A stretch of DNA of 64,000 nt. It comes from Sediminispirochaeta smaragdinae DSM 11293. Lineage in GTDB: Bacteria; Spirochaetota; Spirochaetia; DSM-16054; Sediminispirochaetaceae. Of this stretch, positions 1 through 64,000 are shown piece after piece. The stretch lies in NCBI RefSeq assembly GCF_000143985.1, contig NC_014364.1, positions 1,302,001 through 1,366,000 of the forward strand. The letters run 5' to 3'. The position numbers were made by a program, and so were the translations under genes. The notes below the pieces were generated by a model. The model was not told the DNA's origin and did no database searches. It saw only the letters and a list, made by a program, of their open reading frames with translations. Each line of letters opens with the position of its first letter. The stretch's first letter is position 1.

Positions 1-95
1 CTGAAGATCCTGTTTATCACGTAACCAGCCATATCGTGTCGGATGTAGGAACCGGCAACCTTACTCAGAAATTCTTTGATGATATACAGGAATAA
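1..95 (+). CDS. C-terminal tail of an upstream gene, product unidentified (partial)
   Basis: The third forward frame is open from the window edge to a TAA at 93-95 and gives 30 residues ending in QKFFDDIQE. The stop lies one base before the preferred start of the next gene, so the two are probably cotranscribed. The tail is too short to assign. A sugar-binding or carbohydrate-active protein would fit the mannosidases that follow, but that is a guess from context. Confidence 0.6.
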   Translation, partial: EDPVYHVTSHIVSDVGTGNLTQKFFDDIQE

Positions 96-96
96 C

Positions 97-2184
97 ATGG
101 ACACCACGAAGCAAACTCACGTTCACATCGTTTTTAAATCACATCTTGATATTGGATTTACCGATCTGGCTCATCAGGTCGTTGATCAATATCTCCATTC
201 GTATATACCGGCGGCCCTCGAATTGATTGAGATGCTGGAAGAGGTTCCCGATGTCGATTTTTCCTGGACCACCGGATCCTGGTTGATCCAGCGCTTTTAT
301 GCATCTGCTACAACTTCCTGGAGATCTCGACTTGAGAAGGCGATAGCCGCACATAAGATCCACTGGCATGCGCTTCCCTTTACCATGCATAGCGAACTTG
401 CCACGGTGGATTTGTATAAAGAGGGGCTTGAAATTTCTAAGGAGCTGGACAGGCGTTTTGATAGGCACACCATCGCCGCGAAATGTACGGATGTACCCGG
501 TCATACGAAGGCGATCGTTCCTTTACTCAAAGCGTATGGGATCGAATACCTGCATATCGGTATTAATGCGGCCTGCTCCCCCGCAGAGGTTCCTGAACTT
601 TTTCGTTGGCACGCTGACGGAAAGGAGATCATTGTCAATTACCAATCGGGATACGGGAGCATCACCGAATTTGATCCGGCGCATACAGTCTTATATTTTT
701 CACATCAGCACGACAATGAACGACCTCCTTCGATTGGAGAGCTGAAAAAGCTGTATGAAACAATCCGTTTGCGATATCCCGATGCCCGTATCATCGCTTC
801 GGATCTTTCAAGTTTTGCAGAAACGATTCTTCCCTTTGCCGGGCAGCTTCCCGTGGTAAAGGGCGAAATCGGGGATACCTGGATTCACGGCGCCGCTTCC
901 GATCCCTTGAAGGTGGCAAGGTACCGTGCCCTGGCACGTTCTATTCCACAAATAAGAGAAACGGGCGATCCGGGAGAGCGGACGTTCACAAGGACCCTGC
1001 TGCTTGTTCCTGAACACACCTGGGGTATGGACCAGAAGCGTTTTCTTCCCGATTTCCTTTCCTGGAGCAAACCGGCGTTTCAAGCCGCCAGGAAGCGTGA
1101 TCTCATACCGCAAGATACGCTGCAAGAGGGTGTGCTAAGCTATACAAAGATTCCGCTTTCCTTTTATGACGAGCTCAAAGGCCGGTTGAGTTATCGCCTT
1201 TTCGAGCGCTCGTGGAAGGAACAGCGAGGCTATCTTGAGCAGGCGGTGGCGGCCTTGCAAACCGATCGTGCCCGGGATATAGCCTCAAAGGCCCTGAGAG
1301 AAACGGAGCCGAAGTGGCCGGATAACAGGGGCTTCACCCATTCGGAAGAGAAAAGAAGTTTTTCTTCAGGGAAGTGGCAGATTGAGGTAGACGCTGCAAC
1401 GGGGGCCCTGCTTCGCTGTTATCACGGCGGCTCACGGCTTGAGCTTGCATCCCCCGGGGAACCCTTTTGCCGATACCGATACCATGTCCACGATCACAGG
1501 GAGTTTTCCCGGTTCTTTTCCTCCTATCTTCTGCCCGACGAGAGCCATCACGAGTGGTCTCTGCCCGATTATACAAAGCCGGGCCTCTCCCGGGTCGCCG
1601 ACCTGCGATCTCTTCAGTTCCTTCCTATCCGGGCCGCCATATGGTATCGCGAGGGTGAAGAGTGCTTTACACTTCATGTATGTACGCAGATGCCCGAGGA
1701 GGCGGTAGAGACGTACGGGGCGCCGGCGGAGGTGGCTCTCTCTTATCAGTTTAGCCACAGAAAACCGACCTGCCTGGCGGCGCTTCACTGGAGGAAGAAA
1801 GAGGCATCCAGAATTCCTGAATCCTCATGGCTTGAATTCCATCTGCCTAGCTGCTTTCAGTCACTCAAACTCTCGAAAATGGGAATGCAGATCGACCCTG
1901 CCGAGGTCGTTCGGCAGGGAAATCGAGCTTTGCATGCCATAGACGACCACCTCGATATCACGCTGCGCGATAGGCAGGACCTTTTGCGGGTTTGCTCTCT
2001 CGATGCTCCGGTGGTTTCCCTCGGTCGGCCGAGAATTCTGGAGTTCGATCGCATGCTTCCCGATCTCCGGCAGGGAATCTTTTTTAATCTTCACAATAAC
2101 CTTTGGGGGACCAATTTCCCGATGTGGTATGATGATGATGCACTATTCCGTTTCTCCTTTTCGCTGACAGAGGAGCAGACATGA
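97..2184 (+). CDS. DUF5054 / GH38-like glycosidase
   Basis: Protein of 695 residues resembling the DUF5054 group, whose N-terminal half is related to GH38 alpha-mannosidases. A His-x-Asp pair near the N-terminus (KSHLDIG, His16 and Asp18) matches the GH38 metal-binding motif, and CTDVPGHT further on sits where GH38 carries its nucleophile region. No signal peptide is visible, so it is probably cytoplasmic. In-frame TTG (76) and ATG (79) starts exist, but AGGA at 88-91 is correctly spaced for the ATG at 97, which also clears the preceding stop. The gene overlaps the next by ATGA, so they are translationally coupled. It probably trims alpha-mannosides; the exact substrate is unknown. Confidence 0.75.
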   Translation: MDTTKQTHVHIVFKSHLDIGFTDLAHQVVDQYLHSYIPAALELIEMLEEVPDVDFSWTTGSWLIQRFYASATTSWRSRLEKAIAAHKIHWHALPFTMHSELATVDLYKEGLEISKELDRRFDRHTIAAKCTDVPGHTKAIVPLLKAYGIEYLHIGINAACSPAEVPELFRWHADGKEIIVNYQSGYGSITEFDPAHTVLYFSHQHDNERPPSIGELKKLYETIRLRYPDARIIASDLSSFAETILPFAGQLPVVKGEIGDTWIHGAASDPLKVARYRALARSIPQIRETGDPGERTFTRTLLLVPEHTWGMDQKRFLPDFLSWSKPAFQAARKRDLIPQDTLQEGVLSYTKIPLSFYDELKGRLSYRLFERSWKEQRGYLEQAVAALQTDRARDIASKALRETEPKWPDNRGFTHSEEKRSFSSGKWQIEVDAATGALLRCYHGGSRLELASPGEPFCRYRYHVHDHREFSRFFSSYLLPDESHHEWSLPDYTKPGLSRVADLRSLQFLPIRAAIWYREGEECFTLHVCTQMPEEAVETYGAPAEVALSYQFSHRKPTCLAALHWRKKEASRIPESSWLEFHLPSCFQSLKLSKMGMQIDPAEVVRQGNRALHAIDDHLDITLRDRQDLLRVCSLDAPVVSLGRPRILEFDRMLPDLRQGIFFNLHNNLWGTNFPMWYDDDALFRFSFSLTEEQT

Positions 2185-5100
2185 AAAAGACAAACCATAC
2201 GATCTTTCCTCAGCTTATCGGGGAGCGTATTTCGGCATATGCAAAACGTGCGGCGGAGAAGATGTGGGTGTTGCTTGAAGAGCCGCAATTCTCGATTCAA
2301 ATAGGGGCGGCCGAAAGTGAAACACCGGAGACGCTTCGGTATCGTCCCCTGAGACAGGGAGAAATCTATGCCGAATGGGGCTGGGGCGGTTTGTGGGGAT
2401 ACCTTACACTTCCGAAGGCTCTTGACGAAGATCCTCGCTATCTTTTCCTTCGGATACAGGGAGAGTGTACCATCTATCATCGGGGTGTTGCATACGCCGG
2501 TATCGATACGGCTCACCCCTATGCACGGATCCCGGAAGATGCGAGCGAGCTATACGTTTGGTGCGGAACCTATCAGACGGGGCTGTGGATGAGAGAAGGA
2601 GAAACGCAGTTTCCCTTTCCGATCGGAAGATCACTAGTGTACGGCGGAGCCTCTCTTGTCAAGAAAGATCCCTTGTACTGGGAATTTTATCACAGGCTCT
2701 CGTTTCTGGACGACCAGGTGACCACGCTTCTGGCTGAGTATGGAATCAGAAATAAAACGAACGAATACCATACAACGCTTCACCGCATACCGCCGGGCCT
2801 TAGAAGGCTGCTGCAAACCGCTGCAAAGGCTCTTGATATCTATGATCGCTGCGGAGCATCCGAGGCCTTGAAAGCGCTTCGCTCCACGGCTGCCTCTTTT
2901 CAAGGCGACTTTTTTTCCGGTCGTATTGCCGCCGTGGGAAATTCCCATCTCGATTTGGTATGGCTCTGGCCAAGGTCGATCACACATAAAAAGAATATTC
3001 ATACCGCAAGTACGCTGGTCCGGCTTCTTGAGACCTATCCGAAGATGCGTTTCACCTTCAGTCAGCCCTATTTAATCGAGCAGCTAAAAGACGAAAGCCC
3101 GGCACTCTATTGCCAGATGCGACATTTCATAGAGAATGGCAGGCTCGAGCTTACCGGAGGGATGTATGTAGAGTCGGATACCCTGCTGCCCTGCGGGGAA
3201 GCACTTGCCCGTTCTTTTGTGCTCGGTCAACAATTCTTCCTCAAGGAGACCGGCACTTACTCCACCATTCTTTGGCTTCCCGATGTGTTTGGATATAGTC
3301 AGTCGATTCCCCAGATTGCCGTCGCTGCAGGCTGCCGCTATTTTTTCACAACAAAACTCTCCTGGTCTGCCCTTCATCGCTTCCCCTATACCAGCTTCAT
3401 CTGGAGTTCCCCGGATGGATCACAACTGATAGCCCATCTATCACAGGTCGGCTATGAATCGCGGGCAAATTGCGGGGAACTTCTACAGTGCAGCTATACC
3501 AATCAACAGGCGGGAATCTGGGACACCTCCTTGCTTACCTATGGCTTTGGAGACGGTGGCGGGGGCGTTACCGAGGAGCAGTGTGAACGGATCGCCCTTG
3601 CTGAATCCGCCCCCGGCATTCCTGTAACGTATCCTTCACGAGCCGATGATTTTTTCCGGGAGCTTTCCATATATGCGGATGATCTTCCCGTCTATAAAGG
3701 TGAACTCTATCTCGAATATCACCGTGGATGTTATACCACCGCCCGCACGATGAAATCTGCATATCGGAGTGTGGAGAAGGGCTTGCAAACCCTTGAGGCC
3801 GCCGCCTGCGCGGCTGGAACTCGCTATGATACCGCAGCTTTTTGGAAACGGCTTGTTTTTATGCAGTTTCATGATGCGCTTCCGGGAAGTAGCATATCCG
3901 AGGTCTACAAAGAGCTGATTCCCGAGCTTCTTTCGACGGCCGAGGAGCTTGCGCATGAGGCAGAAACCTTACTCGAAGGTGAGGGACAATTCCTATCATG
4001 CTTCAATCCCCATGCCGTCGATACGATCCATCCGATTTCCTTGTCGCAAGAAGAGCTTGGGAAAATTCAGAAAAGGGATGGAGGAGTTCCCTGGCAGCTC
4101 CTCTCTGACGGCTCTTCGATCTCGCTGCTGCATCTGGAGGCTTTGGAGGGCAAGCGGATAATCCTGGATTCGAAGCCTCTCGACTCCGCATTGCTGGGGA
4201 GAGCGCTGCAGACCGATCCCTATTCGGTCGCGTTGGACCAGGTGCGCGTGGAATTTTCCCGGGAAAGCGGAATGCTTGCGGCTCTTGAGATAGAGGGAAT
4301 ACCGCTTCTGGTTCGTGAAGGCTTTTTCTCGTTGCATGCAGACCGTCCGAGCGATTTTGAGGCATGGGAGATCGACTATCATAGCTCCTGGGGAGAGAGG
4401 GTTGACGCTTCTGGCTCCCTTACCGTGACGGAATCGGGGCCGTTGATGGTTCAGATTACATCCTCAATATCGATCGGTGCGGAAAGCAGCATGGATGTCC
4501 GTTACACACTGTACAAGGACCTGCCCTATCTGTTTATTTCCCTCGATATCGATTGGCGTGAGCGCTATTCCCTCCTTACGTATACCATCCCGACCGGATA
4601 TAAGGGGCGATGGGCACGATTCGGAACCCCTTTCGGCAGTATCGATCGCTCGGCCCAGAGCGGTTCGACGGAACATGAGGCCCATTGGGAGGATCCTGCA
4701 AGCCGCTGGGCGGCAATTACCGACGGTATGGGCCGGGGGCTTGCCGTGATATCAGAATCTACCTATGGGTGGCGGATCAGCGATGGAGATCTTCGCCTTT
4801 CTCTGATCAGGTCCGTTCACTCTTCCGACGATAAGAATCCCGGCGTCTCTACCGACTTCCCTGATATCGGCCGTCATACAATTCGCTTTGCCATTGGTAC
4901 ATATCAAGGCCGCTGTTCGGACGGCCGTCCGAACAGTGCGCAGGCCGCCGATCTTTTGTATACTCCTGCATTGACCTACACCGGCGACGGGATAGCAAGC
5001 TTCCTGCACTGGATCGACACTGGCTCCCTGGCTGTCGGATGGATAAAAGAGTGCGAAGAGGCGAACGGTATCATCATACGGTGTCATGAATGTGCGGGCG

Positions 5101-5261
5101 CGGAAGGGGTCGCAAAACTCTCCTTTTCTTTACCTTACGGACTGGCGGAGTTCGTCGACCTGCTCGAACGTCCACAGAGCGAATTAGCGATTGTCCGAAA
5201 CCAGGTGTCGATACCCTATAAGCCCTATCAATTGATTTCACTTCGTCTTTCTTTTTTGTAG
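2181..5261 (+). CDS. Alpha-mannosidase, glycoside hydrolase family 38
   Basis: A 1026-residue GH38 alpha-mannosidase of normal family length. The zinc and catalytic residues are visible: GNSHLD (His256, Asp258), the nucleophile Asp368 in WLPDVFGYS, and His564 in MQFHDALPG. A beta-sandwich domain typical of the family follows. No signal peptide is seen, so it should act on mannose-containing oligosaccharides after uptake. It starts inside the stop of the DUF5054 gene (ATGA), forming a two-enzyme mannoside unit. Transcription leaves the gene straight into a short inverted-repeat element that begins one base after the stop codon. Confidence 0.9.
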   Translation: MKKTNHTIFPQLIGERISAYAKRAAEKMWVLLEEPQFSIQIGAAESETPETLRYRPLRQGEIYAEWGWGGLWGYLTLPKALDEDPRYLFLRIQGECTIYHRGVAYAGIDTAHPYARIPEDASELYVWCGTYQTGLWMREGETQFPFPIGRSLVYGGASLVKKDPLYWEFYHRLSFLDDQVTTLLAEYGIRNKTNEYHTTLHRIPPGLRRLLQTAAKALDIYDRCGASEALKALRSTAASFQGDFFSGRIAAVGNSHLDLVWLWPRSITHKKNIHTASTLVRLLETYPKMRFTFSQPYLIEQLKDESPALYCQMRHFIENGRLELTGGMYVESDTLLPCGEALARSFVLGQQFFLKETGTYSTILWLPDVFGYSQSIPQIAVAAGCRYFFTTKLSWSALHRFPYTSFIWSSPDGSQLIAHLSQVGYESRANCGELLQCSYTNQQAGIWDTSLLTYGFGDGGGGVTEEQCERIALAESAPGIPVTYPSRADDFFRELSIYADDLPVYKGELYLEYHRGCYTTARTMKSAYRSVEKGLQTLEAAACAAGTRYDTAAFWKRLVFMQFHDALPGSSISEVYKELIPELLSTAEELAHEAETLLEGEGQFLSCFNPHAVDTIHPISLSQEELGKIQKRDGGVPWQLLSDGSSISLLHLEALEGKRIILDSKPLDSALLGRALQTDPYSVALDQVRVEFSRESGMLAALEIEGIPLLVREGFFSLHADRPSDFEAWEIDYHSSWGERVDASGSLTVTESGPLMVQITSSISIGAESSMDVRYTLYKDLPYLFISLDIDWRERYSLLTYTIPTGYKGRWARFGTPFGSIDRSAQSGSTEHEAHWEDPASRWAAITDGMGRGLAVISESTYGWRISDGDLRLSLIRSVHSSDDKNPGVSTDFPDIGRHTIRFAIGTYQGRCSDGRPNSAQAADLLYTPALTYTGDGIASFLHWIDTGSLAVGWIKECEEANGIIIRCHECAGAEGVAKLSFSLPYGLAEFVDLLERPQSELAIVRNQVSIPYKPYQLISLRLSFL

Positions 5262-5404
5262 TGTTCCGAATCCTGGTGATACACATGCCATTTTGCAGGT
5301 AAAATACTTGCTTTTATGCTGTTGCTTACTTTTTTTAGGGTATGGCTTTTCAGTTGGTTGTGTGAAAAGGAATTACGTTTCCCCAACCACCAGGATTCGG
5401 AACA
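5262..5404. mobile_element. MITE-like element, 143 bp, with 17-bp terminal inverted repeats
   Basis: TGTTCCGAATCCTGGTG at 5262-5278 is repeated as a perfect inverse at 5388-5404. The element is flanked on both sides by GTAG (5258-5261 and 5405-5408), a candidate 4-bp target duplication. There is no transposase or credible ORF inside. It looks like a non-autonomous deletion derivative of an insertion sequence. The left GTAG provides the TAG stop of the GH38 gene. A closely related palindrome lies at 8018-8060 and a diverged single end at 17636-17668. Confidence 0.7.
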
Positions 5405-5430
5405 GTAGATAAAGTGGCCGTGCAAGCCAC

Positions 5431-5459
5431 TTGCAAGCGCGATATATGGATGATAAAAT
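5431..5459 (+). promoter_or_regulatory. Sigma-70-type promoter of the flavin reductase
   Basis: TTGCAA at 5431-5436 and TAAAAT at 5454-5459 are separated by 17 bp. The predicted start, near 5466, falls inside the palindromic operator that follows, as expected for a repressed promoter. Confidence 0.5.
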
Positions 5460-5462
5460 ATC

Positions 5463-5498
5463 GATATATAGTGAATGAGCGTTCACTCACTATATATC
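5463..5498. promoter_or_regulatory. Palindromic operator, probable TetR site
   Basis: A 36-bp near-perfect palindrome: arms GATATATAGTGA and TCACTATATATC enclose a core of the TGAATGA-CG-TTCA type, with only two mismatched base pairs. It covers the predicted transcription start and ends about 30 bp before the reductase ATG. TetR-family proteins bind such sites, and a TetR gene lies at 8141-8728. Confidence 0.65.
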
Positions 5499-5529
5499 AA
5501 TCTTTATAATGAGGGAGTGGAGAAACAAA

Positions 5530-7866
5530 ATGAGAAAGATAATCTCTTACATCCTGGCGGCTGTATTACTGCTGGCGTTTGCGGGGTGCGGCGGAGGTTC
5601 TACATCGGCTGCTAAGGAAGGCAGCTATACACCGGGTACCTACACCGCGACTGCAAGTGGGATGGGTACAGTGGCCGTCACAGCTACTGTTGATGCAAAC
5701 GGCATAACGGAGGTGGTTCTCGACCTCTCCGACGAGACCGAGAGTATCGGGCAAGTTGCTGGTGATACACTGAAGCAGCAGATCCTTGATACGCAAAGCG
5801 AGGCAATAGATGGAGTGACCGGTGCCACCGTTACCTCCTCAGCCGTAAAGTCGGCTCTTGGGGATTGCCTTAAGCAGGCAAGGGGAGACACATCCACAGC
5901 TGAGGCTAAAATGGCTCCGGGCAGCTATTCCGCCGAAGCCTATGGTTTCAACATAGGCTGGACAGACAAAGTGGCGGTTACCGTCAGCGACAGTGCGATC
6001 CTTTCCATTGCCTATGGTGACGATTGCGGAGACACACCACCTATGCTGGATACCGTGGAAAAGAGGCTTTTTCCACGTATCATTGAGGCCCAGTCTGTGG
6101 GCGTTGATGCTGTTACCGGTGCTACTGCCACCAGCAGTGCTGTCAAGGCGGCGGTAAAAGCGTGCCTGATCCAGGCGCTGGCTGCCGGCGGCTCAGATGA
6201 AAGCGCCATCGCAAAATTTTCGGCTGTCCCTAAAAAGAACGGTGGCAACGAGACGCTCAACACACAGGTGCTTGTCATCGGAATGGGCGGATCAGGTACA
6301 TATGTCGGCCTGCGTGCTGAAGAAGAAGGCGCGGATGTACTTACCATTGAAAAGCAGGGACGCTACGGCGGCACCACCGCTTTGACCTCTGAAATCATGT
6401 CTATCAATCCTAATCGTATCAAAGCGGCGTACAACAACGGCAAAGACTTCTGTGATGAGGACGCCATGTATAAGGCATGGCTTGCCTATGTAGATGGAGA
6501 CGCCAAGGTGGACATGATCGACCTGTTCTTCGCCAATTCCGGAGACGCCCTCGACTGGCTCGCCTTGGATCACGACATCCTCTTCGACTTTGATCCCAAG
6601 GTCGGTTTCACGCCTGCAGACGTTTACAAAGTGAAGTTCCAGTGGTACCCCAACACAAACCCCGATGCTCCGGGTGTTTTTGGTGCAAATAAGGCTGAGA
6701 TTGCCGCCGACTTTGACAAACTGGTTTCGGACTTCACCGCCCTGGGCGGGAAGTATATGTTGGAAACCGAAGCGTATGAGCTGATCTATGATGGAAATGG
6801 CGCGGTCATAGGTGCGAAAGCCAAAAATCTGGTGGACGGTACCGTGTATACCATCAATGCTGATGCCGTGGTTCTCGCCACCGGTGGTTTTCTGGGCAGC
6901 AGTGAGATGACCCAAAAGTATCTCTCCGACAACTATTATCCCCTTAAGGGGGCATGGAATATGTACGGTAGCTATGGCAACGACGGTAAGATGATCGAAA
7001 ATGCCATAGAAAACGGCGCAGCTACCTATAATATCGGTATGCCTCCTGAAGTGCATATGTCCGGGTCCGCTAAATTTATTCCTGCAAGCTACGGCTATGA
7101 GATACATGAGATCGAAGGTGCGATCGGCAGATTCTCCGGCGTACAGCGCGTCTGGTCTGTTGCCGATTTGCCCATGTACCTGGGTATTTCCGGCAATAGT
7201 CTGGCAGTCGGACGGGATGGTAAGCGTTTTACCGCAGAAACGGGTGTGGCCATGCTCGATCCGTGGATTGCGGGGCCGAACTATTACAGCATATGGAGTA
7301 CCGATCAAATCAACGATATTAGGGATAATGGCTTTAGGTATGATATGGATGGCGTGGCGGCCGCGTTCTTAGGCTACCTGGGCGCTATTCCACAGGGAAC
7401 ACCTCTTCCTGAAGCCTACGATGTTTTGGATACTGCCATAAAGCTTGGATATGTGTATAAGGCCGATACGATTGAAGAACTGGCCCAAAAGATCGGTGTT
7501 GATCCCGCCGCTCTGACCGCCACCGTGGGTACCTACAACGGCTATTGTGCAGCGGGTGAAGATAAAGATTTCGGCAAAGACCCCGGCTATTTGGAAGCCA
7601 TCGGCGACGGCCCCTATTATGCGGTCAAGATGGCCAGCTATAGTTACTGCACCTGCGCAGCCCTGGATGTGAATAGCGACCTGCAGGTACTTGATACCAA
7701 TGGGAATCCCATCGACGGCCTGTTTGCTGTTGGTGGCGACAGCATGGGAGTACTTTTCAGCGACAGGAAACCCTATGTGACCTTTGGCGGCGCAAATAAC
7801 GGCTGGGCGCTTACTTCGGCGTATATCTGCGGCAAGACCGTTGCAGACCACGTGGGAAGCAAGTAA
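5530..7866 (+). CDS. Lipoprotein flavin-dependent reductase with two FMN-binding domains and a fumarate-reductase-type FAD domain
   Basis: A 778-residue extracytoplasmic reductase. The signal peptide ends in the lipobox LAFAGC (Cys20). Two FMN-binding repeats follow, each with the ApbE-type flavinylation motif (VTGATVTSS with Thr100; VTGATATSS with Thr199). An FAD_binding_2 domain then starts at the GMGGSG dinucleotide motif near residue 251. This layout is that of fumarate/urocanate-reductase relatives, which use an organic acceptor for anaerobic respiration; the acceptor here cannot be read from sequence. The ATG at 5530 was preferred over one at 5509 because GTGGAG stands upstream and it gives a clean signal peptide. 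No haem motif and no ApbE gene is present in the window. The gene is bracketed by related inverted-repeat elements. Confidence 0.85.
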   Translation: MRKIISYILAAVLLLAFAGCGGGSTSAAKEGSYTPGTYTATASGMGTVAVTATVDANGITEVVLDLSDETESIGQVAGDTLKQQILDTQSEAIDGVTGATVTSSAVKSALGDCLKQARGDTSTAEAKMAPGSYSAEAYGFNIGWTDKVAVTVSDSAILSIAYGDDCGDTPPMLDTVEKRLFPRIIEAQSVGVDAVTGATATSSAVKAAVKACLIQALAAGGSDESAIAKFSAVPKKNGGNETLNTQVLVIGMGGSGTYVGLRAEEEGADVLTIEKQGRYGGTTALTSEIMSINPNRIKAAYNNGKDFCDEDAMYKAWLAYVDGDAKVDMIDLFFANSGDALDWLALDHDILFDFDPKVGFTPADVYKVKFQWYPNTNPDAPGVFGANKAEIAADFDKLVSDFTALGGKYMLETEAYELIYDGNGAVIGAKAKNLVDGTVYTINADAVVLATGGFLGSSEMTQKYLSDNYYPLKGAWNMYGSYGNDGKMIENAIENGAATYNIGMPPEVHMSGSAKFIPASYGYEIHEIEGAIGRFSGVQRVWSVADLPMYLGISGNSLAVGRDGKRFTAETGVAMLDPWIAGPNYYSIWSTDQINDIRDNGFRYDMDGVAAAFLGYLGAIPQGTPLPEAYDVLDTAIKLGYVYKADTIEELAQKIGVDPAALTATVGTYNGYCAAGEDKDFGKDPGYLEAIGDGPYYAVKMASYSYCTCAALDVNSDLQVLDTNGNPIDGLFAVGGDSMGVLFSDRKPYVTFGGANNGWALTSAYICGKTVADHVGSK

Positions 7867-7972
7867 TGCCCGGCATAGGACCTAAGCGGTCCTGAAAAGT
7901 AAGCGACTGCTGCAAACTATAAGGAACAAAGTTTCCCGGATAGTGCGTCTGACGCTTTTGTTCTTACCGTAA

Positions 7973-8012
7973 GGGGCTGTCTCATCAATAGGTGAGGTAG
8001 CCCCTCTTTAAA
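7973..8012 (+). terminator. Terminator of the flavin reductase gene
   Basis: GGGGCT at 7973-7978 pairs with AGCCCC at 7999-8004, extended through two wobble pairs by CTCA/TGAG, and is followed by a T-rich stretch. A smaller GGACC/GGTCC hairpin lies at about 7879-7893. Confidence 0.6.
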
Positions 8013-8017
8013 TTTAC

Positions 8018-8060
8018 CTACTGTTCCGAATCCTGCAATCACCAGGATTCGGAACAGTAG
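8018..8060. repeat. Palindromic copy of the 5262 element's termini
   Basis: CTACTGTTCCGAATCCTG (8018-8035) and its perfect inverse (8043-8060) flank a 7-base loop. The arms carry the same TGTTCCGAATCCTG end as the element at 5262-5404, so this looks like the two termini joined with almost no interior. The flanks here are inverted (CTAC and GTAG), not a direct duplication. The rest of 7867-8140 holds only hairpins and the TetR leader. Confidence 0.7.
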
Positions 8061-8140
8061 ATCACTTCCAAGAAACAAACTGGAATAATTATGAGACAGC
8101 AAGTACTATGAAATAAATCCTTAGGTACGGGAGATACATC

Positions 8141-8728
8141 ATGATAATAATGCCCACGGATGATACAAAGACCCGCATTATGAAGAGTACTATCCTTCTT
8201 TTTAACGAGTTTGGCCCTATGGCGCCTATGTCCAAAATCAGCGAAAGGGCGGGAGTTGCCGGGGGAACGCCATACAAGTATTTTAAGACCAAGGAAATGT
8301 TACTTCTTGAGACCTACTATTATGCTCGTAACAGCATAGAAAAAATAAACCGGAACGACCCGCTGGCACAAACATCTGCCGAAGGCATTATCAAGGTCAT
8401 TATTTTAGACATACTCCGCTGGTCCGCTCTTTATTCGGATGAGCACCAGTACGTGGAAAAGTACGAAGATTCGGTATGCTATAATTACTTCTCTGAGGAA
8501 TTCTCAAAACTGTACGTGGGCGTGATCAGGGAACTACATCTTTGGGAGCGTATTAGAAATGATGTGCGAGAAGACATCCCTGAAGTAGTTATCAGCAGGA
8601 TTATCTCTGTTCATTGCAGCGTATTTAGCCGCTACATGAGTAATTTTACTATGGACTTGGATGCTCCTGAAACGAAAGCGTTGATGGAGGCCTCGGCCGA
8701 TTCCATTTGGAACAGCATAAAAAAATAA
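8141..8728 (+). CDS. TetR-family transcriptional regulator
   Basis: A 195-residue protein with a TetR N-terminal helix-turn-helix (roughly residues 10-56, containing MSKISERAGVAGGTPYKYFKTKEMLL) and a helical ligand-binding domain without recognisable specificity. GGAG at 8129-8132 supports the ATG at 8141. It follows the flavin reductase on the same strand behind a terminator. The reductase promoter carries a TetR-style palindrome, so local repression with the reductase substrate as inducer is the simplest model. It ends at a strong bidirectional terminator. Confidence 0.85.
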   Translation: MIIMPTDDTKTRIMKSTILLFNEFGPMAPMSKISERAGVAGGTPYKYFKTKEMLLLETYYYARNSIEKINRNDPLAQTSAEGIIKVIILDILRWSALYSDEHQYVEKYEDSVCYNYFSEEFSKLYVGVIRELHLWERIRNDVREDIPEVVISRIISVHCSVFSRYMSNFTMDLDAPETKALMEASADSIWNSIKK

Positions 8729-8778
8729 ACCGACGAATCGCCGTGCATGCTAACCATTCACTCAAACAGAAGATATAT

Positions 8779-8815
8779 ACCCCTATTGATGAAAACGTTC
8801 TTCATCAATAGGGGT
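8779..8815. terminator. Bidirectional terminator between the TetR and GH4 genes
   Basis: A perfect 15-bp stem (8779-8793 with 8801-8815) and a 7-base loop lie between two convergent genes. T-rich sequence follows on the plus strand. Confidence 0.8.
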
Positions 8816-8831
8816 AATAGGGTTTGTTTGT

Positions 8832-10106
8832 CTACTTCAAATATCCAAGATACTCTTTTTGTTGAGATATCACTTCATCAAGCAGTCGTTCTGTCTGAAG
8901 AATACTATTGTTGGTGGTATCGACCAGCAAGGCCTGCAGGGCAAGTTCTCTGGACTTTTGAATAGCAGCTTCGGCACAGACTCTGAGAACACCGATTCTG
9001 TTGCAAAGTAGTGAGGAGAAGCCCAGGGGCATGACATCATTGACATCGGTACCTTGTATCCCCTTGCCATCTACTGTGCCAGGAACTTCGACGATAGTAT
9101 CCTCTGGAAGTGCTGATATATATCCTTTGTTGAGAATATTGACTGCAAGTTCTTCGTGACCGTCGTTGGTAAGTATCCCCTCAATAATTGGTACTACCCT
9201 CCAGTATTCCTCGGGGAGTGTGCCGGATTTGACTCTGTTGTACATGTCTACTTGGTGTCCAAGGCATTCTTTTTTGTAGTTTGTATAAAAATCCATTACC
9301 CCGACATGGTCGGCGACTTCTTGGGCCCAGTGTATATATTCGCTAAAGTGACTGTCTGTTGTAATCGGTATTTTTCCGAAATACTTGATAATGTACATGA
9401 ACAGTCCGCGTTCCAACGTTCCCTCAAAATACGGGATGCCTTTCTCCAGAATTTCCGGCATTGCATTACTGCCGTCTTTTCTATATGTGGCGTCAAGAAG
9501 GCAGCTGAAATGATTAAGCCCTCCGGCCCTGATATGAAGTTCTTCAAAGGGAATATCAAGAATCTTTGGCAGATGGATAACAAGGGATGAGACCTCATGA
9601 CAAAGACCTACAATGTTTATGTCTGGATACTTTCTTACAACAGCAGTCATTATATTCGTCATGGGATTGCTTAGGTTCATTACCAGAGCATCGGGACATA
9701 TATCCATGACATCGCTGCAAATATCCAAAATGGGGGGGATGATTCTAAGTGAATGGAAAATTCCGCCGGGCCCTCCGTTTTCTCCATAGACCTGCTTAAT
9801 TCCGAACTGCTGTGGAAGGTGCCAGTCCATTTCCCATAATTCATATCTGTCGCCAATCTCGATTGAAATCAATACAAAATCAGCACCTTTAAGAGCCTCT
9901 TTCCTCTCGGTTGTCGCCGATATGGTGTATTGTAACCCGTTGTCACTGATGTATGCCTTGGCGACCTTTTCGACTTCTCCAAGGGCAACGTGGTTAATAT
10001 CGACTAACGCTACTTCACAGCCTTCAAGTACCTTGCTTTTAAAGATGTCTCCAAGTGCTCCCAATCCAAACATGGCGCTTCCCGCACCTATCAATACAAT
10101 TTTCAT
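8832..10106 (-). CDS. Glycoside hydrolase family 4 (CHEV-type)
   Basis: A 424-residue NAD- and metal-dependent GH4 glycosidase. The N-terminal Rossmann motif is VLIGAGSAMFG; the metal/active-site Cys and His lie in GLCHEV and GGLNHF. GH4 enzymes cleave by transient oxidation at C3 and elimination. From memory, the CHEV tetrapeptide occurs in alpha-glucuronidase-like members, so this enzyme may act on uronides rather than neutral sugars. It is the last gene of the mgl operon. Its start overlaps the upstream GH4 stop by 4 bp, with GCGAGG as ribosome-binding site. Confidence 0.85.
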   Translation of the reverse strand: MKIVLIGAGSAMFGLGALGDIFKSKVLEGCEVALVDINHVALGEVEKVAKAYISDNGLQYTISATTERKEALKGADFVLISIEIGDRYELWEMDWHLPQQFGIKQVYGENGGPGGIFHSLRIIPPILDICSDVMDICPDALVMNLSNPMTNIMTAVVRKYPDINIVGLCHEVSSLVIHLPKILDIPFEELHIRAGGLNHFSCLLDATYRKDGSNAMPEILEKGIPYFEGTLERGLFMYIIKYFGKIPITTDSHFSEYIHWAQEVADHVGVMDFYTNYKKECLGHQVDMYNRVKSGTLPEEYWRVVPIIEGILTNDGHEELAVNILNKGYISALPEDTIVEVPGTVDGKGIQGTDVNDVMPLGFSSLLCNRIGVLRVCAEAAIQKSRELALQALLVDTTNNSILQTERLLDEVISQQKEYLGYLK

Positions 10107-11497
10107 ACGTTACCTCGCTTCATGAAATAAGGAATCATTTCGCCGTGGGCCTCAAACATTTCATCTACCATCGGTTTCATATCATCCAGCCGTACCATTG
10201 ATACCGCTATCGGATCGAGCATAACGGCATGATAGATATGTTGCTTATCGTTGTCTAAAACAGCATCGACGGTGAGCATTTGTACACTGATGTTTGTCCT
10301 GTTGTAGGCCGCAAGCTGTTCCGGAAGCTCACCGATGTAGGTCGGCTGCACTCCATTTCTGTCTACGAGACAGGGGACCTCGACGCAACAGGATGTGGGA
10401 AGATTCGTAATAAGCCCGGTGTTCAAAACGTTTCCGTTTATCGTACTTTTCTCTCCGGAGACCATGGAATGAATGATAAAGCCTGCATATTCTTGGGACG
10501 TATCAACATGGAGTTCCCTTCCGGAGTTGATGGTCTTTTTTACTTCTTCGAACTCTTTGAGGATTAACCGGCACCTCCTTATATATTCATTGACAGGAAT
10601 CTTATACCTGTCGATAAGCTTTTGGTCTTTTAGAAAATAGGGACAATATTCGGCATTATGCTCACTGGATTCCGTTACGTAATAGCCTAACCGAGCAAGC
10701 ATTTCAAAGCGAACTTTATCCGTTTCAAAGGTTTCTGCCGCACTCTCTTTGAAGTTTTCTCGGAACCATGAATCATTTCCTTTGTATGCATACAAATGTT
10801 CAGGAACAAAAGATGGGTCCTCATCAATCTTTTGTTTCAGTTCGTTGAGTCGGGGGTATAGGTCCTCACCCTTTTGCTTTAATTCCAAGAACCATGCCTG
10901 ATGATTAATACCAGCAACCTTATACTGCAGTTCGTCATACGGAATATTCAGGTATAAGGCCAGCTGCTTGGAGGTCGTCTGTACACTGTGGCAAAGCCCC
11001 ACATAGTTGACCTCGGGATATTTCCTCTGAACATAAAGGGAGAGCATTGCCATGGGGTTGGTATAATTCAAAAGGACTGCATGTGGGCTGTATGTTAAGA
11101 TTGCCTGACACAGCTGGTCCAGCACGGGCATTGTCCTCAGTGCCCTGAAAATCCCACCGACACTCATTGAATCAGCTATGGTTTGCTTCATCCCGTACTT
11201 CTCGGGAATCTCGAAGTCAATACGTGTAGATGCAAATCCACCTACCTGGACCATGTTTATAATGAAATCGGCCCCTTTTACTGCCTCGTCGATACTCTGT
11301 GTCGTTTCAATGAAAGCCTTTCCATTTCGCTGTTTGATAAACATCCTTGCGACTTTTTCCGTAAGAGCAAGCCTTTCAGGGTCTATATCTTCAAGACAAA
11401 AACGGCAGTCCGACAATTCCGGAAACCCGAGAATATCCACCATGAGCTGTTTGGAAAACACCACACTTCCAGCTCCAATTAATGAAATTTTTACCAT
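10103..11497 (-). CDS. Glycoside hydrolase family 4, alpha-galactosidase-like (CHSV-type)
   Basis: A 464-residue GH4 enzyme of the MelA/AglA type. The NAD-binding motif is LIGAGSVVFS, and GLCHSV and AGINHQAW supply the metal-binding Cys and His. The CHSV motif and length fit alpha-galactosidases or alpha-glucosidases acting on unphosphorylated sugars, which suits the ABC rather than PTS uptake genes upstream. AGGAGG precedes the ATG. It lies between the epimerase gene and the second GH4 gene in one tight operon. The exact glycosidic specificity remains open. Confidence 0.85.
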   Translation of the reverse strand: MVKISLIGAGSVVFSKQLMVDILGFPELSDCRFCLEDIDPERLALTEKVARMFIKQRNGKAFIETTQSIDEAVKGADFIINMVQVGGFASTRIDFEIPEKYGMKQTIADSMSVGGIFRALRTMPVLDQLCQAILTYSPHAVLLNYTNPMAMLSLYVQRKYPEVNYVGLCHSVQTTSKQLALYLNIPYDELQYKVAGINHQAWFLELKQKGEDLYPRLNELKQKIDEDPSFVPEHLYAYKGNDSWFRENFKESAAETFETDKVRFEMLARLGYYVTESSEHNAEYCPYFLKDQKLIDRYKIPVNEYIRRCRLILKEFEEVKKTINSGRELHVDTSQEYAGFIIHSMVSGEKSTINGNVLNTGLITNLPTSCCVEVPCLVDRNGVQPTYIGELPEQLAAYNRTNISVQMLTVDAVLDNDKQHIYHAVMLDPIAVSMVRLDDMKPMVDEMFEAHGEMIPYFMKRGNV

Positions 11498-11512
11498 TGT
11501 GCCTCCTGATTC

Positions 11513-12487
11513 TTAATAAAACTCGAAACCAAAAGAGACGGTCCCTTCTTTCTTTTCTCCGGGGGGGACTGTTAAAAGATGGGCCGCTTCTCTAAAGCCT
11601 TTGTTATCCAAATTCACGGCATCTGTAGAACACGTTTGTTTCTCAACACAGAAAAATGGTTTGCCTTTTGGGGTAAAGACCTGCATATGGGTAAAATCCT
11701 CGGTAGAGTCCATGTAAATCCTCAACCCTATAGCCGGATAGTCGATGTACACCCGCTCTCCCGGAATCATCCCGGTATAGCAATTATCCAAATCGAGTTT
11801 GCTGGGCGGTACCGGATTTCTTAAATCGAAATTCTCCCCCTCTACATCAAGAAGCCTTCCTGTCGGAAGCAGATCGTCCGTAAGATCCATCATATATGTG
11901 GCAGGGACCCTGATGAAGGAATCCTTGTCACCGCACAGTTTCTTAAAGAAGGTATGATAGGAAATACCATAGGGCATCTCTTCTTTTCCATGATTTTTTA
12001 CTTCGTAGGTAATGGTACATCCCTTTTGTGTCACCTCAAAGATTACACAGAGGGTGTGGGGAAAAGGAAAGCCTTCAAAAATCGGATGCTTTGTGTTGAT
12101 ATCAATCCATGTCTTAAGGCTTACCCCTGTTTCTGTAACAAGAGGTTCATCGCATTCCCATTTCTCATCGTACACAAGTGAATGAAGAAATACAGGAATT
12201 CCGTGCTTTTGGTGCCAGTAGTGCTTTCCCCGGAATTCGTAAAAGCAGTTTCTCAATCTGTTAGGGAAGGGATATAAAATCGGGTTCCCCGTGTAATATG
12301 AGCGTAACGAAAAATATGTATCATAGTGCACTACTTCATACTCATCCACTCGAAAGCAATAAAGATTGTTGCCCAGTGCAGGTGATACCTTAATTAGTAC
12401 ATTGTGTTCATGTTCTGATTCTTTCTTATAACCAAGAAGATACGATGTTTCTTCTTCGATTTTTTCAGTGTCATAGTAAAAAGCCAT
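11513..12487 (-). CDS. Aldose 1-epimerase-like protein
   Basis: A 324-residue member of the galactose-mutarotase superfamily, recognised from NPILYPFPNRLR and GIPVFLHSLV, which correspond to substrate-binding parts of aldose epimerases. It would interconvert anomers of the sugar released by the GH4 enzymes. A GTG at 12490 also exists, but AGAGGAA is spaced for the ATG at 12487. The gene lies 10 bp after mglC, and 15 bp separates its stop from the next start. Confidence 0.75.
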   Translation of the reverse strand: MAFYYDTEKIEEETSYLLGYKKESEHEHNVLIKVSPALGNNLYCFRVDEYEVVHYDTYFSLRSYYTGNPILYPFPNRLRNCFYEFRGKHYWHQKHGIPVFLHSLVYDEKWECDEPLVTETGVSLKTWIDINTKHPIFEGFPFPHTLCVIFEVTQKGCTITYEVKNHGKEEMPYGISYHTFFKKLCGDKDSFIRVPATYMMDLTDDLLPTGRLLDVEGENFDLRNPVPPSKLDLDNCYTGMIPGERVYIDYPAIGLRIYMDSTEDFTHMQVFTPKGKPFFCVEKQTCSTDAVNLDNKGFREAAHLLTVPPGEKKEGTVSFGFEFY

Positions 12488-12497
12488 CACAGTTCCT

Positions 12498-13523
12498 CTA
12501 TTGTCTCTTTACGTATTTCTGAGCATCAACGGCGACCGCCAAAATGACGATTGCCCCCTTAATGATGTAGAGCATATAAGGGCTTACGCTTATATAGACA
12601 AGACCATAGTTGATAACCTGGAAAATAATTACTCCAATTACAATACCTAGAATATTTCCAACCCCTCCGAGTAACGACACTCCGCCGACGACACAAGCTG
12701 CTATGGCATCAAGCTCGTAGCCGTTTCCAAGATTGTTGGTTGCACTTCCGGTTCTTCCTACTTCGAGCGCGCCGGCAAAGCCATAGAGAAAACCTGCGAT
12801 TAAATAGATAATCAAGATTGTTTTATGGATGTTAACGCCGGACACCTTTGCCGCTTCTTCGTTATTTCCTATTGCAAAAAGGTGCCTGCCAAGTTTTGTT
12901 TTGGTCCATATGAACCACATCAGCACGGCGATGATGGTGGCGTAGATGATCAGGTACGGGATACCGAGTACTTCGCCCTGAGCAAAGTTGGTAAATGAAT
13001 CCTTGAGTGATCCCACTGGCGAGGCGCCGCATACCTGCTCATAGTAGGTTGAAGTGAGCCCGTAAAGGATCATTTGCATTCCCAAAGTTGCAATAAATGC
13101 CGTTACAGATAGTTTTGTCACAACGAGCCCGTTCACCAGGGAGATAAGTCCGCAGATCAGAGTCACAAGAAGCACGGGTACAATCACTGGTATATCAAGC
13201 CCGGGGAAGACAATATTGGGATTATCCAGTACCTGCATCATGGATGCGGAAATTACGGCCGACAGGCCTACAAACCGACCTATCGCAAGATCACATCCTG
13301 CCAGGACGATTATTCCGGCTACCCCCAATGCCAGAATCATTCTTGTTGAAGCCTGGGTAAAAATAAATTTGAAGTTTTTGAATGATAAAAAGGTTGGATC
13401 AATTGCAGTAATAATTATTATAAGGCTGGCCAAAACAATGTAGATGGCATTGTCCATAAGCTTTGCCCGTATCTTTCTTCTTCGCTTGATTTTTTCTATC
13501 TGTTCATTTGCCATTCCATCCAT
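12498..13523 (-). CDS. mglC: Galactoside/ribose ABC transporter permease, MglC-like
   Basis: A 341-residue inner-membrane permease of the BPD_transp_2 family, with about eight to ten hydrophobic segments. The LAGCDLAIGRFVGLSAV region and the late VVGGVSLLGGVGNILG motif are hallmarks of MglC/RbsC permeases. AGGAGG, 11 bases before the ATG, overlaps the end of mglA, 15 bp upstream. It forms the membrane channel for the sugar bound by MglB and energised by MglA. Confidence 0.9.
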   Translation of the reverse strand: MDGMANEQIEKIKRRRKIRAKLMDNAIYIVLASLIIIITAIDPTFLSFKNFKFIFTQASTRMILALGVAGIIVLAGCDLAIGRFVGLSAVISASMMQVLDNPNIVFPGLDIPVIVPVLLVTLICGLISLVNGLVVTKLSVTAFIATLGMQMILYGLTSTYYEQVCGASPVGSLKDSFTNFAQGEVLGIPYLIIYATIIAVLMWFIWTKTKLGRHLFAIGNNEEAAKVSGVNIHKTILIIYLIAGFLYGFAGALEVGRTGSATNNLGNGYELDAIAACVVGGVSLLGGVGNILGIVIGVIIFQVINYGLVYISVSPYMLYIIKGAIVILAVAVDAQKYVKRQ

Positions 13524-13538
13524 GATGACAACAACCTC

Positions 13539-15041
13539 CTATAAATATTTCGCCGCTAACTTGAGAATTTCTTCCTGGTTGGTTTCTTTTGTATTCACTA
13601 TTCCCGCCACATTCCCGTTGCTCATAACCAGTATTTTGTCGGTAACGCCAAGCAACTCCGGCATCTCGGATGAAATCATGACCACCCCCTTGCCTTCGTT
13701 TGCTAATTCAATGATAAGTTGGTAAATTTCGTATTTAGCGCCGACATCTATCCCTCTTGTCGGTTCGTCAAGCAGCAGAATATCCGGAGACGTGAGCATC
13801 CATCTGCCGAAGAGCACCTTCTGTTGGTTGCCACCGGACAGGTCCACCATATGGGTTTCTGCAGACGGTGTTTTTACCTTTAATGCAGTAATCACTTTCT
13901 CGACATCATTCTTGATTTTTCCCTTGTGCAAGACGCCATGCCTGCGGTATCCGTCCATATTTGCTATTGTTATGTTGTCCTTCACACTCAGCCCTGGAAA
14001 AATACCGTTGTACTTTCGTTCCTCGGTAAGCAAAGCAAAACCGTTTTTTATTGAATCCGCAGGAGACTGGTTGTTGCAGAGGCTTCCTCTGAGCTTTATT
14101 TCTCCGGTTTCTCGTTTTCGATAGCCAAAGAGGCCTTCCACAACCTCGGTCCGCATCGACCCTTCAAGTCCTGCAATTCCGAGAATTTCCCCTGCCCTTA
14201 GGGAAAAGGAAACATCTTTTACCAATGGTGAATAGGTTAAACTGAGGTGCGATACCTCCATGAGGACACTGCCTGGTTTATTTATCTTCTTTGGAAAACG
14301 ATTATTGAGTTTGCGGCCTACCATAAGCGTGATGATGTTGCCAATATCAACTTCGGTGATAGGTTCAGTTGCAATCCATTTCCCGTCTCGCATTACCGAA
14401 ACTTCATCGGCGATACTGAAAATTTCTTCAAGCTTATGCGATATATAAATTATTCCGCACCCTTTTTTCCGCAGTTTTTTTATTACCCTGAATAAGTGAG
14501 CCACTTCCTTCTCCGAAAGCGATGAAGTCGGCTCATCCATCACAATTATCCTGGCGTTGTAGGAAGATGCCTTGGCTATCTCCATCATCTGTCGGTCCGA
14601 AACAGAAAGCTTTTCAACCTTGACGAGGGGATCGATATTAATTTCAAGTTCTTCAAAAATTCTTTTGGTCTCTCTGATCATCTTTTCTTCGTCGATAACA
14701 AGGGGGTTTTTCATGGGAAATCGCCCCAGCCACAGGTTGTCGATCACTCTCAGCCTTCCCACCTGGTTCAGCTCCTGGTGGACCATTGTTATCCCATGGT
14801 CCAAGGCCTGTTTTGGATTTTCAAAGCCGACCTTTTTTCCTTCCAACTCGATGGTACCTTCATCGGCGTGATATATTCCAAACAGGCATTTCATTAAAGT
14901 CGATTTGCCGGCCCCATTTTCACCAACGAGGGCATGGACCGTTCCCTGCCGGACCGCCAAATCGACTTTATCCAGAGCCTGTACTCCGGGAAATGACTTG
15001 GAAATTTTCTTAATACGTAGAAGTACAGGATTGCTATCCAT
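13539..15041 (-). CDS. mglA: Galactoside ABC transporter ATP-binding protein, MglA-like
   Basis: Two fused nucleotide-binding domains (500 residues), the standard form for monosaccharide CUT2 transporters. The first domain has Walker A GENGAGKST and Walker B IIVMDEPTSS; the second is marked by LSGGNQQKVLFGRW and LLLDEPTRGIDVGAKYE. The open frame extends to 15101, but that stretch encodes a terminator hairpin. GGAG nine bases before the ATG at 15041 makes MDSNPVLL the likely N-terminus. Expression probably depends on read-through from mglB. Confidence 0.9.
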   Translation of the reverse strand: MDSNPVLLRIKKISKSFPGVQALDKVDLAVRQGTVHALVGENGAGKSTLMKCLFGIYHADEGTIELEGKKVGFENPKQALDHGITMVHQELNQVGRLRVIDNLWLGRFPMKNPLVIDEEKMIRETKRIFEELEINIDPLVKVEKLSVSDRQMMEIAKASSYNARIIVMDEPTSSLSEKEVAHLFRVIKKLRKKGCGIIYISHKLEEIFSIADEVSVMRDGKWIATEPITEVDIGNIITLMVGRKLNNRFPKKINKPGSVLMEVSHLSLTYSPLVKDVSFSLRAGEILGIAGLEGSMRTEVVEGLFGYRKRETGEIKLRGSLCNNQSPADSIKNGFALLTEERKYNGIFPGLSVKDNITIANMDGYRRHGVLHKGKIKNDVEKVITALKVKTPSAETHMVDLSGGNQQKVLFGRWMLTSPDILLLDEPTRGIDVGAKYEIYQLIIELANEGKGVVMISSEMPELLGVTDKILVMSNGNVAGIVNTKETNQEEILKLAAKYL

Positions 15042-15056
15042 AAATTCCGACTCCAT

Positions 15057-15091
15057 AAAAAAGGGTACACATGGAAATGCCATGCGTACCC
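15057..15091 (-). terminator. Intercistronic terminator between mglB and mglA
   Basis: On the minus strand a 12-bp stem (GGGTACGCATGG with CCATGTGTACCC, one wobble pair) is followed directly by a run of six T. It lies between the mglB stop and the mglA start. Partial termination here would give excess binding protein over ATPase and permease. Confidence 0.8.
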
Positions 15092-15104
15092 GAATCATCA
15101 TTGT

Positions 15105-16142
15105 CTATTTATATGCCGCTATGGCATTCTCAAGATTATCAACGGTGGTGATTTCGCAAGCTACTCGTATGTCCTTGCGATCACCAAGGGTATAATCGGT
15201 CCCGTAACAAATATCTCTTCCCTTTGCTGCATTTACGGCCATGGCATATGTTGCCAGCCCAAGAGCCTTCGGGTCATTGAGAATTGTTCCGAGCATCTGG
15301 CCTTTCTTTATAAGCTCAACGGCTTCGGGAAGCCCGTCAACGCCCACTACCGGCATGTACTTTTCGCCGGTGAAATATCCTGCACTCTTGAGGGCTTCAA
15401 CGGCGCCAAGAGCCATTGCATCATTGTTGCAAATAACGAACTCTATGCTGTCACCATGTTTTGCAAGCCAGGTTTCCATGAGCTCTTTGCCCTTTGAAGC
15501 ATCCCACATTCCCGTCTGAAGTTCCAATTGTTCGATACCTATTCCGGCTTCCTTGATGATTTTGGGAGGTTCTGAAGTTCTTACCTCTGCATCCGGATGT
15601 CCGGGTTCTCCCTTGAGCATGACATACTGGATTTTTCCGTCACCGTTCTTGTCCCATTCGGGATGAGTTTTCCATTCATTGACGATCAGGTGGCCTTGCT
15701 GAATCCCGAATTCCGCTGAGGTAATTCCCGCATACCAGCATTTGTCATAACCCATGATGACATCTCTTGCCGGTTCTTTATTGTAGAAGATGATGGGAAG
15801 ACCTGCTTTTTTTGCCTTTTCGCAAACGGTTTTTCCGGCAGCCGGCTCGACCAGATTGACTACCAGACAATCCACACCTTTATTGATATACGTATCGATC
15901 TGATCATTTTGCTTTGCTTGATCGTTCATTGAGTCACAGATCTGATAATCGACTTCTCCGTTTTCTTCGCACGCGGTCTCTATGGCTTTGCGTACAAATG
16001 ACATATAGTTATCGTCGTATTTATATACCGTAATACCTAATTGGGGCTTTGCGTTTCCGGTAGCCTCACTTGACCCATTTGCAAAAACAGCAATAGAGCA
16101 GATCATCAACAGTGCGGAACCGATTGCAATTACCTTCTTCAT
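15105..16142 (-). CDS. mglB: Galactose/glucose-binding periplasmic protein, MglB-like
   Basis: A 345-residue exported binding protein with a signal peptide ending VFANGSSEA. DKNGDGKIQYVMLKGEPGHP closely follows the calcium-loop segment of enterobacterial MglB, and GMWDASKGKELMETW matches the sugar-stacking Trp region. It delivers D-galactose, D-glucose or a galactoside to MglAC. GGGAGGAAAGG stands immediately upstream of the ATG. It is the first gene of the operon, with a promoter and operator at 16216-16265 and a terminator directly downstream. Confidence 0.92.
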   Translation of the reverse strand: MKKVIAIGSALLMICSIAVFANGSSEATGNAKPQLGITVYKYDDNYMSFVRKAIETACEENGEVDYQICDSMNDQAKQNDQIDTYINKGVDCLVVNLVEPAAGKTVCEKAKKAGLPIIFYNKEPARDVIMGYDKCWYAGITSAEFGIQQGHLIVNEWKTHPEWDKNGDGKIQYVMLKGEPGHPDAEVRTSEPPKIIKEAGIGIEQLELQTGMWDASKGKELMETWLAKHGDSIEFVICNNDAMALGAVEALKSAGYFTGEKYMPVVGVDGLPEAVELIKKGQMLGTILNDPKALGLATYAMAVNAAKGRDICYGTDYTLGDRKDIRVACEITTVDNLENAIAAYK

Positions 16143-16215
16143 CCTTTCCTCCCTGTATGAATAGATTTCATACTTTATTTATCAATTAAAATATGTCTCG
16201 AGGTTGTTATTGGTA

Positions 16216-16231
16216 AACTATTGCAATAGTT
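16216..16231. promoter_or_regulatory. Perfect 16-bp palindrome at the mgl start site (probable ROK operator)
   Basis: AACTATTGCAATAGTT is a perfect palindrome covering the predicted transcription start of mglB. The adjacent ROK gene is the natural candidate to bind it. A half-site, CAATAGT, occurs at 17603-17609 near the ROK start, consistent with autoregulation. Confidence 0.6.
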
Positions 16232-16236
16232 GCTTT

Positions 16237-16265
16237 ATTATAGGTCTACATAACGATATTCGCAA
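16237..16265 (-). promoter_or_regulatory. Promoter of the mgl operon
   Basis: Minus-strand TTGCGA (16260-16265) and a perfect TATAAT (16237-16242) with a 17-bp spacer. The start site would fall inside the palindrome at 16216-16231. Nothing else is evident between this and the ROK stop. Confidence 0.65.
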
Positions 16266-16337
16266 GAACTTTTTTCATCAATTAAAAAAACAATGGTCAT
16301 ATCTACAATACTATCATGGATAGATACTTGCCATGCT

Positions 16338-17603
16338 TTATTTATTTAGAGACTGAAGAAAGTTTTCCTCAAGAATTTTATCGACAACAAGAGCAGCCGC
16401 TCCTATATCCCCCCTGCAACCGACAAAAGACGACCTAAGTATCTTCACGTTTTTATTACATTCATGCATCGATTGTCTGATAACGGTTTCCCTGACATCC
16501 TCTTTAAAATAATCCCATGCCAGCGATAGCTTTCCTCCAATGATAATTGCTTCGGGATTAAAGAAGTTGATAATATCTGCTGACGCAACTCCGATATACA
16601 TCCCAACTTTCGATAGTACCTTTTTACAAAGGTCGTCTCCCTTTTTAACTGCTTCCAGGACGATATCGAAATCAATTAAGTTAAGAGGTTTATCCCCAAT
16701 GATGTCTGTAATATATGAAGGATATCCGAGACGTATCTGGTCGACAATCTCGCCTACAATACGGGGAATGGCCGCCACGGTTTCCAGGCACCCGTAGTTC
16801 CCACAGATACATTTCGATCCATTTTCCTTGACATGGATGTGTCCTATCTCACCGGCTGCATATCCGCTGCCTCGAAACAGCTTTCCATCCACCATGATCC
16901 CTCCCCCGACACCTTCATCCAAACTGAGGAAGATAAAATTCTGAAGGCTCCTATATTTTCCGAACCACTTCTCGGCTAGGACCATGACTCTTGCATCATT
17001 GTCTACTAAGACGGGTATGTGAAACTCCTCTTCTACAAGGGTTTTTATATTGATGTAGTGCCAACTAAAGTAGGGGGCAAAGATGGAAATGCCTGAAGAA
17101 TAATCTACCACTCCATGCATACCTATGCCGATTCCGCAAATTTTTTGATTATTGTTCCATATCGCTAATATTTTTTTTATTGAAAACAAAATAGTTGAAA
17201 GGATACTATCCTTCGAAATGGGCAATGTGTACTTATCCAGTCTGGAATCTATCACTTCGCCTTTGAGATTGACCAGGGATGAAAGTACCGACTCCTTCAT
17301 AACGGTAATTCCGACAGCCGCAAGCGAGTCCTCATTAATCTCAAGCATTATGGGCTTTCTTCCACCAGAGGAGTCGCCTTCCTTTCCAAGCCGGATATAA
17401 TTCATTCGGACGAGTTCTGCAACGTTTGAGGAAACAGTTGCAGGGCTCAAATGGAGCTGTTTTGCAAGCTCCGCCCGTGATATGGTTTCATTTTCCCAGA
17501 CTTTTTTGAGAATCTTTCTTCGATTGTGGCTTTGTTCTCTCGAATTTCGTTTTAGTGTCATATTGGAATTCATTATACACAAAACCGACAACAGATAAAT
17601 CAC
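16338..17603 (-). CDS. ROK-family transcriptional repressor
   Basis: An NagC/XylR-type regulator of up to 421 residues. An N-terminal winged helix-turn-helix (ISRAELAKQLHLSPATVSSNVAEL begins there) precedes a ROK sugar-kinase-like domain with DEGVGGGIM and the zinc motif CICGNYGCLE. It lies upstream of mglB on the same strand and probably represses that operon, with the imported sugar as inducer. The start is uncertain: GTG at 17603, ATG at 17573 (MNSNM) or ATG at 17561 (MTLK). None has a good ribosome-binding site, and a TATAAT about 10 bases before the 17561 ATG raises the possibility of a leaderless message. Confidence 0.85.
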   Translation of the reverse strand: MIYLLSVLCIMNSNMTLKRNSREQSHNRRKILKKVWENETISRAELAKQLHLSPATVSSNVAELVRMNYIRLGKEGDSSGGRKPIMLEINEDSLAAVGITVMKESVLSSLVNLKGEVIDSRLDKYTLPISKDSILSTILFSIKKILAIWNNNQKICGIGIGMHGVVDYSSGISIFAPYFSWHYINIKTLVEEEFHIPVLVDNDARVMVLAEKWFGKYRSLQNFIFLSLDEGVGGGIMVDGKLFRGSGYAAGEIGHIHVKENGSKCICGNYGCLETVAAIPRIVGEIVDQIRLGYPSYITDIIGDKPLNLIDFDIVLEAVKKGDDLCKKVLSKVGMYIGVASADIINFFNPEAIIIGGKLSLAWDYFKEDVRETVIRQSMHECNKNVKILRSSFVGCRGDIGAAALVVDKILEENFLQSLNK

Positions 17604-17635
17604 AATAGTGCACTTACTTGTTTAAAAGCTTTATA

Positions 17636-17668
17636 TAGTGTCCGGAATCGTGGTGATTATCATGCCGG
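17636..17668. repeat. Diverged relic of the 5262 element's left end
   Basis: TAGTGTCCGGAATCGTGGTG at 17636-17655 and the following GATTATCATGCC match the left end at 5259-5289 (TAGTGTTCCGAATCCTGGTG then GATACACATGCC) with only a few substitutions. No partner end was found nearby. It sits between the ROK and azlD genes. Confidence 0.5.
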
Positions 17669-17674
17669 GGCCTT

Positions 17675-18004
17675 TTATCCCCAAAAATGGAGCATTGCCA
17701 TGTAGAGTGCGGTTCCTCCGAGAATACTGAGGAGGGACTGGCGGAATATGACGTGCAACAGTGCAACTGCCCCTGCGGCAAGCCATTGCATCCAAACCTC
17801 CGCATGGCCGAGGTCGCCGCTTACCGGGAGACTGGTAAAGACCAGGATGGTCATAACCGCTCCGGGAATCAAACGTGCCCCTGCGATGAGCTTTTGAGGC
17901 GGCTTTCTTTTTGCAAAGAGCAGGAATGGGAATGCTCTGGTGATTTGAGTTGCCAGGGTCATAACGAGAATTCCGATAATCAGATAGAGGGTGTGTTGGC
18001 TCAT
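17675..18004 (-). CDS. azlD: AzlD-family membrane protein
   Basis: A 109-residue protein with four predicted membrane segments and the conserved AzlD opening (TRAFPFLLF). With AzlC it forms a branched-chain amino acid exporter in the inner membrane. Its start overlaps the azlC stop by 4 bp, showing coupling. A degenerate insertion-sequence end lies immediately after it. Confidence 0.85.
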   Translation of the reverse strand: MSQHTLYLIIGILVMTLATQITRAFPFLLFAKRKPPQKLIAGARLIPGAVMTILVFTSLPVSGDLGHAEVWMQWLAAGAVALLHVIFRQSLLSILGGTALYMAMLHFWG

Positions 18005-18690
18005 GCAGCATCCTCCCGTCGAGGCAGGAAAAAACAGCCTGTCGTAGAGATAAGAATCCCAACGAGCAGGGTTTGCTCTTTAAAGCCTGCGAGATTGAGC
18101 AGCACCGCGCTTATGAGAGCGATGAGAAATGGTCCCGGCCTTTTGAGGGAGCGTATCTGCTCCACCAGGAGCACCACGAAAAGGGCGGTAAGGGCAAACT
18201 CGATTCCTGGGGCGTCCCAGGAAATCTGTGTACCGAAAAGTGCACCTGCCGTGCTTCCTATCACCCACCACGATTGATTAAAGAGGGTGATAAGAAAGTC
18301 GAAGGATTCACGATCGACCCCTTCCGGTGGCCTTACCGTGGTCAAAAGTGCGTAGGTCTCATCGGTGAGGCCGAAAATCAGGTAGAGCTTAAAGCGACGA
18401 AAATGAGAAAACCTGTCGAGAAGGGAAAAGCCGTAAACCGCATGGCGGGCGTTAAGCAGCAAGACAGCAAGACCCATTTCAATAGGGGAGGTCCCCGCGC
18501 CGAGTAAACCAATGGCCAGAAATTGTGCCGCCCCGGCAAAAATGAAAATTCCCATGATCGGGGACCAGTACCAGGCCATCCCCGATTTGACCAGGAGAAA
18601 CCCGAAGGCAAAACCGATAGAGGTGTAACCGAAAAATACCGGTGTCGTTGCCGAAAGCGCCGCTGTCACTGTTTTTGCTTGCTTTGTCAT
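18001..18690 (-). CDS. azlC: AzlC-family branched-chain amino acid export permease
   Basis: About 229 residues with AzlC hallmarks (GFAFGFLLVKSGMAWYWSP, FAGAAQFLAIGLL, LNARHAVYGFSL) and several membrane segments. It is the large subunit of the AzlCD exporter. The open frame reaches a TTG at 18774, but the family N-terminus fits MTKQAKTV from the ATG at 18690; that start lacks a clear ribosome-binding site. It is divergent from the MalT-like regulator, with no operator recognised between them. Confidence 0.85.
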   Translation of the reverse strand: MTKQAKTVTAALSATTPVFFGYTSIGFAFGFLLVKSGMAWYWSPIMGIFIFAGAAQFLAIGLLGAGTSPIEMGLAVLLLNARHAVYGFSLLDRFSHFRRFKLYLIFGLTDETYALLTTVRPPEGVDRESFDFLITLFNQSWWVIGSTAGALFGTQISWDAPGIEFALTALFVVLLVEQIRSLKRPGPFLIALISAVLLNLAGFKEQTLLVGILISTTGCFFLPRREDAA

Positions 18691-18839
18691 GGTGAAAGGG
18701 ATGATACATGAAAGCCGCTCTTCTAGTAAAGGATTTCCATCACCAATATTCCTAACAGTAGTGAAAGCTTGCAAGGAGACGGCTTTCAGGGTAGGCTATC
18801 AGGAGTATCGGTATATGACACGCATCGGGGCCAGGTGAT

Positions 18840-21500
18840 ATGGGTGAGCCGTACCTTCGGACGAAGGTTACCGTTCCGTCTTCCGGAGAACTTATCGATA
18901 GAGAAAGACTCTTTTCAAGGCTGGATCGCTATCCCCATGTCGCTCTGATCCTTGTTTCCGCCCCAGCTGGTTTCGGGAAGTCCTCTCTACTTGCTTCATG
19001 GATCCGAAAACGAAAGCATCACTGCTGCTGGCTGACCCTTGAGGAGCGTGATAATGATCCCTCCCGCTTCCTTTTTTATCTCCTAAAGGGGGTATCTGAG
19101 ATTGATGCTCAGATTGGTCCTGCTGTTCGGCAGCGGCTTGATCATTTTCCCTTTCCTGTCCCGGATGAAATCAGCGTTTCTCTTTTACAGGAGATTGAAA
19201 GCTACGGAGAAGAGTTTATCCTCATTTTTGATGACTTTCATTGCATCAGCAATCCTATACTGGTTGATTTTGTCAAAGAGCTTATCGACTATGCTCCGGA
19301 TAATCTGCATATTATTATCTCGTCCCGAAGCGATCCCTCACTCCCTCTTGCCTTGCTGCGCTCACGAAGAAAACTGCTTGAGTTGCGAATGGAGGAGCTT
19401 CGCTTCCGCCCGGAGGAGACTACGCTTTTCCTCAGCCGTATCATGGACCTTAAGCTGCAGGAACACTTTGTTGATCTCCTTTCCCGGCGAACGGAGGGGT
19501 GGATCACGGGAATTCAGATGGCGGCAATAAGCTTACGGGACAACAGTGATATCGACGGATTTTTCCGTCGTTTTTGTGGAACCCACCGTTATATCTTCGA
19601 TTATCTGATGGAAGAGGTCTTTTCTCTTCAGTCTGCGGAGATTCAGGCCTTTCTTTTAAAGAGCTCCATCCTTGAGTCCTTCTGTTCCGAGGTGTGTGAT
19701 GCCGTTACCAGCCGTAGCGATAGCGTGAAAATCCTTTCAGAATTGGAACACTGCAATCTTTTTATTGTCCCACTTGATCAAGATCGCCGGTGGTTTCGAT
19801 ACCATCAATTGTTTGCCGAATTCTTACGTTCGACTCTGACCCAAACGCATGGGGATAAAAACGTACGGCACCTGCACAAGATTGCCGGAACATGGTTTTT
19901 AGGGGATGGAAAGTGGGAAGCAGCCTTAAAGCATTTTCTTGAGGCGGGAGATGGGGATATGGCCGCCTCTATTCTCGAAAATCACGCATCATGTTTTTTT
20001 CAAAAAAGTGAGCTTTCTTCGTTTGTCGGCTGGTTTAATCAGGTTCCCGCAGAATACCGGAACAATCATCCGAAACTGTGTCTCTTCGCCGCTATCGTCA
20101 AACTTTTTATCGGCGAATCGCTTGACGCCATTGTTCCGCTCTATAAAATCGGAGTCACATCAATCGATCGTCCGGAAACCTCCGGGGAAGTTTTGACCTT
20201 CCGAAGTCTCATGTGCGTTATGAAAGGGAGACCGGAGAAGGCCATGGAACAGGCGGAAAAAGCCTTAACACTTCTTCCTTCCGATGCCTTCTTTTTTCGA
20301 AGCATGCTTATCCACGAAATGTATACGACACAGTTTCTTTATAAGGGAGATGTTTGCTCATCCCTCGAGATGATGCTTTCCGCTATTCCTTATTTTGCAA
20401 CCGATCGGGGTGATTCTTCTCATTTTACCGGTTACTTTCAACTCCTTTGCGAAATTGCCTATCTCTACACGATGAAAGGCTCTCTCCATGCCGCAATCGA
20501 TCATTACGAGAGGGCAATCGCCCTTGCCGATCGTTCCTGTGAACGCCGTCTTCCTATTGTAGGGGTTGCCTTGGTTGAGTTGGCGGATCTCTACCGCGAG
20601 ATGGGCTTTCTGGAGCGGGCGTTGGAGATGGTGCAGGAGGGGGTTCTTCTTACACGAAAATGGTCGGCGTTTCGGACGATTGAGGCCTACGCTGTAGAGG
20701 CCCACATCTTTTATTCCCTGGATCGTGCCCGGGAGGCCGAGACCGCTTTACAGCGGGCTGCCAGGCTGACCAAGGAATTTGATGTCAGTACCATCGACGA
20801 CCTCATGGTAGAGTTGGTTAGGGTACGGCTGCTCCTTTTGAGAGGGGATAGCAGGCGTTTGTCCCCTTTGCCTTCCTTACACGGTATATTGGGAGATAGA
20901 TCGGTCGATCGGTATTATCATTTTGTAGAGTCACGAAAAATTCTTATGGCACGGCTTGAGCTTCATCGCGGAGGTTTTGATGATCTGCTTTCCGTTAGCG
21001 ACGAGCTGATCAATGCCGGCCGAAAACTAGGTAGAAACAAAAGTGTAATCGAACTTTCCATTCTGAGGAGCCTTGCCCTGGAGGGAATGGGCAAACCTGA
21101 AGATGCTGAGAACGTTTTGCTTTTCATTCTTCCCGAAGCCTATGAGGCCGGATTCCTTCGACTCTTTGTCGATGAGGGGCCTCCTCTCGCATTCATTCTC
21201 TGCCGTCTGGAAAAGAAAGTCACAAATTCTTTCTTGCGTGAGTATATCGGTAAAATACTTACGCTCATCGAAAAAAAGGCTTCGGACGCAGGTTCCTGCA
21301 AGCCTGTGACATTGAGCAACCGGGAGCTTATGGTCTTGCGCCTTTTGGCAAGGGGATATACGAATAAAGAAATTGCCGAGGAGCTGTTTATCTCGGTTCG
21401 AACGGTTAAATGGCATACGGTCAATATCTACAAAAAACTTGGTGTCAAAAATAGAACGGAGGCGGTCGTTAAGGCAAACATCTCCGGAATTATCATATAA
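18840..21500 (+). CDS. MalT-like LuxR-family transcriptional activator
   Basis: An 886-residue STAND-type regulator. An N-terminal ATPase carries Walker [13 protein letters not shown] and Walker [11 protein letters not shown] long TPR-like helical region follows, and the C-terminus is a LuxR helix-turn-helix ([26 protein letters not shown]). Such proteins oligomerise on ATP and inducer binding and activate transcription. AGGTGAT sits just before the ATG. The nearest codirectional gene is the radical SAM enzyme 94 bp downstream, a likely target; no inducer can be inferred. Confidence 0.88.
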
Positions 21501-21594
21501 AACCAACCCAGGCCCATACTTTTGTACAGTACTCTGCAACGATTCTGCTCCCTATTTTGAAAGTAGAAAATAGATGTAAGCGGAGGTAAGAGGT

Positions 21595-23115
21595 GTGAAG
21601 TACAAAAAGAGTGATGTACCCGATTTCAGGAAGGCGGAAGGTTCTGCCTTTTCCCTGAAAGGCCGGATGCTCAGACAGGCGGTTGTGAGAAAATCGGTGA
21701 AAAGCCTTACGGGCGATATTGAAGATCTTCGATCGCTTTCCTGCTTAGCCGATAGTGATATTCAGTCATCACAGCTACGCCTATTTTTATCGGGCCTGAT
21801 GCAGGATGTTGATAGGAAGGAGGGTATGGCGACTCTTTTTGCCCGTCTTGGTTCTTCCATCAATAGGCAGGCAAAGAAAAAACTCATCGGAAACCTCATC
21901 TACAATTGGGGGTATGTGGGTGAGAAAATCCGGTATCGTTTTGCCAGCTACGAGCAGTGGCTCCCCGGCACCCTGGTGATCAGTCCTACCATGCGTTGTA
22001 ACCTCCATTGTACAGGGTGCTATTCCGGCCTTTACGAAAAAGCTGGAGACTTAAACGAAGAAGAGATCGATTCAATTCTGGATCAGGCCCGGAAACTCGG
22101 CATCTACTTCGTTGTTGTTTCCGGCGGTGAACCCTATGTTCTGAAAGATATGTGGCTTCGGCTTTTCCGAAAGTACAGCGACATGTACTTTCTCACCTTT
22201 ACAAACGGTACCTTCATTGACCGGGAAACCGCCCGGGCCCTCGGGAAGCTTGGTAATGTTGCTCCTGCCATCAGCGTGGAAGGATATGCGGCCGAAACCG
22301 ATGAGCGCCGAGGAAAGGGCGTCCATGCAAAGGTGCTCAATGCCATGCATAACCTGAGGGAAGAGGGGGTCCTGTTCGGCACCAGTGTTACCTATACCAG
22401 CAAGAACATCGATACCATTACGAGTGACGAGTTTGTTAAATATTATATTGATCAGGGAGCGATCTTTAGCTGGTTCTTCATGTTCATGCCGGTCGGCAAA
22501 GATCCCATTCTGGATTTGGTTCCCAGTCCCGAGCAGCGGCTTATGACAGGGCGAAGGATAGCGGATTTGCGCAAACGACTTCCTATTTTCCTTGCGGATT
22601 TTTGGAACGACGGTCCTGCTGTAGGCGGTTGCCTTGCCGGAGGGCGATCCTATCTCCACATAGTAAGCAACGGTCAGGTTGAGCCATGTGTTTTCGCCCA
22701 TTTCGGTATCGACAATATCAGGGAAAAACCCCTCATCGAAGTAGTGAATTCTCCTTTTTTTAAGGCGATCCGAAATCGCTATCCCTACAGCGACAATGCG
22801 AATCTCATGCGTCCGTGCATGATCATCGATAATCCCGAGGTCCTTCGTTCCGTCGTAGCCGAGTATCTGGTTCCGGAAGGTCATCCGCATTCCGAGGATC
22901 TTATCCATGATCCCGACGTTATTTCATGGATTGATACCTATGCACAGGAGTTTAAAGAGCTTACAGATCCCATATGGAACGAAAGAATAGCCGACGAGAA
23001 GTATCGCTGGTATAAGGAGGGAAAAGAATACCCCCGCCTCTTCTGGTTCAGGCGACAAGCTGCAAACATAAAACCTGCCGATCCTGTTGAAGAAATGGTC
23101 ATGCAGGAAAAATGA
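21595..23115 (+). CDS. Radical SAM enzyme with C-terminal cysteine (SPASM-like) region
   Basis: A 506-residue enzyme with the radical SAM cluster CNLHCTGC near residues 138-145, the GGEP motif (VVSGGEP) and a C-terminal region with spaced cysteines (VGGCLAGG, VEPCVF, MRPCMI) suggesting an auxiliary cluster. About 120 residues of unrecognised sequence precede the core. The start is GTG at 21595 behind GGAGG. No precursor peptide, partner enzyme or transporter gene is adjacent, so the substrate is unknown. The 3' end overlaps the opposing kinase gene by 17 bp. Confidence 0.85.
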   Translation: MKYKKSDVPDFRKAEGSAFSLKGRMLRQAVVRKSVKSLTGDIEDLRSLSCLADSDIQSSQLRLFLSGLMQDVDRKEGMATLFARLGSSINRQAKKKLIGNLIYNWGYVGEKIRYRFASYEQWLPGTLVISPTMRCNLHCTGCYSGLYEKAGDLNEEEIDSILDQARKLGIYFVVVSGGEPYVLKDMWLRLFRKYSDMYFLTFTNGTFIDRETARALGKLGNVAPAISVEGYAAETDERRGKGVHAKVLNAMHNLREEGVLFGTSVTYTSKNIDTITSDEFVKYYIDQGAIFSWFFMFMPVGKDPILDLVPSPEQRLMTGRRIADLRKRLPIFLADFWNDGPAVGGCLAGGRSYLHIVSNGQVEPCVFAHFGIDNIREKPLIEVVNSPFFKAIRNRYPYSDNANLMRPCMIIDNPEVLRSVVAEYLVPEGHPHSEDLIHDPDVISWIDTYAQEFKELTDPIWNERIADEKYRWYKEGKEYPRLFWFRRQAANIKPADPVEEMVMQEK

Positions 23116-24826
23116 CGATGAATTGGACCCCTTCTTCCTGATTGCTGGTCATGGTTCCCCTGAGTTGGGAAGCGAGACTTTTGATCAAATCCCGGCTTAG
23201 GGTGCCGCTTTTGCTAAGGGTCGAATGGGGAGCGGTTTTATCCCAAACCGAAAGGATATACGTATCGCTATTGCGCGTAAACGAAACTTTGATCTTTGCC
23301 TTTTCTCTGTGATTTTCATAACGGCCGATCATGAGGCTGATAAGTTCATTAACGATAAGGCCGCACGGAATTGCCTTATCGAGGGGAAGTCTCTGTCCCT
23401 CCGGTTCTGCCGAGAGCGTAATATGGTGAGCTCCGGCGCTGCCGCAAATCATCCGGAGGTAGTCGCCTATCTCGATCTCGGTGTAGGTTCTTGTCGCATA
23501 GGCCGCTTCATGAACATATGCCATGGTCTGGATCCTCCGCTGGCACTGGATGATGGTATAACGATCTGCGAGGTCGTTGACTTCATCAGCCTGAAGGCAG
23601 AGTAGACTTGAGATGATCTGCAAATTGTTTTTTACGCGGTGATGGACCTCCTGCAGAAGCAACTCCTTCTCCCGCAGGTTTTGTTGCAATTCGCCGTAAT
23701 TCTTCTTGATTCTGATTGCCATATTGAAGAAACTTTCCGCAAGAGAGGCTATCTCTCCCTTTTGACGGGCAATCTTAAAGATCTCTCTGGACACCTGAGG
23801 GTTTGCGGGATCGATATGTCTCACAATCTGTTCCAGCTCTCGTATAGGTTTTGTGACAGCCGATATGATGATCCCGCTTACAAAGGTAAAGAGTAAAAGC
23901 AGGAATATGAGCACAATCACTGTTTTCTGGTCGGCTTTTTTCAACGGGGTGGTGAAGGCCGATTCGTTTAGGAAAACCCGGACCCTCCATTCGGGAAAAC
24001 CGCTCATGCTAAGTGTTTGCTGTATTATGATGGTCTTCTTTTCGGTGTGTGTCCCCCCTTCTTCCTTTGGAGCCGAAGATGCTATCGTCTTGCCTGTATC
24101 GTCTATAACCTCGATGTATCCCTTTTTCTCATCCAATGCCGATGATAAAAAGGTGGATAAACCATCGAAGGTTACGGCCGTGGCAACCACACCTTTCCTG
24201 CCGTCTTTTCCCTGGAACGGTATTGCGGATGAGATCGCCGGTACCTCACTGGAATAGAGTGAATAGGGCCGGGACCACACCTGATGACCGGCCGATTGGG
24301 CATTCTTGTACCACGGACGCTGTCGGGGATCATAATCGGAAATCATATTGGTGAATTCCATCTTTCCCTCTTCGTCTATTCTGTAAAACTCTAACGAACC
24401 GTTTGTTTGTTTCCCTGCTCTTCCGATCCGCAGGTTGTTGGGGCCCAAACGCTGCGCTTCCATATATTCTCCGTCGGAAAATGCTAGTGCGATGATTGCG
24501 AGTGAGTCGGCGGAAAGCAGCTGATGGTAAAACGTGTTTTGAAACGAAAAGCTGTCTATCTCCGCGCTGTTTTCTAAAAACGAGAAATTTGAAGCATTGA
24601 CTATGGTAATGGTCCGGGCATATTCAAAGAGATCTTGCAACTCCCGTATGGTGGTTTGTGCGGTATCCCGTGCGACTTGGTCGATTAATTCTGCTACGAC
24701 CCGATGTGCACTTGAAAGGTAGAGGGCCCATGAGCTCATTAATCCAAGAAAAAGGAGGAGGAAAAAGGGAAGAAACATAATTTTTCCCAAGCCTCCAAAA
24801 CGTGTGCCTTGCTTTAAGCGTCTCAT
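23099..24826 (-). CDS. Membrane sensor histidine kinase, HisKA_2 type, with extracellular Cache-like domain
   Basis: A 575-residue sensor: membrane segment near residues 15-35, an extracytoplasmic Cache-like domain, a second membrane segment near 275-300, a HAMP-like linker, then a HisKA_2 domain with the phospho-acceptor motif LLLQEVHHRVKNNLQII. The ATPase part keeps the N-box (GLIVNELI), but the region expected to hold DxGxGxP reads VWDKTAPHSTLS and lacks the usual glycines, so ATP binding may be altered. No response regulator is adjacent. It is tail-to-tail with the radical SAM gene. Confidence 0.8.
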   Translation of the reverse strand: MRRLKQGTRFGGLGKIMFLPFFLLLFLGLMSSWALYLSSAHRVVAELIDQVARDTAQTTIRELQDLFEYARTITIVNASNFSFLENSAEIDSFSFQNTFYHQLLSADSLAIIALAFSDGEYMEAQRLGPNNLRIGRAGKQTNGSLEFYRIDEEGKMEFTNMISDYDPRQRPWYKNAQSAGHQVWSRPYSLYSSEVPAISSAIPFQGKDGRKGVVATAVTFDGLSTFLSSALDEKKGYIEVIDDTGKTIASSAPKEEGGTHTEKKTIIIQQTLSMSGFPEWRVRVFLNESAFTTPLKKADQKTVIVLIFLLLLFTFVSGIIISAVTKPIRELEQIVRHIDPANPQVSREIFKIARQKGEIASLAESFFNMAIRIKKNYGELQQNLREKELLLQEVHHRVKNNLQIISSLLCLQADEVNDLADRYTIIQCQRRIQTMAYVHEAAYATRTYTEIEIGDYLRMICGSAGAHHITLSAEPEGQRLPLDKAIPCGLIVNELISLMIGRYENHREKAKIKVSFTRNSDTYILSVWDKTAPHSTLSKSGTLSRDLIKSLASQLRGTMTSNQEEGVQFIVIFPA

Positions 24827-24874
24827 CAGTTGATTATAACATATTTTCTTTTTTTATCGCTCCCTTGCAACGTC

Positions 24875-26164
24875 TCAGGTTGGCTCCTTTAGTGCATCGG
24901 AAATGTTGCCCCGCACAGCCCCGATGGCGGGAAGAAAGCCCAGCACCCCTCCGCATAGGATTGCGCACAGGGGAACAATAACCATGGCCTTAAAAGGAAT
25001 GTACAGAGGAGGAAGCGGGCCTTCCTCCATGAGTTCCACAAGAAAAGGTGAAAGAGCATCGAGGAAGGGTTTTTTGAGGAGAAATGCCATCGAAGTTCCT
25101 GCTGCCGCACCGATAAGGCTTAATGTTGTCGACAAGGCCCAAAACTCTTTCATGATCGTGGTTTTTACCGCACCGAAGGTTCTCTCCAGGGCAATTTCAC
25201 GACGTCGGTCTACCGACTCGACAACCATGATGCTGAAGATGCCGAAGGCGCTGATGATGAGAAGCACAAAACCGAGGATATTGACTTGGATCGTAAACAT
25301 ATTTGCGGTCTGTTTTAGCTGCTCCATATATGCAGATAGGCCCCGGGGCGAGCCCTCCCAAATGCTGAGACTGCTTGCGTCGTCGCCATACTCTCTAATA
25401 AGAAAGGAACGGATGCGTGCCTCGGAGCCTTTGGCATCTTGTTTGTCGATTTTTAATACCACTTGCCCTGCAGCAATGTTCCTAATCGTCTCCCGACCGT
25501 GGCCCGTCTTTAGAAAAGCCGTATAGGGAACCACCATATCTCCAATTCCCCATGCCTTTCGTTGAGGCTCCCGGGGGGAGGCATAGACCCCTGCAACTAC
25601 GAATTGTGCATCAGGACCAATGGCTGGTCCTGCACACTCTATTACTTCCCCGATTGCACCGTCGACCGAAGCAAATATGTCGCCTGCCATCTCTTCACTG
25701 ATCCAAATTCTATGTGTTCTCTTGTCGATATCGGCATCGTCCATTGGGCCCCCGGCTATCATATGTAGTGAAAAAACATCGAAATATGCGGGATCGCTTC
25801 CGATTGCCGAACGTATATTCCATCTATCCCCATTGCTGATGATGTCGTGAAATGGGGGCAGGGTAATAAACGCCGCGTTCTCTATTGATGGAATATTGGA
25901 AAGAAGTTTTTCCTGTATCGATGGGTCCCATTTCGGCGGCCATTCCTTTATGAACTCGCCATCCATGTCCATGGTGCCGTTTGCCGCATAAAGAATGGTA
26001 CCGTCAAGTATCGACTCGATACCAATCTGGTCGGTTATGATGGCTGAGGCACTTACCGAAAGTATAAGAATGGCTGTTCCCAGGGAGAGTGCGATGAGGG
26101 TCATGATCACCTTTCCCGGAGTCTGTCTCAATTGCCCGGTAAGCATTACCACGATTTTTCTCAC
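24875..26164 (-). CDS. FtsX/MacB-type ABC transporter permease
   Basis: A 429-residue permease: an N-terminal membrane segment (LIALSLGTAILILS), a large periplasmic domain and three C-terminal membrane segments with the FtsX-like pattern RREIALERTFGAVK. Together with the next permease and ATPase it forms a MacB/LolCDE-like exporter that moves substrates from the outer leaflet or periplasm. It lies 9 bp after the upstream permease gene. No adaptor or outer-membrane partner gene is present. Confidence 0.85.
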   Translation of the reverse strand: MRKIVVMLTGQLRQTPGKVIMTLIALSLGTAILILSVSASAIITDQIGIESILDGTILYAANGTMDMDGEFIKEWPPKWDPSIQEKLLSNIPSIENAAFITLPPFHDIISNGDRWNIRSAIGSDPAYFDVFSLHMIAGGPMDDADIDKRTHRIWISEEMAGDIFASVDGAIGEVIECAGPAIGPDAQFVVAGVYASPREPQRKAWGIGDMVVPYTAFLKTGHGRETIRNIAAGQVVLKIDKQDAKGSEARIRSFLIREYGDDASSLSIWEGSPRGLSAYMEQLKQTANMFTIQVNILGFVLLIISAFGIFSIMVVESVDRRREIALERTFGAVKTTIMKEFWALSTTLSLIGAAAGTSMAFLLKKPFLDALSPFLVELMEEGPLPPLYIPFKAMVIVPLCAILCGGVLGFLPAIGAVRGNISDALKEPT

Positions 26165-26173
26165 ATGGCCCTC

Positions 26174-27454
26174 CTATCTTACTCTCATGGCATCAGTCGG
26201 GCGGACCATAGCATTCTGATAGGCTGGTATGAAAGAGAAGGCCAGAATAAAGAGCCAGGAGACGAGGGTTCCATAGGCCGGAAACACCGATGATGCTCCT
26301 TCGATCCCTATCGCTTGCAGCATCGATCGCGAAAGAGGGGCGGAAAAGGTGAGACTAAGGAGGGCTCCCGATAGTGTGATGACAAGGGTTTCGACGCTCA
26401 ACAGGCGCAGAACCTCCTTCTGAGATGCTCCCAGGGCCATGAGAATACCAAACTTTTCTCTCATCCTCATTCCCCTGCCCATGAAAATATTACCGACATT
26501 GACCGCCGACATAAAAAGCCCCGAAAACGAAAGAAATAATATAAGCAGGCTGATGCCCCTGTTGCGCTTGACAAGATGCTCTACTGCATGCCTTGGATTA
26601 AAACAGACGATACCTTCTGTCGCCGATCGTGAAAACCAAGCGGAAAGCTGTGCGCAAGCCTCCTCGATCTGATGTGGTGAAGCCACGGCAAATCGTAGTT
26701 GAGGGGGAGGAAGTACCTTTTTATCCTGCCAAGGGAGAAAGAAAATTTCGTCATATCGGTTTCCCGCCTCTTTCAGAATACCTATGACCGTCAGGTAGCC
26801 TTCGTATGTTAATAGTTTCTTACCAATGAGAAGGGAGGGTGGGGCCCCGTTTCTGGATTGCCGGGTGAGCTCTTCGGCTAAGTTTTTTCCCAAAACGATT
26901 ACCTGTGCCCCCTCTTCACACGCTTTATCGGAAAAAAGAGAGCCCAACATAGCTTCCAATGTTCTCGCGGCAAAGAACTGCGGGGTTACTTCATAGCCCT
27001 TCGCCTCTTCCTGTTCCGCAATAATGATGGAGCTATCATTTCTTGCATTAGCCAAATCACTTTTCCCGCACCTTGGTGTTGATGCCTCCCGCCTTACCGA
27101 AGCATCATTGATAAAATGTATCATCGACCGATGTTCCACATACGCATGCGTGATCGCCGGGATAGATTTTGCGATCGAGAGATCCGCCGTTGTAAGAGGG
27201 GAGCCTACTGCAGATACAGAACGAATTGCTGCCCTCTGCATCGCATCGGCCTCGTCTCTCATGCCGACGACGATTTCTCGATATTCGGGAACATCTAAAA
27301 TCTGCCTGGACCATTGCCAGGTCCTGGAAGCAAGAGCAATAGCCGAAGAGGCAACCCCTACGCCCAAAGCAACCAGAATGATCAGCAGAATCGATTCCGT
27401 GAAACGTTCTGAAAAATGTCGGACCATCAAAAGGGTCGCCTCTGCTCTTTTCAT
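26174..27454 (-). CDS. FtsX/MacB-type ABC transporter permease
   Basis: A 426-residue permease with the same topology as its downstream neighbour; MRMREKFGILMALGASQKEVLRLL is the conserved FtsX cytoplasmic loop region. Its ATG overlaps the ATPase stop (TGATG), so the two are coupled. The two permeases probably form a heterodimer. The divergent two-component genes upstream suggest the exporter is induced by an envelope signal. Confidence 0.85.
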   Translation of the reverse strand: MKRAEATLLMVRHFSERFTESILLIILVALGVGVASSAIALASRTWQWSRQILDVPEYREIVVGMRDEADAMQRAAIRSVSAVGSPLTTADLSIAKSIPAITHAYVEHRSMIHFINDASVRREASTPRCGKSDLANARNDSSIIIAEQEEAKGYEVTPQFFAARTLEAMLGSLFSDKACEEGAQVIVLGKNLAEELTRQSRNGAPPSLLIGKKLLTYEGYLTVIGILKEAGNRYDEIFFLPWQDKKVLPPPQLRFAVASPHQIEEACAQLSAWFSRSATEGIVCFNPRHAVEHLVKRNRGISLLILFLSFSGLFMSAVNVGNIFMGRGMRMREKFGILMALGASQKEVLRLLSVETLVITLSGALLSLTFSAPLSRSMLQAIGIEGASSVFPAYGTLVSWLFILAFSFIPAYQNAMVRPTDAMRVR

Positions 27455-28146
27455 CAGCGGCTTCCGCCTTGCCGTGTGTCACTATGGAGCCTGCCGTCTT
27501 TGATCTGGATTATCCTTTCCGTTCGTGCAGCCTGGGAAGGGTTGTGTGTCACCATTACGATGGTGACTCCCCGCCGGTGAAAGGTTTCAAGAAGCTGAAT
27601 AATCTCTTCACCAGCATCGGTAGACAGGTTTCCGGTGGGTTCGTCGGCGAGGATCACGTCGGGACCGTTCGATAGTGCCCGGGCAATGGCGACCCTCTGT
27701 TGCTCTCCTCCGCTGAGCATGGTCGGTCTATGATTCATTCTGTTCTCGAGACCTACCTCAACCAGTAATTCGCCGGCCCTCTCCTTGCGCTGTGGCTTTG
27801 AAAGGCCTGCATATCCCATGGGAAGCATCACATTTTCCATGGCGCTTAGTTCGGAAAAAAGATTGAACCGTTGGAAGATGAATCCGAAATGGCGGTTCCG
27901 TATCCTTGCCTGCTCTCGGTCGGAGAGTGTCGTTATATCATATTTTTCAAATAGATACGTGCCGGAGGTGGCGGTATCGAGGATTCCGAGGATATGGAGG
28001 ATCGTCGACTTCCCCGATCCCGAGGGACCCATAATGGCAACATACTCTCCACGACCGATAGAAAAGGAGATATCCCTGAGCGCTTCGATGTTCGTATCTC
28101 CGACTTTGTAAGCCTTTCCTATGTGTCTTAAATCGACCAACAACAT
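27454..28146 (-). CDS. LolD/MacB-type ABC transporter ATP-binding protein
   Basis: About 230 residues with a complete ABC domain: Walker [10 protein letters not shown], signature [15 protein letters not shown], Walker [14 protein letters not shown] and the H-loop VTHNP. The open frame extends to 28287, but the family N-terminus begins at [19 protein letters not shown] is one base before the ATG at 28146 and ideally spaced for the TTG at 28140, so the true start may be that TTG. It is the first gene of the exporter operon. Confidence 0.9.
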
Positions 28147-28221
28147 GCTCCTTGCATCAGGAATGATAGAGAAGTTTCCAACTATAGAGCCTATCGTCGG
28201 GGTCCATTCCAATGGTGAAAA

Positions 28222-28251
28222 GTTGGTAAAAAAGTTGTAAAGTTTGTAAAA
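28222..28251. promoter_or_regulatory. Three GT(T/G)-GTAAA direct repeats between exporter and two-component genes
   Basis: GTTGGTAAAA (28222-28231), GTTGTAAA (28234-28241) and GTTTGTAAAA (28242-28251) place GTAAA at 28226, 28237 and 28246, close to one helical turn apart. Tandem sites of this kind are bound by OmpR-family regulators, and such a regulator is encoded at 29992-30687. Confidence 0.45.
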
Positions 28252-28292
28252 ATGAATGGTCAATCCTTCCTTCCCTCTTTTTTCCACTGGAT

Positions 28293-30014
28293 GTGTCGTA
28301 CATCAATGCGTATGATACGTTCATGAGAAATAAGCGCATCGGACGAATTCGGAGCGGCTTGCTGATAGCCGCTATCGTCGTCATGCTTTCCATTATCGGA
28401 ACTCTTCAGCATCGGTGGTTTAAACGTGCTGCCGTTGGTGAGTTGGCCCGAAGTTACCGTTCGATTTCCACCCTCGTCATACGAACAGCCGCCAGAGAGT
28501 TTCAGCGTTTCAATCCGCTCTTTGATGCACTTCAATCCGAGCATGGCGCGATAGAGGCGATAGTGGAAAAGCAGTGGTTGCTATACGGTCCGAAAGGCGC
28601 CGTCGTCGAGCTCTTTGATTCCATTTCATGGCTTGATACCGCCGCTCCACAAGAGCTTCATTCATATCAGGGGCCTGAAGCGGGATGGTCGCTTATCCAC
28701 GATCCCCTCTTTTTTGCTTCGCTTCCTTTTTCTGTTTCTGGTAACATCCGGAAAGAGGGAATGGCTTTCGACTATCAGGGAAACAGCTGGTTCGTTATGC
28801 CGGGAAACAAAAAAGGCAGGCTGGTCATGATTCGATTCAATGCCGATGCCTTTTTTTCGAAGCATGTGGAACCTGCAATAGCTCTTGCTTTGCCCGAGTT
28901 CAGAATTTCCTGGATGGATTTTGAAGAGATGCGGGAGAGAAATCTTTCTTTTAAATTCAACTGGGGCTGGGATGATCGGATTTCCTTTCGGCCTTTGGAA
29001 AGTTTGCTCGGCTTTTCGAAAGCGCCACGTGAGATAGCCATTTTTGTTCCGCTGGTCTATGACCGGGAAGATCGGCGTCCGGAGCCGGGGCCTGGACGAT
29101 TTGCCGTTATCGAGTCCCTCAACGGTCCCGTTACCGGGGATCTCGAACACACCCTTGCGATGAATTGGTTCCTCGGGATGCTTCTGCTCGCCGGTGTGGG
29201 AGGCGGTTTTATTGTTCTGGTCCTTCAGATGAAGCGGCTGAGTCTCTTGCGTTCCCAGGAGCGGGAATTTGTCGCATCGATAAGTCATGAACTCCGTACT
29301 CCTCTCTCCGTGATCCGCTCTGCCGCCGATAATCTCTCCAGCGGTATCGTTCCACCCGAGAGATTCGATACCTACTGCTCGCTTATTTCCGGCCAGGTCG
29401 ATCGGCTCGGTGGCATGATCGAGGAGGTGCTGCTCTATTCCGGTATGGAAAGCAGATTAGCTGCCGGACGCCGGCAAAACAGTGAGAGGCCCCTTCTTTT
29501 TGCCCCTTTTTTTCAGAATCTGGAACATGAACTTTCCCAGCTTGCCTCCGAGTACGGGAAAAGCCTGGAACTGAGAAGCAGCGGACTGCCACAAGGAGCC
29601 GTTACCGATTCCGAAGCCCTTGCCATGATTATCAGGAACCTGGTCATCAATGCGGTGTATCATGCCTGGAAGCGAGAGGAGGAGGGAACCGTGATTGTCA
29701 CTGCTCGCTTACAGGTGCCTCGAAGTCTTGTCTTTACCGTTGAGGATGACGGCAGAGGAATAGAACCCAAGGAGCAAAGGCGTATTTTTGATCCCTTTTA
29801 TCGTGATAAAATAAGCAGAGAGGCGCAGGAACAGGGATCTGGGCTTGGCCTGTTCTTAGCGTCTAAAAGGGCCCATTTATTGGGAGGAACGCTTCGTGTC
29901 GAAAGCCCTAGAATATTAATCGACGGACGCAAAGCATCCGGGACCAAATTTGTTCTTGTTATTCCCTGGGTCCCGTATGAAGAGGAAGAAGATGAGCAAC
30001 ATTTTGATCATTGA
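28293..30014 (+). CDS. Membrane sensor histidine kinase
   Basis: Up to 573 residues: a membrane segment near residues 21-38, an extracytoplasmic domain of about 230 residues, a second membrane segment near 290-310, HisKA with FVASISHELRTPLSVI, the N-box (NLVINAVYHA) and G-boxes (VEDDGRGI, GSGLGLF). It should phosphorylate the regulator encoded next. The frame opens with GTG at 28293; ATG at 28323 (MRNKRIGRI) is an alternative, and neither has a strong ribosome-binding site. It is divergent from the ABC exporter. Confidence 0.88.
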   Translation: MSYINAYDTFMRNKRIGRIRSGLLIAAIVVMLSIIGTLQHRWFKRAAVGELARSYRSISTLVIRTAAREFQRFNPLFDALQSEHGAIEAIVEKQWLLYGPKGAVVELFDSISWLDTAAPQELHSYQGPEAGWSLIHDPLFFASLPFSVSGNIRKEGMAFDYQGNSWFVMPGNKKGRLVMIRFNADAFFSKHVEPAIALALPEFRISWMDFEEMRERNLSFKFNWGWDDRISFRPLESLLGFSKAPREIAIFVPLVYDREDRRPEPGPGRFAVIESLNGPVTGDLEHTLAMNWFLGMLLLAGVGGGFIVLVLQMKRLSLLRSQEREFVASISHELRTPLSVIRSAADNLSSGIVPPERFDTYCSLISGQVDRLGGMIEEVLLYSGMESRLAAGRRQNSERPLLFAPFFQNLEHELSQLASEYGKSLELRSSGLPQGAVTDSEALAMIIRNLVINAVYHAWKREEEGTVIVTARLQVPRSLVFTVEDDGRGIEPKEQRRIFDPFYRDKISREAQEQGSGLGLFLASKRAHLLGGTLRVESPRILIDGRKASGTKFVLVIPWVPYEEEEDEQHFDH

Positions 30015-30687
30015 AGATGAGCCGGGTCTGCAGATGACCCTTGAAGACCGCCTGCGCGTCGAAGGATACGAGGTTACCCTTGCCGGTGATGGTCTGCGGG
30101 GAGAGGCCGCGGCTCTTACGGGACAGCACGATCTGATTATCCTGGATATTATGCTTCCGGGAAGAGACGGTTTTAGTGTTTGTTCAAGGCTCCGAAAGGC
30201 GGGCATTAACACTCCCGTGTTGATGCTTACGGCCAGAGGCAGCGATATCGACATTGTTGCCGGCCTCAGACAGGGAGCCGACGACTATATGGCGAAACCC
30301 TTTGACATGAATGTCCTCCTTGCCAGGGTTGAGGCGCTTTTGCGGCGTGCGACCATGGCCTCTTCAGCCTTGGCCGAAGAGGGTGAGCAGCCAAGATACC
30401 AGTTTGGCACCTTTCTGCTCGATCTCGATAAAAGAGAGCTCTATCTTGATGATGATCCTGTTCTATTGAGTGCCCAGGAGTATCGACTCTTGGAGTATCT
30501 GGTACGGCGGCCGAATAAGGTGCTTTCAAGGGACCAAATCATGGATGAGGTCTGGAGTTATTCTTCCGAGGCCACCAGCCGGACCGTTGATGTTCATGTT
30601 GCTAAGCTGCGGCAGAAGCTTGGTGAAACCGCCATCCCCCGTCATATTCTGACCATACGCGGGAGAGGATATAAATTCATTCCCTAA
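29992..30687 (+). CDS. OmpR/PhoB-family response regulator
   Basis: 231 residues: a receiver domain (acidic IIEDE, phospho-acceptor Asp in IILDIMLPGRDG, Lys in AKPFD) and a winged-helix DNA-binding domain (SAQEYRLLEYLVRRPNKVLSR). The ATG at 29992, with GAGGAAG upstream, overlaps the kinase gene by 23 bp. The partner is the kinase at 28293. A probable target is the divergent ABC exporter, given the direct repeats at 28222-28251. Confidence 0.9.
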   Translation: MSNILIIEDEPGLQMTLEDRLRVEGYEVTLAGDGLRGEAAALTGQHDLIILDIMLPGRDGFSVCSRLRKAGINTPVLMLTARGSDIDIVAGLRQGADDYMAKPFDMNVLLARVEALLRRATMASSALAEEGEQPRYQFGTFLLDLDKRELYLDDDPVLLSAQEYRLLEYLVRRPNKVLSRDQIMDEVWSYSSEATSRTVDVHVAKLRQKLGETAIPRHILTIRGRGYKFIP

Positions 30688-30696
30688 AACGTCGAT

Positions 30697-31293
30697 CTAT
30701 CGCTTTTTTGCCGTAACGACGCAATCCACCTGCACAGGCGCCCCATCGGTATCATACCCTGATGGATGCCGTTGGCTTTCGGCCTTCATGATCTCCATCC
30801 CCGCGAGAAGCGTCGTGAGCTTTTGAGGCGTATAGAGGAGTTCCGGATCTTGCGGCCCACCCAGCGTGTTTGTCGCATCATGGCCGATCACAAGTAAGGT
30901 ACCCTCATGCTTGAGGGCCTTCTGCGCCTTCTGTAAAACAAGGGCAAGCAGCTCCGTGCCGGGGTGGAAATAGCATATGGTGACCAGATCGAAGCTCTGG
31001 GGCGCGGGATCGTAGCTCCTCACATCCGCTATCACCCCATGGATGGAAAGACCGGCTTCCTCCGCCATTGCTTTTCCCGCTTCAATTGCAACATCGGAGA
31101 AATCGACAGCGGTAACTTCCCATCCCCGGGATGCCAGAGCCATTGCATTGTGCCCTGTTCCTGCTGCCAGATCCAGCGCTTTGCCCGGCTGTAACGGTGC
31201 CGTCTCTTTCAAGAAAATGGGACTTGCCTCTTTGTGATGGTTATTGCCGTTGCGGTATCGGCTGTTCCAGCGTTCTCTCCTGTCATCTTCCAC
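30697..31293 (-). CDS. Class I SAM-dependent methyltransferase
   Basis: A 198-residue protein with methyltransferase motif I DLAAGTGHNAMALA, the acidic end of strand 2 (VTAVDFS) and the post-motif IADVRSYD. It resembles small tellurite-resistance/thiopurine-type methyltransferases with no defined substrate. The start is GTG at 31293 with GGAG upstream. It follows the YehS-like gene by 11 bp and is convergent with the response regulator, 9 bp away. Confidence 0.8.
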   Translation of the reverse strand: MEDDRRERWNSRYRNGNNHHKEASPIFLKETAPLQPGKALDLAAGTGHNAMALASRGWEVTAVDFSDVAIEAGKAMAEEAGLSIHGVIADVRSYDPAPQSFDLVTICYFHPGTELLALVLQKAQKALKHEGTLLVIGHDATNTLGGPQDPELLYTPQKLTTLLAGMEIMKAESQRHPSGYDTDGAPVQVDCVVTAKKR

Positions 31294-31304
31294 AATTGCT
31301 GCTC

Positions 31305-31760
31305 CTAATCCTTTATAGAAAGGCCCTTTAAAAACCGTCGTAAGGCCTGGTCCCCGCAGGCGCGGTACTGCCGGCTGCCTCTTTTGCGAAAAAAGGCGGA
31401 CAACTCTGATTTCGTGATGTCGAATCCGGCCTTGTGAAAGGTATCCAGCATTGCTTCTTCCTGCAAATTAAAGGCTATGCGCAACTTTTTGAGGACAAGA
31501 TTGTTGTCGGGAATAATAGAAAGGTTCCGGGGGGCCGGTTTATCGGAGGGGCCCCTTCTTTTCAGGATAAGCCCGTCCAGAAAGCGTACAAGTACCTCAT
31601 CCCTGCACGGCAGAAAGCCTGGCTCATCGTCTCTTGCCAGAAGGTTCGCCATATCTTCGGTGGACATTGTATATCCGCCCAGCGCCAGCACTTCCGTCAT
31701 CTCTTTATCGTCGCCATTGATGATATATCGAACCCTTCGTAAAATATCGTTATTATCCAC
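31305..31760 (-). CDS. yehS: YehS-like DUF1456 protein
   Basis: A 151-residue protein made of two copies of the DUF1456 repeat (NDILRRVRYIINGDDKEM and NLVLKKLRIAFNLQEEAM), the arrangement of E. coli YehS. The biochemical function is unknown. The GTG at 31760 behind GGAAGGAG gives the family-like N-terminus VDNNDILRR. It is 62 bp downstream of the otnC-like gene and may be read through from it without being part of that pathway. Confidence 0.85.
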   Translation of the reverse strand: MDNNDILRRVRYIINGDDKEMTEVLALGGYTMSTEDMANLLARDDEPGFLPCRDEVLVRFLDGLILKRRGPSDKPAPRNLSIIPDNNLVLKKLRIAFNLQEEAMLDTFHKAGFDITKSELSAFFRKRGSRQYRACGDQALRRFLKGLSIKD

Positions 31761-31822
31761 GACTGCTCCTTCCTCTTTCCCACAAGATAGCACGAAGGAG
31801 CATGGGGTGTATATTCCTATCC

Positions 31823-32452
31823 CTATCTTCCTTTCTTCAGGGCTGCGATTTCTCCGGAGCTGAGGTAACGGACCTTGCTTCCCTCCAGCAGGTAGGAAAG
31901 CTTTGCCGTTTCTTCGAGTTCTTCCATGGTGTCGCCTGCCTCGGACAGGCTCTTTCCCGTCACCACCGGACCGTGGTTTTGAAGAAGAAAGGCTGTATGC
32001 CTTCCTGCATATGCCGCCAGTTCTCTGGCAATTCCGATATCCCCGGGAGGATAATAGGGGATCAGCGGCAATGTGCCGATTTTCATGACGTAGTATGGGG
32101 TGAAGGGGTGTATGACCTCGTCAGGATTAATGTCATTTCTACAGGCAAGCAAGGTACTCCAGGTAGAATGGAGGTGAAGCACGGCACCGCACTCCTGATC
32201 TCCCCGATAGAGGGACAGGTGAAATTGTATCTCTTTGGAGGGACGCGGGCCGGAAAGAAGCTTACCGGTCATGTCGACAACGGAAAGCTCCCCGGCGGAT
32301 AGGCGCCCGAAGCTGGAGCCGGAAGGGGTTGCAATGATGCTTTCCCCGTCGATACGAGCCGAGATATTCCCGGCTCCTCCGACGGCATACCCTCTATCAA
32401 AAAGAGATTTCCCGATACGTACCATCTCCATCCTCAGCTGTTCTTCGTTCAT
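31823..32452 (-). CDS. otnC: Class II aldolase-family 3-oxo-tetronate 4-phosphate decarboxylase
   Basis: A 209-residue class II aldolase/adducin protein with zinc-binding histidines in LHLHSTWS and QNHGPVV and the phosphate-loop-like GAGNISARI. In tetronate catabolism OtnC converts 3-oxo-tetronate 4-phosphate to a triose phosphate plus CO2. The adjacent otnK, with ATGA overlap, supports that role over fuculose- or ribulose-phosphate aldolase activity. It is part of the tctCBA-otnK-otnC unit. Confidence 0.8.
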   Translation of the reverse strand: MNEEQLRMEMVRIGKSLFDRGYAVGGAGNISARIDGESIIATPSGSSFGRLSAGELSVVDMTGKLLSGPRPSKEIQFHLSLYRGDQECGAVLHLHSTWSTLLACRNDINPDEVIHPFTPYYVMKIGTLPLIPYYPPGDIGIARELAAYAGRHTAFLLQNHGPVVTGKSLSEAGDTMEELEETAKLSYLLEGSKVRYLSSGEIAALKKGR

Positions 32453-33696
32453 ACAAAAAACTCCTGGGCTTTTACAAAGAAATCATCACTGCCGAAATTG
32501 CCCGACTTCAGTGCAAGGTAGAGCTCCTGACCGACGGCCCTGACCCAGGGAACCCCGGGATCGATCTGAGGGCCGATGAAAAAGGCCGAAAGACCAAGGC
32601 TTTGTACCACCTTACCAGCCGTTTCTCCTCCAGCAACAATAAAATTCTTTACCCCGGCTCCGAGAAGCCTGCTTGCAAGTTTTCCGAAAAGCTCTTCGAT
32701 GGCCCTTCCCACATCCTGGGAGGCATATGCCGGCTTTTCAAGTTCGCTTGCCTGCTTCGTGGCGTATAGCAGGGGTGTTGCACCATCCTCGATGGCTGCT
32801 GTCGTCCAGGCGTAAAGTTCGTCGAGGTAGCCTGCGTCTGTTCTGCAGCGAAGTGCATCGATAAACTGCGAAGGGGCCTTTTCCCGATACCGGGCAACCT
32901 GCCGGTTCGTCGCCTTGGAACAGGATCCTGCGATAATCACCGTCGCCCCTTTTTTCGGACGCCCCGCTTCTCCTGCCGAACGCTTTTCTCCTTCTTTATG
33001 TAGGTTGCGGGCTATCCCTGCGGCAAGCCCCGATCCACCGGTAACCAGGGGAAGGTCGGCGACGGCCGCTCCTATGGTGTCGAGGTGCCCCTGATTGAGC
33101 GTGTCCATGACCGCATAGCGGATTCCCTTTTCTTTTAGCGATAGAAGCTCCCGTTTCAAGGCGCTGGGCCCCTTGTCGAGAACCTCAACATATACATTCC
33201 CCGCCTTTCCTCTTGATTGCTGTTCCATGAGACGGGCAATATTCGAATCCCTCATGGGAGTGACGGGGTGATGCTGCATTCCCGATTCGCTGAGCAGCTG
33301 GTTTCCGACAAAGAGGTAACCGCGATAGAGGGTACGTCCGTTGACGGGAAGGGCAGGACAGAGAATGGTGAACTCCTCTCCCATCTCATCAAGGAGGGCG
33401 TCGGTTACCGGCCCGATATTTCCCTTTGTAGTGCTGTCGAAGGTTGAGCAGTATTTGAAGAAAATTTGTTCGCATCCCTTGTCACGAAGCCAGTGAAGGG
33501 CTTCGAGGGAAAGGTGTACAGCCTCTTCGGCGGGACATGATCTCGATTTGAGGCTGATGACATAGGCTTCGGCCTCAGCCTCGAACCTTTCGTCTGGAAT
33601 ACCCGTCGTCTGAATCGTTCTGATCCCGTTCGTTACCAAAAATCCCGCTATGTCGGTTGCGCCGGTAAAATCGTCGGCAATAACACCTATGTTCAT
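32449..33696 (-). CDS. otnK: Four-carbon acid sugar kinase (3-oxo-tetronate kinase)
   Basis: A 415-residue OtnK-family (former DUF1537) kinase with N-terminal IADDFTGATDIAGFL, FKYCSTFDSTTKGNIG and the C-terminal nucleotide-binding GGETAGKVV. It phosphorylates 3-oxo-tetronate before OtnC cleavage. Its start overlaps the tctA stop by 4 bp and its stop overlaps otnC by 4 bp, tying uptake to metabolism. A related substrate such as an apionate derivative cannot be excluded. Confidence 0.85.
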   Translation of the reverse strand: MNIGVIADDFTGATDIAGFLVTNGIRTIQTTGIPDERFEAEAEAYVISLKSRSCPAEEAVHLSLEALHWLRDKGCEQIFFKYCSTFDSTTKGNIGPVTDALLDEMGEEFTILCPALPVNGRTLYRGYLFVGNQLLSESGMQHHPVTPMRDSNIARLMEQQSRGKAGNVYVEVLDKGPSALKRELLSLKEKGIRYAVMDTLNQGHLDTIGAAVADLPLVTGGSGLAAGIARNLHKEGEKRSAGEAGRPKKGATVIIAGSCSKATNRQVARYREKAPSQFIDALRCRTDAGYLDELYAWTTAAIEDGATPLLYATKQASELEKPAYASQDVGRAIEELFGKLASRLLGAGVKNFIVAGGETAGKVVQSLGLSAFFIGPQIDPGVPWVRAVGQELYLALKSGNFGSDDFFVKAQEFFV

Positions 33697-35192
33697 CGTT
33701 TGCTTCCTTTATGGACCAGTTTCAGCAGCAGAGGGGAACAGAGGAAAAGGAGGGTCAGGGCAAGGAGCACCGCCGATATCGGTTTCTGAATAAAAATGAG
33801 CGCACTTCCATGTGATATTGAAAAAGCCTGCCGTATGGAACGCTCAAACCGTGTTGCCAGAACAAAGGAGAGAAGGGCGGGCGCTATTGGATAATTGTTC
33901 TTCTTTAAAATATAGGCAACCGCTCCCGCTCCTATCATGAACCACACATCGAACATGCTGTTATTCACCGAATAGGATCCGACGATACAAATAACGACAA
34001 TCATCGGGGCGATGATTCCCCTCGGTATACGGAGAATCGACATGAGAAAGGGAATGATGGCAAGGCCAGCAATCACACAGATCAGGTTTCCGATATACAT
34101 GGAGCCGATAAGGCCCCAGACGAAGTCAGGCTGTTCGGAAAAGAGGAGCGGACCGGGTTGAAGCCCCCACATCATCAGCCCTCCGAGCAGAACGGCCGAG
34201 GTCGCCGATCCCGGAATTCCCAGGGAAAGCAGGGGAGCAAAGGCCCCGACAGCCGAGGCGTTGTTGGCCGATTCCGAAGCCGCAACCCCCTCGATGGCGC
34301 CCTGGTCCATATTCTTATTTTTGCCGGTCTTCTTTTCCAGGATATACGCCAGAAAGGAACCGGTCGTTCCTCCTGCGCCGGGAAGAAAGCCGACAAAATT
34401 GCCGAGGATCGAACTTTTGAGTATGGGCAGTGAGATCCGTTTGAGTTCTTTCTTATTAAGAATGCTTTCCCTGATGGTCAATCTTCGTCCGTCGGTAAGA
34501 CTGTCGTCGTTTTTCCCCGACATTAAATCCATCACCTGGGTAATGCCGAACATGCCGATGACAAGGGGAATGAAGGATATCCCGCTTAAAAGATTAATGC
34601 TGCCGAAGGTAAAGCGGGGGGACCCGTCGGACAAAAGGTCCATGCCGATGGTTGAAAGGAGAATGCCGAGGCTCGTGGCTATGATTCCTTTGAGAAAGTC
34701 TTCTCCCAAAAGCCACCCGATGGATGTGAGTGCCAGAAAAATAAGGGAGGCAATCTCCGCAGGGCCGAATTTGAGACCAAAGTTGGCAATGACCGGACCG
34801 AAGACCGTAAGGGCGATGATTCCGATGGTCCCTCCGAAAAAGGAGGCGATGTTTGCGGTGAAAAGGGCTTTCCCTCCCTTGCCCTGGCGGCTGAGGGGGT
34901 AGCCCGCCATTGCGGTCATGACCGCCGGGGAATCTCCCGGGATGTTCAAAAGTATTGCACTGTATGAGCCACCGTACATGTTGCCGTAGTAGATACCTGC
35001 GAGCATGATAATTGCCGTGGTTGGGTTCATCTTAAAGGTCATGGGAAGAAGAAGTGAGACACCCGTTACCGCACCGATGCCGGGCATTGCACCGACGATG
35101 ATACCGAGAAAGGCCCCGATTCCGGCAACCAGCAGATTATTAAGAGACAGGGCCGTGTTGAGGCCGTGCAAAAGCAGATCGAAGTTATTCAT
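33693..35192 (-). CDS. tctA: Tripartite tricarboxylate transporter, large membrane subunit TctA
   Basis: A 499-residue protein with about 11-12 membrane segments and the TctA signatures GAMPGIGAVTGVSLLLP and FLPGAGGTTGSFLAY. It is the ion-coupled channel of a TTT transporter for organic acids. It is coupled to otnK by a 4-bp overlap, so the imported acid is probably a tetronate or similar sugar acid rather than a tricarboxylate. Confidence 0.9.
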   Translation of the reverse strand: MNNFDLLLHGLNTALSLNNLLVAGIGAFLGIIVGAMPGIGAVTGVSLLLPMTFKMNPTTAIIMLAGIYYGNMYGGSYSAILLNIPGDSPAVMTAMAGYPLSRQGKGGKALFTANIASFFGGTIGIIALTVFGPVIANFGLKFGPAEIASLIFLALTSIGWLLGEDFLKGIIATSLGILLSTIGMDLLSDGSPRFTFGSINLLSGISFIPLVIGMFGITQVMDLMSGKNDDSLTDGRRLTIRESILNKKELKRISLPILKSSILGNFVGFLPGAGGTTGSFLAYILEKKTGKNKNMDQGAIEGVAASESANNASAVGAFAPLLSLGIPGSATSAVLLGGLMMWGLQPGPLLFSEQPDFVWGLIGSMYIGNLICVIAGLAIIPFLMSILRIPRGIIAPMIVVICIVGSYSVNNSMFDVWFMIGAGAVAYILKKNNYPIAPALLSFVLATRFERSIRQAFSISHGSALIFIQKPISAVLLALTLLFLCSPLLLKLVHKGSKR

Positions 35193-35203
35193 AATGCATC
35201 ACC

Positions 35204-35635
35204 TCACATCAGATGAAAGAGGCCTGAGGGGAATGGAACCCTGAGCCATACACGAAAGACACCGAAGATAAAGAGCGTAAAAGCTAAGCTGACCCCAATG
35301 GATTTAAGAAACGAATATTTGCTGAGAAACTTCATCCAGAGGAACATCAAAAAAAATACCGCAAGGGAAATTCCAAGGGTCTGAATGAACACAATACCGA
35401 CCACGCCTGCACCGATGGGAATAAATGCCGTGTAGTCGACGGGGGCTGGCTGTTCATGTTTTCTTTTGCGAAGCGCTATCACCGCAACGGAAGCGATAAG
35501 AGCGACGATACCGAAGAGAACAGGGATAAAACCTCCGCCTGGAATGCCGTCGGGCCAAAATCCGTATCGGGTTATCCCTTGATCTATCCAAAAGGCCGAG
35601 ATAGCTATTATGATTACCGAAATTACGAGATCCAT
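35204..35635 (-). CDS. tctB: Tripartite tricarboxylate transporter, small membrane subunit TctB
   Basis: A 143-residue protein with four hydrophobic segments, typical of TctB, starting at ATG 35635 behind GAGGAGTG. It lies between the terminator hairpin that follows tctC and tctA (11 bp). Confidence 0.85.
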   Translation of the reverse strand: MDLVISVIIIAISAFWIDQGITRYGFWPDGIPGGGFIPVLFGIVALIASVAVIALRKRKHEQPAPVDYTAFIPIGAGVVGIVFIQTLGISLAVFFLMFLWMKFLSKYSFLKSIGVSLAFTLFIFGVFRVWLRVPFPSGLFHLM

Positions 35636-35672
35636 TGGTTAACACTCCTCGAAGAAATCGAAATGGGAAAAG

Positions 35673-35710
35673 AGCGGGAGAATCCTTGAAGCATCTCGGA
35701 TTCTCCCGCT
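35673..35710 (-). terminator. Intercistronic terminator between tctC and tctB
   Basis: A perfect 13-bp stem (35673-35685 with 35698-35710) and a 12-base loop, followed on the minus strand by CTTTTCCC. It probably causes partial termination so that the binding protein is made in excess. Confidence 0.75.
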
Positions 35711-35740
35711 ATTCGTGTTTAGAATGTGAAGTCGGCCAAA

Positions 35741-36724
35741 CTACTTGAACAAACCGATGATATTGCCCATTTGATACAGCCGCTCCGCCATTCTTTCATG
35801 GTATTCGGCATATTCGTCAGCAGGCATAAATTTTGCTTCCAGACCGTTTTTCCTGATGTAGTTGTTCTTCCAGGTCTCGGTTTCGGTTACTTTCTGCATA
35901 ACATCACTCCAGTACTGCTGTACCTCGGGACTCATTCCAGGCCCACCCATAATCGATCTGAACATCTGAAACTCGATATTCGGATATCCCAGTTCTGCAA
36001 AGGTAGGCACAGTGTCGAGGGGGGCTTCAAGCCGATCGGTGGAGAAGGCGGCAAGGGCAACCATGGTACCCGCCTGGATCTGACCAAGGCATTCATTCGG
36101 ATTGAAGATGCCAAGCTGGATATGATCGCCGAGAAGGGCCGTTGCGATTTCGCCCGCCCCGTCGAAATATACCGTTGAAAATTCGGTTTCTGTTTCCATG
36201 TTGATTTGTGCGACGCAGAGTTTATCGAGATTGTCGGCAATTCCAACCAGAATACTTTCCGGATGTTCCTTGATAGCCTTCAAGGCGCCTTGGAAATCCT
36301 TGTACGGGCCGTCGGCCTTTGCAACAAGAAGGACATTATCCATTGCAAGGTTCGCGATTGGTGTAAACTCCCTGTCCTGAATGGATTTGTTTGCCCGTGC
36401 CGCCAGGGCATGCGCCGCATTCATGGTGAAAATCGTATAGTTGCCGTCTTTCTTCCCCATGATATAGGCATGGCCTGCCGCACTTGCCCCACCAGGCTTA
36501 TTGACGATGACCATGGTTCCATCCACCAGATTGTTTTCATGAATGATTTCAAGAATCAAACGGGCCAGCGTGTCGCTACCGCCGCCGGCACTTGCCGGTA
36601 CCACGAATTCCACGACATTGTCCGGATAGATCGCCGCTCCTCCATCGCCTTCCGGTGTTCCGTTTGCAAATAGACTTGCCGTCAGCAAAACTGTTACTGT
36701 CAGCATAAACATAGCTTTTTTCAT
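35741..36724 (-). CDS. tctC: Tripartite tricarboxylate transporter solute-binding protein TctC
   Basis: A 327-residue periplasmic binding protein. The signal peptide ends SLFANGTPEG, and the mature start VEFVVPASAGGGSDTLARL is the usual TctC (Bug family) opening. It captures the carboxylate for TctAB. AAGGAGAAGG precedes the ATG. A sigma-54 promoter lies about 100 bp upstream and a terminator directly downstream. Confidence 0.9.
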   Translation of the reverse strand: MKKAMFMLTVTVLLTASLFANGTPEGDGGAAIYPDNVVEFVVPASAGGGSDTLARLILEIIHENNLVDGTMVIVNKPGGASAAGHAYIMGKKDGNYTIFTMNAAHALAARANKSIQDREFTPIANLAMDNVLLVAKADGPYKDFQGALKAIKEHPESILVGIADNLDKLCVAQINMETETEFSTVYFDGAGEIATALLGDHIQLGIFNPNECLGQIQAGTMVALAAFSTDRLEAPLDTVPTFAELGYPNIEFQMFRSIMGGPGMSPEVQQYWSDVMQKVTETETWKNNYIRKNGLEAKFMPADEYAEYHERMAERLYQMGNIIGLFK

Positions 36725-36820
36725 TTCCTTCTCCTTGTGGTGTACTAGTAAAAATTCAAAGCCTCTCGATTACCCGGGATTCGGTCGACTTTTTTTCTAC
36801 CTTGTTCTTTAGCGTTATAA

Positions 36821-36837
36821 AGCAAACAACATGCCAA
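36821..36837 (-). promoter_or_regulatory. Sigma-54 promoter of tctC
   Basis: The minus strand reads TTGGCATG-TTGT-TTGCT, matching the -24/-12 consensus with correct 10-bp GG-to-GC spacing. Predicted leader about 85 nt. It lies in the 268-bp gap between tctC and the SAF-domain gene. Confidence 0.75.
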
Positions 36838-36934
36838 TGTTTGCGCTGTTGGTGTTTATAAAACCAACTTACGATATATTAACAAATTAGCACGCTACTG
36901 CTTCGAATCGGATTCATATCCCAATTCCTCCTTG

Positions 36935-36950
36935 ATTGCATTCGTGCAAT
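36935..36950. promoter_or_regulatory. Probable enhancer site for the PrpR-type activator
   Basis: ATTGCA-TTCG-TGCAAT, a perfect 6-bp inverted repeat with 4-bp spacer, about 98 bp upstream of the tctC sigma-54 promoter. The same TTGCA-N4-TGCAA motif occurs at 38564-38579 beside the activator gene. Confidence 0.6.
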
Positions 36951-36992
36951 GAATTCGGTCATTTTCTTGTGAATTTGCAATATTTATACAGT

Positions 36993-38381
36993 TCATAGTG
37001 CGAAAATGGTATCCTGCTCCTCTCTAAGCTTCCAGAGAATCGCATCATCCGGTCGTTCAAGCATATCGGCATTCAACAGGGTTCCTGCCGGTATATCCTC
37101 TTTGAGCCGTGCACCGTCGGCAAGATAGTAGGGAAGTTGCGTATGAGCCGATATGCCCTGGGCCGGAAGCAAAATCCCTTCAAAACCCTCTATGATGTGA
37201 TGGTGTCCCTTTGCCTGTAGCTCCGTACCCTTGGTCATCGGTTTTACCGATCGGGCCACGAGGTCATAGCGAGGTCTTGGATCCGGACTGCTGGTCGGCA
37301 ATCCTAATAATCCGACGGAAAGAACACTGAAGAGCGCCTCGAATCCGAGGTAGTGGGCAGGATAGTATAGCAAAGCCGTCTTTTTGTTTCGGCTTACCGG
37401 AACCCCCTTATCCTGAAGTACCTGCCACGTCTCTTCGTCGTCACAGGCTACCACGACATAGACGCCCCCCTCCAGGCTCTGCTCATCGGGACGCCGCAAG
37501 CAGTTGATGACATCGATTCTCGCCTCACCGGAGAAGAGCCCTCCCATTGTTTCCGGGCACATAAGATCGGGAATCTCAACGGCACGGGCGATGGGGCAGT
37601 GGAAGCTGGAGATATCGGGAGTGAATTCCGGAAGATGGTTGCAGACAATAGACATTTCGGCAAGGTCCGGTATGGCCCGCTGACCAAAATCGGATAAAAG
37701 CGCGCTCCTCTGCTCTACGGTCTGCCGGCTATTTTCTCCTAAACTCCAAACCTTCTCGAATCCCGACACCTCCTCCGTTCTGTCCAGCACCTGCATGGTT
37801 GAGCGTTCCGGATCAAAGATGAAATCATATTCACTCGATTTTCCTATGCTCACGATGGAGAGTCCTGCCTTTCGTGCCCATGTGACCAGGCCGATGAGAA
37901 GAGCCGGCTGATCTCCTTCGGCCAGAGAGTAGATTACTCCCTGTTCCCTTGCCTTTTTTGCAAGAAGTGATCCGACGACGGAATCCGATTCCTTTGTCAC
38001 CATCACAATATGCTTATGGTGCTCGATAGCAGAAAGGGCATATCGTGCCGATGCCTCGGGATTGCCGGTCCCTTCCACAACAAGATCGCAGGGCATGCTC
38101 ATTGCCGTATCAATGTCGGTAAAAACAAGATACATGCCTTTTCCGAAGGCCGACAGCCCTTCTGCTGTGGAACTGCAGAGGGCAATGTTCTCCCGCTTGA
38201 TACCTACCGACAGATACGCATCAATACACTTCTGTGCAGTTCTCCCGCAAAGAATACGGATCGATATTGCATCGTTCCGTGAGCCGTAAATAAAAAGGGA
38301 ATGGTTGAATCCCCGAACACCGATAACGGCAACTTCCAGTTTCTTTTCCCCTTTTGTGGAAAAAAGTAGATCGTAGTTCAT
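36993..38381 (-). CDS. Predicted NAD(P)-dependent dehydrogenase with C-terminal SAF domain (COG4091-like)
   Basis: A 462-residue protein like the homoserine-dehydrogenase-related SAF family (COG4091). It has an N-terminal Rossmann-like domain (LEVAVIGVRGF; the glycine pattern is not classical), the family segments VVEGTGNPEASARYALSAIEHHKHIVMV and SLAEGDQPALL, and a C-terminal SAF domain with KEDIPAGTLLNADML. It sits where tetronate clusters usually carry a hydroxyacid dehydrogenase, so it probably oxidises the imported acid before OtnK. It has its own sigma-54 promoter about 40 bp upstream. Function is inferred from context. Confidence 0.7.
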   Translation of the reverse strand: MNYDLLFSTKGEKKLEVAVIGVRGFNHSLFIYGSRNDAISIRILCGRTAQKCIDAYLSVGIKRENIALCSSTAEGLSAFGKGMYLVFTDIDTAMSMPCDLVVEGTGNPEASARYALSAIEHHKHIVMVTKESDSVVGSLLAKKAREQGVIYSLAEGDQPALLIGLVTWARKAGLSIVSIGKSSEYDFIFDPERSTMQVLDRTEEVSGFEKVWSLGENSRQTVEQRSALLSDFGQRAIPDLAEMSIVCNHLPEFTPDISSFHCPIARAVEIPDLMCPETMGGLFSGEARIDVINCLRRPDEQSLEGGVYVVVACDDEETWQVLQDKGVPVSRNKKTALLYYPAHYLGFEALFSVLSVGLLGLPTSSPDPRPRYDLVARSVKPMTKGTELQAKGHHHIIEGFEGILLPAQGISAHTQLPYYLADGARLKEDIPAGTLLNADMLERPDDAILWKLREEQDTIFAL

Positions 38382-38418
38382 TGCATCTTCTCCAGGTAGA
38401 AAGTCTTACACATCTAAA

Positions 38419-38435
38419 GCAAATAGAATGCCAAG
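38419..38435 (-). promoter_or_regulatory. Sigma-54 promoter of the SAF-domain dehydrogenase
   Basis: The minus strand reads TTGGCATT-CTAT-TTGCT with correct spacing. The predicted start is about 26 nt before the ATG at 38381. Together with the tctC promoter it points to coregulation by the divergent activator. Confidence 0.75.
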
Positions 38436-38563
38436 AACGGCCTTTATGAATGAAAAAAGAGGTAAAAACTATTATGGAGAATCTATTTCTATACGTTATA
38501 ATAACAAACTTGCTGCTGCCTTTTTTATTCTACGGGCGGGATGAAATTGTTTGACTATACGGT

Positions 38564-38579
38564 ATTGCAATAATGCAAC
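38564..38579. promoter_or_regulatory. Probable enhancer site / autoregulatory site of the PrpR-type activator
   Basis: ATTGCA-ATAA-TGCAAC, the same inverted repeat as at 36935-36950, about 130 bp upstream of the dehydrogenase sigma-54 promoter and about 40 bp before the activator start. It could serve both activation and autoregulation. Confidence 0.6.
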
Positions 38580-38620
38580 TATAGATGCATACCTGCAAAC
38601 TGCTTCAAGGGGGAAAAGAT

Positions 38621-40492
38621 TTGATCCGCATTACGTTTATTGTTCCTTACGCATCGATGAAGGGAACCGTTGAAGAGATTTTCTCCCAGCACCCGGAACG
38701 GTCGGTCATCTCGCAGTCCGTCATCATGAGGACTTTTGATGAGATCGATACCCTAAACCTTGATACCGATATTGTTATTGCCAGGGGCTATTCCGCCAAC
38801 CGAATAAAAAAGCTCGGTATTCCATTGATCGACATGACTGTTACCGGTTTCGATATTACCACCGCTTTGAACAGCTGTATCAATCGTTACAGGCCGGAGA
38901 AGATTGCAATCATCGGTCCCCTCAACACGGTTTACGGCATCGACGAGATAAAGAATGTGTTTCCCTGCTGTATCGAAGGATATCAGGTCGATGATCCTGC
39001 CTATCTTCCGGAAACGATCGACAGGGTGATGCAAGAAGGGGCGGAAGCGGTTATTGCGGGACGGACAGGCTATTACCTCTGCCGGGATCGGGGAATCAAC
39101 AGTATCATGATAGAATCGGGGCGTAAAACCATCCTCCAGGCCATTGATGAGGCGGTCCGATCTATTCGATTAATGAGAAGGGAACGGGAGCGAAGCGACA
39201 GGTTCAAGAGCATTATGGATTACTCCTTTGAAGGAATCCTCTCCATTGATCGGGAAGGGGCCGTTGCCGTTGCCAACAACCATGCGCTGAAAGTGTTTCC
39301 AGCCTTGGAAAAGGCGAAAAATCCTCTGGCGGTAGAGAAACTACTTCCGCAAGTGGATTTGAGTGAGGTCCTCCGTTCCGGAAAGAAGATCCTCGGTGAG
39401 TTGGTGCTTATCGGAAAACGGATGTATACCCTCAACTGTGCTCCTGCCGGGGATGCCGGAGCGGTGATCACCTTTTCCAATGTTACCGAGATTCAGGAGA
39501 TGGAGGGAAAGATTCGCACGAAGCTGCATAAGAAGGGTCTGGTGGCAAAGTACAGCTTTGCAGATATCATCGGAAACGGGACGGCCATCGGTGAGGCTGT
39601 AAGGGTCGCACGAAAGTTTAGTCAGGTGGAATCGAACATCTTTATCTTTGGAGAGACGGGAACAGGGAAAGAGCTTTTTGCCCAGAGCATTCACAACGAC
39701 AGCAGAAGGCGCAATCAGCCCTTTGTTGCTATCAACTGTGCAGCCCTTGCCGAGGATCTTTTAGAGAGCGAGTTGTTCGGCTATGTGGACGGCGCCTTCA
39801 CCGGTGCATCCAAGGGAGGGAAGGTCGGCCTTTTCGAGCTGGCCCACAGAGGGACCGTGTTCCTCGATGAGATTGGCGACATTTCTCCCAAGCTGCAGAG
39901 TCGTCTCCTCCGGGTCCTGCAGGAACGGGAAATCATGCGTATCGGCCATGACCAGGTGATTCCCATCGACATTCGCATTATTTCGGCATCGAATAAGGAC
40001 CTTAAGGCCCTTGTCGCCGAAGGAAAATTCCGGGAGGATCTTCTCTACCGACTCAATGTTTTGAAGCTGACGCTTCCTCCCCTTTGTGCCAGGGGTCGGG
40101 ATATCATTGACCTCTGTTACCATTTTATAGAGCAGAATCGCTCGCGACTCCATTCAGTCCTTCGTCGCCTGACCCCGTCGGCCGAACAGGTGATTCTGGA
40201 AAGCGGCTGGCCCGGAAATGTACGGGAACTCTATAATTTTTGTGAACGGCTTTGTGTCCTGTCCGAAGGAGATACCGCAGACCTCAAAGAGGTCGTTTCC
40301 TGTATGGAACAACCCGCCCCCTCCCTGCGGCTGCAGCCGCAGGGAATTTCACTCGCGCAGGTATACGAAACGCGTGAGAAAGAGACCATTGAAAAGGCCC
40401 TTGAGCTATCTTCGAGCAAAAAAGATGCGGCCCGACTGCTTGGTATCGACGCAAGCACCCTGTGGCGAAAGATGAAAAAGCATCATTTGTAG
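38621..40492 (+). CDS. PrpR-type sigma-54-dependent transcriptional activator
   Basis: 623 residues: an N-terminal PrpR_N effector domain, a PAS-like domain (SIMDYSFEGILSIDREG), an AAA+ domain (Walker A GETGTGKE, GAFTGA loop, Walker B GTVFLDEIGD, arginine finger region REDLLYRLNVL) and a C-terminal Fis-type helix-turn-helix (SSSKKDAARLLGIDASTLWRKM). The frame extends to an ATG at 38585, but AAGGGGGAAA before the TTG at 38621 gives the usual family N-terminus. It should activate the divergent dehydrogenase and tct-otn genes in response to a small-molecule ligand. Its 3' end overlaps the Nudix gene by 10 bp. Confidence 0.88.
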   Translation: MIRITFIVPYASMKGTVEEIFSQHPERSVISQSVIMRTFDEIDTLNLDTDIVIARGYSANRIKKLGIPLIDMTVTGFDITTALNSCINRYRPEKIAIIGPLNTVYGIDEIKNVFPCCIEGYQVDDPAYLPETIDRVMQEGAEAVIAGRTGYYLCRDRGINSIMIESGRKTILQAIDEAVRSIRLMRRERERSDRFKSIMDYSFEGILSIDREGAVAVANNHALKVFPALEKAKNPLAVEKLLPQVDLSEVLRSGKKILGELVLIGKRMYTLNCAPAGDAGAVITFSNVTEIQEMEGKIRTKLHKKGLVAKYSFADIIGNGTAIGEAVRVARKFSQVESNIFIFGETGTGKELFAQSIHNDSRRRNQPFVAINCAALAEDLLESELFGYVDGAFTGASKGGKVGLFELAHRGTVFLDEIGDISPKLQSRLLRVLQEREIMRIGHDQVIPIDIRIISASNKDLKALVAEGKFREDLLYRLNVLKLTLPPLCARGRDIIDLCYHFIEQNRSRLHSVLRRLTPSAEQVILESGWPGNVRELYNFCERLCVLSEGDTADLKEVVSCMEQPAPSLRLQPQGISLAQVYETREKETIEKALELSSSKKDAARLLGIDASTLWRKMKKHHL

Positions 40493-40932
40493 TTGTAAAA
40501 GATGCTTACCTGATGCATATCTTCACCGGAGTTCAAACCGAAAACCCGCTCGAGAAGCGATGCAGTAAAGCCTCCCAGATCAAGATCCTTACACTCCTGC
40601 GGATCGATCCAGAGATATGATTCCGCTTCATCGTTCAGTCTCACCTCGGATGAGTCGCTTCTGCAAAGGTAATCGATGAAGATGAAATGCTTTCGACTGT
40701 GATACTTTTCACTGAAGATGGACTCCTGCAAACCGATAAGCCTGATATCGTGGATCTGCAGGCCCGTCTCCTCAAGAATTTCTCTTTTCAGCGCCTCTTC
40801 CATCTTCTCTCCCCACTCGATATGGCCGCCGGGAATGACATATTTGTCTTCCCACTTGTGCGACCTGCAGAGAAGAAGCTTCCTCTCCGGATTAAGAATG
40901 ACCGCGCTGACGGTCGGCTCCGGATAGCTCAT
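40483..40932 (-). CDS. Nudix hydrolase
   Basis: A 149-residue protein with a complete Nudix box (GGHIEWGEKMEEALKREILE then ETGL), hydrolysing a nucleoside-diphosphate derivative of unknown identity. AAAGGAGG before the ATG at 40932 fixes the start; the longer frame to 41043 lies inside the upstream lipoprotein gene. It overlaps that gene's stop by ATGA. Confidence 0.85.
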   Translation of the reverse strand: MSYPEPTVSAVILNPERKLLLCRSHKWEDKYVIPGGHIEWGEKMEEALKREILEETGLQIHDIRLIGLQESIFSEKYHSRKHFIFIDYLCRSDSSEVRLNDEAESYLWIDPQECKDLDLGGFTASLLERVFGLNSGEDMHQVSIFYNYK

Positions 40933-42140
40933 TGAACCTCCTTTCGAAAGGTAATAATATCGCTGATAAGCTTTTGGCAGGCTTCCTCTTCGCTTTCGTC
41001 TGCCATGGCGGAAAAATAGACCGTACCATCCTTCCAGCTCCATGAGGTCATGCGCACTACTGTCGGCTTCTCACCTTCAAAGCTGGTCATTCTCATCCCC
41101 CACCATCTCGTCCTTTCTACCCTCAGGCCTATATCAAGTTCTGCTTTATCGATGACATATTCCGGGCTCTCTTCTGCATCCGAATTAGGATCCCCGGTTG
41201 AGAGTACTATCTCCAGGCCGTATCCTTCGTGATTTTCGCTGGCAAGATCATAACGTACGCAAAGCGTTCTGACCAGCTTTCCGTTCTTCGCATACTCCTC
41301 GATACATTTTGTTGCTGAATACCGGTCCGGGAGCGAGGCATCGAAACCCAGCTCCTTACTCAACTCTTTATTTGAACTATCGGGGCGAAACTTTATGACA
41401 GGCATCGGCCAGGCCTTAAAGGCTTCCAGTTCCTGCTTTGTCGCCGCTCTTCGGATGATCGTGGGCGGCTCTTCAGGCCAATCCCCTGCCTCAAAGAACC
41501 AAAACTCGTCTTGAGAATCATACCATGCGTCCAATACCCGGCGGCTGTGCTCCGCCTCAATATAGGCAAGTCGGTCGCGATCGTCAGGTTTCCATTCTCC
41601 CATACTTGCCGCCCCCGTTTGCGTTGCATATCTGATGAACCAGTCGTGCTTTCTAAGATCGATATCATCCCGGAACACTACTCTGTCTCCGGATTCGCTT
41701 ATACGATAATCGTAGTCTTCAATGGCAAGCCGTCCGTCGAGAATCACCAAAAGGTCGTCCATTGTCGTCGCAATGCCGTGAAGCACACACTGCTGGGGGT
41801 GTAATGGCTCGCCTTCCATATGCACGATATAGTCATCAAAGGGGATGCTTAGATGAAGCTCGAGCTCGCTTGTCGATTGATTGTAACGCCACTGTTCGGA
41901 TGAAAGCTCGATCTTTCGAGATCGATCGGAATCGTCGATCAGCATAACGGAGCTGATATGCTGGTAGACCCAGCCGCTAAAAATTTTTCCCTCATCATCT
42001 TTTCCTGTATTGACCACTGCGATCGCATCGCTTGTTCTCCGTTTTTCGGGTGCTGCCGTCACACACGAGAGGAACACGCTTCCCGTTGAAAGGAGCAACA
42101 TACAGATAAAAGCAACTGTTTTCAGTATATGATTTTTCAT
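40929..42140 (-). CDS. Putative lipoprotein of unknown function
   Basis: A 403-residue protein I do not recognise. The N-terminus is a lipoprotein signal with lipobox VFLSC; the rest is soluble, acidic and Trp-rich (for example ERTRWWGMRMTSFEGEKP) with no motif I can name. GGAGGATAGAG precedes the ATG. It lies 66 bp after a membrane LuxR-type regulator and is coupled to a Nudix gene, on the same strand as the ABC-kinase fusion. It is probably an envelope protein. Confidence 0.6.
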   Translation of the reverse strand: MKNHILKTVAFICMLLLSTGSVFLSCVTAAPEKRRTSDAIAVVNTGKDDEGKIFSGWVYQHISSVMLIDDSDRSRKIELSSEQWRYNQSTSELELHLSIPFDDYIVHMEGEPLHPQQCVLHGIATTMDDLLVILDGRLAIEDYDYRISESGDRVVFRDDIDLRKHDWFIRYATQTGAASMGEWKPDDRDRLAYIEAEHSRRVLDAWYDSQDEFWFFEAGDWPEEPPTIIRRAATKQELEAFKAWPMPVIKFRPDSSNKELSKELGFDASLPDRYSATKCIEEYAKNGKLVRTLCVRYDLASENHEGYGLEIVLSTGDPNSDAEESPEYVIDKAELDIGLRVERTRWWGMRMTSFEGEKPTVVRMTSWSWKDGTVYFSAMADESEEEACQKLISDIITFRKEVQ

Positions 42141-42206
42141 TCTCTATCCTCCTGGAGCTAACGTAGATGCAAAAGCGACACCTTGGTATCATCCAAAAGT
42201 ATGATT

Positions 42207-43001
42207 TTAGCCGTTTCGAAAGAGAGCGGACAATTCTGTCCTGTTCCGTGCCCCTGTTTTTCTAAAAATAGATGCAATATGGGTTTTAACCGTGGCTAAG
42301 GATATGAAAAGCGACTGGCAAATTTCTGCGTTTGTTTTCCCTTGAAGCAGGAGGGCCGTGATTTCGGTTTCTCGCGGTGAGAGTGCGTAGTCTTTTGCAA
42401 ACTCTTCCGTCCCCTCCTTTTGCCGATAGCGGGGGCCGTTCAGCATCAGGCTTGCAAAGACGGCACATAGCAAGAGTATAATACGAAAGAACAATACCAC
42501 CGCTGTCGGCATGATGGAAAAAAGCGAAAAAAGTGCGGCAACGGCGAAAACGACAAAGAAGACCTTCCACAGGCGGATGCTCATTTCGTAGCGGACCAGG
42601 TTTTTTTGCTTTGTATCAAGGCGGTAGAATATCAATGAGGCAATAATCCAAAGGATAGCATCGGACGCAAAATAGAAGCCCCGAAGCAACTGCAGTGAAC
42701 TTCCGAAAAGGACCAGCCCGGAAAATATCACGACGGGAAGGAAGGCAAGAGAAAAGGACTTTGGGAAGGAATATGATCGACCCATAAAAAGTTCCGCACT
42801 TTTCATCAGAAGATAGGCGCTGCAGGAGAGTAGGTAGATCCCCAGAGCAAGAAGAAATCGCAGGCCGGAGGCGTAGGGAAAATTCTCAAGCCACGGTGGT
42901 GCCCCCCATGCATACAGCAGGGAGCAGATCAGAAAAAAGAGAAGGGATACGATGAACGAAAAGAAGGTAAACGGAAATGTTATCTGGTCTTTTTTCATCA
43001 T
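42207..43001 (-). CDS. Membrane-anchored LuxR-type regulator
   Basis: 264 residues: about six or seven membrane segments (residues 10-190) followed by a LuxR helix-turn-helix (LSPRETEITALLLQGKTNAEICQSLF, then ATVKTHIASIFRKTGARNRTEL). Such proteins couple a membrane or lipid signal directly to DNA binding. AGGAAAAACC precedes the ATG. It starts 12 bp after the ABC-kinase fusion gene, so it is probably cotranscribed with that signalling pair. Its target genes are unknown; the lipoprotein gene downstream is the nearest candidate. Confidence 0.8.
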   Translation of the reverse strand: MMKKDQITFPFTFFSFIVSLLFFLICSLLYAWGAPPWLENFPYASGLRFLLALGIYLLSCSAYLLMKSAELFMGRSYSFPKSFSLAFLPVVIFSGLVLFGSSLQLLRGFYFASDAILWIIASLIFYRLDTKQKNLVRYEMSIRLWKVFFVVFAVAALFSLFSIMPTAVVLFFRIILLLCAVFASLMLNGPRYRQKEGTEEFAKDYALSPRETEITALLLQGKTNAEICQSLFISLATVKTHIASIFRKTGARNRTELSALFRNG

Positions 43002-43013
43002 CTTCGGTTTTTC

Positions 43014-44843
43014 CTATAAAGGGAGCCATAAAGAAAATTTGCAGCCGTTGGGGAGCAGGTTTTCCACGGTGATAGAACCCTTGTTCTTTTTGATGATGTT
43101 ATAACTGACGGAAAGGCCAAGGCCGATATTTCCACTGTTGGATCCTTTCGTCGAAGTGAAAGGAAGGAATATGTCGTTTGGATTTTCAAGTTTGATACCC
43201 GTTCCATTATCTCTGATGGTGATGCAAGCCTCCGGCTTTCCCCCTTTTTTCATCTCGTGGGCGGTGAGTGCTATGGTACCGTTGCTGCCTAGTGCTTCAA
43301 AACTATTTTTCAGAAGATTAAGAAGAACCTGTTTTATCTCATTTCGGTCGGCAGAGACCAGCAGGGGCCAGTCGTCGGTTTCAAAATGGATCTCAATATG
43401 CTTTGCCTGTGCATTGAAACGGACAAGGTTGATCAGTTCTCTTATGAGAGAGACAATATTGAAAGGCTCTGTTGACAGTTCCCTGTTTTCTGAAAAAGAA
43501 AGAAGGTTCGCCACGATGTTTGCAATGTATTCGAACTGCTCCTCGAGATTGTCGATAAGCTTTTTAGATTCTTGATTTCCCTCCGTTAGCCATTTTAGTG
43601 ATTCGAGATAATTATAGATGATTCCCAAGGGATTATTGATTTCATGGGCAACCCCTGCGGCAAGAAGTCCGAGTGCGGCAAGTTTTTCTGAAAGGATGAG
43701 TTGTTCCCTCATCCTTTCCCGTTCGGTGATATCTTCGAGAATGATGATATATCCTAGAGGGTGAAGACCGTCGAGAACGGGATAGACAATGAAATTCGTT
43801 TGCATATTTTTTCCGTTCACTTTCAGAGGAATATCAAAAAGCATGGTCTCTTTTTTCCTGTGGATGGACTCCTGAATCTTCTCCATGGCCTCTTTATCAC
43901 TACCCTGAAAAAGGCCTTCGATATGAACATCGAAATCGAGTCTGTTGAGGTTGAAAAAATCCCTGGCAGTATCGTTGATTAGCTTTACATCATATTTCGT
44001 ATCAAGAACCAGAAGATTGATGGGAAGACTTTTTAGTATGGCTTCGTTATAACGAAGCAGTTGATAGAATTCACTATTCGAATGCTGCCGGTCCTCTCGT
44101 TCCGACATTTGCGTATAGGCTATACGTATAAGGTTTATTTTGTCGATCCGGTTTGTCTCTTCGCTCAGCAGTAGTTCACCGTGACGGATAATAGAAACCC
44201 TATCTGCTATGTGATAAACATCGTCGATCTGGTGGGTAATAAAAAGGACCGACGATCCCTCGTTGGTTAATTGATGAAGCATAGGTATGATCTTAATCAG
44301 ATTGATCGAAGAGAGTTTTTCAAGGGTTTCGTCAAGGATGAGCAGACGAGGTTTTTTGTACAGTTCCCTGAGAATGGCGACAAGGGCCCTATCTGCCATG
44401 TTCAGATTGGCTGTCCTTGCCAGAGGGTCGAGGCGGAAGCCATGCTGCTTTATATAATTTTGAGCCTCGAGCCGTATTGCTGCGGCATTAAAGAATGTAA
44501 ACAGCCCGCCAATGACATCTTTATTGCCGATGAAAAGATTTTCAGCAACAGTGTACGCCTTTGAAAGCGGTATTCTCTGTTTTACCAGGCAGATGTTGGA
44601 GCGATCGGCCTTTTGATTTACATAGTTTTGCTGAGCGACTCCCTTCATAAAGAAGCTTCCGCTTTTTATTGGAACTTCACCTTTTATCAAAAGCGCCAGC
44701 GAGGATTTTCCTGCACCATGTTCCCCCACCAGTGCATGAATTTCTCCAGGCCTGATGGTGAGTGAAATATCCGAAAGAACGGGCACTTCACCATAGGAGG
44801 CACTGATATGTTCCAGCCGAATCAGATCATCCCTCGATGCCAT
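43014..44843 (-). CDS. ABC ATPase-PAS-histidine kinase fusion protein
   Basis: A single 609-residue frame joining two families. Residues 5-250 are an ABC ATPase of the sugar-transporter (RbsA N-domain) type: Walker A GEHGAGKSS (40-48), Q-loop Gln89, Walker B RLLILDE (166-172), H-loop His204. The signature is LNMADRA instead of LSGGQ, and Walker B continues DET instead of DEP. Residues about 265-375 form a PAS domain. The rest is an NtrB-like kinase: GVAHEINNPLG (His400), N-box around 504-514, DNGTGI (545-550) and GLGLS. No membrane segment is seen. The ATG at 44843 lies inside the end of the NtrC-type gene; the frame also extends to 44897. I infer that it senses the state of a sugar ABC transporter. 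The call on domains is firm, on function speculative. Confidence 0.85.
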   Translation of the reverse strand: MASRDDLIRLEHISASYGEVPVLSDISLTIRPGEIHALVGEHGAGKSSLALLIKGEVPIKSGSFFMKGVAQQNYVNQKADRSNICLVKQRIPLSKAYTVAENLFIGNKDVIGGLFTFFNAAAIRLEAQNYIKQHGFRLDPLARTANLNMADRALVAILRELYKKPRLLILDETLEKLSSINLIKIIPMLHQLTNEGSSVLFITHQIDDVYHIADRVSIIRHGELLLSEETNRIDKINLIRIAYTQMSEREDRQHSNSEFYQLLRYNEAILKSLPINLLVLDTKYDVKLINDTARDFFNLNRLDFDVHIEGLFQGSDKEAMEKIQESIHRKKETMLFDIPLKVNGKNMQTNFIVYPVLDGLHPLGYIIILEDITERERMREQLILSEKLAALGLLAAGVAHEINNPLGIIYNYLESLKWLTEGNQESKKLIDNLEEQFEYIANIVANLLSFSENRELSTEPFNIVSLIRELINLVRFNAQAKHIEIHFETDDWPLLVSADRNEIKQVLLNLLKNSFEALGSNGTIALTAHEMKKGGKPEACITIRDNGTGIKLENPNDIFLPFTSTKGSNSGNIGLGLSVSYNIIKKNKGSITVENLLPNGCKFSLWLPL

Positions 44844-46155
44844 ATCTGAGCAACTTGTTATACAGTGTGCTGCGGCTGATATGAAGGTGCCGTGCACACT
44901 TTGATTTATTGTAATGGAAACGCTGGAGCGTTTTGACTATAATCTCCTTCTCCGACAGCTCAAAAGCCCCCTGCCTCTCCGACGGCAGATTTCGTATGGA
45001 AAGAATGTCGGCAGGCAATTCCTGGATGTGTAGTATCGAATCCGATGTCATGGTGCATGCATAGTGAATACAGTTTCTCAGCTCTCGTACGTTACCTGGC
45101 CAGTGATACGCCAAGAAAAGGTCCTGAACTTCCGAGGTAATTCCCGTGATGGGCTTCTTATGCTCCTTGGAGTAGGACGCAAGAAAATATTCGGTTAAGG
45201 GCACAATATCTTCCCTTCTGTCGCGCAAGGGCGGAATTTTGAGATGGGCGGCCTTGAGCCGGTAATAGAGGTCTTCCCTGAATTTCCCTTGTTCGATTAA
45301 TGTCTCAAGATTTTTATTTGTCGCTGCAATGATATTCACATCGATCTTTATTGTCTTACTGCTTCCGACCTTGCGTATTTCCTGGTTTTGAAGGACCCGA
45401 AGGATCTTAGCCTGAGTAGACAACGACATATCTCCTATTTCGTCCAGAAAAAGCGTATTATTGTGCGCTTTTTCAAAAAGACCGACATGGTCGGAGACGG
45501 CCCCTGTGTAGGCCCCCTTCTCATGACCGAAGAGTTCGTTGTCGAGAAGTCCTTCGGTGAGAGCCGCACAGTTCACCGTCACCATCTCCCGATGACCTCT
45601 GGGCGATCTGAGATGAAGATGCTGAGCGAAAAGCTCTTTTCCTGTTCCGTTTTCACCGGTGATGAGCACCGGCAAGTTTGCCAATGCAAGCTTTTTCATC
45701 TGAAGAAGGAGTGCTTCTATTGCTTTATTTTTGCTGATAATAGGAGGCGCCTGTCTGAGAACCTTTTCCTTGAGTGAAGAACGTTCATTGTCAAGCTCAT
45801 TGAGGCGGGATATGGTAGCAAGCAGCCGTAACAGTTTTTCGAAGCGGATTGGTTTTTGAATGTAATCAAACGCACCATATTTTATTGATTCTACCGCCGT
45901 CTCGATCGTACCATATCCCGTTATCATGATGACCGGAAGTTCCGGTTTTTTTCGTTTTATCTCTTTGAGAAGGTCGATGCCGGAGATGCTTCCGAGCATG
46001 ATGTCGATGAGTGCTGCTTCACAGTGACCGGTTCCAAGAAGTGCCAAGCCCTCTTCGGCATGTGTGCTGTAATGACAATCGATTTGATGGAGGCTAAGGC
46101 TTTGCCTCATGCTTTCGCAATATGCTTCATTATCATCTATCAATACAATTTGCAT
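44827..46155 (-). CDS. NtrC-family sigma-54 response regulator
   Basis: 442 residues: a receiver domain (phospho-acceptor Asp in ALIDIML, Lys in QKPIRF), an AAA+ domain (Walker A GENGTGKE, the accepted GAYTGA variant of the sigma-54 loop, Walker B NTLFLDEIGD) and a Fis-type helix-turn-helix (FHYNKSKCARHLHISRSTLY). It overlaps the fusion kinase by 17 bp, so the two are an obvious pair. The start MQIVLIDD at 46155 was chosen because the promoter at 46194-46222 predicts a start near 46187; an ATG at 46182 is an alternative. Its likely targets are the two sigma-54 promoters at 46305 and 47877. Confidence 0.9.
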   Translation of the reverse strand: MQIVLIDDNEAYCESMRQSLSLHQIDCHYSTHAEEGLALLGTGHCEAALIDIMLGSISGIDLLKEIKRKKPELPVIMITGYGTIETAVESIKYGAFDYIQKPIRFEKLLRLLATISRLNELDNERSSLKEKVLRQAPPIISKNKAIEALLLQMKKLALANLPVLITGENGTGKELFAQHLHLRSPRGHREMVTVNCAALTEGLLDNELFGHEKGAYTGAVSDHVGLFEKAHNNTLFLDEIGDMSLSTQAKILRVLQNQEIRKVGSSKTIKIDVNIIAATNKNLETLIEQGKFREDLYYRLKAAHLKIPPLRDRREDIVPLTEYFLASYSKEHKKPITGITSEVQDLFLAYHWPGNVRELRNCIHYACTMTSDSILHIQELPADILSIRNLPSERQGAFELSEKEIIVKTLQRFHYNKSKCARHLHISRSTLYNKLLRYGIEG

Positions 46156-46184
46156 ACTTCTTTCATCACTCTGTACAGACATAT

Positions 46185-46201
46185 TGTACGAAAATTGTAC
46201 A
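46185..46201. promoter_or_regulatory. Enhancer-like site 1 of the NtrC-type regulator
   Basis: TGTACGAAAATTGTACA, within a TTGTAC-N7-GTACAA inverted repeat (46184-46202). It lies 104 bp upstream of the nucleoside hydrolase sigma-54 promoter and overlaps the -10 box of the regulator's own promoter. It is closely matched by the site at 47767-47783. Confidence 0.65.
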
Positions 46202-46222
46202 ACTCAATACCATGACCGTCAA
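46194..46222 (-). promoter_or_regulatory. Sigma-70-type promoter of the response regulator / ABC-kinase operon
   Basis: Minus-strand TTGACG (46217-46222) and TACAAT (46194-46199) with a 17-bp spacer. The -10 box lies within the palindrome at 46184-46202, suggesting autorepression. Confidence 0.6.
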
Positions 46223-46304
46223 CGAAAAACTTGTTTCGTCCTGTAGATGATTCTAACTTGATATTATGTAATAAAATGGTAGACTCCTGTATTGGTACTC
46301 CTGG

Positions 46305-46321
46305 TTGGTATGTTTTTTGCT
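46305..46321 (+). promoter_or_regulatory. Sigma-54 promoter of the nucleoside hydrolase gene
   Basis: TTGGTATG-TTTT-TTGCT with correct -24/-12 spacing; predicted leader about 34 nt to the ATG at 46367. Confidence 0.75.
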
Positions 46322-46366
46322 ATATGTCTGATGCATGGCATGCAAAATCATAGTAAGGAGTGATCC

Positions 46367-47626
46367 ATGGGCAAATTGAGAAAGCTGATTGCCGCTGTTT
46401 CCTTAGTGGTAGTGTCGGCAGCTGTTTGGGCAAACGGTGGCGGAGAGAGCATGAGCTATGAAACGAGGGATGTGGAGAAGGTGCAGGGCGCACGAAAGGT
46501 AATATTGGATACCGACATGGTGGAACTGTTTGACGACGGCATGGCCATGATCCTTCTTGATCGCTCTCCACGTACAGAACTTCTCGGTGTTACAGTGGTT
46601 TCCGGGAACACACCAATGCCCCGAGGTATGGCAACTGGTGTACGGCAGCTGGAGGCCATTGGTTCTACCGTTCCGCTTTATGCAGGCAGTCGTTACGGAA
46701 TCCGTTCCTGGAGGGCTGAGCCCGAGGTCCTCTCCGCCGAGCTGGCAATAAGTCCTGTCGTCTCGTGGGGCGGATATCTGCGGTCCGCCATCGACCCCGA
46801 AACCTACAACGGTATTGAATTCGATCCCATGGCACGATGGGCGGAACTCTATAAGACGTTATACAATGAAAGCCCTGTTTATCCCTATGTCTACGATACG
46901 GAAAATCCCGATCCTCAAGGAAGAGATGAAGCCGTAGATTTTCTTGTAGACACCGTAAATACGTACCCCGGAGAAGTGACCATTGTGGCTATTGGCCCTC
47001 TTACCAATATCGCCAGAGCCATCATGAGAGATCCATCCTTTCCGTCAAAAGTAAAAGAAATAATCTATATGGGCGGTTCATTCTTTTTGCCGGGCAATTC
47101 CTCTGCGTCGGCCGAATTTAACTGGTGGGCCGATCCCGATGCTGCAAAGATCGCTCTTCGAGCAGCATGGGGGGATCCTGAGTCGGAATCATATAAGCGC
47201 TATGGAAACCAGGTCATTTCCGGTTTGGAGGCAAACCACAATACCGGAGGAATGCCACTTGAGCTCTACAAGAAGATGGTAGCTCAAACCTTCCCAGGCT
47301 TGCAGTCGCTCTTTTATAAGCGGGGTATGGATGATGCGCCGACGAATATTTGGGACCTTTTTGCGGCGGCATATCTGATCGATCCTTCGGTCGTGCTTTC
47401 CTGGAATAATGATCCTCGGCCTGCGGACAATACCCCTCAGCCCATATATGGTGTCTATGTTGATGTGAACGCCGAGATGGGCCCCGATTACGGGAGGAGC
47501 ATCGCCTATGAAAAAGAGCAAGGACCTGTCGGCAGCAAAAAGGCTGCAATACAAAATTTCATCGACGAGGGAAAATTTTGGAATGAAATCGTGTACCCTC
47601 TATTAGTTGATCCAAAAAATAGGTAG
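46367..47626 (+). CDS. Secreted nucleoside hydrolase (IunH family)
   Basis: A 419-residue inosine-uridine-preferring nucleoside hydrolase homologue. The N-terminal signal peptide ends AVWANGGGES, so it is exported. The calcium-binding start motif appears as DTDMVELFDDG, and VTIVAIGPLTNIA and the late EFNWWADPDAA segment match the family. It would split nucleosides outside the cytoplasm into base and ribose. GGAG precedes the ATG. It has its own sigma-54 promoter and terminator, and the sugar ABC operon downstream could import the released ribose or base. Confidence 0.85.
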   Translation: MGKLRKLIAAVSLVVVSAAVWANGGGESMSYETRDVEKVQGARKVILDTDMVELFDDGMAMILLDRSPRTELLGVTVVSGNTPMPRGMATGVRQLEAIGSTVPLYAGSRYGIRSWRAEPEVLSAELAISPVVSWGGYLRSAIDPETYNGIEFDPMARWAELYKTLYNESPVYPYVYDTENPDPQGRDEAVDFLVDTVNTYPGEVTIVAIGPLTNIARAIMRDPSFPSKVKEIIYMGGSFFLPGNSSASAEFNWWADPDAAKIALRAAWGDPESESYKRYGNQVISGLEANHNTGGMPLELYKKMVAQTFPGLQSLFYKRGMDDAPTNIWDLFAAAYLIDPSVVLSWNNDPRPADNTPQPIYGVYVDVNAEMGPDYGRSIAYEKEQGPVGSKKAAIQNFIDEGKFWNEIVYPLLVDPKNR

Positions 47627-47646
47627 CCAGAAGGCTTTCTGTCGGG

Positions 47647-47677
47647 AAAAAGCAGCCCCTCTACGGCTGCTTTTTTT
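47647..47677 (+). terminator. Terminator of the nucleoside hydrolase gene
   Basis: AGCAGCC (47651-47657) pairs with GGCTGCT (47665-47671), followed by a run of T. It separates the nucleoside hydrolase from the ABC operon. Confidence 0.85.
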
Positions 47678-47766
47678 GTCATACTGCCGTTGATAGCACG
47701 CTGCAAGAAGCTGAAAAGAAAGTTGGAGTTTCCTGTAGCGGAAGTCGGCAGAGTGTCTGGACAAAG

Positions 47767-47783
47767 TGTCCTAAAATTGAACA
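47767..47783. promoter_or_regulatory. Enhancer-like site 2 of the NtrC-type regulator
   Basis: TGTCCTAAAATTGAACA matches site 1 at 14 of 17 positions (shared pattern TGT-N-C-N-AAAATTG-N-ACA) and lies 94 bp upstream of the ABC operon sigma-54 promoter. Confidence 0.6.
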
Positions 47784-47876
47784 TATGCCGGTAAGTCTTT
47801 CTGATCTGAATAAAAATTGGTTTTTTAATTTATTCTGTTGAAATAACATATTTTTCTCCCTCATGAAACATTCCGC

Positions 47877-47893
47877 TTGGTACGCTTCTTGCA
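47877..47893 (+). promoter_or_regulatory. Sigma-54 promoter of the sugar ABC operon
   Basis: TTGGTACG-CTTC-TTGCA, a close -24/-12 match with correct spacing. It lies inside an apparent upstream extension of the binding-protein frame, which argues against the earlier start at 47863. Confidence 0.8.
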
Positions 47894-47940
47894 TTCGATA
47901 CATGCATGCACATGCAAAAATTATTTTTGAGGAGTGGTCC

Positions 47941-48912
47941 ATGAAGAGATGTACAGATGGGAAAACCGGAAAGGTGCTATTTTTGATTCTTGCCGGCTTG
48001 ATGATTATTGCCGCCCCGGTGTTTTCAGGTGGAAAAAAAGAGAGCGGCAGTGATAAGCCGGTTGTCGGATTGGTGATGAAGTCTTTGGCAAATGAGTTTT
48101 TTAAGACCATGGAAGAGGGAGCACGAAAGTTTGCCGAAGAAGACGGAAGCTTCGAGCTGATTCCTGTCGGTATGAATTCCGAAACGGATATCGATACCCA
48201 GGTAAGTGCCATGGAGCGTTTTATCACCACAGGCGTCGATATGATCGTCGTTGCCCCTGCCGATTCCGTCGGCATGGTTAAATCCGTCAAAAAGGCCGTT
48301 GATGCTGGTATAACTGTTGTAAATTTCGACGTTACCTTGGACAAGGATGCACTTGAGGCTGCCGGACTCCCGAGAGATTTTCTTTTTGTCGGCCCGGATA
48401 ATGCCGATGGCGCGGAGATGGTCGGTAATTATCTTGGCGATACCATCGGCAAAGGCGCCAAAGTGATCATTATCGAAGGCAACCCCGGAGCCGACAATGC
48501 AAAACAACGAAAAGAGGGGTTTATGCGCTCGGTTGAAGCGTATAATTTCGACCTGCTTGCATCGAGAACCGCTCACTGGGAAACAGAGGAAGCCAATACG
48601 GTTATGACCAACCTGCTGACAAAGTATCCGGATGTGGAAGGAATCATGTGTGCCAACGATTCCATGGCTGTCGGTGTTGTGAAAGCCTTGGAAGCAGCCG
48701 GCCGGGCAGGAGAAATCAAGGTCGTCGGATTCGATAATATCGGGGCCGTTCAGACCCTCATTAAAGAGGGAAAAGTTCTTGCTAGCATTGATCAATTCGG
48801 TCCTGAGATGGCGGCGAATGCCATTAAGATAGGGTTCAGGATTCTTGGCGGAGAGAAGTTGTCGGGATGGCAAAAGACCCCCATCAAGCTGGTAACGGCA
48901 GAAAATTTATAA
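47941..48912 (+). CDS. Ribose-type periplasmic sugar-binding protein (1)
   Basis: A 323-residue CUT2-class (RbsB-like) binding protein: a signal peptide ending APVFSGGKKESG, then VGLVMKSLANEFFKTMEEGA and the family segments DMIVVAPADS and GIMCANDSMAVG. GAGGAG precedes the ATG at 47941. It is the first gene of a five-gene operon and probably binds ribose or an intact nucleoside released near the cell surface. A hairpin follows it. Its opening LVMKSLANEFF is shared word for word with the second binding protein at 51529. Confidence 0.85.
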   Translation: MKRCTDGKTGKVLFLILAGLMIIAAPVFSGGKKESGSDKPVVGLVMKSLANEFFKTMEEGARKFAEEDGSFELIPVGMNSETDIDTQVSAMERFITTGVDMIVVAPADSVGMVKSVKKAVDAGITVVNFDVTLDKDALEAAGLPRDFLFVGPDNADGAEMVGNYLGDTIGKGAKVIIIEGNPGADNAKQRKEGFMRSVEAYNFDLLASRTAHWETEEANTVMTNLLTKYPDVEGIMCANDSMAVGVVKALEAAGRAGEIKVVGFDNIGAVQTLIKEGKVLASIDQFGPEMAANAIKIGFRILGGEKLSGWQKTPIKLVTAENL

Positions 48913-48927
48913 ACGTCTATATCAGGA

Positions 48928-48948
48928 GAGGGGACAATACGTCCCCTC
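48928..48948 (+). terminator. Intercistronic hairpin after the first binding-protein gene
   Basis: GAGGGGAC (48928-48935) pairs perfectly with GTCCCCTC (48941-48948) across a 5-base loop; the T tract is weak (ATTCTTC). It is either a leaky terminator or an RNA-stabilising hairpin. Confidence 0.5.
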
Positions 48949-48973
48949 ATTCTTCGAAAAGGAGAAAACTTGC

Positions 48974-50509
48974 GTGAGCCCCAAAACAATTGTGGCATTG
49001 AAAGGTGTATCGGTCCAGTTTCCCGGTGTCAAAGCCCTGGACAGGGTCGATCTTGATATCTATAACGGAGAGATCCATGTCCTGTTGGGAGAGAACGGAG
49101 CGGGAAAGTCCACTCTGGTAAAGATACTCTGCGGTATATATAAGCCGTCCGAAGGTGAAATCTTTTTCAGCGGTGAGAGGTATGAACCTAAAGGCACATT
49201 GGATGCCATTAAAAGCGGTATCCGCGTTGTGTATCAGGAGTTCAATCTTTTGCCCTATCTTTCCATTGCAGAGAACATCTTTTTTGAGCAACTACCGAAA
49301 AAGCATGGTTTTGTACAATATAAGGTTCTTATGGCAAAGGCCGCCGAACTGCTTAACGAGGTAGGTCTGGGATCGATTTCTCCTAGAACACCTGTTGAGC
49401 AACTCGGAGTGGCCCAGAAACAACTTGTTGAAATTTGTAAGGCCCTTTCAGCGGAAAGTAAACTATTGATTCTTGACGAACCTACAGCGACCCTTATGCC
49501 GGAGGAGATCGAAAACCTTTTTTCTCTTATTAGAAAACTGAAGGAGAAGGGGGTTTCCGTTATCTATATTTCTCACCGTTTGAAAGAGGTTTTCGAGATC
49601 GGAGACAGAATCACCGTACTTCGAAACGGCTCTCTCGTTGGAACCCACCGTGCCGGGGAACTGGACATACCAGGTATCGTAAAAATGATGGTCGGGAAAG
49701 AGATGGCCTCCGAATATCCCTTTGACGCAGCCGTGCATCCTGGAACCTCCTTTTTTTCGGTAAGAAACCTTCGGTACAGGGGTAATCAGCATTCCGTTGA
49801 TTTTGATCTTCGCCGGGGAGAGATACTCGGTGTTGCAGGGCTCGTTGGGTCGGGACGAACAGAAACCATGCGTGCACTTTATGGCGCTGACAAGCGGGAT
49901 TCCGGCAGCGTGACTCTCAATGGTCGGGAGCTTTCTGTTTCGTCACCGAAAGATGCCGTTAAAAATGGAATTTGTCTTTTGACTGAAGATCGAAAAAGCC
50001 AGGGTCTTGTCCTAGAAATGAGCTGTACCGAGAACATAACGATTACAAACCTGGGGGATGTCTCTTCACATGGATTGTTGAAAAAAGAAAAGGAAGCCGA
50101 GGTAAGTCGTTCATTGATTAAAAAACTTGGCATACGAACAACATCGGAGAGGACAACCGTCAAAAATCTTTCAGGTGGAAATCAACAAAAAATTGTGATT
50201 GCCAAATGGCTGTACAGAAACGCGGAGGTTTTGATTTTTGACGAACCGACCAGAGGCATAGACGTGGGGGCCAAATATGAAATCTATCTTCTGTTGTGGA
50301 AACTTGCTGCGGAAGGAAAAGGGATTATTGTAATCTCTTCAGATCTTCCGGAGATTATGGGTATTTGTCATCGCATGTTGATTTTCTCAAATGGAAAAAT
50401 CACCGGAGAGTTGAAACGAAAGGAATTCAGTCAGGAGCGGATTCTCTCGCTTTCATATGCTGAATATCTGAACCAAAGCAAGGAGACAGAGGAACGAAGG
50501 GATGGGTGA
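48974..50509 (+). CDS. Sugar ABC transporter ATP-binding protein (RbsA/MglA-like)
   Basis: A 511-residue double-domain CUT2 ATPase. Domain 1 has GENGAGKST, LGVAQKQLVEICKAL and LLILDEPTATL; domain 2 has LSGGNQQKIVIAKWL and LIFDEPTRGIDVGAKYE. It starts at GTG behind AAGGAGAAAA. It is the only conventional ATPase for the two permeases in the operon, so either it serves both or the ABC module of the kinase at 43014 contacts one of them. Confidence 0.92.
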   Translation: MSPKTIVALKGVSVQFPGVKALDRVDLDIYNGEIHVLLGENGAGKSTLVKILCGIYKPSEGEIFFSGERYEPKGTLDAIKSGIRVVYQEFNLLPYLSIAENIFFEQLPKKHGFVQYKVLMAKAAELLNEVGLGSISPRTPVEQLGVAQKQLVEICKALSAESKLLILDEPTATLMPEEIENLFSLIRKLKEKGVSVIYISHRLKEVFEIGDRITVLRNGSLVGTHRAGELDIPGIVKMMVGKEMASEYPFDAAVHPGTSFFSVRNLRYRGNQHSVDFDLRRGEILGVAGLVGSGRTETMRALYGADKRDSGSVTLNGRELSVSSPKDAVKNGICLLTEDRKSQGLVLEMSCTENITITNLGDVSSHGLLKKEKEAEVSRSLIKKLGIRTTSERTTVKNLSGGNQQKIVIAKWLYRNAEVLIFDEPTRGIDVGAKYEIYLLLWKLAAEGKGIIVISSDLPEIMGICHRMLIFSNGKITGELKRKEFSQERILSLSYAEYLNQSKETEERRDG

Positions 50510-51488
50510 CATGAAGTTTAAAGCAAACATGAATTATCTTCTCAGCGAAGGGGGTATCGGCATTATTTTGGTACTTTTGTTTCTTATTTTTGCCGTGACT
50601 ACCCCCCATTTTGCAAGTTTTCAGAATATTTCAAATATTTTTACCCAGATAAGTATCAATACCATCATCTCTGTCGGTATGACCTTTGTTATTCTGTTGG
50701 GTGGTATCGATCTTTCGGTTGGATCGCTCCTCGCACTTTGTTCTGTCGCGGCGGGCATGGTCATGAGTAATGGAGAGCTTTCTCCTGGTTTCTCCATTTT
50801 TAGTGCTGTTTTCTTGAGTATCGTTATAGGTATGTTTTTCGGGCTTGCAAACGGAGCAATTTCCGAGAAATGGAAAATCCATTCCTTTATCGTGACTCTC
50901 GGAATGCTGAATATAACAAGAGGAATGGCCCTTCAAGTCAGTAATTCGCGGACCTTTTTTGATTTTCCCGCCGGTTTCAACAGTTTTGGGAATATAAATA
51001 TTGTTGGGCTTCCCATTATTTTCGTAATTGCTCTCCTACTTGTTATTTTGGGGCAGGTAGTACTTACCCGGACTGTTTTTGGCCGCATGCTTATTGCTAT
51101 TGGGAACAATGAGGAGTCTGTTCGGCTTTCAGGGCATAATACCGCGTTGTACAAGGTACTTGCCTTTGTCATTTGTGGCGCAAGTGTCGGTATTGCCGCG
51201 ATTATGTATATGCTGCGTCTTAATATAGCCAGTCCTATTTTAGGGGTGGGCTTCGAGCTGAATGCTATTGCGGCCGTTGTCATCGGTGGGACCAGTATGA
51301 ACGGCGGGAAGGGATCGCTTCTCGGGACCTTCCTCGGTGCTTGTATCATGGGTGTGTTGAATAACGGGCTTTTGCTGATCGGACTTGGTGACTTTGCCAG
51401 ACAGATTGTGACGGGTCTTATCATTATTCTTGCTGTCATTCTTGATCGGTATCGAAACAGTTTTTCTGCAAGGTTAAGGGAGGCATAG
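50502..51488 (+). CDS. Sugar ABC transporter permease (1), RbsC-like
   Basis: A 328-residue permease of the BPD_transp_2 family with LLGGIDLSVGSLLALCSV and VVIGGTSMNGGKGSLLG motifs and multiple membrane segments. It overlaps the ATPase gene by 8 bp. An in-frame ATG at 50511 is an alternative start. Together with binding protein 1 and the ATPase it forms a complete ribose-type importer. Confidence 0.9.
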   Translation: MGDMKFKANMNYLLSEGGIGIILVLLFLIFAVTTPHFASFQNISNIFTQISINTIISVGMTFVILLGGIDLSVGSLLALCSVAAGMVMSNGELSPGFSIFSAVFLSIVIGMFFGLANGAISEKWKIHSFIVTLGMLNITRGMALQVSNSRTFFDFPAGFNSFGNINIVGLPIIFVIALLLVILGQVVLTRTVFGRMLIAIGNNEESVRLSGHNTALYKVLAFVICGASVGIAAIMYMLRLNIASPILGVGFELNAIAAVVIGGTSMNGGKGSLLGTFLGACIMGVLNNGLLLIGLGDFARQIVTGLIIILAVILDRYRNSFSARLREA

Positions 51489-51528
51489 AAATAATACCGT
51501 TTTCCTTGATACAGGATATACTGGTCGA

Positions 51529-52479
51529 ATGACAAAACAGCTCAAGAGTACTGCCGTTCTTATTTTTCTTATTATCGTGGCCTTGTTTGCAATAGGTCGG
51601 GTTCATCTACGGGAAGGCCGACCTCACAGGGTAACCGTGGCACTTGTTATGAAGTCTCTTGCCAATGAGTTTTTTTTGACGATGGAGCAGGGGGCGCGTG
51701 ATCACCATATGAATAATGCAGAACGTTACGATCTCCTGATCTATGGCATCAAGGATGAGCAGGCGGTAAGCCAGCAGATTCATATTGTCGAACAGCTGAT
51801 GGCAATTGATGTAGATGCCATCATTATCGCACCTGCCGACTCAAAGGCCTTGGTCCCTGTTTGTCAAAGGGCGATGGCGTCCGGGGTTGCCATAGTCAAC
51901 ATAGACAATAAATTTGATGCGACGGTCATTGCGGAACGCGGCTTGCATGTTCCTTTTGTCGGTCCTGATAATTATCAAGGGGCCAAGGCGGCAGGAGATT
52001 ATCTTGCCGATCATCTGTCCTCCGGAAACCAGGTTGCCATCATTGAGGGAATCCCTTCTGCCTATAACTCTCAGCAGCGTTGTCTTGGCTTCAGAAAGGC
52101 TATGGACGACGCCGGAATAATGATAGTCGATACCAGGCCGGCACTGTGGGAGATGGACAGGGCGTATACTACGGTTATTTCAATCCTTAACGAACATCGG
52201 AATGTGCGAGCCCTACTCTGTGCAAACGATAATATGGCTCTTGGAGCTGCAGCAGCGGTAAAGGCTGCTTCAAAAAGAAATTCAATGTACATCATCGGTT
52301 TCGATAATATCTCAGCGGTAAATAATGAGTTGAAAAAGGGAGATATTCTTGCCACGGTAGATCAGCATGCTGCTCTGATAGCGGTGAATGGTATTGAGAT
52401 GGCTCTCAGCATGCTTAATGGTGAGGATGTTGATTTGATATGTACAACACCCGTTGAACTGGTAACTGCCTATGAATAA
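51529..52479 (+). CDS. Ribose-type sugar-binding protein (2), membrane-tethered
   Basis: A 316-residue paralogue of binding protein 1 (VALVMKSLANEFFLTMEQGA, DAIIIAPADSKAL, ALLCANDNMALGAAA). The N-terminal hydrophobic segment (residues 8-24) has no lipobox or clear signal-peptidase site, so it may stay anchored as an uncleaved membrane protein. The next permease gene overlaps its end by 8 bp, making a second binding protein-permease pair without an ATPase. A tethered binding protein could act as the sensing subunit for the ABC-kinase fusion; this is inference. Confidence 0.8.
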   Translation: MTKQLKSTAVLIFLIIVALFAIGRVHLREGRPHRVTVALVMKSLANEFFLTMEQGARDHHMNNAERYDLLIYGIKDEQAVSQQIHIVEQLMAIDVDAIIIAPADSKALVPVCQRAMASGVAIVNIDNKFDATVIAERGLHVPFVGPDNYQGAKAAGDYLADHLSSGNQVAIIEGIPSAYNSQQRCLGFRKAMDDAGIMIVDTRPALWEMDRAYTTVISILNEHRNVRALLCANDNMALGAAAAVKAASKRNSMYIIGFDNISAVNNELKKGDILATVDQHAALIAVNGIEMALSMLNGEDVDLICTTPVELVTAYE

Positions 52480-53440
52480 GTTTGTTGCATTCTTCAAATC
52501 GAAATTTCGAAGTATCGCCGGTGAAATTGATAATGTGAGCGGCCTTTTGTTGGCACTTTGTGCCCTCATTTTGTTTTTTTCCCTGCGTAGCGACCATTTT
52601 CTTTCCGAAAAAACTTTGGCCACGATTGCCAATCAAATTCCCGTGCAAATGGTACTTGCGGTAGGTATGACCTATGTACTTATCATCGCCGGGATAGATC
52701 TTTCTATCGGATCGGTTTTGGCCCTGTGCAGTACAGTACTCAGTCTCTTACTCATACGCTTTCATATGCCGCTACCGGTTGCACTCCTTTTGACGACTCT
52801 GACGGGCATCTGTGCCGGTTTTATCAACGGTCTTCTTTCTGCCTGGCTCTCGATACCAAGCTTTATCGTTACTCTTGGTATGATGGAAATTGCACGGGGC
52901 CTTGCCTATATCCTTTCGGATTCGCGCACGATCTATATCGGAACCGGGATAGCCTGTTTTGCGGCTTCTCTCTGGGGTGGTATTTCCGTAGCCTTTCTTA
53001 TTGCCATCGCCATATCGGTAGTCGGCCAACTCCTTCTAAAATATACCGTCTTGGGGACTTATTTATCGGGAATAGGAACAAAGGCGTCGGATATGCCTTT
53101 GTCCGATGCCTTGATTCGCAAAATAAAGATTTTTGTTTTTTCGATAATGGGAATGCTGGTTGCGATTGCCTCGATGTTTCATACGGCAAAACTCGAAGCA
53201 GCCGATCCCAATGCCGGTTCAGGGCTGGAACTCCAAGTCATTGCTTCGGTGGTGATCGGCGGTACAAGTCTTTTAGGTGGCAAAGGATCGGTGGTCAATT
53301 CGATGTTCGGTGTTCTTATCATGGCAGTTTTGCAGACCGGTCTTGCACAGCTAGGGGTTGATGATCCCCTTAAGCAGCTGATAACCGGTCTGCTCATCAT
53401 CATTGCGCTGCTCTTGGATCGATACCGGGAACAGCCATGA
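52472..53440 (+). CDS. Sugar ABC transporter permease (2), RbsC-like
   Basis: A 322-residue BPD_transp_2 permease with IIAGIDLSIGSVLALCST and VVIGGTSLLGGKGSVVN, a paralogue of permease 1. It is coupled to binding protein 2 by overlap and is the last gene of the operon, ending 8 bp from the convergent LolA-like gene. No ATPase follows, so it must share the operon ATPase or interact with another ABC module. Confidence 0.9.
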   Translation: MNKFVAFFKSKFRSIAGEIDNVSGLLLALCALILFFSLRSDHFLSEKTLATIANQIPVQMVLAVGMTYVLIIAGIDLSIGSVLALCSTVLSLLLIRFHMPLPVALLLTTLTGICAGFINGLLSAWLSIPSFIVTLGMMEIARGLAYILSDSRTIYIGTGIACFAASLWGGISVAFLIAIAISVVGQLLLKYTVLGTYLSGIGTKASDMPLSDALIRKIKIFVFSIMGMLVAIASMFHTAKLEAADPNAGSGLELQVIASVVIGGTSLLGGKGSVVNSMFGVLIMAVLQTGLAQLGVDDPLKQLITGLLIIIALLLDRYREQP

Positions 53441-53448
53441 TCACCTTT

Positions 53449-54246
53449 CTATCTTGCCAAATATCTTGTTGTAAAGTAGTCGTCCGGTATCGACGGGTTA
53501 AATTGAATTTGGTCGATCGTTAAAATAGACCTCCGGTTGTCCTGCACATTCGTCATTTCAATCTCCATCATCCTGTAGGTATGCTTTTGAGGATCGATTT
53601 CCCTGACTGCCTTTACTTCCATCACTTTTTCTTCTTCACCGTATCGATCGAAATAGACGGCTTTCCTGAGAACAAAATCATGTGTACTGATGTATGAGAT
53701 CTTTTTTGAAAACCCATATTCGTCCTCAATATCTTCGTCATTCGGGGTTATCTCGATACTCCAGCATGGCTCCCCTCCAACGATTTCATCGGTCAGCAGT
53801 CGGTAGGCGAAGTCTTCAACCGTCGGGATCGACATATCTGCATAGGAAAATTCAGACCCCATAAAGCTTTTTGCGTTTTCCGAGCTGACAATTCTCCGCG
53901 TCTTACGGAGGGCGGGGAGGTACATCCATTTTTCATCATCCGAATCGGCGTGGTCAAAGGTAAGAAAACCCGTACCTTCTACGTCGGCAGGAGCGATGAA
54001 CCGTACGAGCTTTTTTTCCAGGCTCCCGTTATCGTATAGTTTGGTAACGGTTGCCATCTTTCTTATTCTCATTTCTCCTTTCTCATTAATAATGGTGAGT
54101 GTCGATATCGCTTCCGTACCGTCGACGCGGGTTGCATCGATGGACCGCTGCTGAATTTGTTTTGCCGTAAGGGCTTCCTGTGCCGACAGATGAAAGATGA
54201 AATTTACAAGCATCGCCAGAATGAATAATTTTCTCACATGTCCCAT
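53449..54246 (-). CDS. LolA-like outer-membrane lipoprotein-sorting protein
   Basis: A 265-residue exported protein (signal peptide ending HLSAQEA) of the LolA-like group commonly encoded beside RND exporters; FIAPADVEGTGFLTF and DEKWMYLPALRKTRRI are typical. It probably carries a lipophilic substrate across the periplasm for the adjacent RND protein. AGGAGG precedes the ATG, and its start overlaps the RND stop region by 13 bp. It is the last gene of its operon. Confidence 0.85.
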   Translation of the reverse strand: MGHVRKLFILAMLVNFIFHLSAQEALTAKQIQQRSIDATRVDGTEAISTLTIINEKGEMRIRKMATVTKLYDNGSLEKKLVRFIAPADVEGTGFLTFDHADSDDEKWMYLPALRKTRRIVSSENAKSFMGSEFSYADMSIPTVEDFAYRLLTDEIVGGEPCWSIEITPNDEDIEDEYGFSKKISYISTHDFVLRKAVYFDRYGEEEKVMEVKAVREIDPQKHTYRMMEIEMTNVQDNRRSILTIDQIQFNPSIPDDYFTTRYLAR

Positions 54247-56534
54247 GAAACACCTCCTGATATAGTTTCCCGTTTACTTCTGCGTTTCAGAAAATCGGGA
54301 CGCAGGAACATACAGATTGCCGGTACCAATATTAATCCCCCGGCAAGGCAGGCAAAGATAATAAGGATCATCAACAGGCCGAAGAAACGCACGGTGAGAA
54401 AGGAAGATACTAATAACGAAGCAAATCCGATGATGACCGAAAGAGCGTTGTATATGATTCCTCGTCCTGTCGTTGTAATCGCGCAGGTGGCCGCTTTTTC
54501 ACGTTCCATCCCGTTCCGTATTTCCTCCCGATATTTCCAGAATAGGTGAATGGTATAGTCGATACCGACACCGATCATGATCGACGACAGCAGTGCAGTG
54601 GTATAGTTGAGCTCAATTCCTGTGAAGCCCATGATACCGAAGAGGAACATCATAGCGAATACCAGGGGAACAATCTGGAGGAATGCCGCTTTCAGCGATC
54701 GAAAGGCGAGGGCGATAATGATACATACTATCAGAAGCGAAAGGCCAAGGGATCGAAATTGGCCGTGGACAATTTCTTTATCCATGGAGGAAAAGACATC
54801 GGCATTTCCTCCTATCAAGGCAACATTTGGGTCGTCTTTCACCAGCTCTTTGATCTCTCTGACGACTTTGCGTATAATTGGGGTATTCAGTTCCTTGAAT
54901 CGAATAAGGATCATTGCTTTCCGAAAAGAGAAATCCACCATTTTTTCCAGATCGTCTGGATCCCCACTCATCAGGTAAAGTTCGAAATATTGGGAAACGG
55001 CATTGTAGGAGTCTGGTATTTTGTCGTAATCGGGATCATCGGGGCTATTCAGGGCCCTGCTGATTTGACGTGTTACGGTTGCTATGGATTGCGTCGTACC
55101 CACTTCGGGCATCTCTTTTATTGTTTTTTCGATTTTGTCGATCCGTTGTAAGAGGACGGGGTCCTTGATATCACCTTCAAACACAATCGAAAGGGGAAAA
55201 AATCCTCCAAGCTCGTCGTTGATTACCTTTGATGATTCCTTTGCCGGATGTCCGTCGGGATAAAGGTCGGTAGGATTTGTGTTTACCGATAGTTTTGTTA
55301 TGCCGAGGAAAACGATAGCGGTGATGACGATAAAGCAGGAAACGATCCTGCGAGGGTGTTCGGTAACCACCGTGCTTATCGTATCCAGAAGTTTTACCAT
55401 TCCTACGGCATTGCGTTTTCTATCTGGCAGCGGTTTGATTTTGGGGAGTGTCGCGCTTACGGCGGGGATGAAAAGCAGACTGGCCAGCAAAGCGAATCCG
55501 ATGCCGATTCCCCCGAGAATCCCCATTTGCCGGGCGGGGATGAGGATATGGCCGAGCATACAAAACAAACCTGCGATTGTTGTCAAGCCTGCAATGATGA
55601 TGGGTTTCCCCAGGCTGGTCATCATACGGCTTGAAATTTCCTGCTTCGTAAGGGTATTACCGGGATTATTGTCATCCTGATAATGGGTAAACATGTGGAT
55701 GCCGTAATCGTTTGCAACGGCTAAAAGGAGAACCGGCAGAATGATCGTTACAACGGTAAAGTCCCAGTGAAACAAGGGGATGGAGCCGAATACGACGAAG
55801 ATGGACATAAAGACTACCAGCGAAGATGTCCAGACCCCTCGTATCTGTCTAAAACTAACGAAGAGGAACAGTAGCATTAAAAGGATTCCAAAGGGAAGAA
55901 GATGTGTTATATCGTGTTGCATGCTGGTGGATGTCTGCACTCGAAGATAGGGACTACCACCCAGAAATGTCTCTTCATTGCCCGGAATTTTTTGTATGAG
56001 TTTTTCCAAGGGTTCTACAACCGATTTGTCCGGTATCCCTGGTTCGAGCATCCCAATGACGGCTGTCGTCGTAAAATCTTTTGAAACAACACTCCCGTAT
56101 ACAAGATCATTGGCGGAAAGCTCTTCCTTTATCTCTTGTATCTCTTTCGATGACTTTGGTATTTTCTTTACTGCCGGGTCGACGATCATTGCATCGTCTT
56201 CGTTCCTCACCTGTTTTGTGTCAAATAGCGACATGACTTTTTCGATTCCCTTTATTTTCTTCATCTCATGAGAAATCTCTCTCACTCTCTTAAGGGTCTC
56301 GGCATTTACTACATCATCTGTTTTCAAGACTACCATCACCATATCCGTCCCGCCGAAGAGTTCTTCGATCTTTTTCTGATTGGCTCGTGCCGGCATATCA
56401 TCCGGAAGATAGGTGAGCATGTCCGGGTTAAAATGGATATTCTTCATTTGAACACCCATACATACTGTAGCAACAAGAAATGCGATAATGAATAACCATT
56501 TCCATTTGATGACAAATCGTGAAAGCTTTTCCAT
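54234..56534 (-). CDS. RND-superfamily (MMPL-type) exporter
   Basis: A 766-residue protein with two repeats, each with one membrane segment, a periplasmic domain and five further membrane segments (for example residues 10-27 and 195-370, then the second half). TTIAGLFCMLGHIL and the late MIGVGIDYTIHLFWKYREE are typical of MMPL/hopanoid-type RND transporters. It probably exports lipids or hydrophobic compounds with the LolA-like and beta-barrel partners. CAGGAG precedes the ATG. Confidence 0.9.
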   Translation of the reverse strand: MEKLSRFVIKWKWLFIIAFLVATVCMGVQMKNIHFNPDMLTYLPDDMPARANQKKIEELFGGTDMVMVVLKTDDVVNAETLKRVREISHEMKKIKGIEKVMSLFDTKQVRNEDDAMIVDPAVKKIPKSSKEIQEIKEELSANDLVYGSVVSKDFTTTAVIGMLEPGIPDKSVVEPLEKLIQKIPGNEETFLGGSPYLRVQTSTSMQHDITHLLPFGILLMLLFLFVSFRQIRGVWTSSLVVFMSIFVVFGSIPLFHWDFTVVTIILPVLLLAVANDYGIHMFTHYQDDNNPGNTLTKQEISSRMMTSLGKPIIIAGLTTIAGLFCMLGHILIPARQMGILGGIGIGFALLASLLFIPAVSATLPKIKPLPDRKRNAVGMVKLLDTISTVVTEHPRRIVSCFIVITAIVFLGITKLSVNTNPTDLYPDGHPAKESSKVINDELGGFFPLSIVFEGDIKDPVLLQRIDKIEKTIKEMPEVGTTQSIATVTRQISRALNSPDDPDYDKIPDSYNAVSQYFELYLMSGDPDDLEKMVDFSFRKAMILIRFKELNTPIIRKVVREIKELVKDDPNVALIGGNADVFSSMDKEIVHGQFRSLGLSLLIVCIIIALAFRSLKAAFLQIVPLVFAMMFLFGIMGFTGIELNYTTALLSSIMIGVGIDYTIHLFWKYREEIRNGMEREKAATCAITTTGRGIIYNALSVIIGFASLLVSSFLTVRFFGLLMILIIFACLAGGLILVPAICMFLRPDFLKRRSKRETISGGVSWDM

Positions 56535-56567
56535 AGATTACTCCTGTTGATCGTTACATTATTACGC

Positions 56568-57893
56568 TCAAAACGAGAGCTGTATTTCGCAGAAAACGGC
56601 ACTCCTGTCATCCGACATGTAGCCGTACAAGGTATCGTCCGGTCCATAGTAGAGTTGTGCCCCGCAGATGAGATTGACCGCATCGTAGAGGGCGTAGGTG
56701 ACTTTCGGCTGTACATAGGTTTCTTCGGTACTGAGATTCGCCAGTGCCAGTAGTTCGCATTTCACCTCTTCATGGAAGAGTGTTACCGAGGGGCGCAGTG
56801 AAACCGAATGCTGCCAGGTTTCCTGCTGTGAGAAGATCATCCTGTTCCATCGGGCGATCTCTTCAAGGCTGCTGTCGGAAAGGGAATGGGTTTCCAAATC
56901 CTTGACATATTTCCCGATGTATTGGGCTATGCAACTGAAATTCCTCCACGATCGGTCAATCCCCACGATGTACTGAAGTTCGCTACAGGGAATGGAAAAT
57001 GTCTGGTTAGAATCTTTATAGGGGAAAGAGTAGGCGCATTCGCCTCGGAATCCGAAAGAACCTATACTTGTCGAAAAATCGGAACCGATAATGCGGGTAC
57101 GAAATTGCTCTGTGTACAGCTGGCTTCCCGCATAGGTAATTCCCGGGGTTTTTGCATATCCATCGTAATAGGATAACGATCCCTCAAAGGCCGTTCCCAA
57201 AAGGTCGAGTTTCAAGCCGATGGAGCCATTGTCCCAGTTTGAATCGGGATTGCTTGCTTCTGCCCATTCGACACCGGTGGGAAGCGTTACATCTTCGAAG
57301 GGCAGTATGGATGATTTCGCCACCGGAACCCAATCGACCTCCAGTGAAAAAGGGGCTGCATAATAGGTACTCTTTACGAGAAAGTTCGCGAGTTTTTTGT
57401 CGTCTTCATCGGGGGAGATAACGGTATAATCGAGGGGTGTTATATTGTTGCTGGGATTGATCCCGTCGGCTCTTCCCCATACGACAATCTGTCGTCCAAT
57501 ACGTAGATCAATTGTATCGAAACGAAGATTGACATAGCCTTCGCGCAGAGTAAACTCGTTGTTCTCTTCATCTTCCGATGCCCCGCGGAACCGAAGTTCG
57601 AGATACGCGGAAATATCCTCGTTTGCCGATACTTCACATTTCACCACTCCCATGGCATATACACTCGTCAATTCATCGTCTGTTGCGAATATCCCTGTTT
57701 GAACTGTTCCCTTTTGCTGTAGTGCCGGTTGTTCAGTTGTTGAGATCCGGTCCCCGGAAACCGCGCTATCGAAGAGACTCTGTGCGTGTCCGCTTTCAGG
57801 CATCAGGAGAAATGCTGCTGCCAGGAGGAGAGCATATAGGCCCCGCTTGCAGCATGCCGGTAAACATTCGCTCTGCTTACTTGGTATGAGCAT
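56568..57893 (-). CDS. Outer-membrane beta-barrel protein (DUF1302-like)
   Basis: A 441-residue protein with a signal peptide ending GHAQSLF, alternating amphipathic strands, and the C-terminal Phe expected for outer-membrane barrels (CEIQLSF). LREGYVNLRFDTIDLRIGRQIVVWGRADG resembles DUF1302-type proteins found with LolA-like/RND exporters. It is the first gene of that operon, with GAGGAAAG before the ATG. A palindromic operator stands 25 bp upstream. Confidence 0.75.
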   Translation of the reverse strand: MLIPSKQSECLPACCKRGLYALLLAAAFLLMPESGHAQSLFDSAVSGDRISTTEQPALQQKGTVQTGIFATDDELTSVYAMGVVKCEVSANEDISAYLELRFRGASEDEENNEFTLREGYVNLRFDTIDLRIGRQIVVWGRADGINPSNNITPLDYTVISPDEDDKKLANFLVKSTYYAAPFSLEVDWVPVAKSSILPFEDVTLPTGVEWAEASNPDSNWDNGSIGLKLDLLGTAFEGSLSYYDGYAKTPGITYAGSQLYTEQFRTRIIGSDFSTSIGSFGFRGECAYSFPYKDSNQTFSIPCSELQYIVGIDRSWRNFSCIAQYIGKYVKDLETHSLSDSSLEEIARWNRMIFSQQETWQHSVSLRPSVTLFHEEVKCELLALANLSTEETYVQPKVTYALYDAVNLICGAQLYYGPDDTLYGYMSDDRSAVFCEIQLSF

Positions 57894-57917
57894 TATCTTT
57901 CCTCTGTTTTATTTTTT

Positions 57918-57941
57918 AAAATTGAATATAAATTCAATTTT
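57918..57941. promoter_or_regulatory. TetR-type operator upstream of the beta-barrel/RND operon
   Basis: AAAATTGAAT-ATAA-ATTCAATTTT, a perfect 10-bp inverted repeat with 4-bp spacer between the TetR stop and the beta-barrel start. The core TTGAAT-N4-ATTCA recurs at 58560-58575. Confidence 0.7.
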
Positions 57942-57953
57942 GTAGTAAAAAAA

Positions 57954-58529
57954 TTACAGCCCTTCAAGTCCGTAAAAATGATACTGAGCCAAGAGCGCAA
58001 TCATCTTTTTTGCCCATTCTGCATCTTTGTAATGTCTGGTAATCTCAAAGAAACTTTCCATTAAGTTGGTTGCCAGCATATGATGGAATAGATCATCCTT
58101 CACCTCCATGTCCGTTACTTTTTTGCTCGTGATATAGTTTTTGATATGAGTTTTTGCAAGATTAATAAACTCATCCTTTGCCGCTTCATATTTGGTACCG
58201 GCGCATTTGTCGATCAGAATAACCGCTTGCTTTCTGTCGGTTTCCAGCAGGTCGATTAAAAAGGGAATTTCTGTTTCGAAAAAATAGTGTGTGTCGTTAT
58301 TTCCTGCAGACTCATTACGGAGCAGTGTCGTTATTTTACGATAAACAGGCATGACAACGGCATCCAAAAGATCTTTCTTGCTTTTGTAGTAGCTATATAC
58401 AAGGCCGACCGGAATGGTTGCATGCTCTGCTATCGTTTTCATTTTAGACTTTGCGAATCCATCCACGTAAAAGGATTCAACGGCAGCATGTAGAATTCTC
58501 ATGCGTATTTCTTCTTTTAGGACCTGCAT
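57954..58529 (-). CDS. TetR-family transcriptional regulator
   Basis: A 191-residue regulator with a TetR helix-turn-helix (FYVDGFAKSKMKTIAEHA, then IPVGLVYSYYKSKKDLLDAV) and a helical effector domain. GAGGAAGC precedes the ATG. Matching operators lie in its own promoter (58560) and before the beta-barrel gene (57918), so it probably represses itself and the RND cluster until a hydrophobic ligand binds. Confidence 0.88.
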   Translation of the reverse strand: MQVLKEEIRMRILHAAVESFYVDGFAKSKMKTIAEHATIPVGLVYSYYKSKKDLLDAVVMPVYRKITTLLRNESAGNNDTHYFFETEIPFLIDLLETDRKQAVILIDKCAGTKYEAAKDEFINLAKTHIKNYITSKKVTDMEVKDDLFHHMLATNLMESFFEITRHYKDAEWAKKMIALLAQYHFYGLEGL

Positions 58530-58559
58530 CTGCTTCCTCGAATTCTCTTTCTTTTATTA

Positions 58560-58575
58560 TTGAATCTTTATTCAG
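58560..58575. promoter_or_regulatory. TetR-type operator in the regulator's own promoter
   Basis: TTGAAT-CTTT-ATTCAG, matching the core of the palindrome at 57918-57941, about 30 bp before the TetR start. Confidence 0.6.
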
Positions 58576-58645
58576 TATATCAACATCACATTTTTTGTCA
58601 ATGGGATGAACATGCTATTTCCAATGCAGGATTTGCATTCGGAGC

Positions 58646-59632
58646 TTATTCGATTAGCAAAAGCCGTTCGGCCAGAGACCTGAAGTCTATGCCATTTTCT
58701 CTGCCGATTCTTTCCTGCCAGCCATCGGGAATGGCAGATAGACCGGAGAAGGCCCCGCACAGTGCGCCTGTTATGGCCCCATTGGTGTCGGCATCGTCAC
58801 CGATATTAATGACGGTAATCAGGCCGTCGCGAAAGCCTCCCTGTGCGGCATAAAAAACGCCGAGGGAAAGAGGAATCGACTCGTAGCTTTTCATGCCCGC
58901 ACCTATATGCTGGTAGAGAAGATAGGCAATATCGGAAAGTGGACGATGCGTGTTTTCTTCCACGATTCGTTTTGCCAACCTGATTCTGACGCTTACCGAA
59001 GGAGCCGGGATGTCATGTCCGGCAGCCTCTCCCTCTTCTGCAGCTCCGGCGGCCGCCTCAATAATCTGCTGTGGCGTATAGCCCCCTTCTGTGGCAAGGG
59101 CAACGGCAACGGCAACGGCTGCCGTTGCGGCAACCGCAGGCTTGCTTCCGTGGGAGGGCAGGGCGGAAGCGATGGCGGCTTTAAGGCACGCTTGGGGTCT
59201 ACCGTGAAAAAAGATGCCGACAGGAGCGACGCGCATGGCCCCGCCGTTGGTGTCCCCCCCCTCCGCCGCCTTTTGATAATCTCCTCCGGCTATGATCGTC
59301 TCGAGAAATTTTCTTGTGCTGGGGCCGATAACCGTGCTTTCGAGCATCTTCTTCTCTATTGCCCACTGTTTCATTTTATGTATGAAAAGTGCCTCGTCGA
59401 AACCCTTTGCCTCGCAAAGTACCTCGGAGATGATGAGGCTCTCTTCGGTATCGTCGGTCACCTCGGCTTGATGAAGCCCGCCGTGGGCGGTCTGCTGGCT
59501 TGCGGGAGTGAGAAAATCGTCAATCCGGCCATAGACATGTCGTATCGTATCCGGGGACATGAAAGAGGCAGGCATGCCCATGGCATCTCCTATGGCTGAG
59601 CCGATGAGGCACCCGGCGGCTTTATCAATCAT
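58646..59632 (-). CDS. ADP-ribosylglycohydrolase-family protein
   Basis: A 328-residue protein with the metal-binding motifs of the DraG/ARH family: GSAIGDAMG, EVTDDTEESL and INIGDDADTNGAITGALCGA. These enzymes hydrolyse N- or O-ribosyl bonds. Located after a PfkB kinase (4-bp overlap) and a Pot-type ABC importer, it probably acts on an imported ribosylated small molecule rather than on modified protein. The ATG at 59632 has AAAGGAG upstream. Confidence 0.85.
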   Translation of the reverse strand: MIDKAAGCLIGSAIGDAMGMPASFMSPDTIRHVYGRIDDFLTPASQQTAHGGLHQAEVTDDTEESLIISEVLCEAKGFDEALFIHKMKQWAIEKKMLESTVIGPSTRKFLETIIAGGDYQKAAEGGDTNGGAMRVAPVGIFFHGRPQACLKAAIASALPSHGSKPAVAATAAVAVAVALATEGGYTPQQIIEAAAGAAEEGEAAGHDIPAPSVSVRIRLAKRIVEENTHRPLSDIAYLLYQHIGAGMKSYESIPLSLGVFYAAQGGFRDGLITVINIGDDADTNGAITGALCGAFSGLSAIPDGWQERIGRENGIDFRSLAERLLLIE

Positions 59633-60585
59633 ACTCTCAACTCCTTTCCGTTTGTTACTATCAATTCGACATCATCAAGAGAGAAATTCCCGTGTGGGCC
59701 CCATATCCTGGTGGCAAGGGAACCACAGCCGTTGGCGATCTGCAGAGAGCGTTTCAGCGGGGCGTCTACCGAGAAGCCGTAAAGCAGTCCCGACGCAAAG
59801 GCGTCTCCCGCCCCAGTGGTGTCGATACGTTTACCGGCATAAGGCCATACATGCAGCGTTTCATTTCCGGTGTAGGCCGTTACACCTCTCATCCCCTCTT
59901 TTCGTATGACAAGCTCCACTCCCAGATCAAGGAGATAGGAAACAATTCCGTTATCGACGCCTATACACGTTCCCAGACGCTTCAATTCTCCTTCGTTAGG
60001 TGTAATACAAAAAGCGAGTTTGAGGATTTCCGTAAGCACCTCTTTTCCAATGTTTTCCACAAGGGCCCCGGGGTCGAAGAGGATGCGGGTGCCGCCGTCT
60101 TTCAACCGTTTCAGGGCGTTGAGGATGGGCTCCCGATATTCCGGCTCCTGAAGGTAATAGCCGGTAAGATAAAGAAGGGATGTCTCTCCCCTGAGCCGAT
60201 CGGAAATCATCATAGGCCTGAACACCGATTCCGAACCCTTTCGGGTAAGAAAGGTACGTTCGCCCTCGTCATCAATGATATTTATGGAGAATCCGTTTGC
60301 CGCACCTTCTTGTCGAAGGATACAGGCTTCGGGTAATTCTTTCTGCCTGATATAGTTGATGAGAAGCTGATCTTCAATGCCATCTCCGATCAGGGAAACG
60401 ATGTAGGGATTGAGGCCGAGATTTTTCAGGGTCACCGCGGCATTGAGAGCACATCCCCCGGGAATGGTTTGGGCACTCTTGATTAAGGTATCTGTTCCGC
60501 GTTCCGGATAGTGGCGCACCTCTAGGTAGATGTCTCGTATCAAGCCGCCCATGACAATGATCGGTTTTTCATCTTGTTTCGTCAT
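59629..60585 (-). CDS. PfkB-family carbohydrate/nucleoside kinase
   Basis: A 318-residue ribokinase-fold kinase with motif 1 GGCALNAAVTLKNLG and motif 2 DTTGAGDAFASGLLYGF (catalytic Asp in GAGD). It phosphorylates a sugar or nucleoside. AAGGAATAGTA before the ATG at 60585 fixes the start; the longer frame runs into the ABC ATPase gene. It is placed between the importer and the ribosylhydrolase, so its substrate is probably ribose or a ribosyl compound. Confidence 0.85.
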   Translation of the reverse strand: MTKQDEKPIIVMGGLIRDIYLEVRHYPERGTDTLIKSAQTIPGGCALNAAVTLKNLGLNPYIVSLIGDGIEDQLLINYIRQKELPEACILRQEGAANGFSINIIDDEGERTFLTRKGSESVFRPMMISDRLRGETSLLYLTGYYLQEPEYREPILNALKRLKDGGTRILFDPGALVENIGKEVLTEILKLAFCITPNEGELKRLGTCIGVDNGIVSYLLDLGVELVIRKEGMRGVTAYTGNETLHVWPYAGKRIDTTGAGDAFASGLLYGFSVDAPLKRSLQIANGCGSLATRIWGPHGNFSLDDVELIVTNGKELRV

Positions 60586-60587
60586 TA

Positions 60588-61667
60588 CTATTCCTTTTCC
60601 CTTTCTAAGATCAAGGTGCTTTCCGGTTCCCATGAGAGAAAGACCGAGTCCCCGGCAACGAATTTTCGCTGCCCTGCAGAGATGTTCTGCTGCTGTACCT
60701 TGATCTCCTGCCCAAGGGCCCTGATCCTAAAAATCGAGAGGTTTCCGGCATAGGTAATGAATTCGATCTTCCCTCTGATTGCCTGATGCTCTTCCCTATC
60801 CGAGATGGTGATCTTTTCAGGGCGCACCGATACCGTGCAGTGTGTGCCGTCTTCCAGAAATTCATCGCACCGGAAAGGTAGATATTGCTTTTCATCCATC
60901 ATGAGCAGATACCCATGATTTCCTTCGCGCCTTACGACCCCTGGAAAAAAGTTTGCCTGGCCGAGGAAGTCTGCGACGAAGCTGTTTTTTGGATGTTCAT
61001 ACACGGTATCCGGTGTATCAAGCTGGACAATCTTTCCCTTTTCCATAACGGCAATATAATCGGACAAGGTTAAAGCCTCTTCCTGGTCGTGGGTCACAAA
61101 GATGGTCGTGATTCCAACCTCTTTCTGGATCTGTCGAAGTTCAACCTGCATTTCGACCCGTAGTTTTTTATCGAGAGCCGAAAGGCTTTCGTCGAGAAGG
61201 AGCAGGCTCGGCCTGATCACCAGTGCCCTGGCAAGGGCAACCCGTTGCTGCTGACCGCCCGAAAGCTGCTTCGGTTTCCGTTTCTCATATCCGGTCAACC
61301 GAACCATTTCCAGGGCTTCTGCAACCTTCTTTTTTATCTCGCTATGATTGTGGTTCCTCTGTTCCAGACCATAAGAGACGTTTTGTTCCACGCTCATATG
61401 GGGAAACAGGGCGTAGCTTTGGAAGACCATGCCGATATTACGCTTAAAGGTGGGTATCCCGTTTATGATCGTGCCGTTTAAACGGATGCTGCCCCCCTCC
61501 GGCTTTTCGAACCCCGCTATCAACCTCAGGGTTGTTGTTTTTCCGCAGCCTGATGGGCCCAATAGGGATAGAAAGGATCCTTCCTCGATATCAAAACCAA
61601 TGTTATCCAGCACCGTAGTTCCGTCGTAGATTTTACTTAGCTCTCGCACTTCCAAATATGCCATCAT
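60588..61667 (-). CDS. potA: PotA-like ABC transporter ATP-binding protein
   Basis: A 359-residue ATPase: Walker A GPSGCGKTT, signature LSGGQQQRVALARAL, Walker B LLLDESLSALD (DES replaces the usual DEP), H-loop VTHDQEEA, and a C-terminal TOBE domain. The family imports polyamines and related compounds. Its ATG overlaps the potC stop by 4 bp and it ends 2 bp before the PfkB start. Confidence 0.88.
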   Translation of the reverse strand: MMAYLEVRELSKIYDGTTVLDNIGFDIEEGSFLSLLGPSGCGKTTTLRLIAGFEKPEGGSIRLNGTIINGIPTFKRNIGMVFQSYALFPHMSVEQNVSYGLEQRNHNHSEIKKKVAEALEMVRLTGYEKRKPKQLSGGQQQRVALARALVIRPSLLLLDESLSALDKKLRVEMQVELRQIQKEVGITTIFVTHDQEEALTLSDYIAVMEKGKIVQLDTPDTVYEHPKNSFVADFLGQANFFPGVVRREGNHGYLLMMDEKQYLPFRCDEFLEDGTHCTVSVRPEKITISDREEHQAIRGKIEFITYAGNLSIFRIRALGQEIKVQQQNISAGQRKFVAGDSVFLSWEPESTLILEREKE

Positions 61668-62467
61668 GCATCTCCCTTGTCACTTTTGAAAAGTGCCCTG
61701 ATTGATGATCTCATCACCGCCGCCGTGACTGCGATTAAACTCAGCGAAGCGAGCAGGATGATGGTTGCCACCGCGTTCATCTCCGGTGTGAAGCCGAACT
61801 TTATCGAAGAATAGATCTCCATCGGCAGGGTTGTGGTACCCGTGGGAATCAGAAAATAGGAAATAACAAAATTATCAAAAGAGATCATAAAGGAGAGAAA
61901 TCCACCGGAAAGCATGGCGGGCAGCATCATCGGAAGTGTGACCCTGTAAAAGGTCGTCCAATCGCTGGCTCCAAGGCTGCTCGATGCTTCCTGGGTCTCC
62001 TTTCCCATATCCCGGACACGGGCAATAATGACCAGTGCCGAGTAGGGGAGGGAAATAATCAAGTGCCCTATCAAGAGGACAATAAAATTCCTATCCAAGC
62101 CTAAACTACGCAAAAGCAACAGAAGGGAAAGCCCCATGATCAGCCACGGCATCGTAAGCGGCAGCATAACCAGAGACTGCATGGCCGTTCGCGTCTTCCT
62201 TCCTGCAAGGTTCGTTCCAAGAGCCAGGGATGTGGCAAGAATTACCGACAGTACGGCCGTAATGGCTCCGATCCAGAGGCTATTGATGGTTGCCTGAAGA
62301 ATTTTTTCATTCCCTGCAAGGGCCTTGTACCATTTGAGGGAAAACTCTATGGGAAGAGCGTTGTATTGTGACCTATTGAAGGACATCACCATGAGGACGA
62401 TGATCGGCGTGTAAAGAAAGAGTAGGAGCAGGCCTGTGTATATCCATCCGAACAATTTCTTAGCCAT
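61664..62467 (-). CDS. potC: PotC-like ABC transporter permease
   Basis: A 267-residue permease with six membrane segments and the EAA loop (KETQEASSSLGASDWTTFYRVTLP) that contacts the ATPase. It overlaps the potB-like gene by 8 bp and the ATPase gene by 4 bp. Confidence 0.9.
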   Translation of the reverse strand: MAKKLFGWIYTGLLLLFLYTPIIVLMVMSFNRSQYNALPIEFSLKWYKALAGNEKILQATINSLWIGAITAVLSVILATSLALGTNLAGRKTRTAMQSLVMLPLTMPWLIMGLSLLLLLRSLGLDRNFIVLLIGHLIISLPYSALVIIARVRDMGKETQEASSSLGASDWTTFYRVTLPMMLPAMLSGGFLSFMISFDNFVISYFLIPTGTTTLPMEIYSSIKFGFTPEMNAVATIILLASLSLIAVTAAVMRSSIRALFKSDKGDA

Positions 62468-63296
62468 TGATACGCACCCCCCGCTTTCGCAAGGCGGAGA
62501 GAATTCCCATTGAGGCGAGTACCATCACAAGGAGAAGGAAGGCTATCGCCGAGCCGAAATTCCAACCGTAAATCTCGAAAAACTGGTCTTCGATGACCGT
62601 CCCTATGACCGATCCTTGCGTGCCTCCCAGAATTCTCGGCTCGACGAAGCTGCCCAAACAGGGTACGAACACCAAGATGGCGCCGCTTATGATGCCCGTT
62701 TCGGTGAGGGGGAGAATAACGCGGCGGAAGGTCGTAATGGGCCGTGCTCCGAGACTGCGTGATGCCTCCAGCAGGGAATCATCTATCTTTTCCAGGGTCA
62801 TGTAGATGGTGATGATCATATAGGGGCAGAATATATGGACCAGCCCGATAATGACCGCCGTCTGTGTAAAGAGGATACCCAATCCCTCTCCCGAGCTAAG
62901 ATGCACATGCTGCAATGCGATATCAAGTATTCCTCCGTCCCGGAGAAGATTCATCCAGGAATAGGCGCGAATCAGTTGACTCGACCAGAAGGGGATAATG
63001 ATGAGCATGAGAATGATGTTTTTTCCCTTTGCAATGAGCTTTGCCAGAATAAAGGCCATAGGATAGGCAATCAACAGGCTGATCACCGTAACCAGAAGGC
63101 TCATTCTCATGGTTTTGAGGGTTAGTTTGAGATAGAATGATTTGCTGAAAAATCTGGCATAGTTCGCCAGGCCTACAAATCCGCTGCCGTCGTCGCCCTG
63201 AAAGCTGTATGCGAACATGATAAACAGCGGTACAACGGCAAAGCTGATGAGCATGAAGGCCGACGGGCTTAATAAAAAGATTGTTTTCTTTTCCAT
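62460..63296 (-). CDS. potB: PotB-like ABC transporter permease
   Basis: About 278 residues with six membrane segments and the EAA loop (DDSLLEASRSLGARPITTFRRVILP). The frame extends to 63491, but that part overlaps the binding-protein gene and lacks membrane character; MEKKTIFLLSPSAF at 63296 is the natural start. It pairs with PotC. Confidence 0.9.
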   Translation of the reverse strand: MEKKTIFLLSPSAFMLISFAVVPLFIMFAYSFQGDDGSGFVGLANYARFFSKSFYLKLTLKTMRMSLLVTVISLLIAYPMAFILAKLIAKGKNIILMLIIIPFWSSQLIRAYSWMNLLRDGGILDIALQHVHLSSGEGLGILFTQTAVIIGLVHIFCPYMIITIYMTLEKIDDSLLEASRSLGARPITTFRRVILPLTETGIISGAILVFVPCLGSFVEPRILGGTQGSVIGTVIEDQFFEIYGWNFGSAIAFLLLVMVLASMGILSALRKRGVRING

Positions 63297-63346
63297 GATA
63301 CTACTCTGAAGAAAGATCCATGGCGGAACACTAGTAAAGGACCAAA

Positions 63347-63375
63347 GAGCCCGGCTCCCAAAAGAATCCGGGCTC
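63347..63375 (-). terminator. Intercistronic hairpin between the potD-like and potB-like genes
   Basis: GAGCCCGG (63347-63354) pairs with CCGGGCTC (63368-63375) across 13 bases, with a short TTT on the minus-strand exit. It is a probable leaky terminator after the binding-protein gene. Confidence 0.6.
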
Positions 63376-63390
63376 ACCATAACAAGACTA

Positions 63391-64000
63391 TTACTTGGCC
63401 TTGACCTCCTGCCACAGCTCATTCCACTCGGTCTTTGTGCTGTTGTCCCGGTAGGCGATGAAGAAGAGCTTATTGATCGCATCTTCTCCAAGATTGTTCT
63501 CCTTCACAAACTGCGGATCCAACTCCTCTGCAACTCGCTGATTGACAGGTGCCGGGCCTCCGCTGGTAACCCATGCCTTCTGAAACGCCTCTCCGATCAT
63601 GTAGTTGATGAATGCATAGGCCATATCCTTGTGGGGGGCATCTTTCACGATCGCCCAGTTGTCGACCCAGCCGATTGCCCCCTCTTTGGGAATCACGTAT
63701 TCGATAGGTTCTCCGTTGAGCTTCATGGCAGCTGCCTGACCGCTCCACATCATGCCGACGGCGATCTGCTTGTTTGCAAAGAGCTTTGAGAATTCATCAC
63801 CAGTCTTCCAGTAGGTTCTGTTCAGGGGCTTTTGTGCGATAAGTTTTGCCTTGATCGCCTCTAAGTCGGAGGGATGATTTGGATCCTGGCCGAGGATGAT
63901 TGCGGCAGTCATGACAGCATCGTTGTAATCGTCCCGAAAGGCAATCTTTCCTGCATAGTTCTGGTCCCAGAGCACCGAGATGGTATCAACCTTTTCCTGT
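63391..64000 (-). CDS. potD: PotD-like extracellular solute-binding protein (partial)
   Basis: The C-terminal 202 residues of a spermidine/putrescine-type binding protein, open to the window edge (the frame reads QEKVDTISVLWDQNYAGKIA at the break). MMWSGQAAAM, WVDNWAIVKDAPHKDMAYAFINYM and the terminal TEWNELWQEVKAK are typical of PotD. The 5' part and promoter lie outside. True substrate uncertain, since the operon carries a ribosylhydrolase and a PfkB kinase. Confidence 0.88.
   Translation of the reverse strand, partial: QEKVDTISVLWDQNYAGKIAFRDDYNDAVMTAAIILGQDPNHPSDLEAIKAKLIAQKPLNRTYWKTGDEFSKLFANKQIAVGMMWSGQAAAMKLNGEPIEYVIPKEGAIGWVDNWAIVKDAPHKDMAYAFINYMIGEAFQKAWVTSGGPAPVNQRVAEELDPQFVKENNLGEDAINKLFFIAYRDNSTKTEWNELWQEVKAK

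Follow-up and report, generated by a model that had tools for sequence, protein, structure and literature searches.

The window analysed in this study is a 64-kb stretch (positions 1,302,001-1,366,000) of the one-contig, 4,653,970-base genome of Sediminispirochaeta smaragdinae DSM 11293 (G000, contig C1), and positions are those of the window unless another source is named. The locus consists of a reductase gene, a promoter region that carries a long palindrome and, downstream, a gene for a TetR-family regulator, together with two segments that are absent in G001, the sole other genome of the genus that was found:

5259-5407: a copy of a 149-bp MITE-like repeat, lying upstream of the promoter and missing from G001.
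5431-5459, plus strand: TTGCAA-17-TAAAAT, a promoter-like pair whose -10 is preceded by TG (consensus scan); TTGTAA-17-TAAAAT in G001.
5463-5498: 36-bp palindrome with 16 of 18 pairs matched, a probable TetR operator, kept in G001, its core unique in the genome.
5472-5489: palindrome core, TGAATG-N6-CACTCA.
5482-5510, plus strand: second promoter-like sequence, TTCACT-17-TATAAT (consensus scan), its -35 within the palindrome.
5530-7866, plus strand: lipoprotein reductase with two FMN_bind domains and FAD_binding_2 (Pfam, NCBIfam), 96% identical in G001.
7866-8105: 240 bases between the reductase and TetR genes, absent in G001, flanked on both sides by AGCAAGTA.
8141-8728, plus strand: TetR-family regulator (PF00440, 5.3e-7), the probable ligand of the palindrome, 95% identical in G001.

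The palindrome reads GATATATAGTGAATGAGC followed without a gap by GTTCACTCACTATATATC, and its only mismatched pairs are 13/24 (A/C) and 17/20 (G/T), which bears out the length of 36 bp and the two mismatched pairs given in an earlier note on this DNA; when four mismatches are allowed, the symmetry reaches 5456-5505. Nowhere else in the 64-kb window are 16 or more of 18 pairs matched within 36 bp. Simulated sequence gives no such match in 3.84 Mb when modelled at order 2 on the window, and a single match in 3.84 Mb when modelled at order 1 on the AT-rich stretch around the site. A palindrome of this kind is beyond chance. For the 22-bp core, a further copy was not found anywhere in the genome at up to three mismatches. 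The looser pattern TGARTG-N6-CAYTCA occurs at two places in the genome, but the other copy (C1:1895920) lies within a 920-aa reading frame, and we therefore propose no wider regulon, while TGARTGA-N3-TCAYTCA has no match in either G000 or G001. A scan also scored the palindrome as terminator-like on the minus strand, a reading that was rejected because the genes on either side run on the plus strand.

The first promoter-like pair, TTGCAA (5431-5436) and TAAAAT (5454-5459), lies in the range 5431-5498 that had originally been singled out; its -10 ends 3 bp ahead of the palindrome and its expected start is near 5466, so that the palindrome spans the predicted start site, as had been claimed. A protein bound at the palindrome would block initiation from this promoter as well as from the second promoter-like sequence. 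The likely start codon of the reductase is the ATG at 5530, and a longer frame begins at 5509.

The promoter, the palindrome, the reductase and the TetR gene are all kept in G001. The alignment of the two species runs through the palindrome with four transitions in 36 bp: pair 5/32 has changed on both sides, from T-A to C-G, at pair 17/20 the G.T mismatch has been mended to A-T, and the rim pair 2/35 is lost, so that the palindrome in G001 spans 32 bp and has a single mismatched pair. Since four random transitions would leave at least 16 pairs with a probability of 0.07, this test of symmetry is a weak one, and we take the symmetry-keeping changes as supportive of a functional site and not as proof. 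Slower evolution of the palindrome than of its 3' flank was not seen between the two species. A search for the TetR protein in 60 genomes, including that of the window, gave matches at E ≤0.001 in 17, of which only the one in G001 is full-length beyond the window's own genome, the remainder being weak (best 2.4e-6); no orthologue beyond G001 was found in the genome contigs, the 392 Spirochaetota genomes or the plasmids searched, and the conservation footprint therefore rests on two species.

The protein encoded at 8141 has a TetR_N helix-turn-helix (PF00440, 29.8 bits against a cut-off of 24, residues 13-57), which agrees with the earlier description of a TetR gene downstream of the reductase; its structure model, built from a single sequence only, has a pLDDT of 45.5, too weak to be compared with known folds or to show the helical C-terminal ligand and dimer domain that marks the family. 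Members of this family bind palindromic operators, from which a ligand releases them. Among PDB sequences, an engineered RamR variant (1e-5) and Bacillus subtilis FadR (4e-4) come closest, both matching weakly and mainly across the helix-turn-helix, so that the similarity of 1e-5 to the RamR variant does not amount to sequence orthology with RamR. The operator of RamR, a repressor of the TetR family, is atgagtgN6cactcat and lies on the romA-ramA promoter (PMC4310594). Like the palindrome described here, this operator is an inverted repeat over a promoter, and its half-sites TGAGTG/CACTCA have the same 6-base spacing, with TGAATG in the window one base off; the outer A and T differ (PMC4310594). 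The helix-turn-helix of RamR also resembles that of the 8141 protein, whereas the palindrome in the window is longer and its apparent target is a reductase rather than an activator gene. With B. subtilis FadR, the helix-turn-helix compares as GVADGTIYLYFKNKE against GVAGGTPYKYFKTKE, but the likeness is limited to about the N-terminal third (residues 27-83). FadR is an acyl-CoA responsive member of the TetR family, and the window locus is without fatty-acid genes. The site of B. subtilis FadR is TGAATGA-N4-TCATTCA, with half-site and spacing as in the window palindrome.

From these findings we consider it likely that the TetR-family protein of the 8141 gene has the palindrome as its operator, because the symmetry is kept in G001, the reductase and TetR genes are neighbours in both genomes and form a close pair in G001, the core agrees with the RamR operator in half-site and spacing, one base apart, and the site is unique in the genome. 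The operator part of the interpretation in the earlier note is thus well supported by inference, while its list of enoate substrates may be too narrow, as the active-site motifs discussed below are missing. The genome has 22 TetR_N matches, a second one of which lies in the window at 58356-58496 on the minus strand (C1:1360356-1360496), and with so many candidates the palindrome could instead be the operator of another TetR protein, the 8141 protein controlling something else. The distribution of the motif speaks in part for the operator reading and in part for this alternative. AGTGARTGANNNNTCAYTCACT occurs in 5 of 392 Spirochaetota genomes (none for the reversed control), and outside the genus it is found in G375, G075 and G352, each time ahead of a reading frame, which favours an operator; in G375 the site directly follows TTGACA, and in G075 the longest frame begins within the site. 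No relative of the 8141 protein was found near these three sites within the 8-10 kb read, and the motif therefore seems to reflect a specificity shared among TetR-type proteins and not to mark the 8141 protein alone. In G299 the regulator has a relative of 40% identity, and no such motif was found within 9 kb of it. However, the 8141 gene is the nearest regulator and stands beside the reductase in both species, and a site without a second genome copy fits a local regulator, so that we regard control by another TetR protein as unlikely. The site in G375, a distant spirochaete relative, is a perfect 22-bp palindrome, AGTGAATGAACGTTCATTCACT (L105, 5107-5128), located after TTGACA and before an unrelated gene.

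Another alternative is that the palindrome acts in the transcript, where it would form a hairpin at the start of the leader and affect stability or translation, and not as protein-binding DNA. The leader does fold better than its shuffles, with z of -2.08 in the window and -3.07 in G001, but such folding is expected of any transcribed palindrome, the transcription start is a predicted one, and the leader matches no Rfam family. Moreover, the change of G.T to A-T in G001 restores the symmetry of the DNA, whereas an RNA would already pair G with U. We consider a role as RNA hairpin to be very improbable. Repeat copies lie around the palindrome and are frequent genome-wide (92 arms), but an origin of the palindrome from these elements is in practice refuted, as its core is single-copy and has no sequence in common with the repeat ends, and it is present in G001, which is without both inserts.

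The repeats themselves are a feature of this genome, with ends of the form TA[C/G]TGTTCCGAATCCTGGTG and copies of the 149-bp unit at 11 of the 15 loci read. The window holds one full copy (5259-5407) and a 41-bp remnant consisting of two facing ends (8019-8059). The first bases of the full copy form the stop codon of a GH38 gene (5259-5261), and the end of the corresponding protein differs in G001. The facing ends at 8019-8059 lie within the 240-base segment between the reductase and TetR genes, which also holds a terminator-like hairpin at 7972-8005. In G001 the start codon of the TetR gene is only 35 bp past the stop codon of the reductase, which suggests that the two genes there share one transcript and that the regulator limits itself. 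With two genomes to compare, the segment may equally be an insertion in the window species or a deletion in G001. Beyond the TetR gene, a perfect 16-bp stem-loop (8778-8816), terminator-like on the minus strand, lies between the convergent TetR and downstream genes, and the matching stem is shorter in G001.

Returning to the reading of the palindrome as the operator of the 8141 protein, we infer a simple course of events, in which this protein, as a dimer or a pair of dimers, would cover the reductase promoter from about -3 to +33 and block transcription of the reductase. A small molecule would release the protein, and this is probably the reductase's own substrate or a related compound. In G001, where the reductase and the regulator are probably one operon, the regulator would limit its own synthesis, and in the window species the 240 extra bases with their terminator-like hairpin may weaken this autoregulatory loop. 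It is plausible that the identity of the inducer would reveal the electron acceptor, presumed to be a respiratory one, a proposal that is weaker than the operator reading.

The reductase encoded from ATG 5530 begins with a signal sequence with the lipobox LAFAGC, as read from the translation, and combines FAD_binding_2 (PF00890) with FMN_bind (Pfam scores of 111.8 and 68.8 bits), so that the description of it as a lipoprotein reductase with two FMN domains holds. It has the combination of FAD_binding_2 and FMN_bind that is a feature of flavinylated fumarate-reductase-like oxidoreductases. TGAT is present in both FMN_bind domains and is of the [S/T]GA[S/T] motif type (PMC8238504); the genome has one ApbE match. 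The window reductase resembles flavinylated fumarate-reductase-like enzymes such as urocanate reductase (PMC8238504) in its FAD_binding_2, in FMN_bind with TGAT motifs and in an export signal, and differs from them in its two FMN_bind domains and in the replacement of both HHTMGG and NRLGG. In the alignment, HHTMGG of fumarate reductase, which urocanate reductase also has there, falls on YCTCAA of the window reductase, and the Arg of the NRLGG segment is replaced by SDRKPYVTFGGANNGWALTS. The His of HHTMGG and the Arg of the NRLGG segment have catalytic roles in the active site of the fumarate-reductase type. In an alignment of 17 sequences read by eye, H[HY]TMGG and the Asn-Arg segment are kept in four of the seven paralogues of the same genome and are absent from the window reductase and from its six relatives of 38-50% identity outside G001. 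Since these motifs are replaced, the substrate class is probably different from that of the flavinylated fumarate-reductase-like enzymes, carboxylate substrates appear less likely, and a screen of enoates only could miss the substrate. The panel of fumarate, urocanate, cinnamates and similar enoates rests on the comparison with fumarate reductase and may be too narrow. The best NCBIfam match is the vinyl phenol reductase VprA (NF053717), with 174.6 bits well below the cut-off of 600. A structure model of the reductase built from five sequences has a pLDDT of 59.1, with low quality across most of 452-633 and 737-756, and is likewise too weak for comparison with known folds.

Homologous reductases were also read at nine other loci (L045 and L049 to L056). 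The palindrome is absent upstream of the reductase at all eight loci scanned, L050 being partly N and L045, which starts at a contig end, being left out. Ten neighbours of reductases, picked by eye at the homologous loci and beside paralogues of the same genome, were given to Pfam, with those at L049, L051, L052, L056 and L091 outside the set. The neighbours are of LysR type at L045, L055 and L092, of MerR type at L050, L053 and L089, AraC-type and GGDEF-like at L090, and a sensor kinase at L093; that at L054 is a sugar-isomerase-like protein and not a regulator. Reductases of the window type thus often adjoin a regulator, the family of which varies, with the qualification that the catalytic domain is more distant at L053 and in the paralogues. 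The window genome has 15 FMN_bind matches; its further FMN/FAD reductases number at least seven, and several of these stand beside MerR, LysR, AraC-type or kinase genes (G000 C1 878500-906500, 3574000-3584000, 3879500-3889500 and 4625500-4635500).

In our judgement, the system is an ordinary local TetR on/off switch on a poorly known clade of reductases. A broader idea, which we hold as doubtful but worth stating, is that the locus is an exchangeable substrate-sensing module. In this view, a clade of lipoprotein reductases with two FMN-binding domains, whose active site does not suit carboxylates, would have been partnered by turns with TetR (as here), LysR or MerR regulators, and the electron acceptor sensed by the 8141 TetR protein would be one not yet described, perhaps of enone type rather than a carboxylate. 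The substrate of this clade is not assignable from sequence alone, and the comparison warns against relying on a panel of fumarate, urocanate and cinnamate. If the 8141 regulator binds the palindrome, the locus would provide a ready-made reporter, and compounds that release the regulator in a screen would hint at the chemistry of what the clade reduces.

Follow-up and report, generated by a model that had tools for sequence, protein, structure and literature searches.

How transport activity feeds back on bacterial gene expression is understood in few systems. Among the described systems closest to the locus reported here, NtrB/NtrC and AtoS/AtoC combine a HisKA kinase and a receiver-AAA+-Fis regulator with sigma-54 promoters, whose inverted-repeat enhancers lie near -100 and frequently come in tandem, some three helical turns apart. 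The upstream activator sequence (UAS) of NifA has the form TGT-N10-ACA (PMC6296734). CuaD with the two-component genes beside it (PMC10384115) and AgtSR (PMC11113362) represent solute-binding-protein-linked kinases for ABC importers, and BceS is a kinase coupled to the ABC transporter BceAB (PMC3023708). We analysed a 64,000-nucleotide stretch of DNA (the window; bases 1302001-1366000 of a single 4,653,970-base contig) from Spirochaeta (now Sediminispirochaeta) smaragdinae, an obligate halophile, strict anaerobe and ribose user (PMC3035371). Judging from its sequence, we consider it highly probable that the window carries a self-contained NtrC-type two-component regulon, with two enhancer sites (UAS1 and UAS2); its organisation also suggests autoregulation and a kinase that may read an importer.

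The two-component pair is encoded on the minus strand. The response regulator (44827..46155; Pfam and ORF evidence) has receiver, sigma-54 AAA+ and Fis HTH domains, with PF00072, PF00158 and PF02954 all above cut-off, and its ORF translation contains the GAYTGA sigma-54 loop motif as a GAFTGA variant. A start at 46182 is possible, and 46155 is likelier. The gene is adjacent to the predicted regulatory sites, as originally proposed, is of the NtrC type, and begins 30 bp from UAS1. A HisKA/HATPase kinase gene (43014..44897, minus strand) adjoins it, and rpoN is present in the genome. On the plus strand follow a nucleoside hydrolase (IU_nuc_hydro, 46367..47626; Pfam) with a signal-peptide-like N-terminus by hydropathy, and an ABC operon identified by Pfam and NCBIfam: an RbsB-type periplasmic binding protein (47941..48912), an RbsA-type double-NBD ATPase (48974..50509), an RbsC-type permease (50502..51488), a second RbsB-type binding protein (51529..52479) and a second RbsC-type permease (52472..53440). 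The operon thus has a second binding protein and permease (51529-53440) yet a single ATPase gene, and the two permeases may share one ATPase.

The original prediction placed a sigma-54 promoter and a shared 17-bp enhancer-like motif ahead of both the hydrolase gene and the ABC operon, and all four elements were found on the plus strand at the positions claimed. The hydrolase promoter TTGGTATGTTTTTTGCT (46305-46321; TTGGTATG-N4-TTGCT) and the ABC operon promoter TTGGTACGCTTCTTGCA (47877-47893; TTGGTACG-N4-TTGCA) both satisfy the sigma-54 consensus TGGYAYG-N4-TTGCW. UAS1 (TGTACGAAAATTGTACA, 46185-46201) and UAS2 (TGTCCTAAAATTGAACA, 47767-47783) agree at 14 of 17 positions and end 104 and 94 bp before their respective promoters start, again as predicted. 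With up to one mismatch, the window holds five -24/-12-like sites against 0.49 expected; the stricter TTGGYAYG-N4-TTGCW occurs at seven sites genome-wide, two of them at this locus, and its reversed control pattern at none. An intrinsic terminator-like hairpin (GCAGCC-N7-GGCTGC-T7, 47652-47677, plus strand), found by eye, absent from the list of the consensus scan and kept in the sister species (its kinase 97% identical), splits the two plus-strand units, so the hydrolase gene and the ABC operon would have separate promoters.

UAS1 is contained in a 19-bp repeat, TTGTAC-N7-GTACAA (46184-46202), and passes a strict inverted-repeat test; UAS2 is an imperfect repeat that fails it and appears to be a weaker version of the same type of site. 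An inverted-repeat element some 80-150 bp upstream of the -24/-12 element is therefore present as UAS1 and, in imperfect form, as UAS2. A weak candidate for a degenerate second site, TGTAGCGGAAGTCGGCA (47734-47750, plus strand), lies 33 bp upstream of UAS2 within a block identical in the sister species, and inspection by eye found no second UAS 31 bp from UAS1.

What the original prediction overlooked is that UAS1 overlaps the -10 box of the regulator gene itself. The regulator and kinase genes have a sigma-70-like promoter (TTGACG-N17-TACAAT, 46194-46222, minus strand; a consensus match only) whose TACAAT falls within UAS1. Because UAS1 covers this -10 box, bound regulator should limit its own synthesis, which suggests autoregulation through UAS1. 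The same overlap, together with UAS1 being the more perfect repeat of the two, could also mean that UAS1 is mainly a repressor or autoregulator site for the sigma-70 promoter and that only UAS2 acts as an enhancer. However, a near-consensus sigma-54 promoter lies 120 bp downstream of UAS1, and there are other loci whose transporter promoter is served by no repeat but that in the divergent gap. We regard a mainly repressive UAS1 as very unlikely and favour a role for both sites in activation.

Genome-wide, the strict 17-bp motif occurs at only two sites in 4.65 Mb, both upstream of sigma-54 promoters, with a -24/-12 element at 120 and 110 bp. Allowing up to one mismatch raises the count to four sites, and a search for the motif combined with a -24/-12 element paired only the window sites with a sigma-54 promoter; the motif is thus neither common nor unlinked to such promoters. 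Of the non-window sites with up to one mismatch, one lies where an ATPase-like gene begins, with other CUT2 genes nearby, and the other falls inside a coding region. Both, along with five relaxed sites, were rejected as further regulon members, since none of them has a -24/-12 element at 260 bp or less. Genome-wide, the relaxed motif does not outnumber its reversed control. In the sister species both -24/-12 promoters and UAS2 are 100% conserved, UAS2 being invariant though the surrounding intergenic region is 86% identical, and UAS1 differs at 2 of 17 positions, both of them N positions of TGT-N-C-N-AAAATTG-N-ACA. The restriction of the strict motif to these two sigma-54 promoters supports the compact two-promoter regulon that had been predicted from the sequence.

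A second two-promoter sigma-54 set lies about 8 kb away, beside a PrpR_N-type activator EBP gene (38585-40492, plus strand). Its -24/-12 sites (36821-36837 and 38418-38434) are on the minus strand, with TTGCA-N4-TGCAA sites at 36936-36949 and 38565-38578, approximately 99 and 131 bp upstream of them. This pattern occurs exactly twice in the window and four times in the genome, the other two occurrences being without a -24/-12 element.

Also overlooked was the fusion of the sensor kinase to an ABC ATPase. Its N-terminal part is an ABC_tran domain (E = 1e-19) of RbsA type, spanning about residues 22-260; a PAS-like domain separates this from C-terminal HisKA and HATPase_c domains (Pfam, NCBIfam, alignment). 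Below equivalog cut-offs, the best NCBIfam matches of the N-terminal part are to the first NBD of LsrA/YtfR/XylG/RbsA-type importers, and the remainder is nearest to AtoS and ZraS. In a Foldseek search with an AlphaFold model (mean pLDDT 78.9), one half of the protein matched PAS-kinase structures and the other half matched transporter NBDs. Unlike an RbsA-type transporter ATPase, the kinase has a single NBD-like domain. Hydropathy analysis gave no clear transmembrane segment, with one 19-residue window barely above 1.6, in the PAS strand region.

A narrow profile found full-length relatives of this kinase in 16 of the 393 genomes sampled from the phylum, and a broader profile found them in many more genomes of the class. 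Relatives also occur in contigs labelled Planctomycetota and Acidobacteria, some of which may be binning errors. A search of the genome to which the window belongs gave no second full-length copy, tblastn against plasmids gave no record covering 80% of the query, and the literature searched, the coverage of which was incomplete, chiefly for subscription papers, contained no description of the fusion family. Of 92 ABC-kinase loci, 84 have the regulator gene next to the kinase gene and on its strand, and 75 have CUT2 sugar-transporter genes on the stretch examined; the relevant gaps contain 87 strong -24/-12 sites, spread over 72 loci. The sister species has a second ABC-kinase/regulator pair (L042:7010-10515), about 32% identical, with its own CUT2 operon, a sigma-54 promoter (TTGGTACGGATTCTGCT) and a repeat (TGTGGAAAAAATGCCACA). 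On another single contig (L101), two pairs (4614-7830 and 12170-15300) flank CUT2 operons within 11 kb, an arrangement that suggests local duplication.

We then compared the gaps of these loci for repeats of the form TGT-N11/12-ACA, 30-220 bp upstream of a promoter, in which two or more of three additional base pairs are present. In a first set, such a repeat was found upstream of 20 of 46 promoters against 0.96 expected from shuffles, and at none of 34 sigma-54-like sites inside genes. As the rule had been partly shaped on this set, after the held-out lines had been viewed, it was applied unchanged to 57 fresh loci, where 14 of 41 promoters carried the repeat against 0.88 expected. Overall, 34 of 87 comparable promoters pass. 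A repeat is likewise present at six of the 53 'control' sites in the fresh set; at least one of the six is a further promoter of this type, in a locus (L259) where two sigma-54 promoters (935 and 9071, both plus strand) have mutually matching repeats (TGTATAAGAATTATACA and TGTATAATAAGTATACA), which appears to be the same two-promoter compact-regulon design as in the window. The orthologous transporter locus L182 carries TGTTCATATTCTGGACA 144 bp upstream. Repeats are often paired at a spacing of about 31 bp: a second repeat is spaced 30-34 bp from the first in 17 of 35 pairs, equivalent to three helical turns, and three pairs are at 22 bp, both spacings being whole turns. On this comparison, the 17-mer of the original prediction is a local form of an inverted repeat, TGT-N11/12-ACA, that is shared across the family, a point which that prediction had overlooked.

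The sequence within the repeat varies with the regulator. Regulators with the recognition helix IHRKTLYN go with an 18-bp TGTGCA...TGCACA, SRNTLYLK with TGTCCT...AGGACA, SRATLYNK with TGTC[TG]A and SRTTLYSK with TGTTCA...TGAACA. A fixed family-wide consensus, TGTGCA-N3..7-TGCACA, was rejected as it fits one subfamily only (p<0.05 in 6 of 23 seen and 5 of 23 held-out lines). Covariation of helix and repeat was significant over all pairs (partial Mantel p = 0.0045), with p = 0.10 among regulators less than 50% identical and 0.46 below 42%; a strict recognition code is not sustained, the signal being lost among distant regulators. That repeat type tracks the recognition helix supports the regulator as the probable binder, with shared descent explaining part of the pattern.

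These comparisons bear on whether the 17-bp motifs belong to the adjacent regulator at all. They could be chance matches or the sites of another regulator, with real -24/-12 promoters served by a different EBP: the genome encodes 12 full-length EBPs, UAS2 is imperfect, and a 14/17 match was also reached in 9 of 300 Markov shuffles of both upstream regions (3%), so that the shared 17-mer alone is marginal evidence and the case rests on comparison across loci. Against this, the regulator is adjacent, the motif is unique in the genome, and related loci show the same class of repeat at the same distance with the same kind of regulator. We consider chance or a different EBP very unlikely. The regulator, rpoN, the linkage of motif to promoter and the above-chance recurrence in related loci instead bear out the NtrC-type activation geometry first proposed, and, on the sequence features, a regulon of two promoters under NtrC-type control is very likely.

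In the mechanism that we infer, the regulator (44827-46155) would bind the inverted repeats UAS1 and UAS2 as a dimer, and phosphorylation by the neighbouring kinase would lead to its oligomerisation. The oligomer would then, through DNA looping, touch sigma-54 polymerase at both -24/-12 promoters, switching on the secreted nucleoside hydrolase and the RbsBAC-like importer. Regulator on UAS1 would act on two divergent units at once and limit its own synthesis. The importer plausibly takes up ribose freed from nucleosides, making the system one of nucleoside-to-ribose scavenging; ribose as the substrate is a guess, because the best NCBIfam matches of the transporter parts fall below equivalog cut-offs. 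In the kinase, which is predicted to be cytoplasmic, the RbsA-like ABC ATPase domain would replace a periplasmic sensor.

What this domain reads can be approached through its residues. Among 91 fusion ABC domains, the Walker A lysine and Walker B aspartate are retained in 89 and the Q-loop glutamine in 88, whereas the H-loop histidine is absent in 32 and the catalytic glutamate in 9. All of these residues are retained in 65 true importer NBD1 domains; the catalytic set is incomplete in 35 of 91 relatives and complete in the window kinase. Because the Walker residues outlast the H-loop histidine and catalytic glutamate, nucleotide binding appears to be kept more than hydrolysis, a pattern compatible with a domain that has to bind nucleotide, and perhaps also a permease, but need not always hydrolyse. 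It would also suit a cytoplasmic ATP or nucleotide sensor, or a dimerisation module, in a system that responds to energy state or to an intracellular ligand, perhaps by way of the PAS-like domain present in the kinase. However, a pure energy sensor needs no linkage to a single transporter class such as that in 75 of the 92 loci, and the well-retained Q-loop glutamine lies beside the permease-contact surface; we hold this sensor or dimerisation role to be possible, on the doubtful side. That the ABC domain reads the state of its partner importer, through permease docking, or ATP/transport status, we place just short of even probability. On the same sequence evidence, we tentatively propose a widespread and apparently undescribed class of kinase in which the ATPase domain of an importer has been turned into an input. 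Such a kinase would dock on the permease like a spare ATPase subunit and report transport activity to the NtrC-type regulator that controls that importer through sigma-54.

A kinase with an importer-type ATPase is tied genomically to an importer, sigma-54 promoters and enhancers in scores of loci, mostly spirochaete with some from other phyla, and these loci make direct coupling of transport to transcription testable. They also offer a naturally occurring set of regulator helices paired with enhancers, from which the DNA code of Fis-type activators might be read.

By the features tested, the window system is NtrC-type with sigma-54 promoters, and is neither AtoSC, nor NifA, nor a system with a periplasm-sensing kinase. 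With NtrB/NtrC and AtoS/AtoC it shares regulator architecture, kinase type, promoters and enhancer arrangement; unlike in those systems, the input of the kinase is an ABC ATPase domain, and the NCBIfam scores fall well below the equivalog cut-offs for AtoS (215 vs 646 bits) and AtoC (399 vs 714). The TGT/ACA inverted repeat upstream of -24/-12 promoters is shared with the NifA UAS, but the spacing here is N11 or N12 with extra paired bases, and the regulator has a receiver domain and lacks the NifA input domain, placing it outside the NifA UAS class. As in the CuaD and AgtSR type, the two-component genes adjoin the importer that they presumably serve. Kinases of that type are believed to sense extracellular signals, whereas the window kinase, with no clear transmembrane segment, does not fit a periplasm-sensing, solute-binding-protein-linked kinase, and the part fused to it is of the importer's cytoplasmic ATPase type. 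BceS-BceAB likewise couples a kinase to an ABC transporter, but BceS interacts with a separate transporter and uses another class of response regulator, whereas here the ATPase-like domain is fused to the kinase itself and the predicted output is through sigma-54.
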